A stretch of DNA of 64,000 nucleotides from NCBI RefSeq assembly GCF_000189635.1, contig NW_002476418.1, forward strand, positions 930,001-994,000, read 5' to 3'. The notes beneath the pieces were generated by a model, which had not been told where the DNA came from, made no database searches, and saw only the letters and a program-made list of their open reading frames with translations. Made by a program: the position numbers and the translations under genes. This DNA comes from Tetrahymena thermophila SB210. Taxonomy: Eukaryota; Ciliophora; Oligohymenophorea; Hymenostomatida; Tetrahymenidae. This document shows positions 1-64,000 of the stretch, piece after piece; within the stretch, counting starts at the first letter, position 1, and each line of letters starts with the position of its first letter.

Positions 1-3890
<3,890 letters not shown>

Positions 3891-6480
3891 GTAAAAAAAA
3901 TAAGAATATAAAACAAATATTAATTATAAAGCAAAACAAGATTAAAGAAATGAAAAAAGCATAGTGAATACTTATTTATTGGATAGTTTTTGTTTAAAAA
4001 TTAAAGATTAAATATAATTAAACCTTAATAAAAACTATCAGTATTCTCTATTAGATTAGTAAATGTATGGTATATGCCAAATATAAATTGCTTGTCTCTT
4101 GTATAAAAGTAAAATAAAATAATATAGTATTATTATCACATCTTAATCATCCTAAAAAACTGCTATAATATTATTTAAACTCTTTTGTTTATTTTTATTT
4201 ATATATTTATCAAATTCATTTTCAATCTATGATAGTGGCTTTCTCTATAAATCTCTTTTAATTATAAAATTAATAAATATTGCAATTAATGATATAATTT
4301 ATCTATCAAATAGCAAGGTTATTTTCTAAAGATTTAAAGTAATTAATATTATGAATTTTAATATTTTGGTTTTAATTTAAGTAAATATACTTCATAAATA
4401 AAAAACTCTTCATTTTATAGATATATATTAAAAACCATTTTAATACCTTAAAATTTTAAAGAAGATGACATTAATAAAGAATTACAAATATTAAAAATGC
4501 ATAAAAATATAGCCTATTTTTAGATTGATAGATAGACAGATAGATTTGTTTTAAAATTTTTAATAAATGAAATAAAATTATTGTCATAAATTTATTTCTT
4601 AATTATAAATATATTTTATTAATAAGAGTTTAGATTTATTATAACACTAATATAAGCACAATTTTTTATATGATTGAATATATTTTTACCTTTGAAAATA
4701 AATATTTACAGATTAATATAAAAGATGTAATGCAAATATAAATAAATTTAAGTTGATAGAAATCTAGATTTTTTAATAGATTTCATTCTTAAAACAATAA
4801 ATTAATTAAATATAAATTTTTTTTTTCTCATTTTTATAAATTCTTTTAACTATTGTTGAAACTAGTTTTTTCTTTTAAATTATTTTTATAATTTGTTTGT
4901 TATAATTTATACACGTTAATTTAATAATATATCAAATTTTTTGATTACTACCTGAGCTTGCATTGCTTCCTGATTAAAGTCTTTAAATGTTATTTTGAGA
5001 AGATTTTTAAGCTGATTTTATGTCTTCATTTGGAAATACTCCCTCTCTGTATTAGGGCTATATATTACCTCTTTCTATTTGTTCAAAACCTTAAAAATAA
5101 TTATTCAAATATTAATAAATTTATTATTTCCATAATGAATAATATTAACAAGTTGATAAATTAATTATTTCTAAACTTTCATAAGTGAAAAAATAGGTTA
5201 TTTGATGATAAATGATAAAAATTAAATTACCATTTATAATTTTCTTAATTGGCATAAAAACAAGGAATGAAAATATCATAGATGACAGAATTATTAAGAT
5301 TAAAACTTAAACCTTTTTATAATTTAAAATATATAAAATATATTTAATTTAATCAAGTTTTTTATTGTAAAAATTACCTTTTACGTGTCATCTATTTATG
5401 AAATATCTAACGAATTTATCAAGAAATGGTGAACGCTATAATTGGACACAGTATATCCTAAAATAAATCCTATAACTAATCCAACTACTAGCATATTTAA
5501 TTTATACTGCTTATTCCTACCTTACTATATCAGAAATTATTTATCAAATGTCTCTTTGAATTTTTATGTGTGTGTTAATTGATTGTTAGTTTTTTTAATA
5601 ATATTTGATCAAAAAGCAAAATAACTAAAATTAAAAAGTCTTTAAAGTTATCAATTGATATAGTTTTATATTAAGGTAAAGAAAATATAAACATGAAAGC
5701 TCTCTTACAATTAATTAATGATATATTTAATAACATTGTATTACTATTCTGTTTTAAGTCTACATAATCTTACTTAATAACTTATTAATAAATTTATCTT
5801 CATCTGATTTTAAGATTTAAACATATAATTAATCATTACAAACATAATATTCTTTAAAATAGAACCTTTATAAAAAATAAATCAGACTTTATTAATATAA
5901 ATGTTTATTTGTTCAATATAGGAATCATCATTTTAAAAATTGCCCTTCAATAAGTAAAATATCAAATTTAAAATTCACAATAATAAATCTTAATAAACAA
6001 AATGTTTTAATTAGATTACAAAATAATTAAATAATTTAAAATTAAAAAGTCGTAAAAAATATTTTTTAAATAAAAAAGGGGGAGGAGATATTTAATATGT
6101 AATTTTCTAAAAATATCGTTTTAAATAAGCTATGCAAGTAATTAATATAGATAAAATTCAATCAAATATCTTTTATAATTAAATTTATTTATAATAATGA
6201 TAATAAATTATATAATAATAAATAATTGTGAATTAGAAAAGAAGAGATACAGTAAATGTATGATTAATAAGGATATTTTATATAAAAAGCAGCTAGAAAG
6301 ATAATTGGAGATGATAAATCAAAGGAGATTAGAAATTTTCAATTATTAAATTATATATATCTATCTAATTGTTTGTTTTTAATTTAAATTAAAACCAAAG
6401 TGAGGGATTTTAATTTATTAATCAATATTTGCATAAATCAATTAAAATTAATTATCAAAAAAAAGTAAACAATATTTAAA
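3891..6480. other. Intergenic, AT-rich
   Basis: About 2.6 kb of very AT-rich sequence with homopolymer runs and short GATA-type microsatellite tracts (around 4525). It presumably carries the PRP8 3' UTR and terminator and the promoter of the next gene. I see no conserved coding frame; short open stretches such as 4958-5164 have biased, non-protein-like composition. Confidence 0.7.
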
Positions 6481-7219
6481 ATGGGTAGAGACAATAACAG
6501 AAGAGGTGGAAATAATGGTCAACGTCGTAATAACGGTGGAGGTAACCGTGGTGGCAATGTAATTCACAATTTAAATTTAACAAAAAAATATGAAAGTCAG
6601 TTAAATGATATCTTTTAATGCTAATATTGATAAATTATTAGTTAATTGATTGATGCATTGAAATATCAATATTAAAAAGATGTCTATTTTTTAAATATTA
6701 AATGAAATTTAGTTTTAACCAATAAATTAAAATATATATTTAAATAATAAGGGCAATAGAAGAGGCGGTGACGGCGGTAACAGAAAATTCGGAAACGATA
6801 GAAGAGGTGGAAACAATAACCGTGGAAATCAAAATAATAACGATAGAAGAGGAGGTAAGTTTGATAGAAATGGTTTCAAGAATAAAAGAAGAAATGACAG
6901 AAATTTAAGCAAGGATTAGCTTGATAAAAATTTGGAAAAATTCTTATCAAAGGACCCTCAAGTGAAAGATAAAAGTAAACAACTATTTGTTTTAGAAAGT
7001 ACTTATAATAGTACAATAAAGGCTATTAAAAAATGAAATGGTGGGTAACCTTTTGTTTTAATTACAAAAAGTCAAAAAGGATCAACTTGATAGACAACTT
7101 GAAGAACACATGAAGAAAAAGGAAAATTAAGGCAAGATTATTAATTATTAAAGAGTAAAGTATATTTATAAATCTATTGTTATTGTTTAGGTAAGGCTAA
7201 TGAAAAGAGTGATCTCTGA
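6481..7219 (+). CDS. Small RGG-rich protein with two UAP56-binding-like motifs (ALY/FoP-like mRNA export adaptor candidate)
   Basis: Proposed exons are 6481-6558, 6752-6974, 7072-7131 and 7191-7219, giving 129 residues. The N-terminal 75 residues are Gly/Arg/Asn-rich with many RGG, RRGG and GGN repeats (for example DRRGGNNNRGN), typical of arginine-methylated RNA-binding tails. The C-terminal third is charged and helical and has two repeats, KDQLDKNLEKFL and KDQLDRQLEEHM. These resemble the LDxxLDxYM UAP56-binding motif at the ends of ALY/REF, UIF and CHTOP/FoP mRNA-export adaptors. No RRM lies between them. Introns 6559-6751 and 6975-7071 are GT..AG and keep phase. The last intron is uncertain: a GC..AG intron 7132-7190 would give a short acidic end (KSDL, TGA 7217-7219). 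Reading through instead gives an implausible hydrophobic tail. Export role is inferred from the motifs alone. Confidence 0.72.
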
Positions 7220-8164
7220 AAAAACTTGTTACTTACCGTATCTTTGCTAGTTATCTCTAATATTAACTGTCCTATTAATTTATCAATCAATTATGGTGTA
7301 GATAGATAAATAGATTAATCGATTTATTTAGTGTTTTATTCCAATTAATTTTTGTTTTTGTGTCAAAGTATTTGTGGAAAATATTTCATTGCAATAATTT
7401 ATATTCATTTTATTTATATATATAATAAATTTTAACTTATTTTGTTAGCTGTTTAGAATTTAAATGCTTGGATATATGTGTAAACTTAAGTTAACTAAAA
7501 TAGAATAAATAGTACATTAGTTCATCATAATATTTATCAAAATTTTTAGGGTTTTAATCATGAAATGATTACTTCAAATTCTTTAAATTAGTAAATTCAT
7601 TTTAGTAATTTTGAAACCTTTCATTTGAGTATAATTTGAGTTTTTTCTTCAACTTATCTTTGTTATTATTTGATTTTCTGCAATTTTATCAGAAAATAAA
7701 TTATATTTTTTATTTTATTTTACAATTCAAGTGATAATGTTAAAAGATATTATTTGACATCAAATATTAAAATAAATAGTGGAAAATAAAGATTTGATTT
7801 TTTAGTAATTAGATTAGTAATAAAATAAATAAATTGATAGATGAATCTATAAGTAAATGTTTAAAAACAAGATGAACATCAATTAAATATGCAAATTAGA
7901 TTGAAATAGTTAATTAATTTATAAATTAAAAATAAATATAAAAATTGAATAAATTGTTTTTGTTTTTTTTGTAAGAGATCTTTTTTAGTTTGAAATACTT
8001 TATGATAAATGTTAGTTATCGACATAATAGATTCTCTTTATCACTTTGAATAATAACAGTAATATTTTCTATCCTTATATCTTTGAATGTGTTTAAAGCT
8101 TTAATTTATTTAGTTTAAGATTTGAAATAGAGAGTGGGAATGATTAATTTAGGAAGGGTTTAAG

Positions 8165-8191
8165 TAAGGAAGGAAGGAAGGAAGGAAGGAA
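8165..8191. repeat. (GGAA)n microsatellite
   Basis: Six to seven consecutive AAGG/GGAA units, interrupted at the end by ACGAAG. Unusual purine-only tract in otherwise A/T spacer. Confidence 0.9.
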
Positions 8192-8582
8192 CGAAGTACT
8201 ATGTGAGTTTTTGATTTCATCTATCAGAGAAAATTATAATTAAAACTAACAAAAATAAAAATTTATTATAACAAATATATCCTTAATATCGTTTCATAAT
8301 GAATGAATGTACGAATGAATGAAGAAGCAAATTAAAGTTAGAGATTATTTATTTTTTAACTAGCCTCTTCTTAATTTTTAAATTATTTAATTATATTATA
8401 ATTTATATAGCTAAATTGGAACAAAAGCAGTGAGGAAGTATTTGAGTAAGAAAGAAATCAAATTTTATTATATCCTAAAATTTTGTTGTTTTAAAACAAT
8501 AAACAAGCAAGCAACCTATTTAAGAAGGAATTATAAGTTATATTTACTAAATCGATTTAATTGAATATCAATTTGAGCTAGA

Positions 8583-8623
8583 TAATTAATTAATTAATTA
8601 ACTAACTAACTAACTAACTAATA
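8583..8623. repeat. (TTAA)n/(AACT)n compound microsatellite
   Basis: Four to five AATT units run directly into about six AACT units, giving two adjacent tetranucleotide repeats that differ by one base. Confidence 0.9.
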
Positions 8624-8715
8624 CACTAAATTTATCATCTCTTCAATATGTATGTTGGAGTTTTTAAATTATTTTTGTCCTATAATTTATTTCTGTTCTT
8701 TTATTTCAGTTTATT

Positions 8716-11700
8716 TCAATTGTTGTCTCTATCTGAGCTGTAGTCAAGTTAATCCTCGTCATATTTCTATTTTTATCCTGAGTTTTGATTAATTGATAAT
8801 GGTTTGACCCTTTAAGATTCGCGACTGCTAGATTTGTAATCTTCCACATCAGAGAAAGTGCTTTTTTTAATCTCTTATTCAAGTAATTCAGGTTATTTAA
8901 ATGAATCTTCTATATCCATTTAATCACTTTTTTGATTTTGTTTGACATTCCTGTTTGGACTATTAGATTTTTGATTTTATTTTTTGGTTTCGCCATCATT
9001 AATTTCTTACTAATTCTTTGAAATTTTCGAGTTGTCATGACTACTTCTATTGTGTTTGTTTTATTTTCGTTAATCCTAATTATAATATTTATCATTTTTG
9101 TTTTAATGTAAAATCTCTTTTCTGTCTTCCTTGTAGTGCTTATTTTAGTCTTCGTCATTCCTATTATATCTTGTCTGCTAGTATTATGGTTATTGCTACC
9201 CTTTTCTTGAATCAGGGCTAGTTGATCTAGAAAAGTATCTATTTTTTTCATTTCTATATTAATGCTTTGGAGAGTATTTATTTTATTTTTTCTCATAATT
9301 TTTATAATTTTTGCCATTCTAGTTATGCACATTTCCTTTGTATTAATTACGAGAAAAAGAATTACTTCTGCTATCGTGTGATCTGCTTCTACTTCTTCTA
9401 CAATCTTAAAAGTTTTTGTAATATCTTCTGCTATTATTATTGTTATATTAATAATTATTGTTATTATTGGTAGTGTTGTTATTTTCTCTCAAACTGCGTG
9501 TAGGAGAAGAATTTTCTTGAAAAGTATTGTTTTTATTGTATTAGTTCTACTTATCATAATTAAATTACTATTAATGCTAAAGCTCTCTACTTATTCCTCT
9601 ATTATTATCTCTAAAATCTCTATTGTCTTTATAATCTCTACTATCCTTATAGCTCCTAGTATCTTTATAATCTCTATTATCTCTATTTTCTTTAACATCT
9701 CTAAAATCTACAATATCTTTATTATCTCTATAATCTCTATTATTATCTTTGCTTTTCTCTCTTAGCTGCTTATCATCTCTACCATCTTTATTTTCTCTTT
9801 GGTATCTTTCTGCGCTATAATCTTTTTTCTCTCTTCCACTCAGTGCTAACTCTTTTTATTTAGATCTACTTTGGTACTGCTGCTAAATTTAGTTTGATTC
9901 TAGTTAACAAGAGTTATTATTTTATTAGATTTTATCTTTTATATTTTTATCATTCAAGCTAGTTTAAAGTTATTTAGCCTCCGGGAGTAAATTATTTTGG
10001 CCAGACTATGGAGGAGATTTTGAAGGTTTAGAAATAGAAGAGAGAGGCTACTATAGGAAAAATTCTCTTTCTATTGAGAGAGATGATGATCTTTCTAACT
10101 TACTACGAAAATACTTACAAAATTGGAGGAAATCCATATTTCTTAAGTATTCTGGATATTATTTTTAATCATCTATATTTTACTGAGATTTGTGAATTTA
10201 ATGACAGTTTATTCTATGAAACACATGCAAACAGTGGTATTTTTTTTTCTTCTCTCGCATATGTCTGAGATGAACAAGTTTTATTCTCTCATGGATGAGT
10301 TTATGTAATTTTTTTTTTTCTGCCTATATATCAACAACCTTTAGTACCTGACTAAAATTTTGTTAATGTTAGCTATATTACATATTTAAAATAGGTTAAT
10401 TTAGATACTACTAATTATTAGAATTAAGCTACTAAGAATAATATTACTAATACTACTTTAAGTTATTTTAAAATTATTATGACTATTAAGACTACAATAA
10501 CTGAGGCTATTACTGCTAAAGCTATAGCTGAGACTACTACTAAGATTGCTAAGATAATAACTACTACTACTAATATTAAATCTATTACTACTACTATAAC
10601 TATTATTAACAAGAATTTTATTGCTACTGTTATTAAATCTAAATATTTATCTACTAATTTTAAGATTAATTACTGCTAATAAATAACTTTTATTTACTAA
10701 AATCATTCTAGTTCTAAGTTTAGTAATTTTAAATATTATTATTTATTAATTACTTTTGCTATTCACCCAATTGATTATAATTGTATTTCTCTTCATTATT
10801 ATAATTAATTTAATATCTGTTTTTATAAATATCCTATTTAGCTTAGTACTCTCTTTTTTAATAGACATTTATGTTACTTTTATTGTTATTGCTGTTCAGC
10901 TAATAGTCTTTTTCTTCACCAAACGTAGAATTGTTTCCATCATTTTCGCGTTAACTGATTCTTAATACTTTTTAAGTTTTTAAGCCTCCATTATTATTGG
11001 TAGCTACTCCAGATCTACTAATAATTTAGCTATTTTAAATTTTATAGCTAAAATTAGAAGGATTTGGTTAGGGCTGCATCTGCTAAATACTTTAACTTTG
11101 TAAATTAACATTTTCTAAAGATCCAGTTGAAACAGTTGGTTTTTCTAAATCGTTTTAGGAAGGTTTTTATTTAATAATCAATTTATCAATCAGTTTAGGT
11201 CCCTGATCTTTCTTTTTGATAGTAATTACTCTCCCACCTCCTATTCCAGCTTAAGCTGGGTTTGGCGCTGTTACATTATTAGGTTGTGCAGCTGCTATAG
11301 AAATAACAACATTATTAATCGATTTACCATTAGAATTAAAATTGTTATTGTTATTGCTATTATTAACATTATTACTGTTGCTGTTGTTGTTATTAATTTA
11401 ATTTCTGTCTTGCTTAATGATTGTCAAAGTTTATTTTACAACATTTTGCTGAGTTTGTGTTTAAGGTACATTAATTCTTTCATCTTTACTAAATTAACTT
11501 TAACTAAGATCATTATTTTACTAATCTCTGGAGCTTGAAGGAACTTCTCCTGATTCTATTGATTAATTGTCATTTGAAATTCTTTCTCTACTTTCTGATG
11601 ATTTTACTTTAGATGCTTGAGCTTTTTGAGGAGAAACATCCTTAAAATGTTAGGAATTTGAAGAGTTTTATCCATTTATATCTTAAATCTATTAACTAAG

Positions 11701-12258
11701 CATAGAATTGTAGCCAAATTAATACTAATTTCCAGAATTTATACTATTATCCTTATCAACAACTATACTTAAACCATTACTATTTAACTAGATGTCTCCT
11801 TTATTTTTTAATGTGGAAAATTGAACTTAGTTCGATTTAGTGTTATGAATGTTTTTAGGACTGTTACTCCTGCTTCTACTTTTAGAGGAAGAAAGCTTTT
11901 ATGAAGAAGAGTTGGGTGCCTAGTCTTACTAAACTACTTTGGATATCATAATCTAGTTTTCTTAACGGGTAGACGCATTTTAATCGTTTTGTTATTATTA
12001 AGGTAAAGCAATAAGTTCAGCAGAGAGATTTGAGTTTTATGATTTTATTTCTTTGATAGTAGCTTGAGCAACTTACAACGATTCGTACTGCAAAACGAGC
12101 TACTAAGAAGCATTTGATTTATTTGATATTTAATTGTCTTCGTACTTTTTAATTATCTTATATTTTCCATTGCTCCCAAAAAGACCAGAATACGAATCTA
12201 CATCAATGTCAAGAGGTAATCCACTCACTCTTATTTGATATTATTGATTTTATTCCAT
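8716..12258 (-). CDS. RRM protein with RS segments and long Q/N-rich regions (SR-like)
   Basis: A single uninterrupted frame of 1180 residues runs from ATG (complement 12256-12258) to TGA (complement 8716-8718). The length is a multiple of three, with many TAA/TAG Gln codons and no in-frame TGA. Residues about 6-80 look like one RRM: RNP2-like YQIRVSGLPLDI, then SYSGLFGSNGKYKIIKKYED, then RNP1-side LVLQYESLQVAQATIKEI. The rest is low complexity: an RS segment SKSRSRSNSPKN near residue 126, an SGEVPSSS segment, poly-Asn, an almost pure Gln tract (about residues 533-605), a DNRDYKD-type D/R/Y/N repeat (about 833-885), and RRSRSRSHDSRSNSFSRN near 956. RRM plus RS suggests a splicing or mRNA-processing regulator, probably nuclear; this is inference. 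The stretch coded at about 10080-10320 is less Q-rich and could hide an intron, but reads open. Confidence 0.85.
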
Positions 12259-14253
12259 TAATTAAATCAGTTGATGGACAAGAAACCTCTCTTTTTTATA
12301 AATAAATTTATTTCCACTATTTGTGCTCTGCCTTTTCTTGGAATGTATAGGTTACTAATATTAAAGTATCTATCTATCTGTCTATTTATACTTTTGGCAC
12401 TTTTTTTCTTCCTAATATTAAGTGATATGCCTACTTATTTTTCCCTTCAATAATTTATTTATTTTCTCTCTAATTCAAAGTATTTTACTGCTAACTAGTT
12501 AACTTTTACTAAAGAGATTTCTAAAAAATTTGATAATTAATTAATAAATTAAATAATTAATTAGTTTGCTTTTGATTTCTTCTTCTTTTTCTTCTCCTTC
12601 TTCTTGATTATTTCTCCTTGTACTTAATATTGATTCTTCTAACTTTAAATGTTAATAATGCTTAATATGTTTATTTTATTTATTTATTTCTTTCTATTTA
12701 TCTATCAATTTGTTGCTATTTGATTGATATTATCTATAAAGACTTCAATTTCCCTCACTATTTTTAAATATATATATATTTCAATTAACAAATCAAATAG
12801 CAGCTATACATCTATCTATCATAAATAAAAGCATGCAAATAAACATAAATTAATAAATACATGAATTTATGCATCAATGCATGTCTTTTTTCCTCTATAT
12901 TGTTTTTGTTATTTAATTTTACAAATTTATCAATTAAAAATATATATTTAAATTTATCTAATTTTAGATAGTTTTTTTCTTTCCTTGCTACTTCAAAGCT
13001 ATTTTGAAATGTAATTGATATTGAATGAATGCATATTTATTACAAATCATATAAATAGATCTTTATTTTACAATTGATTTATTCACAATAAAAATAAAAT
13101 ATATAACTTCATTACTGATTTATTTAATTATACATATTGTTGATTTTTCAAAAACCTAAATTCATTTAAAATCTTGTCTAACAGTTTTTTGTTGAAAAAA
13201 ATACGTTTTTTAGAAAAAATTAAAATCTTTTTTTTAAATTTACTTTTTTAATTAATCAATAAAATCAAATAGGAAACAATATTTTCACAAAATTACTTGA
13301 ATTGAATTTCAAAATTATATTTGTTATACGCTATACTGTTCAAAGAGGATTTAAATCTATATTAAGATTTATTATCAATTAATAAATTTACACAATTTTT
13401 AAAAATAAAATTGATAATTTTAATTTAGTTGATTAATCAATAAATTTATTAAATTTTCTCTTTTTTACTTTTCGGATATAAATTTTTAATTTTGATAAAA
13501 TATAATAGTTTTTAAGAAATTATTAAATTAAATATAAAATAATATTCCAAATATATCTATTCAATTTAATCTTATTTTAATTTTTAATCAAATAATTTAT
13601 TAATTTGCCGTATTTATAATTTATTTATAGTTTTTACAAGATAAAAAACTAGTTTTAAGAGTAAAAAAGCAGCAAGATATACCTCTAAATACATAAAAAG
13701 CTTTTACAAGTAAACATTTATATTAAAATAAATAATTTTAATTTAATAAATGGTTTAATTTGAAACAAATATAGTTTTAAAGACTAAATTAATCTATAAT
13801 TATTTGCTCAAAGAAACTTATCAAATTTGATTACAAAGAGTCTCCTTAATTATCAATATGTGTTTTTAAATTTATTTTTAATAATTAGCTGTCTTAAAAG
13901 TATTTATATTAATTTAGGTAGGATTGATAAAATTTTGAGTAAGTAATGAAATAATTTTTGTAAATTTCAACTGAATGAAGTTAGTTACATAAAATTAATT
14001 ATGGATTATAAAAATTTATATCAAGCCAATATATTTAAATTAATTTATTAAAAGAAAGATGATATAATATAATTCATGGAATTTAGCAAGATCTATTTAA
14101 AAATTTAATACATTATTTTTAAATATCAATTTAATTCTGATGTTGGAAAGTGCTTATTTTGAAGTATTTTATAGCTTAAAGAAATTTATATTTTTAGGCA
14201 AATTTGATCCTTAAACTGGTTGGTTTATTATAAGATTGTAGAAATGAAATACG
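12259..14253. other. Intergenic between divergent genes, AT-rich
   Basis: About 2 kb between two divergently transcribed genes, so it should contain both promoters and 5' leaders. An open stretch at 12271-12453 on the + strand is hydrophobic and lies just upstream of the RRM gene start; it looks like leader composition rather than a gene. An exon could exist near 14197-14245, after a TTTTTAG acceptor-like site, but could not be joined in phase. Confidence 0.6.
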
Positions 14254-17200
14254 ATGCTTAAAAATGTAAAATCAAGAGTGTATTTTGTTGCGATTACTGA
14301 GAAATTGAAAAAATTGCAAGGTATTATTTTGTTTTAAGGATATCGATAGAAAGATTAAAAAAATACCAATAATTAATTGTAGGGATAAACAAAAAAATTA
14401 TTAAAAATATTAAGACTTATTGTAATCTGCTATATTTGATTGTTTTAAGTAGTAGCTCATGATTCCTTCTATTGTAAGATAATCTAATGCAAATATAGCT
14501 GCTACTCAAAAGATACAAGAAGAGAGCAGCCAACAGACTTGCTCATCAATAAATTAACTAAACAGTGCAATAGATATAAGTCCGTATGTTCATTCATCAG
14601 TATTCGAAGTTCTTCAGCCTTCAAAGAATCTTCAAATTAAAGTTTGCAGCATTGCAAATTTAGAAACGATTGAAGATGATGTCTACCAAAAGCTCATTAA
14701 AAAAGAAAAATCTAATCCTCAAAGACTTACACCATAAATTAGAGGTTTAGATAATAAAGAGCTATAACGAAACAATAATGATTTTCGTTCTTAAAAAAAT
14801 TTAAAATAAGGATAATTATTTGGTAATCCAAATAATAAAAATGTCGAATTACAAAAGGATAAACTAAGTTAGTAGGAATAAATTGATTTAAATAATTTGC
14901 TAAAAATAAGAAATTTGAGTGAGAATAACACTGCTAATTTAGTTGGAAATCAAAAAAAGGGTATTCTGAAGTAGTTTAATAGATAGGCATCAATTATTAA
15001 GATGAATTAAAAGGCTGAGGAAGAAGATGTGTTAATTCAATTGAATATGTTTGCAAAAAAAAATTAATCTTCACTAACGCCTAAAAATTTATAATTTTTA
15101 GCAGTAAAAAAAGATTAACTTGAAAATACATTGAACTACTTGGATTAATTAAATAAAGCAAATGAAGAATCTTAAAGAAATTCAATGTATATTTTAGAAA
15201 AGGATTTAGGAAATAAATACACTGTCAAAAGCTTTAATAAAATTCTTCCATCATCTGAAAATCACTAAATTGTTATCAAATCATTTGCTAATATTCCAGA
15301 GCAGCTATCAAAAACAGAAATTTCTTCTTAGACTAACATAGAATAATAAAAAGTACTTAATTTTTAAAAATAAAGTGCAAGCAAAGCTGCTAACATGGAA
15401 AATTAATCGCCTGCAAAAGAGTAAAATACCCTAAATATGGTAAATTAATAACCTTTTGTAGTAACATCTTATCATTCTAGAAACAAATCAACTAATTATT
15501 AGTAAATGACTCCAAAAGCATTGCTTAAAAGAAATTAATCTATTCCATTTTAAATTGATAATTTACATGTTTCAAATATTAAAGAGAGCATAAAAAATTA
15601 TCCAGTAAACTCTCCTCAAATATCTAATCCAGATACATAAAGCAATAATAATACTATCAAATTAATTGGTAATAATCATAATTATAAACCAAATCAAGTA
15701 ATCAATTAAAATAAACATGAATCTAGTAATTCAAAAACAAATATTCTTTTAAGAAACTCTTAAACGCTATAATTAGAAGAAATAAATTAAACTTAAATTA
15801 ATCCATCCACATTAGATAAGATTGATTAGATATCATATGATAAAAGTGATAAGAGTATTGAAAATACAGATCCATTACCTAATATAAAGTGGAAAAATGA
15901 GCCCTTAGTGAGAAGCATCCAAAAGCAAAAGACATTTTCATATAAAAATGAAGGATAAAAAACTAAAAACATTTCATTCCTTAACCTATAAGAGGTTAAT
16001 AATTTCAATAGAGATCCTCTTTCTTCAAGAAAAACAGCAGACACCACTCCATTCGATACAAAGCCCATATTAAATATGGAAAACCATGTTTAGCTACTTA
16101 AAGCTAAAGCTGAATTAATTTCACCTATTTCAAATAATATTTTTGAGTCTGAAGATAGAAAATCTACCTAGATTGATTCTTAGTTCAATTCTTTGCTTAA
16201 GAAAAATGAAGATGACAAATCTTAAAATGCCACTAAAGATACGAGACACATATCGCCATTCAGCATAAGCTAAAATCCTCATAAAAGCTAATTCAAAGAA
16301 AAGCATGAAATGCAAACTGTTAAATAAAAAATGGATAATTTTCAAAATTCTAAATTTGAATCTCCTATTAAAACTCCTACTGTAACATTTTTGGAATCAG
16401 AGATCAAAGACACTAAGAATTCAGCTTCTTAAAATCCTTTGGAAAACAGCAATTAATAGTAAAAAAATAAAAGATTGAGCAAATTATCTTCATAAGAGTT
16501 TGGCTCAGCGATTAAAAAGCTTTCATTAAACTAACCATTTAATGAAAATATAAATGAAAAATAATCAAATTAGGAATAAAATTTACATTCTATGAATATA
16601 TCATATTTAAATTCTTTTGCTAAGCCATAGACAATAATAAACACTGCGGTTTTATCATAAACAACTTCAAACTCTCTAAAGAAGTAAACAGAGCTAGAAT
16701 CTCCATTTAAATTAAAATTAAATCAAAATCCTAGTATTTCCTCTGAAGGATTGGAAAGCAATTAAACCTTGACATCTAAATCTAATAATAAATAAATAAA
16801 TGAAAAAAATTTGGAACCAGTGAGTTAATTTATAAAAAATTTATGCCAATAAGATTTTAGTGATAACATAGATGTGCCTTAATCAATCTAGCAACTAAAT
16901 AAAGAAGATATATATTAAAGTGAAAGATACTAGGAATTTTAGTCAAATTAGAATGAAATTTTTAATAAATTTATTTCTTAGCCTCCATATATTCAAGGTA
17001 AGGTAAAGTGCGGGTTAGCAGATTTCATCAAACAAAAGAAAAACTTAGAAATGAATAGATTAAAAACATATTATAAATTTGGGTTCAGTGCTACAAACAA
17101 AGATGAAAAAAGTCTCAAATTATAGCATGTTTTGGAAGGAGTAGTTCCAAGTTATGAAACCGGAAATATTTAATGTAGTGAGCTTTGGAGTGAGAAACAT

Positions 17201-17800
17201 TTAAAAATTATTCATGATAGAGTTAATTTTAACTAAGAGAAATAATTTATTTAATCTTATATTTCCTATAAACAACGAAATCCTGCTAATAAATATGTTG
17301 TACATAAAAAAGTTAATTCCCTAGATTAGCAGTCTTTATAAGGGATCAAACATGACAAATTAAAAAAGCAATAATAGAGTAAAACTGGATGCCTAACAGA
17401 TAGACAAAAAGTTGATCATAAAATTAACTTATCTCTTGAAGGATAAGCTGAACCTGCTTCAAGTCAAAATTTATCTTCTTCTAAAAAATTAAATACTAAA
17501 TCTTCTTCAATGACTTAAACTAATTTCAAATAAATTTTACCTAGCAGCATGTAACTTATCATATTTAAAACACAAACTAAAACTAAAATATTAACAAAAA
17601 GGTTTATCAAAACAAACTCGATCAGCGACTTAAGACGTGAAAAGTAATTATTCAAAGATCTTATTTCATTTACAGACAGAGTCATTAAAAATAATCACAG
17701 AGAAATAAAGTAAAATTTATAATTTAATAAAACAATTATTAATATTTCCTAAATAGGGCATACAGTAATATAAAAAAATTCGAAGATGAAGATTGACTGA
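14254..17800 (+). CDS. Large Q/N/S/K-rich protein of unknown function
   Basis: From 14309 to TGA 17798-17800 there is one continuous frame under the ciliate code. The best start I can build is ATG 14254 with a 12-nt first exon, then intron 14266-14320 (GTAAAA..CAAG) and exon 14321-17800, about 1163 residues. If that small exon is wrong, the first in-frame Met is at 14459. I recognise no domain. Composition is dominated by Gln, Asn, Ser and Lys, and it is probably largely disordered. Two less biased stretches may be folded: the N-terminus (VLFCFKDIDRKIKKIPIINC) and a C-terminal segment from about 16990 (GKVKCGLADFIKQKKN, YYKFGFSATNKDEKSLK, LEGVVPSYETGNIQCSELW). The C-terminus is basic (TKTKILTKRFIKTN). 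No signal peptide or membrane segment is seen. Confidence 0.75.
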
Positions 17801-18587
17801 TTGAATTAAATTAAATTTAATAATAAGACTCCTCTTTCTAAAATAATAAATAAACTTAGCATAAAAATAACTCTTTTTGAAATAATTTACTAAAATTTTA
17901 CTACAAAAAAAAACCTAATTTTTTAATTATTTTAATGTAAAAAATAAATATATAAAATATTCAATAAAAAAAATGAAATTCTTGGAATTTGATAAGTTCT
18001 TTAAAATAAAAATTTTACATTTTATAATATGAGCAAAAAAAAAACCTGTATTAATAATCATTTCGTTTATCAAAATTAAATTGTTTTTATTTTCTATATA
18101 AAAATCTTGTTTATAAATTATTGTATTAAAAATTAATTTTTTCCATTAATTAGTTTGTGAAATATTTAATTATTTTGAAAGAATTAAAAAATCATTTAAA
18201 TTTTAAAATATTATTTTTAAAGTAAGATTAAGTTCAAATAAATATTTTTCTTATTAATGATTAATAGGATCGTAATATTTAAATATATTTCTATATATTA
18301 TTTTATTAAAAATAAATAAAGATTTCATAAAAAATATTTATAACAATTAAATTCCAAATTTATTTTACATTATTTGTGCAGAAATTAATATTTTAAATTT
18401 TTAAATCTACTTTAAAAAACTACAACTTTGAGAGTTTGTGTTTTTTCAAAGAATCTGCTTTAACATTTCTTTGATTCAATATACTAATTATTATTTTACT
18501 TATTACTAACGAAGTCGATTCAAAAAATCTTTAGAAATCAGAAATAATACCTCTATATATAATTATTTCAAGAGATACGTATTAGTT
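17801..18587. other. Intergenic, AT-rich
   Basis: About 0.8 kb of AT-rich spacer between two same-strand genes. No coding frame or structured element recognised. Confidence 0.7.
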
Positions 18588-21465
18588 ATGATATATCAAG
18601 ATGATTATGAATTAGAACAAGAAAAGATTATTTTTGTATAAAGGAATGGCGATTTAGAATCTAAAAAAATAAGTAAAGTTGTCTTAAAAAGTGGTATTAC
18701 ATTTTTAGATATACAGATTAAGGTGCAAAGAGATCTTAAGTTAGGTTATACTGAAAATTTTAGACTTTTTAACAGGGAAGGAGTAGAGATGTTTGAAAAC
18801 GATATTCCGTTTTTGTAGAATAACTGTTATCTTTTAGCTAGTATGGGAGAAGAATATGATTCAACAAGTGGATTTTCTCAATACGAGATTCTTCAAACTA
18901 TTGGAGAGGGAGGATTTGGTAAAGTAGTATTAGCAGAGCATAAATAAACTAAAGAAAAATTTGCAATTAAATTTGTAAACACTTCTTTGATAGGAAATGC
19001 AAGCGATATTGATATGGTTTTTCGTGAAGCTGAAGTATTTTGTGAATTAGCTTAATATATTTTTACATATTTTTTTATTTAAAATCAAAAGTTATTACTT
19101 CAAACAATAATTCTACTAGAGAACTCATTCATTGCTTTTGTTTTATGAAAAAGGTTTTGAAGAATTTAAATCATAGAAATATTGTTAGGATTTTTAATTG
19201 CTACACTCTAAAGGGCATGGAAGTAGTGTTTATTATGGAATATTTACAAGGAGGTGAACTGCTGGAGTATGTAACAAAAAAGGGGAGGTTATCAGAGTTA
19301 GAAGCTAGACAGTTTTTTAGATAAATTGTAGATGCTATTTAGTATTGTCATAAAGAAAATGTCATACACAGAGATCTCAAACTTGAAAATATCCTTCTCT
19401 CATAATCTTCAAGCTCATCAATTATAAAAATTATTGATTTCGGTATAGCAGGAGTGGGAAATCTAAACACAAATAAACTGAATGTTGGTTCTTTAAGGTA
19501 GATTATTCTTCTAATAAAATAAAAATCAATTTTTAAGCTATTTTAATTGTTATAAATACATTTTACATTTATTTTATTTTTGTTTGTTCGTTTCTAAGGA
19601 GTAATATTTTGTTATTATTAAGGTATATGGCACCAGAAGTATTGCTCAAATAAGTCTAAAGTTTATAGAAAAGCATTGATATATGGAGTTTGGGAGTTAT
19701 TCTCTACACACTTGTAGTAGGAAATTTGCCATTTAATGGTGAAACTCCAAGCGAAATTATAAAAAAAATTACAACAGGTAGCTATAGCTTTCCTGCATAA
19801 GTAGAAGGGATTCTTACTGATGAAATTAAGGATTTAATTACCAATATTCTAATAGTAAATCCAGAAAAAAGGTTTGCCTTGAAGTAAATAAGATAACATG
19901 AATGGATGAAGTTACCGAGCATTCAGCTTTATGAAAAATAACTTATTTATCAGCAAGTAATTTATTTTCAAAAATAAAATATAGATTCAACCTTTTTTAT
20001 TTTAGAAATTAGAGCAAATGTATAGGGTTAGAGATAACAGAGGAGCAAAGTGTAAATCTATATTTTTATAGTATTTAATTATTAATTGAATCAAATATAT
20101 ATAAAAAGTTCATTAGTGGGCAAATAGTAGGGATGTGACTCTAAGAGGGACCACTAAACAATTTAATTTAGATAACATTCATCATAACTAGACAAAAGAC
20201 CAAAAATTTTTATAAAATTAATCGCCAATAATGTCCCCATTAAATAATAATATGACAAGAGAGTAAACTAGACAAAATAATCTTAAAGAAATGACAAGTT
20301 AAAGATTTGGAAGTCCTCTAAAGGTTAATACAAGAATTAATTTAAGAGAAAATACAAGTAGCAGCTTAAGAGAGCCCACTAAAATGAATGGGACTCCATA
20401 GTAAAAGGGTTCTCCAATGAGGTATCCTTATGCTAAGAAATTGAATAATCAATATAATATGCCTCTTCTATAAGAGCAAATGATGTTTGCTCAAGATATG
20501 CTTGAAGATTTTAAAGATGAAGATGAATATTTCTCAAAATAAAACGCTGTAGAAGACTAAATTTATGAAATAAAAAAAGTGTTAGGATTACTGAATACAC
20601 CAGCTAAAGAATATAATAAACCTGACCAAAATTAAAATATTAATTTGCCCTAACTATAGCCAAACAATAATATTAGCACATTCAATAGTATTTATTTTCA
20701 TTTGTATTTATTTTGCAAATTTAATTAATTATATTTTTAATAAAGATTTGTCATTGCTTTAAAATAAGACTAAAGTTGTTGGAGTTAGCACTATTGATAA
20801 ATAAGAAATATAAAATACAGAAAAATAAAATAATTAGTAACCTGAAAATAAGTTAGAAGCGATTGATATTGTCAATGAATAAACTAAATCAGAAAAATCT
20901 CCTTTCAATTAAAAAGATGTTAAAACAGACAAAGAAACTCAAGAAAAAAGCCCTAGAAATGACTCTTCGCCTAAGGCAGAGTTCAAAAATAATTAAGAAG
21001 ACTTATTGAATGATCAATTTTCTATAGATAATCCCCAAGATTTGAAACAAGATAAAAAAAAAGATGAACCCTATTACAGACTAGTTTATATAATTAGGCA
21101 AACGTAAATTTTAAAATAAAAATGAAATAAATAAATAAACTTTGATTTTATTTAGGAAATAATAATAAACTCAAGGAGACCCCAATTTATAAATAAATAA
21201 GGGATACGGAGGTATATATATTCCCTAAGAAATAGGATTTGTAAAATATACTGCAAATACTAATTTAAGACAGTTACAAACCTCTCCTCATAGGTTTTCA
21301 ATGAAACAACTATAATCTCCACCAAAAAAGAGGAGCTTATCTCCCAACAAAAATTCTCCTACAAACTAAACATCAAATTAAATAAACTAATCTTTTGTAT
21401 TTCTAAACAAACCTGTAACATTTAAATTTAACTTTAAAAAAAAGTTGAATGCTTCATCTGATTGA
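18588..21465 (+). CDS. CAMK/SNF1-type Ser/Thr protein kinase with N-terminal doublecortin-like domain
   Basis: Seven exons give 805 residues: 18588-19034, 19154-19497, 19623-19956, 20006-20051, 20109-20687, 20746-21103, 21156-21465. All junctions are GT..AG and keep phase. Residues about 12-95 (FVQRNGD, FRLFNREG, CYLLASMGEEYD) resemble a doublecortin/ubiquitin-like beta-grasp domain. The kinase domain is about residues 99-355: glycine loop GEGGFGKV, FAIKF with the ATP lysine near 128, HRDLKLEN with catalytic Asp 223, DFG Asp 244, GSLRYMAPEVL, SLGVILYTLVVGNLPFNG, and NPEKRF. HRDLKLEN and the APE region place it with CAMK/AMPK-related kinases; all catalytic residues are present. The remaining 450 residues are Ser/Pro/Gln/Asn-rich with SP motifs (SPPKKRSLSP) that could be phosphorylation sites. 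A DCX-like domain on a CAMK kinase recalls animal DCLK, suggesting microtubule association, but the domain match is by eye. Confidence 0.92.
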
Positions 21466-22132
21466 AAGCTGTTCAATAAAAATTCAACTTAATTAAAGTA
21501 AGCTTAATCTTCATCCAATTTAAAGAAGTATTATAAAAACTTTATTTAATTTTTAAAAAATCAACAGCCAAGGTAATAAAAATAGAATTTTTAGATCTCT
21601 TTAAAACATTAAAATATTAATTAAATTATTTTTTTAACAAACTATTTATATAAAAATCACTAAAAGTTATTTATATTTATATTATTGCAAAAAAAAATTA
21701 AACAAACTAATAAGCCAATTAAAATTTATGTTTTTTTAATATTCGTGTGTGAACTTTAAAACTTTATGATATTACAATTCATTTAGCTTTCTGAATATTT
21801 TTATAAATTTTTTTAATTATTAAATTCGAGGAAACCTCAAAAATATCTAATATAATAAATTAAAGAGCTTCAAATAAATATTTAATATTGCTAGAATGCA
21901 ACTTTATAAATATTTTTTAAATAAGGCAGACAAAACTAAAATTATATCTTAAAAATATTAATGTTACTTTACAAAAGACATATTAAATTATATAGATTAA
22001 CAATTTTTTTAATACAAATTTAAAATAGAGATTGGATAAATCGAATTAAAGAGACTGTAATTGGTTTAAAAAAGATGATTTTTATATTCAGGCATCAAAA
22101 TATCTGACAAATAATAATTTATTTTTTTCTGT
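21466..22132. other. Intergenic between convergent genes
   Basis: About 670 bp AT-rich spacer holding the 3' ends of the kinase gene (+) and the UPF0598 gene (-). Nothing further recognised. Confidence 0.7.
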
Positions 22133-23332
22133 TCAATCTTTATAATGATCAAACTTAGCTGCTTCTTCCTCATCTATATTTTGTATTTCATATACTTTTC
22201 CTTTCCATTCTAGTTACATAATATTTCCGTCAATCTAAAATTTTTAAGAAAGGATTTAATAAATTATTTTAATAGATTAATAACCTTTATATTTTTAGAT
22301 AGCATCATTGATACATCAGTTGAAAAAATACCATATCCAATGTCATTTAGATCTACTTTGTGGTAGAGCAATCCTTTGAATAATTATTTAAAATAATTTA
22401 ATACTCAGTATTTTAAAATAAAGCAGAAAATCTTATTCTTTTATGGCAAATTCAAACATGTAAGGAGCTAAATATGTGCATCCTAAAATATATTTTTATT
22501 TTGGATAAATTTTCTTATTACCTTATTCATCTTTCTTTACTTCAGAAGGATTGAAATTCTCTGTCAAATAAAGTGAATAGTGCTTTAGTAAATGATAATA
22601 AAAATTTATTTTATAAAACAAATATAATATAAGTAAAATTGATAATACTAATTGATCATTTTCATCTAAATGACTGAAAACAATAGGTTTTACACTGCTT
22701 CTAACATAGTTATATTCACCCCAACACTCACTTACATCTATTTCATTATAATTAAATATTTAAAAATTAATAAATTATTAGCTAATTTAACTTTACGTGA
22801 GTAATTAAGATTTCTCCCTGTTTTATTTTTAATTAGATTCTTGTAAAAGTTTTTCTATTTGAATATTTGAAGATTTTATTAATAAGCATAAATTTATTTG
22901 TCTAATAATCAAGTTAATATATCAAACAAATGTGTCAGTCTACCTACTAGTAGTTATTTATTATTTCAACTCAATAATTTACCATAAATCTTTTGTCTTT
23001 TAGACAATTGGTGAAATTGTAGGAATCTTAATCATCAAGATATAGTAAACCCTAGATAAATATAAAAATTGAGTTTATATTCTTGTAAAAATGATGTAGA
23101 AATGTCTAATTTATAATTTAAAAACTAAAAATGGAATCATAAAATCGACTAAAATAAAAATAAAAGAATTAACTTTATGATCTATAAAGAAGAAATACTC
23201 ACGCAAAGACCCATCATTTTGCTCTAAATACTGAACTTTATTCTAAAATGAATACTTAGAATTAAATTGCAGTCTTTTAAAAGTTGTAAGTGGGATTTAT
23301 TTACATATTTGAAAAAATTACATTCTTAACAT
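22133..23332 (-). CDS. UPF0598 (C8orf82-like) conserved protein
   Basis: Eight exons on the complement: 23332-23174, 23051-22983, 22854-22797, 22737-22649, 22582-22522, 22482-22405, 22373-22285, 22234-22133. Together they give 234 residues; family members are about 200-220. Recognised from family-like motifs in the right order: EYFFFIDHK, then GLLYLDDQDSYNFTNCLKDK, FYKNLIKNKTGRN, VSECWGEYNYVR, KPIVFSHL, CTYLAPYMFEFAIKE, GYGIFSTDVSMMLSK and DGNIMQLEWKGKVYE. The basic, hydrophobic N-terminus (MLRMQFFQICKQIPLTTFKR) looks like a mitochondrial presequence, which is inference. Molecular function of the family is unknown to me. Introns are tiny; the one at 22374-22404 is only 31 nt. The start is the first ATG in the open frame; a second Met three codons on is possible. 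A decayed copy lies 2.3 kb further right. Confidence 0.88.
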
Positions 23333-25624
23333 TCTAAAAAATCCAATTCTAAATAAATTAATACACAATTTTTTTTTTTATAAAAAAGAATTTTTGATCA
23401 AAGCACTAAATTTTACTGGAATACTTAGTTAATTTATTGATTCATATATTTATAATCTTAAACAAAAAAGATTTCACAATTATATTACAATTTACTTTTT
23501 CTAGAATATTTTTGTTTACAATCTTTTACTTTATTTAAGTCATCTAAATATTTATTTTTTATTTCCTTAAAAAATACATTTAAATAATACCCTATCCTAT
23601 TATTAATGGTCAATAAAAATGGAGGAATTAGGATAATTTATTTGGTTTTTTTAATCGATTAATACTTTTAAAATTATTAAAAATTTGATAAATCATCCTA
23701 ATTTTGTGTATTTGTTTTTATTTTTATATTGGTTAATGATATATTTTTTAATTTTTAATTTTATTTGCCATAATATTTATAAAAAAAGAAAAAATAAAGA
23801 AGAAGCTTATTGGAGCTTAGAATGATTTTACTAATATATTTGAGTGTAATAATTAAGTCAATGTTTTCGAAATAAATAAATTCAAATATTTAAAAATTAG
23901 AATTTTTATTAATATGTGCTCTAAAAATATTGCTAATTGACGAATTACCTTTTGATAAGATTTTATAAATTCAGAGGTTATTTTACCTATGACAATTTTA
24001 ATAAGGGATTGATTATAAACATTACTATTACATTAGGCATCACCTCTTAATTATTAACTTATTTTAATTAGTTTAATTTAATTTTAAATTTTAGAATTTT
24101 CTAAATTAAATTTTCTTAACTTTTTTTTTCTACTTTTGCAATACTAAGAAAAGTTTTTACATAGGGCCAGCATTTAAAGTAAAATAATAGCTCTCATTAA
24201 AAAATGTCATGATTTGATGTTTTTAAGCTTTTTCTATTTTTTAAATTATTATTCTGTATGATAATTTCTAAACAGTTATATATCTAAGTTTGATTTTGAT
24301 AATTTATTAGATAAAATTTATTATTTTTTATAAAATGTTTATAAGTTTATTCTTTTTTAATTGAAAGGAATAATTGCTTTTTTTTAGAAAAATAACATAA
24401 ATAAAATATGATGTAAAAATATGCTATTTAATAATACAATAAAATTATTATCTTTATTTTATTTTTGAGGTACTTTTTGCTGTTAAACTTATTGAATAAT
24501 CATTTTATTAAAAGATTTAGATTCAAACACTTATTAATAAAAATTATAAGAATTATCTTGATAATTATATCATTATATTTTTATTTTGAGTACAATAAAA
24601 AATATAAAAGATGTTTCTTCATAAATAATAATAATAATTAAATCCTGTAAATAATGATCATCAATCAATCATATGAGAAATATATCTTGAATTTTCATTA
24701 AAAATTCTTAATAATGTTAAAATAAAAATTACAAATTTTTAACTGTAAGTAAACAATATATTAATGATTACACTGAAAATTGTTAAATAACTCTTAGATT
24801 GTTACATTGCAGATTATAATAACTTTAAATTAATGTAAAATTTAGAAAACTAAAATTTTAAAGAAGTCAATTTTGATTATGAGTTGAGTTTTATTAATGA
24901 TGAAAATGATTGATAACACAAAAATCATAAAATAATAAAAGAAATTATTATATAAAGCCTAAATAAATAAATAAATTCTGAAGGTTATTTAAAGTTTATT
25001 GATAATATTATATAAATAAAGTTTAGTTATTAGAATTACTACAGATCAAGTTTAAGAAATATTAGGATTAAAAACATTAAATGAAGGATATTATCAATTC
25101 TACTATAAAATTTTAGCATTTTAATATATTGCTTTTAATTACAATTGAATTTATTATTTAGAAACCAATCCTTAATATATCTCTTATGATTTATATTTTG
25201 AGTGATTGATTGAATTGGTTTTTAATCTAATTTTTGCAATAAAAATTTAATAAATTAATTAATTTCATGATTCTAATTGATTTTAATGTCTAACAAATTT
25301 TAACATTATTTTTCATTATTTTTTAATACAAAATAAATAAATGCATTTGAAATGATTTTTTATTTGAGGTGTAATTAAAAATGAAATTGTATTTTATAAG
25401 TTAAATCTTAAAAATTTTTAAACTTTATTTTATTTTATTTCTTTCAAAAAATAGATATCTTTGAATACAATAAGTGTCTAAATTAGGAAATGAATATTTT
25501 TGATTTTTTTATAAAAGAAAAATAAAAAAATATATTTTTTAATGTTATCCTAATATTGTGGTAATTGATTATCAAAATAATAAATAGTTTTTAAATTGAT
25601 TAAAAAATAGAAATTTAGTTTAGT
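23333..25624. other. Intergenic, AT-rich
   Basis: About 2.3 kb of extremely AT-rich sequence between the UPF0598 gene and its relic. No coding frame seen. One imperfect inverted repeat is listed separately. Confidence 0.65.
23626..23703. repeat. Imperfect inverted repeat (15-bp arms)
   Basis: Arms at 23626-23640 (AATTAGGATAATTTA) and 23689-23703 are reverse complements with one mismatch, around a 48-nt AT-rich loop. Could fold as a hairpin or be a small mobile-element remnant; in such AT-rich DNA chance is also possible. Confidence 0.45.
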
Positions 25625-26840
25625 TTATAAATAATTTTTCCTTCTAGTTTAATTTCCATCAACCAGTCTATGGTTTATAAAAGAATTTCAAGATTCAAGT
25701 AAATTATGATGATTTGTTTATTACCTTATTTAAAAATCCAATGGTGAAATCAGTTTAAAATACTATATTAGATCTTATATATATTAACTCTGTGATTGAG
25801 TAAACCATTTAATAATTTGCAGAAAGAGAAATTCAGATATTAATTTAAAATGGCTTAACTTCCTTTTCAGAATATATGAAGACTTAAATTTATTAATTAC
25901 TCTTTAGATTCATTTAAGTGAGCTATCAAATTCCATTTTTTAATCAAAATTGAGCTGCAAGCTTTTGTTAATTCGGTTATTCCATTTTTTATTTGCATTT
26001 TTTTCATCTAATTTCAGTAATATTTAAAATAAAGATATAATGCAAATTTATATTCAAATTATTTATTTGATCAACGTAAAATCCAAATTATACTGATAGG
26101 CTACTTTTTTTATCAAAATAATTGAAAATTTATGCCATTCCTAACCTTAATATATTTTCCCCAATACTCAATAGTATCTATAACACTGATAGAATATTTA
26201 AAGAACTTTTTTAAAGATCAATTAGATTCATATGAGTAGTTAAGATTTCTTCATTTAATTTTTAACCAGATATCTTTTAAATTTCTTCTATTTTAGAATT
26301 AGAGACTAAACAAATACTAATTATCTTTTTATCTTAACTCTAATCAGATTGTATTTTTAATTGAAGATGTCTAATAAAAATACAACTTAATGATGTTATT
26401 TATTTATAATATCTCCTATATTAACTATAAAATTTATCTTAAAGCATTAAAGCTTGACCAAATAATTCAAATCATAGGAATTATTATTATCCAGATGTTT
26501 TACACCTTCAATAAAATTACATAACTATTCAATTATTTTAGTAAAATGAAGTAAAATCTTCACTTTTTGTTTTGAGTGTTTAAGAATTATTTCAAAATTA
26601 ATCAAAATTTTTGTTTAATAAATATATAAATTCTACAACTTAAATGAAAAATTCATGTGAATATCCATTATTTCATTCTTGTAACTCACCTTTTTTCTGA
26701 AATAAATATAATAAATAGTTAAATTATAAATCTTCGCAAATAGCTAGAGGAGCTTATTTTATTTAATAATTGAAAAAATTACATTCCAAAGTACTCTAAA
26801 AATTCAATATCAACTAAATTAATTCAAGATTTTCTTTTAC
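25625..26840 (-). pseudogene. Decayed duplicate of the UPF0598 gene
   Basis: Several segments match the functional gene at 22133-23332 in the same order and orientation, including introns, but with frameshifts and stops. Clear matches on the + strand: TTTCCATCAACCAG-side sequence near 25645 corresponds to the last exon (DGN codons); 26145-26190 (CTAACCTTAATATATTTTCC then CCAATACTCAATAG) corresponds to 22700-22740, the CWGEY exon; 26230-26262 corresponds to the NLNYS exon near 22797; 26755-26830 (TTGAAAAAATTACATTC) corresponds to the 5' exon near 23310. The reading frame is lost throughout, so this is a relic and not a gene. Confidence 0.75.
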
Positions 26841-27425
26841 AAATCAGTGCTTCTATCATCAAAACTCACCACTTAGTTATATTGTAAAAACACAAATATT
26901 TATTATTAGAATTAAGATTCAAATATATTCAGAAACAAAACTGCTAATTATTATGAAAAATGATATTTTGTTATATTTGTAAATTATTTTATCAGTTGTA
27001 AAATATAAAAACTTGAAATAAAAAATGCTCTAGTTTTGTATGGAAACAAAGTAAATAAGTTAATGTTTTTTATTAAATGAGTAATAATTGAGTGGTGTTT
27101 ATTTGAAAATTTAAATATAATTAATCAATTTTGTATTTTGATGATAAAGTAACTCTACTTTTTGATTGATAAGATACTAATTGATTGATTAATCGTATTA
27201 TTAAAAAAAAATTATAAATATTGTCTAATAAATCTGATGACATACTAATCTTTCACTCATTGATAAATAAATCAACACAATACATCCATCTAAGCTTACA
27301 AAGCTCAAATAAATAAATTCTAAAATTTTAACTTTAAAAACACAAATCTATTTTGTATTTTATAAATCTAATAATAATAATAAAATTCAATTTTTTGATA
27401 TTAATAAATAAAACAAAATTTAAAA
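26841..27425. other. Intergenic, AT-rich; promoter of the protease gene
   Basis: About 0.6 kb between the UPF0598 relic and the protease start. AT-rich; it must include the promoter and leader of the protease at 27426. No motif is distinctive enough to name. Confidence 0.6.
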
Positions 27426-28418
27426 ATGAACAAATTACTTCTTGTTCTTACCGGAGTTCTAGCTCTCGGTAGCACTCTCTACTTACTTTCAAATTAATCT
27501 TCTAACCTAAGATTGAATATTGAAAACGATATTACCATTCAATGGAAGTTGTTCAAGAGCAGATTCAATAAGAGATACGCTGATCCTATCACTGAATCCT
27601 ACAGATTACAAGTATTCGCCTCTAACTACTTAAGAGTTTTGTCTGATGTTACCGGTACTTTTGGTGTTACCTAATTCTTCGATTTGACTGAAGAAGAGTT
27701 CGCTGCTACTTACTTAACTCTTAGAGTTTAACGTAACGTAAATGCTACTGTTTCAAGCCCATCTACCCCTAAGGGACAATATGATGTTAACTGGGTTACT
27801 AGAGGAAAAGTCTCTGCTGTTAAGGACTAAGGCTAATGCGGTTCATGTTGGGCTTTCTCTACCACTGGTTCAGTTGAATCAGCCCTTATCATTGCTGGTT
27901 ATGCCAACCAAACTATTGATTTGTCTGAATAATAATTGGTTGACTGTTCTGCAACCAACTACGGTTGCGGTGGTGGCTGGATGGACAACGCTTTTGAATA
28001 CATCGAAGAAAGTCCCTTAACTACCAATTCTAACTATCCTTACGTTGCTGTTGACTAAGCTTGCAATTCAACTGAAATCTATGGAGTTCTCTACTCTCTT
28101 AGCAACTACACTGATGTTGAAAGTGGTAACACTGTCTAATTAAAGTAATATCTTTAATAATAACCCCTTTCTATTGCTGTTGATGCTTCATACTGGTATT
28201 TGTACAATAGTGGTATCTTCTCAAATTGCGGTTAAAACCTTAACCATGGTGTCCTTTTGGTAGGTTTTAACAGCACTGAAGGTTCTTGGCTTGTTAAGAA
28301 CTCATGGGGTACCAGCTGGGGTGAATAAGGTTATATTAGACTTGCTGACGGTAACACTTGCGGTCTTGCTAATGCTGCCTCTTATCCCACTGTTGTCCCA
28401 CCTATTACTTCCTACTGA
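27426..28418 (+). CDS. Papain-family (C1A) cysteine protease, cathepsin L-like
   Basis: Intronless, 330 residues, TGA 28416-28418. It hydrolyses peptide bonds, probably in lysosomes/phagosomes or after secretion. An N-terminal signal peptide is visible ([20 protein letters not shown]). A propeptide with the degenerate I29/ERFNIN pattern follows ([32 protein letters not shown]). The mature enzyme starts near residue 115 ([20 protein letters not shown], as in the usual DWR..G.V..VK pattern). Catalytic residues are all present: oxyanion Gln in [11 protein letters not shown], nucleophile Cys 141, His 274 in NHGVLLVGF, and Asn 292 in [10 protein letters not shown]. Length and cysteine pattern ([14 protein letters not shown]) are normal for the family. 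Closely related to the protease at 55831-56790 but with more A/T-ending codons. Not adjacent to it, so a dispersed paralogue. Confidence 0.95.
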
Positions 28419-30816
28419 TTAAAATTAAAAATAATAAAAATTTATTTTTTAACTTTTATATAAAATACAACGCTTTAACAAAACTATAAAAGCTTTAATG
28501 AAAAAGTGAGTATATTGTTTTAATAAATTTTGTATTAAAAATATAATTATTTTTATTGTATTTTGATTTTAATTTATTTTAACAAAATCTTCCTATCAAA
28601 AAGTTTCAAAATATTTTTTTTTAAATTGAATATTTCATGTCTTTTTAAATCATCTAATTTAATAAAATGAAATCAAATCAGTTTTTGAATAATAGATGGT
28701 ATAAAAAATCCTAACATAGGTAAATAAATATATAATATACCGTAGTTTCTCATATATTAAGGATATATTCAGATAAAAACTTTTGATCAAATTTAGTCCT
28801 TAATTCACAATTTATTGAAAAAAGTCCTTAATATATGGCGTCCATAATATATGAGAAACCACGGTATACCTAATTTTATGAATATTCTAATATATCCATA
28901 TCATAGAAAAAAAAATATTTGAATTATAGCGTTTAAACAAAATAAATATATTCATCAAACTATCTTCTTTATGAAAAAATTATTATTTAACTCATAAACC
29001 TATTTTTTTCAAACATGAGGTATATTTAAATATTGTGTTTTAATGATAAATGAAAATAATATTTATTAATTATTCATTTATCTATTAAAAACTTTATTGA
29101 AAAAACCTCAACTCAAAAGGGATTACTAAATTATTTTGTGATTTGCTTAATTGATGAATAAAAAATATTTATTGGATTTTATCTATTTTAACAATAGTAT
29201 TTAATTTATAATATATTTCTCATCTTTTTTCTAAAGATAATTATGGTTAATATCATATGTTTAGGTATATATATACATACATGCATTTATATATTAGTAT
29301 ACATGCCATATATTTCCTATATTAAGAATTATTATATCAGCTACTCTACTATAACCATCTAGTAATATTTTTAAAAGCTTTTAGATCTTTTAAAAAAAAT
29401 AATTTGATATTTATATTTGAAAAAAAACATGTATGGATTTTAAACAAAACATTAATTTTTCAAGTAAAATAATTATAATAGAATTAAATATTTTTATTTT
29501 TTTTCACAAGAGAAATATTTAATTTTCTATAACTTTATTAGATAGTTTTAATACATACTCCTTAAAATAAAAAATTGAACAATTTAATTAGTTATTAAAT
29601 TTTTTATTGAAAAAATTAAATAAAATATTGTAAAAATATTATTTTACATTACTATATCAATTTATTTATTATGAATTAATTTTTATGTATGTTGCTTATA
29701 TTATTAGTGATTTCTATCACTTATTTATTATTCGTGTTTAATTGATCTTAGAATATATTGTGATTAAATTTTTTTGATTTGAAAATTTACTTGTTTTGAT
29801 TGATAGATATGATATTAGTCTCGTCATCAAAGTTTATTGTAATTAATTATCTACATTAATTAGTTGATCATGCTGAGTAGATATTTTGTTTATCTGCTGG
29901 ATGATAAATATTAGAGCTGATAATGCTAGTTATACTAACTTATACTTAATTTTAATTGGTCTAATAATTCAAACAAAATTTATAAAACTCTTCTTAATTA
30001 CTTTTACACTGTTAAATTGCTTATAACATGAATTCTGAGATTTTTAAATTGTAGATAAGAATAAACATACTTAAAGGCTTAATTTAAAAAACTTAAATTT
30101 ATAAGAATTCATTTTTTATTACCAGGTGAGTATTTATGACAAATAAATATTTTAATTACAAAAAAATCAAAATATATAATAAAATTAAAGTAAAATAAAA
30201 TCAAATAATATTTTGAATGCTAAATTATAATTTATTTATTAAATTTTTCTATTAAAGTTATTATTATTTAAATCTAAGTAGAAAGTTAGTAAATATTAGG
30301 AATAAAAATACTAAATTAAGAATATAATCAAGAACTTTTCTTTGAAAACCTCGCCTGTTTTGGACAAAAGACGATGACTAAGGTTGGAGGGAATACTGTA
30401 ATTAATATATCTAACAAAAATCTACCCAACTAAGTTCTTTGTATTTTTTCAAGCATTTATTTGAATTCTTTTCTAATAATTAAAAGATTATTATCGATCC
30501 CACATTACTTATTATAATTTCTAAATATCACTATTATCATCTTTTTTTCTAATAAATTTATCATATAATTTTTTAAATGTATATAACCGTCATCATGCTT
30601 AATACAAATTTTTTTGTTTTATATATTATTAATTTGTAAAAAACGTTTAAAAATATTTTAGTGTAGTAATAATAATAGAATATTTAAAATAATATGAATA
30701 ATATGTTCAATATCATTTTATAAATTTGATTGATTTACAATTTATATTAATTTGAACTTGTGACATAATTATTAAATAGAAATAAATTCAAATTATTTAA
30801 ATATATGTATTTTAAT
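28419..30816. other. Intergenic, AT-rich, with a MITE-like inverted repeat and GTPase-gene 3' flank
   Basis: 2.4 kb with no coding frame seen. Holds the inverted-repeat element at 28736-28868. The last 400 bp (from about 30413) match the sequence downstream of the other GTPase copies (near 35040, 42155, 46890), so this is part of the duplicated unit of the array that starts at 30817. Confidence 0.65.
28736..28868. mobile_element. Short inverted-repeat element, MITE-like or hairpin
   Basis: The ends are 24-bp inverted repeats with one mismatch: TATACCGTAGTTTCTCATAT at the left and its complement ending ACGGTATA at the right. A second internal copy of the CTTAATATATGG core near 28828 can pair with the same left arm. 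Total length is 133 bp and it encodes nothing. Terminal inverted repeats around a short AT-rich core fit a miniature inverted-repeat element; no clear target-site duplication was seen. Confidence 0.55.
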
Positions 30817-33189
30817 TCATTATGATTATTACACATGCTTTATTAGTTCTCTAAAGCTAAAGTTTGTTTTATCAGGATATTTCAGATTTTTTATATTGAG
30901 GGACTAATTTTAAATTCCTTTGTCTCCATTTTCTGCTCTACCACGGAATTGAGGTCCATCTATAAATCCATTACCATTCATAGCCATATATGTACTCACT
31001 AATCCTTGAACGGTAGATAGAGTTATACCAACTGGCAAGGCAATAAATCTTGCTAATGTCACTATACCTGCTGAAACTGCAGCTTCTCCAGAAGCTAAAC
31101 TAGTAATTGCTATAGCTCCGTTAACATAATAGTTTGCTGCAGTGCCTTCATATTCTTTTAATTTATCAATAAAATCATTTGTTTTATTTTATTTAAATTC
31201 ACTCATTTTTGATGCAATTCCTCTTAATCTGGGACAAATAAATTCATCTTTATAAATTCCATTAGCATTTTCTCCCCCTTCTCCTCCATATCCAGCTTGA
31301 CCACATTTACCATCTATTCCTTTAAGTTCCACCCTTTTTATTTCTTGGATAAGGGAGCTGTGAATTTAGTTCTCATTCCAAGAAACAATCTTAAAACCTC
31401 CATGATTTCCTTAAAAACCACCAGATCCTCCTTTTCCACCATTTCCTCCTTTAAATCCTTTTTCACCTCTTGATTAATAATAAAGCAAATATTATTTGTT
31501 TAAGGAAAGTATATCTTTACAAGCACCTGTTATTTCCTATACAAAATGTAAATAGCATTCATTTCTCTAAGAAATACCTAACAGATCACCACTCTTACCT
31601 TTTCCTCCTTTCCCCCCATTTCCTCCATTTTAGCCATCATATCCTTAACCACCACTTACATCTACTTTTAAAATGTTTTTATTTTTAGAGATTATCCCTG
31701 AGACATTTTCAATAGACAATAAAAAGTAACCTCCATTTTCACCAGGATTTCCAGGTAAACCATCTTCTCCCTCTTTTCCATCTTACTGGTCTTTCCCATC
31801 CTCACCATTTTTTGCAGATTTTTATTTAAATTAATAATTGATATTATTATTTCTTTGTCCTGAAAGGTCTATTTTTTCAGCATACTAGGAGATGATAAAT
31901 TTTTTACATTTCAAAGCTAGCTACCCTCCATGAAAAGAAAATGACTTTGAATCGAAAATAAATGCATGCTCTATTATTAAAATTAATTTTTTTAAGTTAG
32001 AGCTGCTATATTTTTTAAGAATCTTTTCATCCATTTCAGAGCTGTGTAAATAAAATGCTTTCAAGGTTAAAGTTTATCCATCAAGTTATTCGAAAGTTTA
32101 ATTTGTTATTTGATCAATAAATTTAATCTTATTTAAATCAAATTAATCTTTAAAATCTTGCTAAAGATTGTTATACATGTCTAGAAACAGATGGAGTTTC
32201 TCTAATTCATTTATTTTCTGAGGGCTACATTAAATTTAGTGAAGCAAAGCTTTGTAGTTTTCAAATTTAGTAAGGTTTTATCTTTCCTGCTACAGTTTTT
32301 AAGTTTTTGATTCTTGTTTAAGCTCAGCTTCTTCAACTATTTTAGTAATTAAATAGTTAAAAATCAGCTTATTTGTTTCTTCTTTCAATGCTTAAAAACA
32401 ATCAAATTTTTCTTTCACAAATACTTTCACTTAAGCATCCAATTAGTGCTAAGTATTTAATTCTACTTTATTTACAGATTGAATTTTGTCTTTCAAAATA
32501 TGAAGGATGGTATCTTTCTCAGCTTTAACAATATTACATTCATTTTTAGAACCAGGTTTTGAAAAGGTTAAAAAATTATTTTTATTAACAGACTCGAAGA
32601 ATTGTTAAACTCTGGTAAAATTGCCTTAGCTCTTCTAATCGCCTTAGTTATACATCAAATTTTTCAAAAAATCTTCTCTCAACTATTAAATATTGTCTTA
32701 ATAATCTTCTGAATCTAATTAATATGGACGAACTTTTGAGAATATGACAAGGACAGAATCTTAAAAACTTTCAATATTTTAGAATAGTTGAAATAATTCC
32801 TCCATTAGTATACGAATTTCTTAGCCTCTTTTTGAATTTAGATCTGGCTCACTGACCAAAAATATGAACTTAAATTGTTTTTATTGATTACCCTCTTACT
32901 TAAAATATGAGTGTAATTTATAAAGATTGTTTATCCTGTCTTCAATATCAGTGTCTTAACATCCAGGTGTATCAACTAAATTCATATTGATAGTATTTAA
33001 GTAATATTCTTGATAATTTTTTGTTTAAGAATTTTAATCTCCAGAAACTTCAAAGATGATGTTCCTATTTTCGAAAACAAGTTTTTTTTTTTCACAACTA
33101 AAATTACTATCACATAAGATATTTAGTAATGAGCTTTTGCCTGATCCTGTCAATCCATACACTAAGGTATAGCATTTATTTGAGTTCAT
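30817..33189 (-). CDS. AIG1/GIMAP-like GTPase with glycine-rich and hydrophobic C-terminal domains, copy 1
   Basis: Single exon from ATG (complement 33187-33189) to TGA (complement 30817-30819), 790 residues. The N-terminal GTPase has G1 GLTGSGKSSLLN (residues 12-23) and G3 DTPG (73-76), followed by FSKVRPY where the specificity motif is expected. This resembles AIG1/septin-type P-loop GTPases. Residues about 230-340 are Lys/Glu/Gln-rich and probably coiled-coil. A conserved beta-rich block follows (LTLKAFYLHSSEMDEK, HAFIFDS, FHGGQLALKCKKFIIS, IDLSG). Then comes a Gly-rich part, about 455-640, with collagen-like GEDGLPGNPGENGG and GYDGQNGGNGGKGGKG. A hydrophobic segment at about 693-733 (LARFIALPVGITLSTVQGLV) could insert in a membrane. 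The polar tail contains GFIDGPQFRGRAENG. First of five head-to-tail paralogues; function unknown. Confidence 0.88.
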
Positions 33190-35498
33190 GAGTTCTAAAC
33201 TTTAAGGAGTAATTATTAATTAGAAAAAACTGTGTTTTTTTTTTCTTTCTTATTTTTTATTATTATTTAATTTAATATAATTTAATTTATATCTCGTTTT
33301 TCTTCGATTTATAATTTTTACTCAAGGCATTGCTATTATTTAAAAATCAAAAAATAAATATTCTAATAACTAAGTACCACTAATACATATAAATAATTGG
33401 TAGGAAAAGCAAATGCATTGTGTTTAATTATAAATGAAGCTCTCTTTCAAGTATCAATTATCTAAAATTAAATATACCAGTAACAAACTTATTGTTTTAA
33501 AAATAGACTGTTTGTATATATATTTATATAATGAATATGATATATCTGTTTGTCTTTGAAGAATGAAGAAATCCCTTCCAACTTAATAAAAAAAAAATAA
33601 ATATTCTAATATCAAAAAACGGATAGACGCTTTTCAAGTCATACGAATTCACTAAATTAAAATCTATACTTAGCAATTAAGAAAACTTATAGAAAGAAAG
33701 ACAGGTTCATCTTCCTTTTTGTCAAAGGGAATTAACTTATCTTTCACAGAATATGTCCCTATTTTTAATTTTCTCACTAAAAATTGTATTGATATTAAAA
33801 ATAGTTTTCTTTTATTCACATGAATGCTAATTGTCATTTCGATCTTTATAACCTTGAATTTAGAAATAAATATTCTAATATCCAAAAATGGATTCAAGTT
33901 TTACAAGAGAATTCACTAAATAACCATATAACTACATTTGAAAAATAAAAATAGAAGATTTTTATATTCGTTACTTTATATCATATTTATTTATATTTAT
34001 TCTATTAAAATATATGCTTAGTATATAACAAAACTCATAAAAATAAAACCATTATCCTTTTCATTTTTGTTGACTATGTAGCTAAATTTAAAAAATAAAA
34101 GTGTTTTATTTAACATTCATTTAGAATATTGAATGGATTAATGCTTTTAATTAGAGTTAGAATACAAAAATTTTAATTTTATAGAATATAGAAAGTAGTT
34201 AATGGAAAAATTAATTACGTATTTATAATAGAAATGGAAGTGGAGTATATTCCCCATTATCTTTGACAGTTTATGCCTCTATATGGAATTTTATCCCTAA
34301 AAAGTTGTATTAATATTTAAAATAATTGCTCTTTTATTCGTCTTAATGTTAATGGTCCTTTGAATTTTTATTAATTAGAATTTAGAAATAAATATTCTAA
34401 TATCAAAAAACGAACAAGTTTTACATGGGAATTCACTAAATACTCATACAACCATATTTGAAAAAATAAAAATAGATGATTTTATTTTCATTACTTTATG
34501 TCATAGATTAAATTTCAAAGATTGATGATAACCAAAGGCAAATCAATCATAATGTAAAAAATCCAAAAAATATTTTTTTAATATTTAAATTTAAAATATA
34601 AAAAAAAGGAATAAAATATAGGTATACATACCTTTTTGAAATAATTGCTAAAACTATTATAAAAATATTCTATATATAGAGTTTATTTAACTAAAAAATA
34701 TGTTAAAAAATAATAAAGAAAGATTTTAAGAAAAACATTAACAAAAATTATCATAAAATAATGAAGGAAAAAATTAATTAATTAAAATGATCAAGCTTTT
34801 TTACATCTATTATTTTTTAAATTAGACTCTTTCAAGATTTTTTCAAGACTTGACCATTTTAAAAAACTGAGCTTGGTTTTGCTAGATTGAAGGCTTGCTT
34901 TTTGGCTCAAGCTTAAAAGCTTCATAACAGCCCTTAAAATTAGTATATATTAGTGCTCCTACCCCTAATTTCCTTCCAATATTTAATCAAATATAAATAA
35001 AAAATGTGGCTTTAATTTGATTTTTTGTTTAGCCTTTAATATATTTAACAAGAGTCTACACATATAAATACTTTTTATTTATTCCAGCATTTATTAGAGT
35101 TCTTTTTTTGTAATTAAAGGATTATCTCACATTCTTTTTAATAATTTCAAAATATCATTAAAATCTAATGCTTTCTTTTATAAAAAAGTTATCCTATTTT
35201 TTTTAAATATTTTAAATCATAATCATTCTTTATTCAAATTTCTTTTATTTATAAATTCTTCAATAAAAAAATATTTTTTATTTTCAAAGAAAATAAGAAT
35301 AACCATAATACGTTATCAATTGGTAAAAAAAATTTTTTAAATATTTTAATGTAGTTAAAATAATACCATATATATTTAAGATAATATGAATAAGCTAAAT
35401 ACTAGTATAGTATAAATTTGTTTGACAACTTATTCGTTTGTATTTGCGACATAATCATCAAATAAATATAAATTCAAATTTATTTTGATATATGTATT
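33190..35498. repeat. Spacer between GTPase copies 1 and 2 with interspersed array repeats
   Basis: No gene seen. About 33555-34690 belongs to a repeat family shared with 45850-46620, 50565-51130 and 51945-52745. Shared landmarks are AAGAATGAA followed by an A-run and AAATATTCTAATATC, GATACGAATTCACTAAAT, AATAAAAGTGTTTTATTTAA and AAATTTCAAAGATTGATGAT. An internal sub-repeat (AAATATTCTAATATC plus GAATTCACTAAAT) recurs near 33600, 33868 and 34390. From about 35040 the sequence matches the 3' flanks of the other copies. The copy 2 terminator should lie here, as should the copy 1 promoter. Confidence 0.65.
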
Positions 35499-37820
35499 TC
35501 AATTCATTTTTATTAACGCTTTTAGTTCACTAAAGCCAATGCTAGTATCAGGATCTTTAAGATTTTTTTTATTGAGGGAGTTATTTTAAATTCCTTTATC
35601 ACCTTAATCTGCTTGTCCATAATATTATGGTTCTTTTATAAATTCAGAATTTTATGTAGCCATAAAAGCACTCATTATTCCTTGAATTATCCCAACTGGC
35701 AAGGCAACAAATCTTGCTAAGCTCACCACACCTGCTGTAACTGCAGCTTCTCCAACAGCTAAACTCCAAGCTACTGTTGTAGCTCCGCTTAAAGCCACAT
35801 TTCCTACATCAACTAAATCATTATTATTTTAGGATTTCTCTTCTTTTAATTTTTTCATTTCATTTGTTATTCCTCTTAATGTGGGTAAAAAATATTCATC
35901 TTTATAAACTCCAAAAGCATTTTCCCCCCCTTCTCCTCCAGGACCAGCTTGACCACATTTTCCATCTTCGCCTTTAAGTCCCTCTCTTTTTATTTCTTAG
36001 ATAAGTAAACTCTGGATTTAGCTCTCATTCCATGAAATAATCTAAAAACCTCCATGATTTCCTTAAAAACCACCAGATCCTCCTTTTCCACCATTCCCTC
36101 CATTAAATCCTTTTTAACCTTAAGATTCATAAAAAAACGCATATTGTTTGTTTAATGAAAGAACATTTTTAAGAATTCCTGTTTCATCTGCTACATATTT
36201 CAAATAGGATTGGTTTCTCTATTAAATACCTTCCAAATCACCATTTTATCCTTTTCCTCCTTTTCCACCATTACCTCCATTTTAGCCATCATATCCTTAA
36301 CCTCCACTTACATCTACTTATAAAATGTTATTATTTTTAGAGATTATTCCTGAGATATTTTCAATAGACATTAAAAAGTAACCTCCATTTTCACCAGGAT
36401 TTCCAGGTAAACCGTCTTCTCCGTCTTCCCCATTTTACTGATCTCTCCCATCCTCACCATTTTTTGCAGAATTTTATTTAAATTGATAATTGATATCATT
36501 ATTCCTCTGTCCTGATAAGTCTATCTTTTGAGCAAACTCGGAGATGATAAATTTTTTGCATCTCAAAGCTAACTACCCTCCATGAAAAGAAAATAACTTT
36601 GAATCAAAAATAAATGCATGCTCTACGATTATTATTAATTTTTTTAAGTTAGAGTTGCTGTAATTTTTAAGAATTACATCCATTTCAGAGCTGTGTAAAT
36701 AAAATGCTTTCAAGGTTAAAGTCTATCCATCAAGTTATTTAAAAATTTAATTTGTTATTTGATCAATAAATTTAATCTCATCATTTAAATTAAATTTTTC
36801 TTTAGGACATATCTCAATAGTGTTATATTTTAGTAAATTGTCATAGAGTTCCTCTAATTCCTTTCTTTTCTGAGGACAACAATTTATTTTTTCAAGCCAA
36901 TCCTTATAACATTTAAATTCTTAAATTTCTTATTTTATCTGCTTCAGCTGTTGAGTTTTTAATTCTTGTTTATTCTCAGCTTCTTCAATTACTTCTTTAA
37001 CTAAATAATCAAAAATCAGTTTATTTGTTTCATTTTTCAATTGTTAAAATTGATCAAATTTTTATTTCATAAATCCTTTCACTTAATGATCCAGTTTGTG
37101 TTCAGTATTTAATTCTATTTTGTTAACAGATTGAATTTTGTCTTTCAAAATATGAAGAATAGCATCTCTCTCAGTTTTTACAATATTACATTCTTTTGTA
37201 GTATGAGGATTTGAAAAAGTTAAAAAATTCTATTCAGAAATTGATTCGAAGAATTATAAAATCTTTTTGCTCCTTTAATCGTTTTAGTTATCAGTCAAAA
37301 TTTTCAGAAAATCTTCTCTCAATTATTAAATTTATTCTTAATAATCTTCTGAATCTAATGAATATGGACGAACTTTTGAGAATACAACAAGGGCAGAATC
37401 TTAAAAACTTTCAATATTTTTGAATAATTGAAATAATTCATCCATTAGGATACGAATTTCTTAGCCTCTTATTGCAACTATTTCTGGTTCACTGATCAAA
37501 AATATGAACTTAAATTATTTTTGTAGGTTATCCTCTGCCTTAAAGTATGAGTGTAATTTATAAAGATTATTTATCCTCTATAAAATATCAGTGTCTTTGC
37601 ATCCAGGTGTATCCACAAAATTGATATTTATATTATTCAAGGATTCCTCTTGATAGTTTTATGTTAATGATTTTTAATCTGCTGAAACATCAAAGATTGT
37701 TTTATTGAAAGCAAGCTTTTTATTTTTAGAAGTAAAATCCATACCACACAAAACATTTAGTAATGAGCTTTTTCCTGATCCCGTCAATCCATACACTAAG
37801 GTATAGCATTTACTTGCCAT
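35499..37820 (-). CDS. AIG1/GIMAP-like GTPase with glycine-rich domain, copy 2
   Basis: Single open frame of 773 residues, ATG complement 37818-37820, TGA complement 35499-35501. Starts MASKCYTLVYGLTGSGKSSL, with DTPGCKDTD for G3 and the same FSKVRPY block. Domain order is as in copy 1: GTPase, charged helical region (with the KDKIQSVNKIELNT segment), beta-rich block, Gly-rich collagen-like region (GEDGLPGNPGENGG), hydrophobic segment (LARFVALPVGIIQGIMS), polar tail. It differs from copy 1 by many substitutions and by loss of the GFIDGP part before the tail. I checked most codons for in-frame TGA and found none. Its promoter should lie in the 0.9-kb spacer on its right. Confidence 0.88.
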
Positions 37821-38734
37821 GATTTCTAAACTTCTAGGAAATAATTTTTAAATAACTATAGATCTTATTGAAAAATAAATATTATTATTATTCTACTTAT
37901 TTATATATCTATTTAATTTAATTAACAATAGTTATCATTCATTTAATTTTTAAATAATTGTTATATATATACTGTTAATAAAAGAATTAATAATTTTTAC
38001 AAATTTAAAAAGTTGTCTTTACCTATATAAAACTTGCTCTAATTAATTTATGACAAAACTAAATTTATTGATTTGTATAAATTTTTTAATTTGATTTTAT
38101 ATAAAAAATTTATTTAAATTGTTAAAATAATTTAATATATTTTATTATTATTTTTAAGTTTAAGTAAATTATAAAAATTAAAATATGTAAAATATAAATT
38201 ACAATATTATTAATTTATAATACAAACTAATAAATTAATTCTTTAGTATTACAAAATTAATTTTGTCAATTTCAAGGATAAAAGAAAAGTATCCGCGATC
38301 ATATAAAAACAATGCACCCATCTCAATTTTCTTAAATTGAAAATAAAAAATATTAACAATGTAATATTTACTTTAAGCCTATATTAAAAATAAATGTTGA
38401 TAATCATTAAATAAATTATAATATTTTAAATGTGAATAAATAATAGCTTTAATTTAAAAAAAAATTCAGATTGAATTTAACTATATTTACCATATGACTA
38501 TATGACTAGAATAATTTACTTATTTATTTGTATTTTTATTAAAATTTTTATAATACATAATCAATTGATATAAAAAAATTTAAAAATATTTTAATTTAGT
38601 TAAAATAATACCATATATATATAAACAAGATAATATGAATAAGGTAAATATTATAGTATAAATTTGTTTGACAACTTATTCGTTTGAATTTGCGACATAA
38701 TATATATCTATTTCAATTCATTTTTATTAACGCT
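37821..38734. other. Spacer between GTPase copies 2 and 3
   Basis: 0.9 kb, AT-rich, no coding frame. The right half resembles the spacer at 41040-41560 (for example TTTCAAGGATAAAAGAAAAG, then GATCATATAAAAA, near 38270 and 41400), so the 5' flanks of copies 2 and 3 share ancestry. The left end may carry the copy 2 promoter. Confidence 0.65.
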
Positions 38735-41014
38735 TCATTCAAGTGAACAAAAAACAATGCTAGTATCAGGATCGCTATTTTTTTATATTGTGGGACATTC
38801 TCCATCATTACCTTTATCTGCTCTTCCCTTATATTCTGGTTTTGCAACAACTTTAGAATCTTATGCAGCCATAAAAGCACTTGTTACTGCTTGAAAGATC
38901 CCAGCTGGCAAGGCAACAAATCTTGCAAGGCTCACCAAACCTACAGAAACTGCAGCTTCTCCAACAGCAATACTCCAAACTGCTGTTGTAGCTCCATTTA
39001 AAGCCACATTTCTTACATCAACTAAATCAATATCATTTTAGGATTTCTCTTCTTTTAATTTTTTCATTTCTTTTGTTATTCCTCTTAATGTGGGACAAAA
39101 ATATTCGTCTGTATAAACTCCAATAACATTTTTCCCCCCTTTTCCTCCAGGACCAGGTTGACCACATATTCCATCTTCGCCTTTAAGTCCCTATGTTTTT
39201 ATTACTAAGATATGTTTACTCTCGATTTAGCTCTTATTCCATGAAATAATCTTAAAATCTCCAGGATTTCCTTACAAACCGCCAGATCCTCCTTTACCAC
39301 AATTTCCTCCTTTAAATCCTTTTTGACCTTAAGATTCATAATAAAAAGCATATTCTTTGTTTAATGAAATAATATTTTTAATAACTCCTGTTACATCCAC
39401 TACATATTTCAAATATTTTTTATCTTTATTTTCAATACCTTTCAAATCACCATTCTTTCCTTTTCCTCCTTTTCCACCATTCCCTCCATTTTAGCCATCA
39501 TATCCTTTACCTCCACTTACATCTACTGTTATTTTATTATCTTTAGAGATTATTCCTGAGATGTTTTCAATAGACATTAAAAAGGAACCTCCATTTTCAC
39601 CAGGATCTCCTGGTAAACCATCTTCTCCGTCTTCCCCATCTTATTCTTACCTATCCTCACCATTTTTTCCAGATTATTATTTAAATTAATCATTGATATC
39701 TTTATTCCTCTGTCCAGATAGGTCTATCTTTTGAGCAAACTTGGAAATGATAAATTTTTTGCATCTCAAATCTAATGACCCTCCATGAAAAGAAAATAAT
39801 TATGAATCAAAAATAAATGAGTGCTCTATGATTAAAATTATTTTTTTTAAGTTAGAGCTACTGTATTTTTTAAGAATCTTTTCATACATTTCAGAGCTGT
39901 GTAAATAAAATGCTTTCAAGGTTAAAGTCTATCCATCATGTTTTTCGTTAGTTTAATTTATTATTTGATCAATAAATTTAATCTCATTTAAATTAAATTA
40001 ATCTTTATGACATTTCTCAATAGTGTTATATTTTAGTAAAATGTCATAGAGTTTCTCTAATTCCTATCTTAAATTAGGACAACAATTTATTTTTTCTAGC
40101 AAATCCTTATAACATTTAAATTCTTAAATTTCTTATTTTATCTGCTTCAGCTGTTGAGTTTTTTATTCTTGTTTAATCTCAGCTTCTTCAATTATTTCTT
40201 TAACTAAATAATCAAAAATCAGTTTATTTGTTTCATCTTTCAATTGTTAAAATTCATCAAATTGTTATTTCATAAATATTTTCACTTAAGCATCCAGTTG
40301 GTGTTCAGTATTTAATTCTATTTTGTTTACAGATTGAATTTTGTCTTTCAAACTATGAAGAATAGCATCTCTCTCATCTTTTACAATTTTACATTCTATT
40401 TCAGAGTGAGGATTAGAAAAACTTAAATAATTCTTTTCAGGAATTGATTTAAAAAATTTTAAAGTGTTTTAGCTCTTTTCACCATCAATAATTTCAAAAA
40501 AGTTTTCTCTCAAATTTTAAATTTAATCTTAATAACCTTCTGAATTTAATGGATATGGACGAACTTTTGAGAATACGACAAGGGCAGAATCTTAAAAAAT
40601 TTCAATATTTTTGAATAATTGAAATAATTCATCCATTAGGATACTAATTTCTTAGCCTCTTATTGCAACTATTTCTGGCTCGCTTATCAAAAATATGAAC
40701 TTAAATTATTTTTGTAGGTTACCCTCTGCCTTAAAGTATGAGTGTAATTTATAAAGATTATTTACCCTCTTTTAAAGATTAGTGTCTTTGATTCCAGGTG
40801 TATCCACAAAGATCATATTTATACTATTCATATATTTCTCTTGATAGTTTTCTGTTTATGATATTTTGTTTGCAGAAACTTTAAAGATTGTGTCATTGAA
40901 AACAAGTTTTTAACTTTTAGAAGTAAATTCCTTACCGCACAAGACATTTAGTAATGAGCTTTTTCCTGATCCCGTCAATCCATAGACTAAGGTATAGCAT
41001 TCACTTGAGTTCAT
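38735..41014 (-). CDS. AIG1/GIMAP-like GTPase with glycine-rich domain, copy 3
   Basis: Single open frame of 759 residues, read through completely; ATG complement 41012-41014, TGA complement 38735-38737. G1 is GLTGSGKSSLLN, G3 is DTPGIKDTN, then FSKVRPY. The charged middle region contains EEAEIKQEQKTQQLKQIKQE. The beta-rich block reads LTLKAFYLHSSEMYEK and FIFDSQLFSFHGG. The Gly-rich region has GEDGLPGDPGENGG, GYDGQNGGNGGKGGKGKNG and GPGGKGGKN. The hydrophobic segment is VSLARFVALPAGIFQAVTSA. It is most like copy 2, with a divergent last 40 residues (ADKGNDGECPTIQ) and an earlier stop. No sign of decay. Confidence 0.9.
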
Positions 41015-42505
41015 GAGTTCAAGGAATAATTATTAATAACTATAATTTGTAATTCTTTTTATCCTTTTAATTTAATTTACAGTAGAACTATTCATTTAAT
41101 TTTTGATAAAAAAAATAATAAAAGAATTTTTTAATTTGATAGAAACCTAAAATTACTTGCAAGAATTAATTTTTGGCAAGATGACTGACTAAATTTATTA
41201 ATTTGTCTAAATATTTAAATATAATTTTATAAGAAAAAATACATTTAAATTGTTAATAGAATTTAATATGTTTATAATTATTTTTAAGTTAAAGTAATTG
41301 ATGAGAATTAAAATATTTACAATATTAACTGCAATATATATTTTATTAATTTAAAATACAAACTAAAAAATTAATTCTTTCATATTACAAAATCAATTTT
41401 ATAAATTTCAAGGATAAAAGAAAAGTAACCACACCACACCACGATCATATAAAAAAAATAATATTTCTTTTGTGAATAAATAATAATTTTAATTTTTAAA
41501 AATTCAGAATGAATTTTAATTATATTTACCATATAATTAGAATAATTGACCAATTTAATTTTAGTTTCATTAAAGTTTTTATCCTTAACTTTACTCGCAA
41601 AAATTTTACAGTAAAATTTACGACTTAACGGATTGCAAATGAACGGATATTCTACAGTATTTGAATCAATAGATCATATAAACAAATTTTATTTAAAATT
41701 TAAACATAAAATAGCACAAAATAAAAATTTATATATTAAATTAACAAACAAACAATGAATTTAAAAACTTAAAAACAAATTATGAATAAAATTATTGTAT
41801 CCATAATTTCTTTATATATAAATTAACCAATCAATTATTAAATAAAATAACAAAAGCAAAAAAAAAATATATAATTAATTATAAACTAATTAAAAAGTAA
41901 ATAAATAGCATATTAAATAAAATATAAAAATTATAAATTAAAAATAAAAATATTTTTTATTTAATTTTACAAGTAGCTTGCTATCTATAGAAAAAATACG
42001 CCACAAATAGCAATATAAGGATGAAAATTTAAAATTATACCTACTATCAACATAAGTAAATTATTTGGGGTGGTAATTGAGTACAAAAAAAAAAACTTTC
42101 TCAAAATATTTAAATAAAAAATCAATTTTATTTGCATTCTAACCTTTAATATACTTAACAAGAGTATACCAAGCTAAGTTCTTTGTATTTATTCCAGAAT
42201 TTATTAGAGTTCTTTTTTAGCAATTAAAGGATTATCCCTTATTGCTTTTTATAATTTCTAAATATCAACATAATCAAATTCATTATTTCTAATAAAGTTA
42301 TCATACTTTTTTTAAATAAAATGTTACCATCATAATACTTCTACAAATTTATTTTATTTATAAATTCTAAAAAGGGAAATATTTTGCATTTAAATATTTT
42401 AGCTTTTTAATAATAATAATAGCATATTTAAATAATATGAATAAGTTAAATGTTATAGTATAAATTTCGTTTACAACTTATTCATTTGAACTTGTAACAT
42501 TATTA
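41015..42505. other. Spacer between GTPase copies 3 and 4
   Basis: 1.5 kb, no coding frame. The left part matches the spacer right of copy 2. The right part from about 41950 (ATACGCCACAAATAGCAATA, then GGGGTGGTAATTGAGTAC) is repeated at 46735-46830 and is the 3' flank shared by copies 4 and 5. A short CCACACCACACCACG motif sits near 41430. Confidence 0.65.
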
Positions 42506-44824
42506 TCAAATAAAATTAAATTCAAATTTATTTAAAAATTTTTATTTTTCTAAATTATTCAAATTTTAGATATATTCAATTATATTTTCATTTTGATCAT
42601 GATATATAAATCTTTTATTGAGATTGAAATTTCGATTTCCATCCTCACCTTTATTTGCTCTACCATCAGATCTTGGTCCATCAATAAAGCCATTACCAGT
42701 TGAAGCACTTATTATACTCGCTAATCCTTGAACAGAAGATACAGCTATCCCAACTGGCAAGGATGCAAGTTTTGCTAAGGTTGTTATACTTGCTTAAGCA
42801 GTTGTTGAACCAATCATACTAGATGCAAAAGAAAAATTAGTTTCATCAGTTTATTTTTTATTCATTTCTGATGTTATTCCTCTTATTGTGGGGCAAAAAA
42901 ATTCATCTTTATAAACTGCAATAAAATTTTATCCTCCTTCTCCTCCTCTGCCAGGGAAACCACATTTTCCATCTTTACCTTTAGGTCTATTATCTTTTAT
43001 TACTTTGAAAAAGGAATTATAGATTTATTAACCATTCCAAGAAATAATATCAAAATCTCCATGATTTCCTTATTAACCACCAGATCCTCCTTTTCCACCA
43101 TTTCCTCCTTTTTATCCTGGTTCACCATTTGATTTATAATAAAGAGCATATTCATTGTTGAATGAAAAATATTTTTTAAAACCTTCTGTTATATCTATTA
43201 CATATGCCAAATAGTATTCTTTTCTTTATTCAACACCATAAAAATCACCATCCTTTCCAGCTCGTCCGTCTCCACCATTTCCTCCATCTTAGCCATCATA
43301 TCCTTTACCTCCACTTACATCTACTTAAATAGTATTTTTATATTTAGAGATTATTCCTTCCTAATTTTCAATACACAATAAAAAGCAACCTCCATTCTCA
43401 CCAGGATCTCCAGGTAAGCCATCTTAACCGTCTTCCCCCTTCCCACTAGTATTTGGTCTATATTTAAATTTACTTTTGATATACTCATATCTTTTTCCTG
43501 AAAGGTCTAACATTTTAGCTTATTTTGCTATGATAAATTTTTTGCATTTCAAGGCTAGCTACCCTCCTCTAAAAGAAAATTCATTTGAATCGAAAATAAA
43601 TGCGTGCTCTATTTTTATAATTATTTTTTTTAAATTATTCCCTCTGTATTAAGGAAGGATTTCTTAATCCATATAAGAGCTGTGTAAATAAAATGCTTTC
43701 AAAGTTAAAGTCTATGTCTCTTTATTAAAATCTATGGAAGGTTTCTATATTATTGTATTAATAAATTGAGTAGAAAAAGAATTTAAATTTTTTTTATAGT
43801 GATTATCCTCCTCAATATCATTATACTTATTTACAATGCTGTAGAGGGACTATAAATTATCTATTATATAACTATTAAATTGAATTAATTTAAGTTATTT
43901 AATATAATTTTCTAAGATTTAAAGTTATTATTTTTTCTCTTCAAGTAATGTTTATTTTTATTTCTGTGTAATTTCAGCATTCTCAACTATTGTAGTTATT
44001 AAATTTTAAAGAATCAGTTAATCTGTTCTATTAATTTACATCAACTCTCGAATTTTATCGAATTTTTCTTATATGAATATTTTCACATAACTATCTAATT
44101 TGTGTTGAGTATTTAATAATACTTTATTTACAGATTAAATTTTATTTTTCAAAAGATCAAGGATTTTTTCTCTCTCTTTTTCAACAATTTAACAATCATT
44201 TTGATCCTGAGGCTCTGAAAAAGTAAAAAAATTCTCTTAAGGAATTTAATTGAAGAAGTTATAACTATTATTTAATATTTCTCCTTACCTATTTTCAATT
44301 AAATCTTTCAGAAAATCTCTTCTCAATCTTTAAATTTAATTTTAATGTCCTTTTGAATGTACTTCATATGGACGAACTCTTGAGAATACAACAAGGGTAG
44401 AATTAGTAAAATCTTCAAAATTTTTGAATAATTGAAATAACTCTTTCATTAACAAACGAAGACCTTGGCCTCTGTTTGCCTTTATTTCTCCATCAGTGAA
44501 CAAAAATATAAACTTAAATTATCTTTCATATTACTATTTAAAATAATTTTTTAATTTATAAAGATTTTCTATCCTCTCTATAGGATCAGTGTCTTAACAT
44601 CCAGGTGTATCAACTAAATACATATTCGATCCTTTCAATTTTTCCTCTTGATATAGTTTTGTTTCAGACTATGTTTCACTACTAACTTTAAAGATTGTAC
44701 CTTCTTAGAAAATAAGATCACCATCATCAGAAGTACTAAATTTCTTACCATATAAGATATTTAGTAATGTACTTTTTCCTGATCCCGTCGATCCAAAGAC
44801 TGTGGTATAGCAGATTGAGTTCAT
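42506..44824 (-). CDS. AIG1/GIMAP-like GTPase with glycine-rich domain, copy 4
   Basis: Single open frame of 772 residues, read through; ATG complement 44822-44824, TGA complement 42506-42508. G1 is GSTGSGKSTLLN (Ser-Thr instead of the Leu-Thr, Ser-Ser of copies 1-3) and G3 is DTPGCQDTD. The following motif reads FSRVRPY. The charged middle region is longer in Ile/Asn/Gln (QLKLIQFNSYIIDNLQSLY). The Gly-rich region includes GEDGQDGLPGDPGENGG and GYDGQDGGNGGDGRAGKDG. The hydrophobic segment is LAKLASLPVGIAVSSVQGLA, followed by GFIDGPRSDGRANKGEDG as in copies 1 and 5. The last 30 residues are a copy-specific Asn/Lys-rich tail. Copies 4 and 5 form their own subgroup. Confidence 0.9.
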
Positions 44825-45329
44825 GAGCTATAAGCTTCAAGGTATAATTATTATATATAAATAACAATAGGTCTTGTTGAAAAACAATATTTTTTTTTCT
44901 TCTTTTTTATTTATATTTAATTTAATTATATTTAATTAAAAAGGTTCCTCTTCATTTTTATTAAAAAAATAAAAGTGTTTTATTTTGAAGAGAATTTACA
45001 AGGTCGTTTTTAGATCAGTAGAGGTAAAAAAAACAACTATCTTGCCAATCTTTTCATCTCCAAATATTTCCCTATAAGGGCTACATTTTCAGATTTTTTT
45101 TAACAAATAAAAATTGTATTTTTAAAATATACCAATTGTATCTTTTTGTAAGGTCCACATTACTAAAACTCCCCCCACTGAATGAGTTAAACTAAGCAAA
45201 TTTTAAAAAATACATTGGAGATTCACAAGGCTTAAATTTTCACAAAATACGTAAACAGAAAGAAATAATTTAAATTGGTGACTTAATTATCAAATAAAAT
45301 TTATTTAAATTTTATATGAATGTAATTCA
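44825..45329. other. 5' flank of GTPase copy 4
   Basis: About 0.5 kb AT-rich spacer between copy 4 and relic A. It should carry the copy 4 promoter. The same sequence, with small changes, follows copy 5 (49606-50069), including GATTCACAAGGCTT near 45220 and 49963. Confidence 0.65.
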
Positions 45330-45800
45330 TTTTGATTTATGCACTTTTAGTTCAATAAATGTTTGTTTTATAAAGATAGGGAATTCGTTTTCCAGAGTAT
45401 TTTCTTCCTTCACTTCCACTGCCAAATTTATTAAATTTTTCATTTTAGCATTTAAGTTCCTCTCTTCTTATATCTAATTTAAAAGAGCTGTGAATTTGAT
45501 GCTGGTCCCAAAAAATAAACTAAAAACCTACATGATTTCCTTAAAAACAAGCAGATCCTCCTAATCCAGCATATTCTCTTTTAAATCATTTTTAATCTTT
45601 TGATTCATAAATAAGAGCCAATTATTTGCATAATAAATAACTATTTTTTAAGGCTCCTGCTATATTCACTTCATAACTCAAATATCATTTGTTTCTTAGT
45701 AATACTAAATATAATAATTCTACTCATTTGGATATTGAATTTTTTGTTTTCTAAAGATAAACGATGATATCTTTCTCAACTTTAAATAGAAATTTCTTAG
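45330..45800 (-). pseudogene. Truncated GTPase-family relic A
   Basis: Matches the C-terminal half of the GTPase family on the same strand. 45375-45640 aligns with the Gly-rich coding region (CATGATTTCCTTAAAAACAA corresponds to the GNHGGF-type codons; GCAGATCCTCC to GGSG codons). Then at about 45700 it jumps to the sequence that encodes the KDKIQSVNK segment, skipping roughly 0.9 kb of the intact gene. Frames are broken, and the tail and GTPase domain are missing. Confidence 0.75.
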
Positions 45801-47301
45801 TCCTGTTTTTGTAAAAAGATCTGCTGAATATTGTACCTCTAATGGCCTTTGTAGAATGAATAAAAGTAATCCTAACATGATCTATAAAAAAAAAATGAAT
45901 ACTCTAATATCTTAAAAATGAAATTTATTTTTCAATGATACGAATTCACTAAATAATCATAGATTATTTTTGAAAAAATAAGAAATAAAGTCATTCTAAT
46001 GTTTATTTTTGTCTACTTGGAAGTTAACATTAAAAAAATAAAAGTGTTTTATTTAATACTTAATTAGATTATTAAAATGTACGTATGCTTTTAATTGGAA
46101 TCGGAATAATTTTTTATATTATAGCGGTCAATAAGATAATTAAGCAAGTATTTATAATAGTAATGGAAATGGAGTCTATACCCAATAGTCCTTTACAGAA
46201 TTTGTCCATATATATTGATAATTTTCCCACTAAAAAATTGTATTGATGTTTAAAATATTGCTCTTTTATTCACAATAATATTAATGATTTTTTAGATTTT
46301 TAAAAGTTAAATTAAAAATTAAAGAAGTTTATAAGTGATAGTAATTCACTAAATACTCATATAACCTAACCATATTTGAAAAAATAAGAATTCAAGTTTT
46401 TATTTTCATTACTTTATACAATTTTTTATTTATATTTATTCTATTAAAATCTATGCTTTTCATATAAAAAACTCATAGATAGAAATTCTCCTCTTCAATT
46501 TTCTTGATTAGGAAGTTAACATTAAAAAAATAAAAGTATTTTATTTAATACTAAATTAAAAAAAATATAAAACATTAAATTTCAAAGATTGATGATAGCC
46601 AAAGCTAATCAATCAACCAATTTACTGTAATATTCGATTGACAGAGGAGGAATTAAAATATTGAAATTTAGTTTTTTTAAAAAATAATAATAAAAATATT
46701 TTTAATTTAAATTTTACAAGTAGCTTCTTATAAACAGAAAAAATACGCCACAAATAGTAATATATGGATAAAAATTTAACTTTGTAACTACTATCTACAT
46801 AAGTAAATTATTGGGGGTGGTAATTGAGTACTATAAAAATAAACTTCTCATTATAAAAAGTCAATTTTATTTGCATTCTAACCTTTAATATACTTAAAAA
46901 GAGTCTACTCAGATAAGTTCTTTGTATTTATTACTGAATTTATTAGAGTTATTTTCTAGTAGTTAAAGAATTATCCCTTATTACTTTTTATAATTACTAA
47001 ATAATAATATAATCAAATTCTTTGTTTCTTTCTAATAAAGTTATCATATTTTTTAAATATATCATAATGTTTTATACAAATTTATTTTATTTATAAATAA
47101 AATAGGAATAATCATAATAGATTATTAAAACAAGAAAATGTTTAAAAATATTTTAGCTTTTTTATAAAAATAATAGTATATTTAAAATAATATGAATAAG
47201 TTAAATATTATAATATAAATTTCTTTTACAACTTATTCATTTGAACTTGTAACATAATTATCAAATAGAATTAAACTCAAATTTAATTAAATATATCTAT
47301 T
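45801..47301. repeat. Spacer with array repeats between relic A and GTPase copy 5
   Basis: No gene seen. 45850-46620 is the interspersed array repeat (see 33190-35498). 46700-47301 is the 3' flank shared with copy 4 (41950-42505), including ATACGCCACAAATAGTAATA and the GGGGGTGGTAATTGAGTAC motif. Confidence 0.65.
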
Positions 47302-49605
47302 TCATGACAAATCAATATCTTTTTTTAGATCATCAGATAAATAACTTTTATCAGGATTTTTCTGGGATCTTGTATTGAGATTGAAATTTCGATTTCCATC
47401 CTCACCTTTATTTGCTCTACCATCTGATCTTGGTCCATCAATAAAGCCATTACCAGTTGAAGCACTTATTATACTCGCTAATCCTTGAACAGAAGATATA
47501 GCTATCCCAACTGGCAAGGAAGCAAGCTTTGCTAAGGTTGTAAAACCTGTATAAGCTGCTGTTTCTCCAACAACCACAGTTCCTGTACCAATTATACTAG
47601 AACTAAGATCTAAATCAGTTTCATCTATTTATTTTTCATTCATTTTTGATCTTATTCCTCTTATTGTGGGGCAAAAAAATTCATCTTTATAAACTGCAAT
47701 AAAATTTTATCCTCCTTCTCCTCCTCTGCCAGGGAAACCACATTTTCCATCTTTACCTTTAGGTCTTTATTCTTTTATTACTTTGAAAAAGGAATTCTAT
47801 ATATTTTATTTATCTTTCAAAGAATAAATCTAAAAATCTCCATGATTTCCTTAATAACCACCAGATCCTCCTAGTCCACCATTTCCTCCTTTTTATCCTG
47901 GTTCACCATTTGATTTATAATAAAGAGCATATTAATTGTTGAATGATAAAATTTTTTTTAAACCTTCTGTTATATCTATTACATATGCCAAATAGTATTC
48001 TTTTCTTTATTTAACACCATAAAAATCACCATCCTTTCCAGCTAGTCCGTCTCCACCATTTCCTCCATCTTAGCCATCATATCCTTAACCTCCACTTACA
48101 TCTACTTAAATAGTATTTTTATATTTAGAGATTATTCCTTCCTAATTTTCAATACACAATAAAAAGCAACCTCCATTCTCACCAGGATTTCCAGGTAAGC
48201 CATCTTAGCCGTCCACTCCCTCCTAACTAGTATTTGGTTTTTTTTTAAATTCATAATTGAAATCCTCATCTCTTTTTTTTGAAAGGTCTAATTTTTAAGC
48301 TTATTTTGCTATGATAAATTTTTTGCATTTCAAGGCTAGCTACCCTCCTCTAAAAGAAAATTCATTTGAATCGAAAATAAATGCGTGCTCTATTTTTATA
48401 ATTATTTTTTTTAAATTATTCCCTCTCTATTAAGAAAGGATTTCTTAATCCATATAAGAGCTGTGTAAATAAAATGCTTTCAAAGTTAAAGTCTATGTCT
48501 CTTTATTAAAATCTATGGAAGGTTTCTATATTATTGTATTAATAAATTGAGTAGAAAAAGAATTTAAATTTATTTTAAAGTGATTATCCTCCTCAATATC
48601 ATTATACTTATTTACAATGCTGTAGAGGGACTATAAATTATCTATTATATAACTATTAAATTGAATTAATTTAAGTTATTTAATATAATTTTCTAAGATT
48701 TAAAGTTATTATTTTTTCTCTAACAGTAATGTTTATTTTTATTCCTGTGTAATTTCAGCATTCTCAACTATTGTAGTTATTAAATTTTAAAGAATCAGTT
48801 AATCTGTTCTATTAATTTACATCAACTCCCGAATTTCATTGAATTTTTCTTATATGAATATTTTCACATAACTATCTAATTTGTGTTGAGTATTTAATTA
48901 TACTTTATTTACAGATTTAATTTTATATTTCAAAAGATCAAGGGTTTTTTCTCTCTCTTTTTCAACAATTTAACAATCATTTTGATCCTGAGGCTCTGAA
49001 AAAGTAAAAAAATTCTCTTAAGGAATTTAATTGAAGAAGTTATAACTATTATTTAATATTTCTTCTTACCTATTATCAATTAAATCTTTCAGAAAATCTC
49101 TTCTCAATCTTTAAATTTAATTTTAATGTCCTTTTGAATGTACTTCAAATGGACGAACTCTTGAGAATACAACAAGGGTAGAATTAGTAAAATCTTCAAA
49201 ATTTTTGAATAATTGAAATAACTCTTTCATTAACAAACGAAGACCTTGGCCTCTGTTTGCCTTTATTTCTCCATCAGTGAACAAAAATATAAACTTAAAT
49301 TATCTTTCATATTACTATTTAAAATAATTTTTTAATTTATAAAGATTTTCTATCCTCTCTATAGGATCAGTGTCTTAACATCCAGGTGTATCAACTAAAT
49401 ACATATTCGATCCTTTCAATTTTTCCTCTTGATATAGTTTTGTTTCAGACTATGTTTCACTACTAACTGTAAAGATTGTACCTTCTTAGAAAATAAGATC
49501 ACCATCATCAGAAGTACTAAATTTCTTACCATATAAGATATTTAGTAATGTACTTTTTCCTGATCCCGTCGATCCAAAGACTGTGGTATAGCAGATTGAG
49601 TTCAT
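47302..49605 (-). CDS. AIG1/GIMAP-like GTPase with glycine-rich domain, copy 5
   Basis: Open frame of 767 residues, ATG complement 49603-49605, TGA complement 47302-47304. Nearly identical to copy 4 over the GTPase, middle and beta-rich regions (G1 GSTGSGKSTLLN, DTPGCQDTD, FSRVRPY). Differences cluster in the Gly-rich part (GVDGQDGLPGNPGENGG) and at the C-terminus. The hydrophobic segment reads LAKLASLPVGIAISSVQGLA, then GFIDGPRSDGRANKGEDG. The tail is different from copy 4 and charged (DDLKKDIDLS). It is the product of a recent tandem duplication of about 4.8 kb. No decay seen. Confidence 0.88.
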
Positions 49606-50069
49606 GAGCTCTAAGCTTCAAGGTATAATTATTATATATAAATAACAATAGGTCTTATTGAAAAACAATATTTTTTCTTCTTCTTTTTTATTTCTATTTA
49701 AATTAATTATATTTAATTAGAAATATTTCTTTTCATTTTTATAGACTCGGGAGTTTAATTAAAAAAGGGTTTTATTTGATATATTTAAAAAATAAAAGTG
49801 TTTTATTTTGATATATTATAAAATTATAAATAGTTTTTTAATGCATTAAAAAAATATAAATGGTTTATTTAAAATACAGATGTTTAGGATAAAGTAACCC
49901 ATGCCTTTGTGTTATTATTGATTTATAATAATTAAAGCAAATTTTAAAAAAGTTTTTGGAGATTCACAAGGCTTGAATTTTCACAAAATATGTAAAAAGA
50001 AAGAAATAATTTAAATTGGTGACTTAATTATCAAATAAAAATTATTTAAATTTTATATGAATATAATTA
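49606..50069. other. 5' flank of GTPase copy 5
   Basis: AT-rich, about 460 bp, homologous to the flank of copy 4 at 44825-45329. No gene; probable promoter region of copy 5. Confidence 0.6.
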
Positions 50070-50520
50070 ATTTTGATTTATCCACCTTTAGTTCAATAAA
50101 TACTTGTTTTATAAAGATAGGGAATTCTTTTTCTAGGAGTATTTTCTCCTCTTCACTTCCACTGCCAAATTTATTAAATTTTTCATTTTAGCATTTAAGT
50201 TCCTCTCTTCTTATATCTAATTTAAAAGAGCTGTCAATTTGATACTGGTTCCAAAAAATAATCTAAAAACCTATATGATTTCCTTAAAAACCACCTAATC
50301 CTCCTAATCAAGCATATCCTCTATTAAAATCCTTTTTAATATTTTGATTCATAAATAAGAGCCAATAATTTGCTTAATAAATAACTTTCTTTTAAGGCTC
50401 CTGCTTTTTTCAATTCATAACTCAAATATCATTTGTTTCTTAGTAATACATTTGGAGATTGAATTTTTTGTTTCAAAATATAAACAATGATATTTTTCTC
50501 AACTTTAAATAGAAATTTCT
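50070..50520 (-). pseudogene. Truncated GTPase-family relic B
   Basis: Counterpart of relic A in the duplicated unit, about 4.74 kb further on. Contains the same Gly-rich remnant (TTCCTTAAAAACCACCTAAT corresponds to GG-repeat codons) joined directly to the sequence for the KDKIQSVNK-type segment, with the same missing interval. The frame is broken and it cannot encode a GTPase. Confidence 0.75.
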
Positions 50521-51329
50521 TAGTCCTGTTTTTGTAAAAAGATCTGCTGAATATCCTACCTCTAATGGCCATTGAAGAATGAAAAAAAGTAATCCTAACC
50601 TGATCTATTAAAAAAAAAAATGAATACTCTAATATCAAAAATAAGAGATATATTTTTCAAACTAATTCACTAAATAATCATAGAGTATTTTTGAAAAAAA
50701 TAAGAAATAACTTCATTCTAATCTTTATTTTTGTCTACTTTGAAGTTAACATTAAAAAAAATAAAAGTGTTTTATATTTAATACTTAATTAGATTATTAA
50801 ATCTATGCTTTTCATATAAAAAACTCATAGAAAGAAATTTTTCTCTTCAATTTTCTTAATTAGGAAGTTAATATTAAAAAAATAAAAGTTCTTCAATTTT
50901 CTTAATTAGGAAGTTAATATTAAAAAAATAAAAGTGTTTTATATTTAATACTTAATTAGATTATTAAATCTATGCTTTTCATATAAAAAACTCATAGAAA
51001 GAAATTTTTCTCTTCAATTTTCTTAATTAGGAAGTTAATATTAAAAAAATAAAATATAATGCATTAAATTTCAATGACTGATGACAGCCAAAACTAATTA
51101 ATCAACCAATTTACTGTAATATTTCGAATTCTCGCTCCTCATTTTTTCATCTTGATGATAGATAAGGGAGGAATTAAAGAACATTTTTTAAAGAAAATAT
51201 TTAAAAATATTAGGGGTCACAAGGCTTAAATTTTCACAAAATAGATGAATTAATAGAAATCATTTAAATTTGTGATATCATTATCAAATATGAATAATTT
51301 AAATATATGGATTTAATTTATTTTGATTT
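50521..51329. repeat. Array repeat with a direct duplication
   Basis: No gene. Contains one copy of the interspersed array repeat (AAGAATGAAAAAAAGTAATC near 50575, GATTGATGAT-like end near 51075). Inside it a unit of about 121 bp (50761-50881) is repeated at 50929-51050, with a partial copy of about 45 bp between them (shared TTCTTAATTAGGAAGTTAAT). Confidence 0.7.
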
Positions 51330-51810
51330 ATGTCCTTATTTTATTAGTTCACTCAAGCTAAAGTTTATTTTATCAGAATATTTCAGATTTTAAGTATTTA
51401 TGGAATGATTTTTCCACAATATTTTCTCCCCTTCTCCTCCACACCCTTTACTAAATTTTCCATTTCGTATTTAAGTTCCTCTGTTTTGATTTCTTGGATA
51501 AGAGAGCTGTAATTTGGTGTTTATTCCAAGAAATAATCTAAAAAACTTCATGATTTCCTTAAAAACCACCAGATCCACCTTTTCCAGCATACCCTCTTTT
51601 AAATCCTTTTAAATATTTTGATTCATAAATAAGAGCATATTATTTGTTTAATAAGAAGCTATCTTTTTAAGGATCCTGTTATATTCACTTCATAACTCAA
51701 ATAGTACTATTTTCTAAGAAATACTAAATATTTTAATTTTACTTTATTTACAGATTGAATTCTGTGTTTCAAATGATGAAAGATGAAATCTTTCTCAACA
51801 GGCAGTGCTC
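51330..51810 (-). pseudogene. Truncated GTPase-family relic C
   Basis: Third relic, more like copy 1 in its 3' part (TTATTAGTTCACTCAAGCTA near 51343). Gly-rich remnant around 51555-51595 (ACCACCAGATCCACC) reads as GG-repeat codons on the complement. At about 51720-51760 it passes straight into ACTTTATTTACAGATTGAAT, the NKVEL/QSVNK codons of the intact gene. Same deleted interval as relics A and B. Frame broken. Confidence 0.75.
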
Positions 51811-54800
51811 ATCGACTCTGATCAAAAATTATAAATAAAACTCTTTCATTCATCTACAACCTAAAATTAAATATACAAATAATAAATTTACCGTGGCAAA
51901 AATATCCTCTTTATATAAATTTTTATTATGAATATGCTATTTCTAAAGGCCTTTGAAGAATGAACAAAAGTAGTCCCAACTATTAAAAAAAAAATAAATA
52001 TTTTAATATAAAAAAATAGTAAATTTTTCAAATGATACGAATTCACTAAATAAGAAAAAATAAGAAATAAAGGAAGTCTACTCTTCATTTTTGTCTACTT
52101 GGATGTTAACATTAAAAAAAAAAGTACTTTATTTAATTCTTAATTAATATACTAAAATGTATGTATGCCTTTAATTTAAATAATAGTAAAAATTTTTATA
52201 TATTATAGCAGTCAACAAAATAATTGAGTGCATATTTATAATAAAAATGGAAGCAGAGTCTATACTCCATAGTCCTTTACAGAATTTGTCCTTTTTGTAA
52301 AAAATATTGATATTTAAAATATTGCTCTTTATTCATTCTAATATTAATGACTATTTGTATTTAAAAAAAATAAGAATAGAAGACTTTTATTTTTATTACT
52401 TTATATATTTTTATTTATATTTATTCTATAAAAATCTATACTTTTCATATAATAAAATTCATAAAATAAAGTCTTTTCTTCAATTTTGTTTACTAGGAAG
52501 TTAACATTAAAAAAATAAAAGCACTTTACTTAATGCTTAATTAAAAAAAATATAAAACATTAAATTTCAAAGATTGATTATACCCAAAGCAAATCAATCA
52601 ATCAATTAATTTAAAAAGGTCAAATAAATATTCTTTTGATATTCAAATTACCTAAGCATAAGCAGAAAGACAATATGAGTATTCATACCTTTTTGAAATA
52701 ATTACAAAATTTATTTTAAAAATATTCTATAAATAGAGTTTAGACAATTAACCTTAAATATACTATTCTATTGAATAATTTATTTTAAATTAAAAAAAAA
52801 AGTGTTACTCCTAAAGAAATTTAATTATATTTTAATTTACTTAGTTTCAATAGAAAAACTAGATTTTATTGTCTTAATTTACAAATTATAAGCTTACTTC
52901 AAATTCAAAAATTTGTTTACATAAATAATAAAGCTATTTAAAAGTAATAAAAATTGAATGTTTTAAATTTACCCCTAATTATTTTTAACAAAAGCATTAA
53001 ATATTATCAATAAATTATTTTTTAAATCGCTAATATGATTTTAATTTCATTATTTTTAATAAAATTTTGTATAAAAATATTTTCTCAGAATTATTAAAAA
53101 ATAGACTTTTAATTCATCAGGAAAAACTAAATAATTTGAAAAATAATTTAGAAAGTGTCCTTAAATACTTATATAGATATAAATAAATACAAGAAAGATA
53201 AAATATGAATAGATTATTTACTAAATTGAAAGAATATGAATATTTAATTAGCTTTGATTTACATTAAAAGTTTATTTATATTTTTTATAAAAAATATTTA
53301 TTAAAATATCTTATTCAAAATAAAAATATGATATTTTAAAGCTATTATGAATATGTTTTTATTTGACTATTTAAAATATTTCATTAAGTAACCTTAATAG
53401 CGATGAGATGTTATATTATTTATTATTAATTTAAATTTACTTCATAAAAAAAAATTTGAGGATTACATATTTTTCTTTTATTTTTAGCAGGTTTCTGGAA
53501 ATAAAAGTAATTTATTTTAGTTACATATTAATCAATATTAATAAAGCATGTATTTTTTTTTATATAAGAAATTAAAGTATTTAGATATATGATAAATAGG
53601 CTACAAAAAAAAGCAAATATTTTATTCCAATATGTCTGTACTATTTATTTAATAATTATAGATATTTGATTGGTGACTATAAAAAATCTTATACAAAATA
53701 ATCGCGATTTTTTATTCAGAAAATTTCTAATAATCATTTGCTTTTAATATTTGATTCCTTATTTAGGTTTTTATAGATTGTACAAAAAATGAAATTAAAA
53801 GAAATTATTTTCGTTTTCAGTATTTTTATTTTATGTTTTTAAAATCATTTAAAGCATTTTAATATTTTAAAATTGAAAATCATACAAATAAATTTTATTT
53901 TCTATTTCATTTTAAAACATAAAGTTATAAAATTAGATAAGAGTGACTCATATTTAAAAACATTGGTGTTTTTAACATAATAAAACTAATTATGAAAGAA
54001 TTTAGTATTTGCTGGCTGCAAATGCAGATTGAATATTATATTTGCGAATTAATTTGTGAGGTAAATAATTGATTTCTAGAAATGTAGCCACTGCATATAA
54101 CTAAAAAAAAATAAAATATTTTTAAGATGCTTAAACATACTGCACTGATTCTACTAACTTTTGTATGTTTTATAAAATTCTAAGTCTTAGATATAAAAAA
54201 ATGATTTTTTTGCTATTTTTGTATTTATTAGGTGTAAAAAATAGATATTCATTAAGTAATTTAGAATATCTGCTTGTTGTTTTAGTATCTAATTGATATC
54301 TTAAGATAAATCAATTTAAGCTAATAAAAGAAGTTTATGAATAAGGGTTAAATTTATTTTAAATAGGATTGAATCTAAAATTGCAATGTCAAAAAACTAC
54401 ATGCATACATGCTTTGGTTTGAATTAGATTTAATGCATTAAAAGATAATATAATTTAAATTCAAATGGAATGCTATTTTTAGTTAACAATAAATTTATAT
54501 TTATTTATTGAAAAGTCAAAATGTTGAAGAAAAAATTGATCATTTTCTGAAAAAATTCACAGGGAAAATAAGATAATGACCTAATAAATAACAAATTTCA
54601 AAGATTAATATACTGATTATTTATTAGTCATTCAATTTAATTAAAAAGTAAAAAACTTTTAGTATATAGGTGATGAATATATATGATATTTTAATAACTT
54701 GAAATTCATAAATTTCCTAAATGATTCTTTCAAAGTTCTAAAATATTAGAGTAAAATCTAGAAGATAAATAATGGATATCCAGAAGTGTTATCTAATAAT

Positions 54801-55830
54801 TGATATTTCATAGTTTATAAAAGAAATTTATAGTGTTCAATTCTAAAAGGTGTTTGTTAAGTGTTGAGTAAAATAAATTCATCTCGCACCATATGCTAAA
54901 GCCTAAAATTTGCATTTATTCATTCAAATATAAGAAAAAGCAGGTAATTAAGCTAGTTAGTTTGTTTGTTTGGTAATTTGCTTGGATCCTTAAGTTAGAG
55001 CCTCATTACATTCATTAATACAAACATACAAAATGTTATAAAATAAATAATGAAAAGATTCTCTTATTTCATTCAAATAAATTCTTTTATAATTTTACAT
55101 GTAAATTTTCATTAAAAAAATTCGCTTTTTTCTGCTCTTTTATTAGCCTTTTTATTATTTATTTTTTAATAAATCTGCTCGTATCTTTTTTTGTTTGCTT
55201 TTTTATATATTTAGACAAATTTCATACTTTAAAAACGAGTAAAACCAGTGTTAACTTCATAATAACTAAAACCTGTCTAGATAAATTTGTTGAAATAATA
55301 TACAGCTTTCAGACTTAAAAGGATAAGCATACGCTGAGAGAATGATTTTAGAGAGATAAGTACTTAAATGGAAATTAATATGAGAGTGTGTTTTAAGTAT
55401 ATTTGAATATGTATGGTAATTTAATGAAAGATTTTTGAAGAGTCTTATAAATTATAAAAGAATACCCTTTTGAAGTATTAGATTGAATGATTAAATAAGA
55501 ATTAAATCAGCTTGATAAATAGCTAATCAAACTTTGCAATTATACTAAATACTGAAATGAGAAATCAATTATTTTCTCCCCAGAATTTCTTTTATCTGTC
55601 TAAATGATTAATTAATTAGACAATGAATATATGAAATTTAATCAGCTTTATGCAAAATTTAATTCAAATTTGCATGACATTTAAAAAGAAGGAAATTTAT
55701 TGTGAAAGAAAACTATAAAAGAATTTTTTATAAAGACCTTCTGAATATTAAATAGCAGTACTTTCTGAGCTAAATCAACAATAAATAATTAAACAAATAA
55801 TAAATAATTAAATAAGAATAATAAAGAGAA
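51811..55830. other. End of array repeats, then long AT-rich intergenic
   Basis: 51945-52745 is a further copy of the interspersed array repeat; its last part (CATACCTTTTTGAAATAATT) also occurs at 34629, so the two outer edges of the array carry the same sequence. From about 52750 to 55830 I see only AT-rich spacer with no coding frame. The last few hundred bases should hold the promoter of the protease at 55831. Confidence 0.6.
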
Positions 55831-56790
55831 ATGAACAAACTCATCCTCCTCGCCCTCGCTGGTACCGTCCTCTTAGGTGCCACCCTCTTATTGGTCAACC
55901 ATAAGAGAGTCTCCGATGATGTCCCCATCACCGAAGAAGTCATCCTTAAATGGAAGTAATTCAAGCAAACCTACAACAAGAAGTTCTCTGATCCCGATCA
56001 AGAAGTTTACAGAATGGAAGTTTTCGCCTAAAACCTCGAAGTCGTCAAGTAGGATACCACTGGTACCTTCGGTGTTACCCAATTCTTCGATTTAACCGCC
56101 CAAGAATTCGCTTCCATCTACCTCACCCTCCAAGTTGAAAATGCTGAAGAAGCTGTCCACGATGCTGAACTCAACGGTGACATTAACTGGGTTACCGCTG
56201 GTAAGGTTACTGCTGTTAAGAACTAAGGTTAATGCGGTTCATGTTGGGCTTTCTCCACCACTGGTGCCCTCGAATCTGCTTTGATTGTCGCTGGTCAAGC
56301 CACCAACACCATCAATCTCTCTGAATAACAATTGGTTGACTGTTCCACCAGCTACGGTAACCAAGGTTGCAACGGTGGTTTAATGGATAACGCCTTCAAG
56401 TACATCAAGGCTAACTAACTCACCACTGAAAGTAACTATCCTTACACTGGCAAGGACGGAAAATGCAACTCAGCTGCCATCAAGGCCCCCTTATACAGTC
56501 TTAAGGGTTTCACTGATGTCGCCAAGACCACCTCTGCCCTCCAAGCTGCTATCTAAAAGCAACCCGTCGCCATCGCTGTCGATGCTTCCAAGTGGTCTTA
56601 CTACACTGGTGGTGTCTTCTCTAACTGCGCTACTCAATTAAACCACGGTGTCCTCTTAGTCGGTATCGTTAACGGTAACTGGTTAGTCAAGAACTCTTGG
56701 GGTGCCTCTTGGGGTGAAAACGGTTACATTACCTTAAAGGCTGGTAACACTTGCGGTCTTGCCAACGCTGCTTCTTATCCTACTGAGTGA
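55831..56790 (+). CDS. Papain-family (C1A) cysteine protease, cathepsin L-like
   Basis: Intronless, 319 residues, TGA 56788-56790. Signal peptide MNKLILLALAGTVLLGATLL; propeptide of I29 type (KWKQFKQTYNKKFSDP, GTFGVTQFFDLTAQEF); mature enzyme near residue 111 (DINWVTAGKVTAVKNQGQC). Catalytic residues: Gln in [11 protein letters not shown], nucleophile Cys 138, His 272 in NHGVLLVGI, Asn 288 in KNSWGASWGE. Disulfide pattern LVDCSTSYGNQGCNGG is canonical for cathepsin L. Codons are strongly C-ending (GTC, ATC, CTC, ACC, GCC), unlike most genes here; in Tetrahymena this is typical of very highly expressed genes, so abundant digestive or secreted protease is likely. Paralogue of the enzyme at 27426-28418, sharing the propeptide and [14 protein letters not shown]. 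Confidence 0.96.
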
Positions 56791-58847
56791 TTTAATAGGA
56801 TCTAAGTCCAAAACTTATTATAACATTTATGAAAGTATTAAAAAATAATACATGTCTCTTTATATTCGTATCGTATGATACTATATAAAAAACAACATAA
56901 TAAATTTTTTACCAAAATTTTAAATAAACTCCTTCTTACATTCTTTATTTCCTTTCTAAATTCATTCATCTACTTAAGCATAAATGCATAAATAATTAAT
57001 TTTAACTGCTAGTTACTAACTATATCCGAATATAATTAACAGTTAGTAAGGTAGCAAATTAGCATGAGAGATTATTTTAATTTTTAAGCAAAACTTTTAT
57101 TCAACCAAAATAAAGCTAAAAGTCTAAATCAACAATTTAACAAAAGATCCTAATTTAATTAGAAAAAAAATAATTGACGAAAATTTAAAAAATTATTCTG
57201 ATTTTTGAGCATAATTTGATTAAAAAAATTTTTATCTCATTAAATTTATTCTATGAATTATTTATTTATAATAAATATTATTTGAATAAATTTTAAAATA
57301 AATTGATTAATTTTTTTAAATATATATTACATCTAGATTAATATTTTGACTAAATAAATTCAACAATAGGCATACAAAATAGTTTATTTTTTATAGATTT
57401 CATAATAATTTAGCTATTGATCTAATATTGAAAATAAATTTCTGATATAATTAATTTTTATTATCAATTATTTTTGTATAAATGTTTATTACTATTTTTG
57501 CTTAGATTAAAATGAATTCGGATAAAGATAAAGTAAGTTTAGAGGTTTAAAAATAAGCAATTAAAATAGATGGCTGATACCCTAATTCATTTATACATGC
57601 ATTCATAGATAAATATTAGAAGAATTAAAGAAAAAAAAATGTTAAAATAGTTAAAATTTAAAACTGAAAACTTTTCTATCTTTGTTTTTAATGTAGATTT
57701 TTTTATTTAATTTATTTTCTATTAACTAAAAATAGAAGCAAAAAAAAAATTCTGATCTTTATTAGCTCTTGTGCTAATTGAGTATCAAATTTATTTTCTT
57801 AAAGATGGAAAAATATTTTTTTTGAATTATCCTCTTGGGATTATTAATCAATAATAAATACTAATATGCTCATATTTTTTAAGAAATAAGAGTGCTGTCC
57901 TATTTGGCTTTCAAATTATCTTCATAATACTAATAATTATATCAATTTTCTATTTCTTTTTATTGCTATCAAAGCTAATCTATTTCAAGCTAAATCCATT
58001 AAGTATTATAGCAACTAAAAGGTGCTAATATAAATTATAAATTTTGTGTTCAGTAAAGAAAATAAATTTATATTTTACTATTTCAGTTTAAAATGTATAA
58101 TACAACAATTTAAATCTTCGAAAATTAAGAATTTATCAATAATTTAAACAAATATATATATATGGGCCTATGTTAATATTGCTTTTGGCTCAAGTCAAAA
58201 CCTGTAAAAAATGATTTTATTGATTTTTAGGATTGCTATTTATCAAAAAATAAAGAATATAAAGTTTAAAAATTAATTATAAAAATTAATTTATTAGTTA
58301 GTTAGGTACCATTAAATGGTTAAATTCATTCACCAACAATAAAAACTTGATAAAGGAAGTGAGTCTAAATAATTTTTTTTGAATTAACATTAATAAATTG
58401 ATAAAAAAACACTCCGTAAAAAAAAAATTATAATTTAGATTAATCGTTATTTTATGCTTTTTTTAAAGTTATCATTACAATAATAATTTTTTTTTCTTAA
58501 CTCATGAGGCATCTCTATTACTTACTTAAAACAGAAAAGAGGAAAGATTAAGCTCTGCAATATTTAAATTTTAATATAGAGAAGTCCATAAAGGATGCAA
58601 ATAGAAAGTAATATTAAACCTGTCTTACTTAGTCTTACTTTTAAAATGAAAGAGAAAAAGGAATTCAATCTTTCAATCTATCAATCAATGATATATTAAT
58701 ATTATTTAACTTAGAAAAAGACAATTAGCAATAATCAAAACCTTCTAAAAAAATTGGTAAGAAAAGAAAAAAAATATAAGGCAAAAAAATTAAACCTTTA
58801 AAAAAAATATTCAAATTAATATCAATAGAAAAGTAAAAATAATAGCA
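56791..58847. other. Intergenic, AT-rich
   Basis: About 2 kb with no convincing gene. A 21-codon frame at 57511 begins MNSDKDK and has a GTAAGT just inside, but nothing downstream extends it. GGCTCAAG-type short motifs near 58180 also occur near 34900. Confidence 0.6.
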
Positions 58848-59213
58848 ATGGGAAACAGTGAAAGCCAAAATTCTAACTTTCAAATTCAGCCCTACCTTAG
58901 ATCAGGACTGACCAACGAAGAAATCATTATGATAAAGACTGTCTTTGACCAACAAGAACCAGAAAATGGCGTAATCAAGTCAAGCCGTCTTCGCAAGTTG
59001 TACTAAGATTCTTATGATAAGAAAAATTATGATTAAAAGATAGGTGATAAGCAATTTTTAAACTTTGATGAATTTTTTGAAATAATGGCAAGCGATATCT
59101 TAGAAAAGAAAGAAAAATATAAAGATATTTAATTCGATTCTTAAGGATAAGACATAGGCTGTGTTTTTTGTCCTACTGCTGTTGATACTAGATAATAGCA
59201 AAACACTTATTGA
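58848..59213 (+). CDS. Small EF-hand-like protein with N-myristoylation signal
   Basis: Intronless, 121 residues, TGA 59211-59213. Starts MGNSESQ, a good consensus for N-myristoylation of Gly 2 (Ser at position 6 missing; Glu-Ser at 5-6), so membrane attachment is likely but inferred. The body looks like an EF-hand pair of the calmodulin/calcineurin B type: helix LRSGLTNEEIIMIKTVFDQQ, a degenerate loop (EPENGVIKSSRL), then FLNFDEFFEIMASDI. The calcium loops lack several acidic ligands, so binding may be lost. The C-terminal third is Gln/Asp-rich with CVFC. A short protein-like composition, clean ATG context (AGCAATG) and lack of frame breaks support it as real. Exact family unrecognised. Confidence 0.75.
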
Positions 59214-60929
59214 AATCAAACCTACTAGAATCATTCCTTATATAAACAAATAAATAAATAAATACACCTCTACAATTTTCTCTCTTCTGCTTGAGTTTAA
59301 ACTTAAATAAATGTCTTTCTTTAAATTTTAAGGCAGTTCCTGTAAACGAAAGAACAAATTATCAATCAATTAACAAAAAATCAATTGTGCGCATTTGTGA
59401 ATAAAAAAAAACAATAAATGCATATTTAAATATAAACATGTTATTTATTTGATTCCTTTGTAAAAAATTGACACCTTGTTTACTTTAAACACCAATGCAG
59501 AATCGAGTTAAAATAATTACTTAAATATATATAATAACAATTATAATCGAAATTATAGATTATCTACTATATATTTTAATTATAACACAGAATATCCTTG
59601 TACTTATTGATTGTTTCAAAGTTATTAATTTCAGAAAGCTAACAAGTAATAAAACAAGTAAATAAGCAATCAATCATTCATCTAATTGCTTTTAATTAAT
59701 TTCTATCAAATTTTTAGATTAATTACTGCTGATAGCTATCAAAAATGATTATTAACTATGACTAATTAAATCATATATTAATAATTAATTAATTAATCAA
59801 TCAAATATTGATTCACTCTCTAACTGGTCTATCTATCTATATAACTAATATAATAATCAAATTATTCTAAATTCAATTATTACTAATATACATAATGATG
59901 GATGATTCATAAATGATATTATTCTTTAAAACTAAAAATGTTTTTTGTATGAAATTTATTTTTATTGCAAATCTAATTTTTATTTTTTCTAAAATCATTT
60001 TTCCCTATCTTTTGCACTTACCTTGTAAATTAATCAATCATTTTCTTTTTAAATAAGCATTCATTCTTAATTACTAAAAATTGTACAAGTCTTACTAAAT
60101 CAATAATAACTCTTAACATTAATTGCCAATCAGGTTTAACATTAAATCGCATTTCTCTAAATGAAATTTTTTTATATTTTTTGATAAAATTACATAGGTT
60201 TTACAAACTTTTGAATTCATGAACAAACAATTATTTACCCTAAAAATCTATAAATTGCATAATACGCATATGGTAAATTTTAATTGTAGAAAATACACTT
60301 TATCCTTAAAATATTCTTTGAATTTGTAAAATACAAAATAATAAAAGATTAAGCCAAACAAAATACTCCAATACTGGCTGATTTTTAATATTATTACTTA
60401 AAGATAAAAAATTAATATTTTTTCTTAATACATCTCTCTGTTGCTCTTCTAATAATTAATTAAAAATTTGCAACGAATAACTACAATTTGCATAAAAAGT
60501 TAAAAATAATTTTGGCATAGTAGCTGAAGTATATCGACTAATTTTAAGTTTTTAATTTGTTGAAGTTTTTTTATATTTTTTAATCAATTTTGATTTTTAT
60601 TAAAATATTTCATTGTTTATTTTATTTATTTATTTTTATTTTTTATGTTTTATTTATTTTATTTCTTTTTTCATATTTTTTAATCAATCAATTTGTTTTT
60701 AGCTTTAGTTGTTAGTATCGCTTAAAATTTATTTAGTTGTTTGTTTTTTTATTTGTTAGTTTTTAATTTATTTTTATCAAAAAAAAAAATATCATAATTA
60801 ATGGAATAACTTAAAAATGGAAAAAAAATCTTCTGAATTATCAATTCTTCATCTCCTATTTTAATAATTTTTATTTTTTAATAATTTTATTTTTTTATAA
60901 AGTGTGTTTTTTTTTTTTATAGTGAATAC
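59214..60929. other. Intergenic, AT-rich
   Basis: About 1.7 kb AT-rich spacer with T-rich runs (60550-60920) and no coding frame seen. Confidence 0.65.
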
Positions 60930-61616
60930 GCAGCATCAAGATAGTTCTACAATATTCGAAGTTTAAATGGTATGGATTAAATTTGGGGATTGGATTTTTT
61001 AACAGCAGTTGAATCTATCCGGTTATTAAAAATTTCCGATTAGTTCGAATATTTTTGTTCTACTTGAGCTGAGGAATCCGCGTAACGGAATATCATTATT
61101 TAAAATGATTATGGGAGTTTAACCGAGCCTTAAAAACTTTTCCCATATATTTTGCATGTATTTTCTTGTTTTTCAGATAGGATTGTGCTTGATCCTACGA
61201 CATGCGTCAGCTGTCCAAAATGAGTTAATTTAACTACATTCAAGTTACTTAAATACAGAATTTTCTCTTATTTTCAAATTAGATTTCTTTTATTCATTCT
61301 TAGTTTAGATAACGTTTAGACTGTTGTCAAATCTTCATTTCTAAGCATTAGCTTTCAGGAAATTATTTCAATTCGAGTCGTCTCCATCATATAATTTTAT
61401 AATATTTGTGAGTATTATTGGATTATTTCAAGGTCTTCATTCGTTCGTTCTGAGTATTCTTCAATCACCTTTCAATTTAAGTAGAGTTTCTTTCTTATCA
61501 AAAATGTTTTCATTCATAATATATTTCCAAATCCTCTCATTTTCAGATCAAATATATTCTTTCATATTTCTCAAAGAATTTCCTCATGATAATCAAATAT
61601 TCCAACTAAATTTACT
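60930..61616 (+). other. GC-richer, hairpin-dense non-coding region (possible ncRNA locus)
   Basis: Base composition rises visibly against the flanks and several hairpins follow one another: ATCATT..AATGAT (61093-61110), ATGGGAGTTT paired with AAAC and TCCCAT (61111-61146), TAGGAT..ATCCTA (61178-61197) and GACA..TGTC (61199-61215). AATCCG..CGGAAT sits near 61075. No coding frame fits across this. The strand is unknown; + is assumed because the unit also contains CGAGCCT, as in the repeat at 61617. Could be one or more non-coding RNAs; I cannot match it to U1-U6, SRP, RNase P or telomerase RNA by eye. Confidence 0.4.
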
Positions 61617-61682
61617 TTAAAAACGAGCCTGAACGGTGGGCTGGATTTATTTATAGAGCGGGATTTCTCTAAATAAAAACTT
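61617..61682 (+). ncRNA. Structured repeat element B
   Basis: About 65 nt, similar to element C at 61939-62002. Shared core is GCCTGAAYGGTGGGCTGGAT. A second hairpin TAGAG..CTCTA (61654-61658 with 61667-61671, loop of 8) is followed by AAATAAAAACT. AGCC..GGCT can also pair. RNA identity is inferred from structure only; strand uncertain. Confidence 0.4.
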
Positions 61683-61938
61683 AATTGTTGAAACATTTAA
61701 TTTTTATCATTTAATTCTAATCAATTTAATCATGAATATAATGATTTTCAAAATCAATTCATTTTCGTATATTAATTATTTAAACAGATTTTAATAAGTT
61801 AATGAGTGCCTCAATGATAGTCAATATCCTATTTGAGCATTCAGTTTATTTAGAGAACCAAGTAAAAAGCTAACTTATCAAAACTTTTTCTTCCTTATTA
61901 CCCAGTAGAATTCTAAAAAATCTTAACTTAAAATGACA
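61683..61938. other. Spacer between repeat elements B and C
   Basis: AT-rich, no feature recognised. Confidence 0.5.
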
Positions 61939-62016
61939 TTAAAAACTTGCCTGAATGGTGGGCTGGATTTTTGGAGCGCGGTTCTCCAGATAAAAACTCA
62001 TTTCGTTAAAATTTTT
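61939..62016 (+). ncRNA. Structured repeat element C
   Basis: Second copy of the element. The hairpin is TGGAG..CTCCA (61972-61976 with 61984-61988, loop of 7). Relative to B, one base pair changed on both sides (A-T to G-C), which supports a selected RNA or DNA stem. A run of six T at about 62012 could terminate an RNA polymerase III transcript. No known family recognised. Confidence 0.4.
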
Positions 62017-63439
62017 TAGCTTAATCCTTTTTGTAATAAGTAAAAATTATAATGAAGGGTTAGTTTTTAGCAATTTAGACAGGCACTTCAGTTTTCTTTT
62101 CAGTAATTTTTAGCATCATTTCTATTAGGTCTAGAAATTCTTATCCTTTTTAGACAGACAGACAGCACTTTCAGTTTTAGAGAAAAAGAAAATCCATAAT
62201 CTCACTCATATTATTTGATTATATTTTTTCAACTATCTTATCTAATCTTCTTTCCATCAACTTTTGCGTCAAAAATCCAACTCTCCTCAAGTCTAAACAT
62301 CCTATTTCAGAAATCCTATCAGATTTCCTCATTTCCAATTCGATATTATCTGTATTCTTTCATTGAACTTGATTAAATCAACTTTCATTTTTTCATAGCT
62401 GCATTCAATTAGAACTATGCGCAATTAACAATAAGTTTTTATTTATATTAATTTATTTTTCTTTCGTTAGAAAATTTCTTAATTAATTAATCAAACCTAA
62501 AATTTAAAATCAAAAACAAAAATTAAAAATTTTTAACAGAAATATCCAATATTAATAATTAATCAAATATTGGTATATTTAATAATAATTGACTCTTGCA
62601 ACTAAAGAAAGCTCTAGTTAAATTTTTTAGATATTTATAAGATATTTATTGGAAATTAAGATATTGAATTATTTATAATCAAGCTAAAATAAGCATTAAT
62701 TTAGATTTTAAAAATAAATTTAAAAAATTATTATTATTATTTTTAAGTAAAATCTTTATTTAAAATAAATAAATGTATTTTTTAGATTATATATACTTTA
62801 ATTCATAATATAATAAATATCTTTGAATATAAAAAACCCATTTATATATTTAATATTAAAAAAATAGAATTTATTTTTTATAATTTAAATATAATTTGTA
62901 AATTTTAATCAAATTAAATATATTTAAAAAAGATTTAAAATAAAAAAATATATTATTTAAACCTTATGCCAGACTGTATTTAACAGAAATTTTAATATAA
63001 AAGCAAAAAATTTATTAATTATTATTAATTTAATAAAATTAAGATTTTAATCAAGATCAAGCTTACTTTATAAAATCTTAATAAAATATTTTTTAATTTG
63101 TGAAAATTAATTAAAGATTCAAAAGAATTCATAAAATAAATATAAGTTAAAATGGTCATATAATTATTTGAAATTAATAATCTATCTATCTATTTTTAAT
63201 CATTTGAAGCAAAATTCAAATAAAATAAACTAAATATAGATTAAATAAATACAATTAGTTTGAGTATTGATAAGTTGCTACTAATAAAAGATTTCAATAA
63301 TTAAGTATTCATTATTTGATATTAAGACATACATCTATATTAAATTTTAAGTAAAATAAGAAAAGAAGTGATTCAGTAAAGTATTTGTTAGTGAATGGAA
63401 GGAATGGGTAGTTAATTATGTATTAAAAAAATTTTTTAT
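62017..63439. other. Intergenic, AT-rich
   Basis: 1.4 kb with no coding frame; includes a short (GACA)3-type tract near 62154. Contains the 3' end of the calcium-binding protein gene on the right. Confidence 0.6.
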
Positions 63440-64000
63440 TCATTTGTCTTGTTGTTATTACTAATCGTTTTAACCTTCAATTAAATTGATAGTTGGTTCT
63501 TTAGATTTGCTTTTCTTCCTCTTTTTATTTCTCTTTTCTCTTAGCATAGTAAGAAACTCAGTAAAATCAATCTAATTAATTTTTAATATGTTCATCAATT
63601 TTAATTAAAAATTTCAATAATTACTTCTCCATCTCCATTTGTGTCAGCTTCTTTTATGAGCTCGTCGATATCAATTTCTCCGATCGATATTATATCAGTT
63701 CCTAGAATATCTTGCAATTCTTGCCTTGTAATTTTGCCATCATTATTTTTATCAATTTTTAAAAAGGCTTATGTGATGGCTTTATCAGTTTAAAATTCAG
63801 GATTTGCTAAAAATGTTGCTATGAATTCTATAAAATAATGTTAATTTCAAAAAATTAATAATAATTTTTAAACCTGAATAATCTATTTGTCCACTATTAT
63901 CAAAATCCATTGCTTAAAAGATCTGTTTCACTTCACTCTCTTGAAAATCTAAATTACATTTTTCTTTAAATAACTGAAGACCTATTTTTATTATGTTTAT
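63440..64000 (-). CDS. EF-hand calcium-binding protein, C-terminal part (possibly a CDPK), truncated by window end
   Basis: Exons on the complement: 64000-63874 (continues beyond the window), 63827-63625, 63571-63440; TGA complement 63440-63442. Introns 63828-63873 and 63572-63624 are GT..AG and phase-preserving. Three canonical 12-residue calcium loops are visible: DFDNSGQIDYSE, DKNNDGKITRQE and DTNGDGEIDFTE, each with Asp at positions 1 and Glu at 12. A degenerate first hand lies upstream (LFKEKCNLDFQESEVKQIFQ). The spacing of hands and the linker AFLKIDKNNDG are like the regulatory domain of calcium-dependent protein kinases, but a calmodulin-like protein cannot be excluded without the 5' part. 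The C-terminus is basic (RNKKRKKSKSK) then Gln-rich. Confidence 0.85.

Follow-up and report, generated by a model that had tools for sequence, protein, structure and literature searches.

A tandem array of P-loop GTPase-like genes with a glycine-rich C-terminal module in Tetrahymena thermophila

Septins, Toc34 and AIG1/GIMAP GTPases are reported to have arginine fingers (PMC11238149, PMC12973003). In Obg, a GTPase is coupled to a Gly-rich domain that forms six PPII helices (PMC8409303) and is N-terminal (PMC2935376), and Gly-rich PPII bundles are described in Obg and in other proteins (PMC8409303). For Tetrahymena, tandem duplication is described as widespread, P-loop NTPases are named among the seven domain types dominating species-specific genes, and recognition of bacteria is suggested for some of the expanded LRR genes (PMC6564038).

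The window analysed here, a stretch of 64,000 nucleotides from T. thermophila SB210, a source with which a telomerase check agreed, contained a tandem array whose proteins can be compared with each of these systems. They resembled AIG1/GIMAP/IAN GTPases in a putative septin/AIG1/Toc-class G domain, the S-x-T switch, DTPG and a possible C-terminal membrane segment, but differed in that PF04548 was absent from their listings, the G4 motif was different and a beta/Gly module was added. The array proteins were more than twice as long as GIMAPs. Septins and Toc34 resembled the array proteins in the Arg between the G3 and G4 motifs and in PDB profile matches (septins best, Toc34 weak), while the C-terminal architecture was different and Pfam Septin was unlisted. 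With Obg the array proteins shared the joining of a GTPase to a Gly-rich domain, which stands at the opposite end of the protein. Homology with Obg was rejected, as PF01018 was listed in 0/6 proteins and the genome search led only to a separate gene on contig C212.

The array, its selection and its degraded copies

The preliminary description had claimed a five-gene array, and all five open reading frames were recovered, intact, in code 6 on the minus strand between positions 30817 and 49605, with 759-790 codons and the domain order that it gave: P-loop GTPase, helical region, beta block, Gly-x-x blocks, hydrophobic stretch and polar tail. Gene G1 (P0001; 30817..33189) encoded 790 aa, gene G2 (P0002; 35499..37820) 773 aa, gene G3 (38735..41014) 759 aa, gene G4 (P0004; 42506..44824) 772 aa and gene G5 (P0005; 47302..49605) 767 aa. 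The frame of gene G3 was open to an ATG at 41383 (882 aa), and its start was taken as the ATG at 41014, where the five proteins align. All five exceeded the cut-off of MMR_HSR1 (PF01926), with E values of 2.5e-5, 2.8e-6, 1.4e-6 (for the longer frame of gene G3), 8.5e-6 and 8.9e-6, respectively.

The longest ORF in each of 100 sequences of 20 kb simulated with a first-order Markov model had a median length of 381 codons and a maximum of 623, and none (0/100) reached 759 codons. The five frames are coding, because they are longer than those of this random control, because omega was 0.51 overall under our own codon model (p = 4e-14 against omega 1), and because, over all sites together, the IQ-TREE MG model, which gave no omega values, preferred omega to be free (2dL 20). 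The MG model favoured departures of omega from 1 over all sites and in the beta, Gly and G-domain parts; under it the helical part and the tail were not distinguishable from neutral, and neither was the helical part under our own model. Pairwise omega was 0.38-0.84; the 0.38-0.57 of 9/10 pairs was similar to the 0.43 of one control pair of GTPases of the clan. The array is thus under purifying selection overall. Simple NG86 counts suggested that omega approaches or exceeds 1 in many pairs, but our codon model used the real AT-rich codon frequencies, and strong positive selection was rejected. A model with a positively selected class of sites was preferred for all sites (2dL 17.7, p 1.5e-4), up to residue 735 (2dL 12.5, p 0.0019) and without the tail (2dL 8.3, p 0.016). 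Five sites only had a posterior above 0.8, including two where the end of the proteins aligns poorly, and a few sites are possibly fast.

Three degraded copies, which are not in the preliminary description, were found on the minus strand. In copy 1 (45194..46076), a match to residues ~221-247 adjoined one to ~542-638, with in-frame TGA stops. Copy 2 (49935..50801) was 89% identical to copy 1 in DNA and had one in-frame TGA stop. Copy 3 (51191..51799) matched residues ~223-244, 558-638 (with the DNA match beginning at ~538) and 760-790; the listed match contained no TGA, but the gene was mostly missing. Copy 2 lies beside gene G5 as copy 1 lies beside gene G4, and gene G5 was a near-copy of gene G4 (blocks 41931-44961 and 46677-49742, 91% identical). 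The three copies appear to have one internal deletion in common, and the locus would therefore have grown by tandem duplication of a gene together with a pseudogene. The locus grows and decays by tandem duplication, leaving broken copies. The earlier proposal was right as to a tandem P-loop GTPase-like family with an unusual Gly-rich C-terminal part, expanding by duplication in a ciliate.

The G domain and its relatives

One more gene with this layout, a dispersed sixth homologue absent from the preliminary description, came out of two six-frame genome searches. GxTGSGKS (G1 motif) and DTPG (G3 motif), which that description had named, were both present in 5/5 array proteins, and the sixth gene had GSTGCGKS and DFPG; the G1, G3 and S-x-T switch motifs were kept in 6/6 family members. 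The G4 motif was SKVRP or SRVRP in the five array proteins and NKYD in the sixth gene. GTP specificity is doubtful for the five array proteins, in which the Asp of NKxD is missing. Loss of this Asp as an array-specific event was set aside, as odd G4 forms also occurred in other GTPases of the group. Arg-Gly stood between the G3 and G4 motifs in 6/6 proteins (RGQ or RGA box, a possible counterpart of the AIG1 box); by our own reading, the Arg was present in 4/5 first-found relatives and 6/11 other fragments and is not universal.

A G-domain profile matched 87 PDB sequences at E<=1, including ABC transporters matching the P-loop only; septins were best (E 2e-5), followed by GIMAP7 (0.019), GIMAP4 (0.026) and Toc34 (0.094). 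Judged by these profiles, the G domain is a member of the broad septin/AIG1/Toc class, within which the GIMAP7 and GIMAP4 matches, below septins, hint at a weak AIG1 kinship. The sixth gene was below the MMR_HSR1 cut-off (19 vs 21.9 bits), NCBIfam small_GTP was listed below its cut-off for the 3/3 proteins scanned, and PADLOC gave weak G-domain matches for the 3/6 proteins scanned (best mad8, E 4.8e-4).

The AIG1/GIMAP label of the preliminary description did not hold. PF04548 (AIG1) was listed for 0/6 proteins at E<=1, a range in which HMMER filters discard most matches above about 0.1, whereas L009, which is AIG1-like and belongs to the same genome, gave E 1.3e-16; a PF04548 search of the own genome listed nine places, none of them in the array. 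Membership was rejected on this control and on the array's G4 motif, which is other than NKxD, the nearest relatives found being other ciliate GTPases. The Pfam septin and dynamin searches that had been proposed gave no membership either, with Septin listed for 0/6 proteins at E<=1 and Dynamin_N in 6/6, all below the cut-off and over the P-loop region only.

The nearest relatives found were ciliate GTPases with an "RG" box, here named RG-box GTPases, on contigs C116, C31, C127, C212, C15 and C112 of this genome. They were similar to the array in the G1 and G3 motifs, in an atypical G4 such as FSKYPKD and in the tandem grouping of several, and many had an RG or RGQG box; their C-terminal parts differed, and a Gly-dense window was found in 0/11 fragments scanned, some of whose frames exceed the fetched stretch. 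By hhalign, the G domain matched the C116/C212 set with E 4.5e-23 over 146 columns, extending past the P-loop, followed by the in-genome AIG1-like set (3e-13), the L013 pair (1e-10) and a Der-like pair (2e-5); the C116/C212 set was itself collected by similarity to the sixth gene and is thereby favoured in this ranking. As a query, the sixth gene matched both the array and the C116 genes, while the C116 member P0007 did not match the array at E<=1e-3. A tree fork uniting the array, the sixth gene and the clan had support of only 81/73, with the sixth gene on a long branch. The array also points to a larger ciliate GTPase group, one member of which has a SecA-like domain; this group was not found in the literature searched.

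The C-terminal module

The module of gene G1 (31216..32091, minus strand as in all five) comprised a beta block and four Gly-dense blocks at residues 367-658. Four Gly-dense blocks were also found in gene G2 (35868..36740) and gene G4 (42875..43729), and three blocks over the density cut in gene G3 (39077..39946) and gene G5 (47653..48510). Gly recurred with a period of three in each of the six proteins (among them five close paralogues), the minimum phase value being reached by 0/20,000 shuffles. From this pattern we infer a polyglycine-II module, in which such helices would be packed between strands. The earlier term "collagen-like" was only loosely right as to G-x-x runs. Such runs speak for a triple helix like that of collagen, by which the proteins would form trimers; they were, however, short (5-8 triplets, the longest just 8), split by other segments and often GGx, with 11-17 prolines per whole protein and a Pfam collagen match listed for 0/6. 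Collagen was rejected and a triple helix is considered very unlikely.

Relatives of the Gly module were not found in Pfam, PDB, prokaryote or viral collections within the limits of those searches, and two pattern scans each of genome_contigs and viral_contigs confirmed none by tblastn. Plasmids and phages gave no match to P0001, the sole tblastn query, in a search where Gly-rich matches may be masked by the low-complexity filter of BLAST. PHROG tail-fibre profiles matched the Gly region of P0004 (E 1.7e-6) and P0001 (0.0018) and not P0006 (3/6 proteins scanned), and these matches are probably due to composition. In the two genome searches, the module was found in the six genes and the broken copies only; between gene G1 and the sixth gene it was 34% identical, against 23% for the G domain. 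Near the C-terminus, the 19-residue hydrophobic peak was 1.58-1.97 in the five array proteins and 1.72 in the sixth. The stretch is borderline, with 0 windows above 1.6 in the G4 and G5 proteins, and contains a basic residue.

Proposed working and rival explanations

The reading we prefer, with a probability of about 0.4 for the whole, is a GTPase-like subfamily of the septin/AIG1/Toc class which combines an N-terminal switch with a C-terminal module unmatched in the libraries searched, and which has so far been seen in a single ciliate genome. Nucleotide-loaded G domains, possibly using GTP, would pair face to face, and each might extend its conserved RG-box Arg into the active site of the other. 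The beta/Gly module, to which the helical region would couple this pairing, would be a stiff structure built of strands and polyglycine-II helices and may bind a partner, and the hydrophobic stretch would anchor the protein on the cytosolic side of a membrane. A ciliate has joined a septin/AIG1-class switch to a Gly-rich module absent from the searched libraries; the product was kept under selection and multiplied at a single locus. Should the module have the proposed fold, eukaryotes would gain an example of the Gly-rich PPII bundles, of which few are known, and one that is already linked to a GTPase.

A GTPase of membrane trafficking or of the cytoskeleton that underwent an ordinary, lineage-specific expansion in tandem, serving dosage or minor specialisation without a recognition role, is a serious though somewhat less probable competitor. 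Purifying selection overall agrees with it, as do the tandem duplication described as common in Tetrahymena (PMC6564038) and the clan groups on C116, C31, C127 and C176, but alone it leaves unexplained a C-terminal module that, in two genome searches, came up in these six genes and the broken copies only. A defence cluster of AIG1/GIMAP-type immune GTPases against bacteria or other intruders would not be an absurd idea, given what PMC6564038 describes for P-loop NTPases and LRR genes, and the weak profile similarity to GIMAP7 and GIMAP4, the birth-and-death pattern with three broken copies and the preference for a positively selected class would fit it. It is nevertheless improbable: the AIG1 profile recognised the in-genome control and 0/6 proteins, G4 differs, the nearest relatives found are other clan GTPases, nine of the ten pairs had an omega like that of the clan control pair, and the sites with high posterior are few, where gene conversion can mimic selection. 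The tandem cluster, taken earlier as a sign of defence, stands as a cluster and says little of defence, since other clan GTPases are also clustered in this genome and tandem duplication is frequent in Tetrahymena (PMC6564038). As improbable as the defence cluster is a reading in which the beta/Gly module is a new binding domain, a bundle of polyglycine-II helices and strands with exposed x positions that differ among the copies, and in which, coupled to a membrane-bound pairing GTPase and amplified in tandem, it gives a cell-autonomous ciliate recognition family of GIMAP/IRG-like logic, separately assembled.

An Rfam scan gave 0 matches. The inverted repeats listed were AT-rich and 70-77% complementary, and were left unused. 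Cathepsin-L-like genes, not mentioned in the preliminary description, flanked the array on both sides.

Array genes, surroundings and selection

The genome searched comprised 101 Mb in 445 contigs, with the window at C129:930001-994000. Its telomerase reverse transcriptase stretch matched PDB chain 6d6v_A (Tetrahymena thermophila telomerase) with full identity, apart from roughly 24 residues at the beginning and a single insertion, both resembling intron sequence; the genome is accordingly taken as that of T. thermophila or a very close relative. The five array genes (G1 to G5) were confirmed as open frames of 759 to 790 codons on the minus strand at 30817-49605 under NCBI code 6, in agreement with the preliminary description. 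All five could be aligned from a common start, and identity to G1 was 69% for G2, 63% for G3, 51% for G4 and 52% for G5. Among 100 Markov sequences, each 20 kb long, the longest frame had 623 codons, so that none reached 759. The array is real, is coding by selection and is unusual for its fused module. No description of this architecture (GTPase plus glycine module) was found in the accessible parts of the literature on Tetrahymena or ciliate GTPases, GIMAP/AIG1 or collagen-like proteins. PMC6564038 gives a tandem share of 8-51% in species-specific genes against 7-14% in the most conserved ones and names P-loop NTPases as one of seven dominant domains; the word GTPase is absent from its main text.

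Pfam matches were obtained in 4 of the 8 other window frames scanned: a PRP8 part (31-2508), a protein kinase piece (19627-20505), and a papain-family, cathepsin-L-like protease on each flank of the array (27426-28418 and 55831-56790). The two protease genes had identical orientation and a mutual identity of 59%. Dispersed copies of a repeat some 120 bp long, about 71% identical, were present within the array at 41841-41952 and outside it at 7819-7940 and 60541-60664.

Selection was estimated with our own GY94-F3X4 codon model (code 6), whose all-sites likelihood equalled the IQ-TREE GY value (-7422.92). The overall omega of the five genes was 0.51, with 0.66 in the G domain, 0.42 in the beta block, 0.50 in the Gly blocks, 0.65 in the tail and 0.81, not different from 1, in the helical part; the per-part likelihoods differed between our model and IQ-TREE because columns and tree were not identical. 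The IQ-TREE MG model agreed on non-neutrality (2dL 20 for all sites, 13 for the beta block), was weaker for the G domain (4.0) and Gly (4.7), and showed no departure from neutrality in the helical part (1.1) or tail (0.2). Nine array pairs had pairwise omega values of 0.38-0.57; the value for G4/G5, 0.84, did not differ from 1. Loci L023/L024, serving as a control pair, gave 0.43, and the flanking protease pair was left out of the comparison owing to its too great divergence. M2a was preferred over M1a (p 1.5e-4 for all sites, 0.0019 to residue 735 and 0.016 without the tail), but only 5 sites had a posterior >0.8, two of which fall in the badly aligned end, and a similar signal of positive selection can arise from gene conversion.

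Degraded copies and duplication

With G1 as query, the genome search, in which scoring was limited to candidates of a loose first pass, returned 9 places: the five array genes, the three degraded copies, and on contig C122 a further gene (P0006), a 776-aa frame with the layout of the array genes. The degraded copies, found by tblastn and blastn, lay on the minus strand as the array genes do, at 45194-46076 (copy 1), 49935-50801 (copy 2) and 51191-51799 (copy 3). Copies 1 and 3 each had a match for residues ~221-247 adjoining one that began at ~538-542; in copy 2, which was 89% identical to copy 1, the same junction was visible only as weak matches (E 0.02-0.37). We read the common junction as a probable single ancestral deletion.

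The block of G4 and copy 1 recurred as G5 and copy 2 (91% and 89% identity, respectively). Divergence between G4 and G5, counted in mismatches per 150 columns, was uneven along the gene: its three opening windows held 0-1, a mid window held 23, and 41 were counted near the end, a pattern that gene conversion or selection would leave. Beside copy 2, a segment of about 146 bp is repeated in tandem (50742-50887 and 50910-51054, 98.6% identical), a recent duplication.

The glycine module

Residues 367-658 of G1 contained a beta-rich block, assigned by eye without a predictor, and four Gly-dense blocks. G1, G2 and G4 had four blocks that passed the density cut; G3, G5 and P0006 had three. Of the three phases, glycine occupied one or two; the min-phase value was reached by 0 of 20,000 shuffles in each of the six proteins and the max-phase measure gave p at most 0.0013, although the six tests are not independent, as five of the proteins are close paralogues. 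The Gly-x-x runs were 5-8 triplets long. Judged from sequence, the pattern would match short polyglycine-II helices better than collagen; bundles of such helices are described in PMC8409303 for Obg, acetophenone carboxylase, a phage adhesin and snow-flea antifreeze proteins. A module profile against PDB gave an antibody chain (0.5) as the sole sequence at E<=1. Between G1 and P0006, identity was higher in the module (34%) than in the G domain (23%).

Class of the GTPase domain and its relatives

The G1 motif, the switch motif S-x-T, the G3 motif and an RG box between the G3 and G4 motifs were present in all six proteins. The G4 motif was SKVRP or SRVRP in the five array proteins and NKYD in P0006, and odd forms such as FSKYPKD also occurred elsewhere in the RG-box group, our name for other GTPases of the genome. 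By reading of the sequences, the RG-box Arg was kept in 4 of the 5 first-found relatives and 6 of 11 other group fragments.

MMR_HSR1 scored over the Pfam cut-off in all five array proteins. The AIG1 model was not listed at E<=1 for any of the six proteins, against E 1.3e-16 with the same model for an in-genome AIG1-like gene (L009) as positive control. The AIG1/GIMAP label given to the array earlier, and the immune role proposed with it, do not follow from the evidence. For T. thermophila, PMC12845241 gives the number of AIG1-domain proteins as one. A profile of the six G domains against PDB placed septins first (2e-5), followed by GIMAP7 (0.019), GIMAP4 (0.026) and Toc34 (0.094), a result consistent with the class named paraseptin in PMC11238149, together with septins.

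The AIG1 search yielded eight loci, of which L009-L012 and L015 formed the AIG1-like set, L013 was kept apart, L014 was a pair that we label Der-like from its two-domain layout, and L016 was left out. In hhalign with all six G domains, five C116/C212 GTPases, a set originally picked by similarity to P0006, ranked first (4.5e-23), followed by the five AIG1-like proteins (3e-13), the two L013 domains (1e-10) and the Der-like pair (2e-5); these values are single comparisons, so that their order alone is meaningful. A tree of 29 G domains held the five array proteins in one group (99/100), and the fork joining array, P0006 and RG-box group was supported at 81/73. L013 (G000:C164) carried two GTPase domains in succession within one frame, its AIG1 match falling on the first (residues 92-196, E 4.7e-10).

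P0006 as query, under the same first-pass limit and with E up to 1, returned 11 places: five further GTPases besides P0006 and the five array genes. When these five GTPases were translated, no Gly-rich stretch was seen, most of the translations extending past the end of the retrieved locus. A Gly-dense window was found in 0 of 11 fragments of other RG-box group members. The C116 member P0007 matched 20 places at E<=1e-3, including itself and P0006 (two of the rows possibly represent a single gene). The places lay on C116, C31, C15, C212, C127, C112, C122 and C176. The array was absent from these matches, and its link to the RG-box group therefore runs via P0006 and the profiles. On C31, the GTPase frame of locus L035 (G000:C31:644500-651500), which spans 2333 codons and is open at either end of the locus, also matched the SecA DEAD-like model PF07517 (E 6e-8) at residues 2186-2332, a pairing that is odd in a ciliate; two GTPases similar to that of L035 lay nearby.
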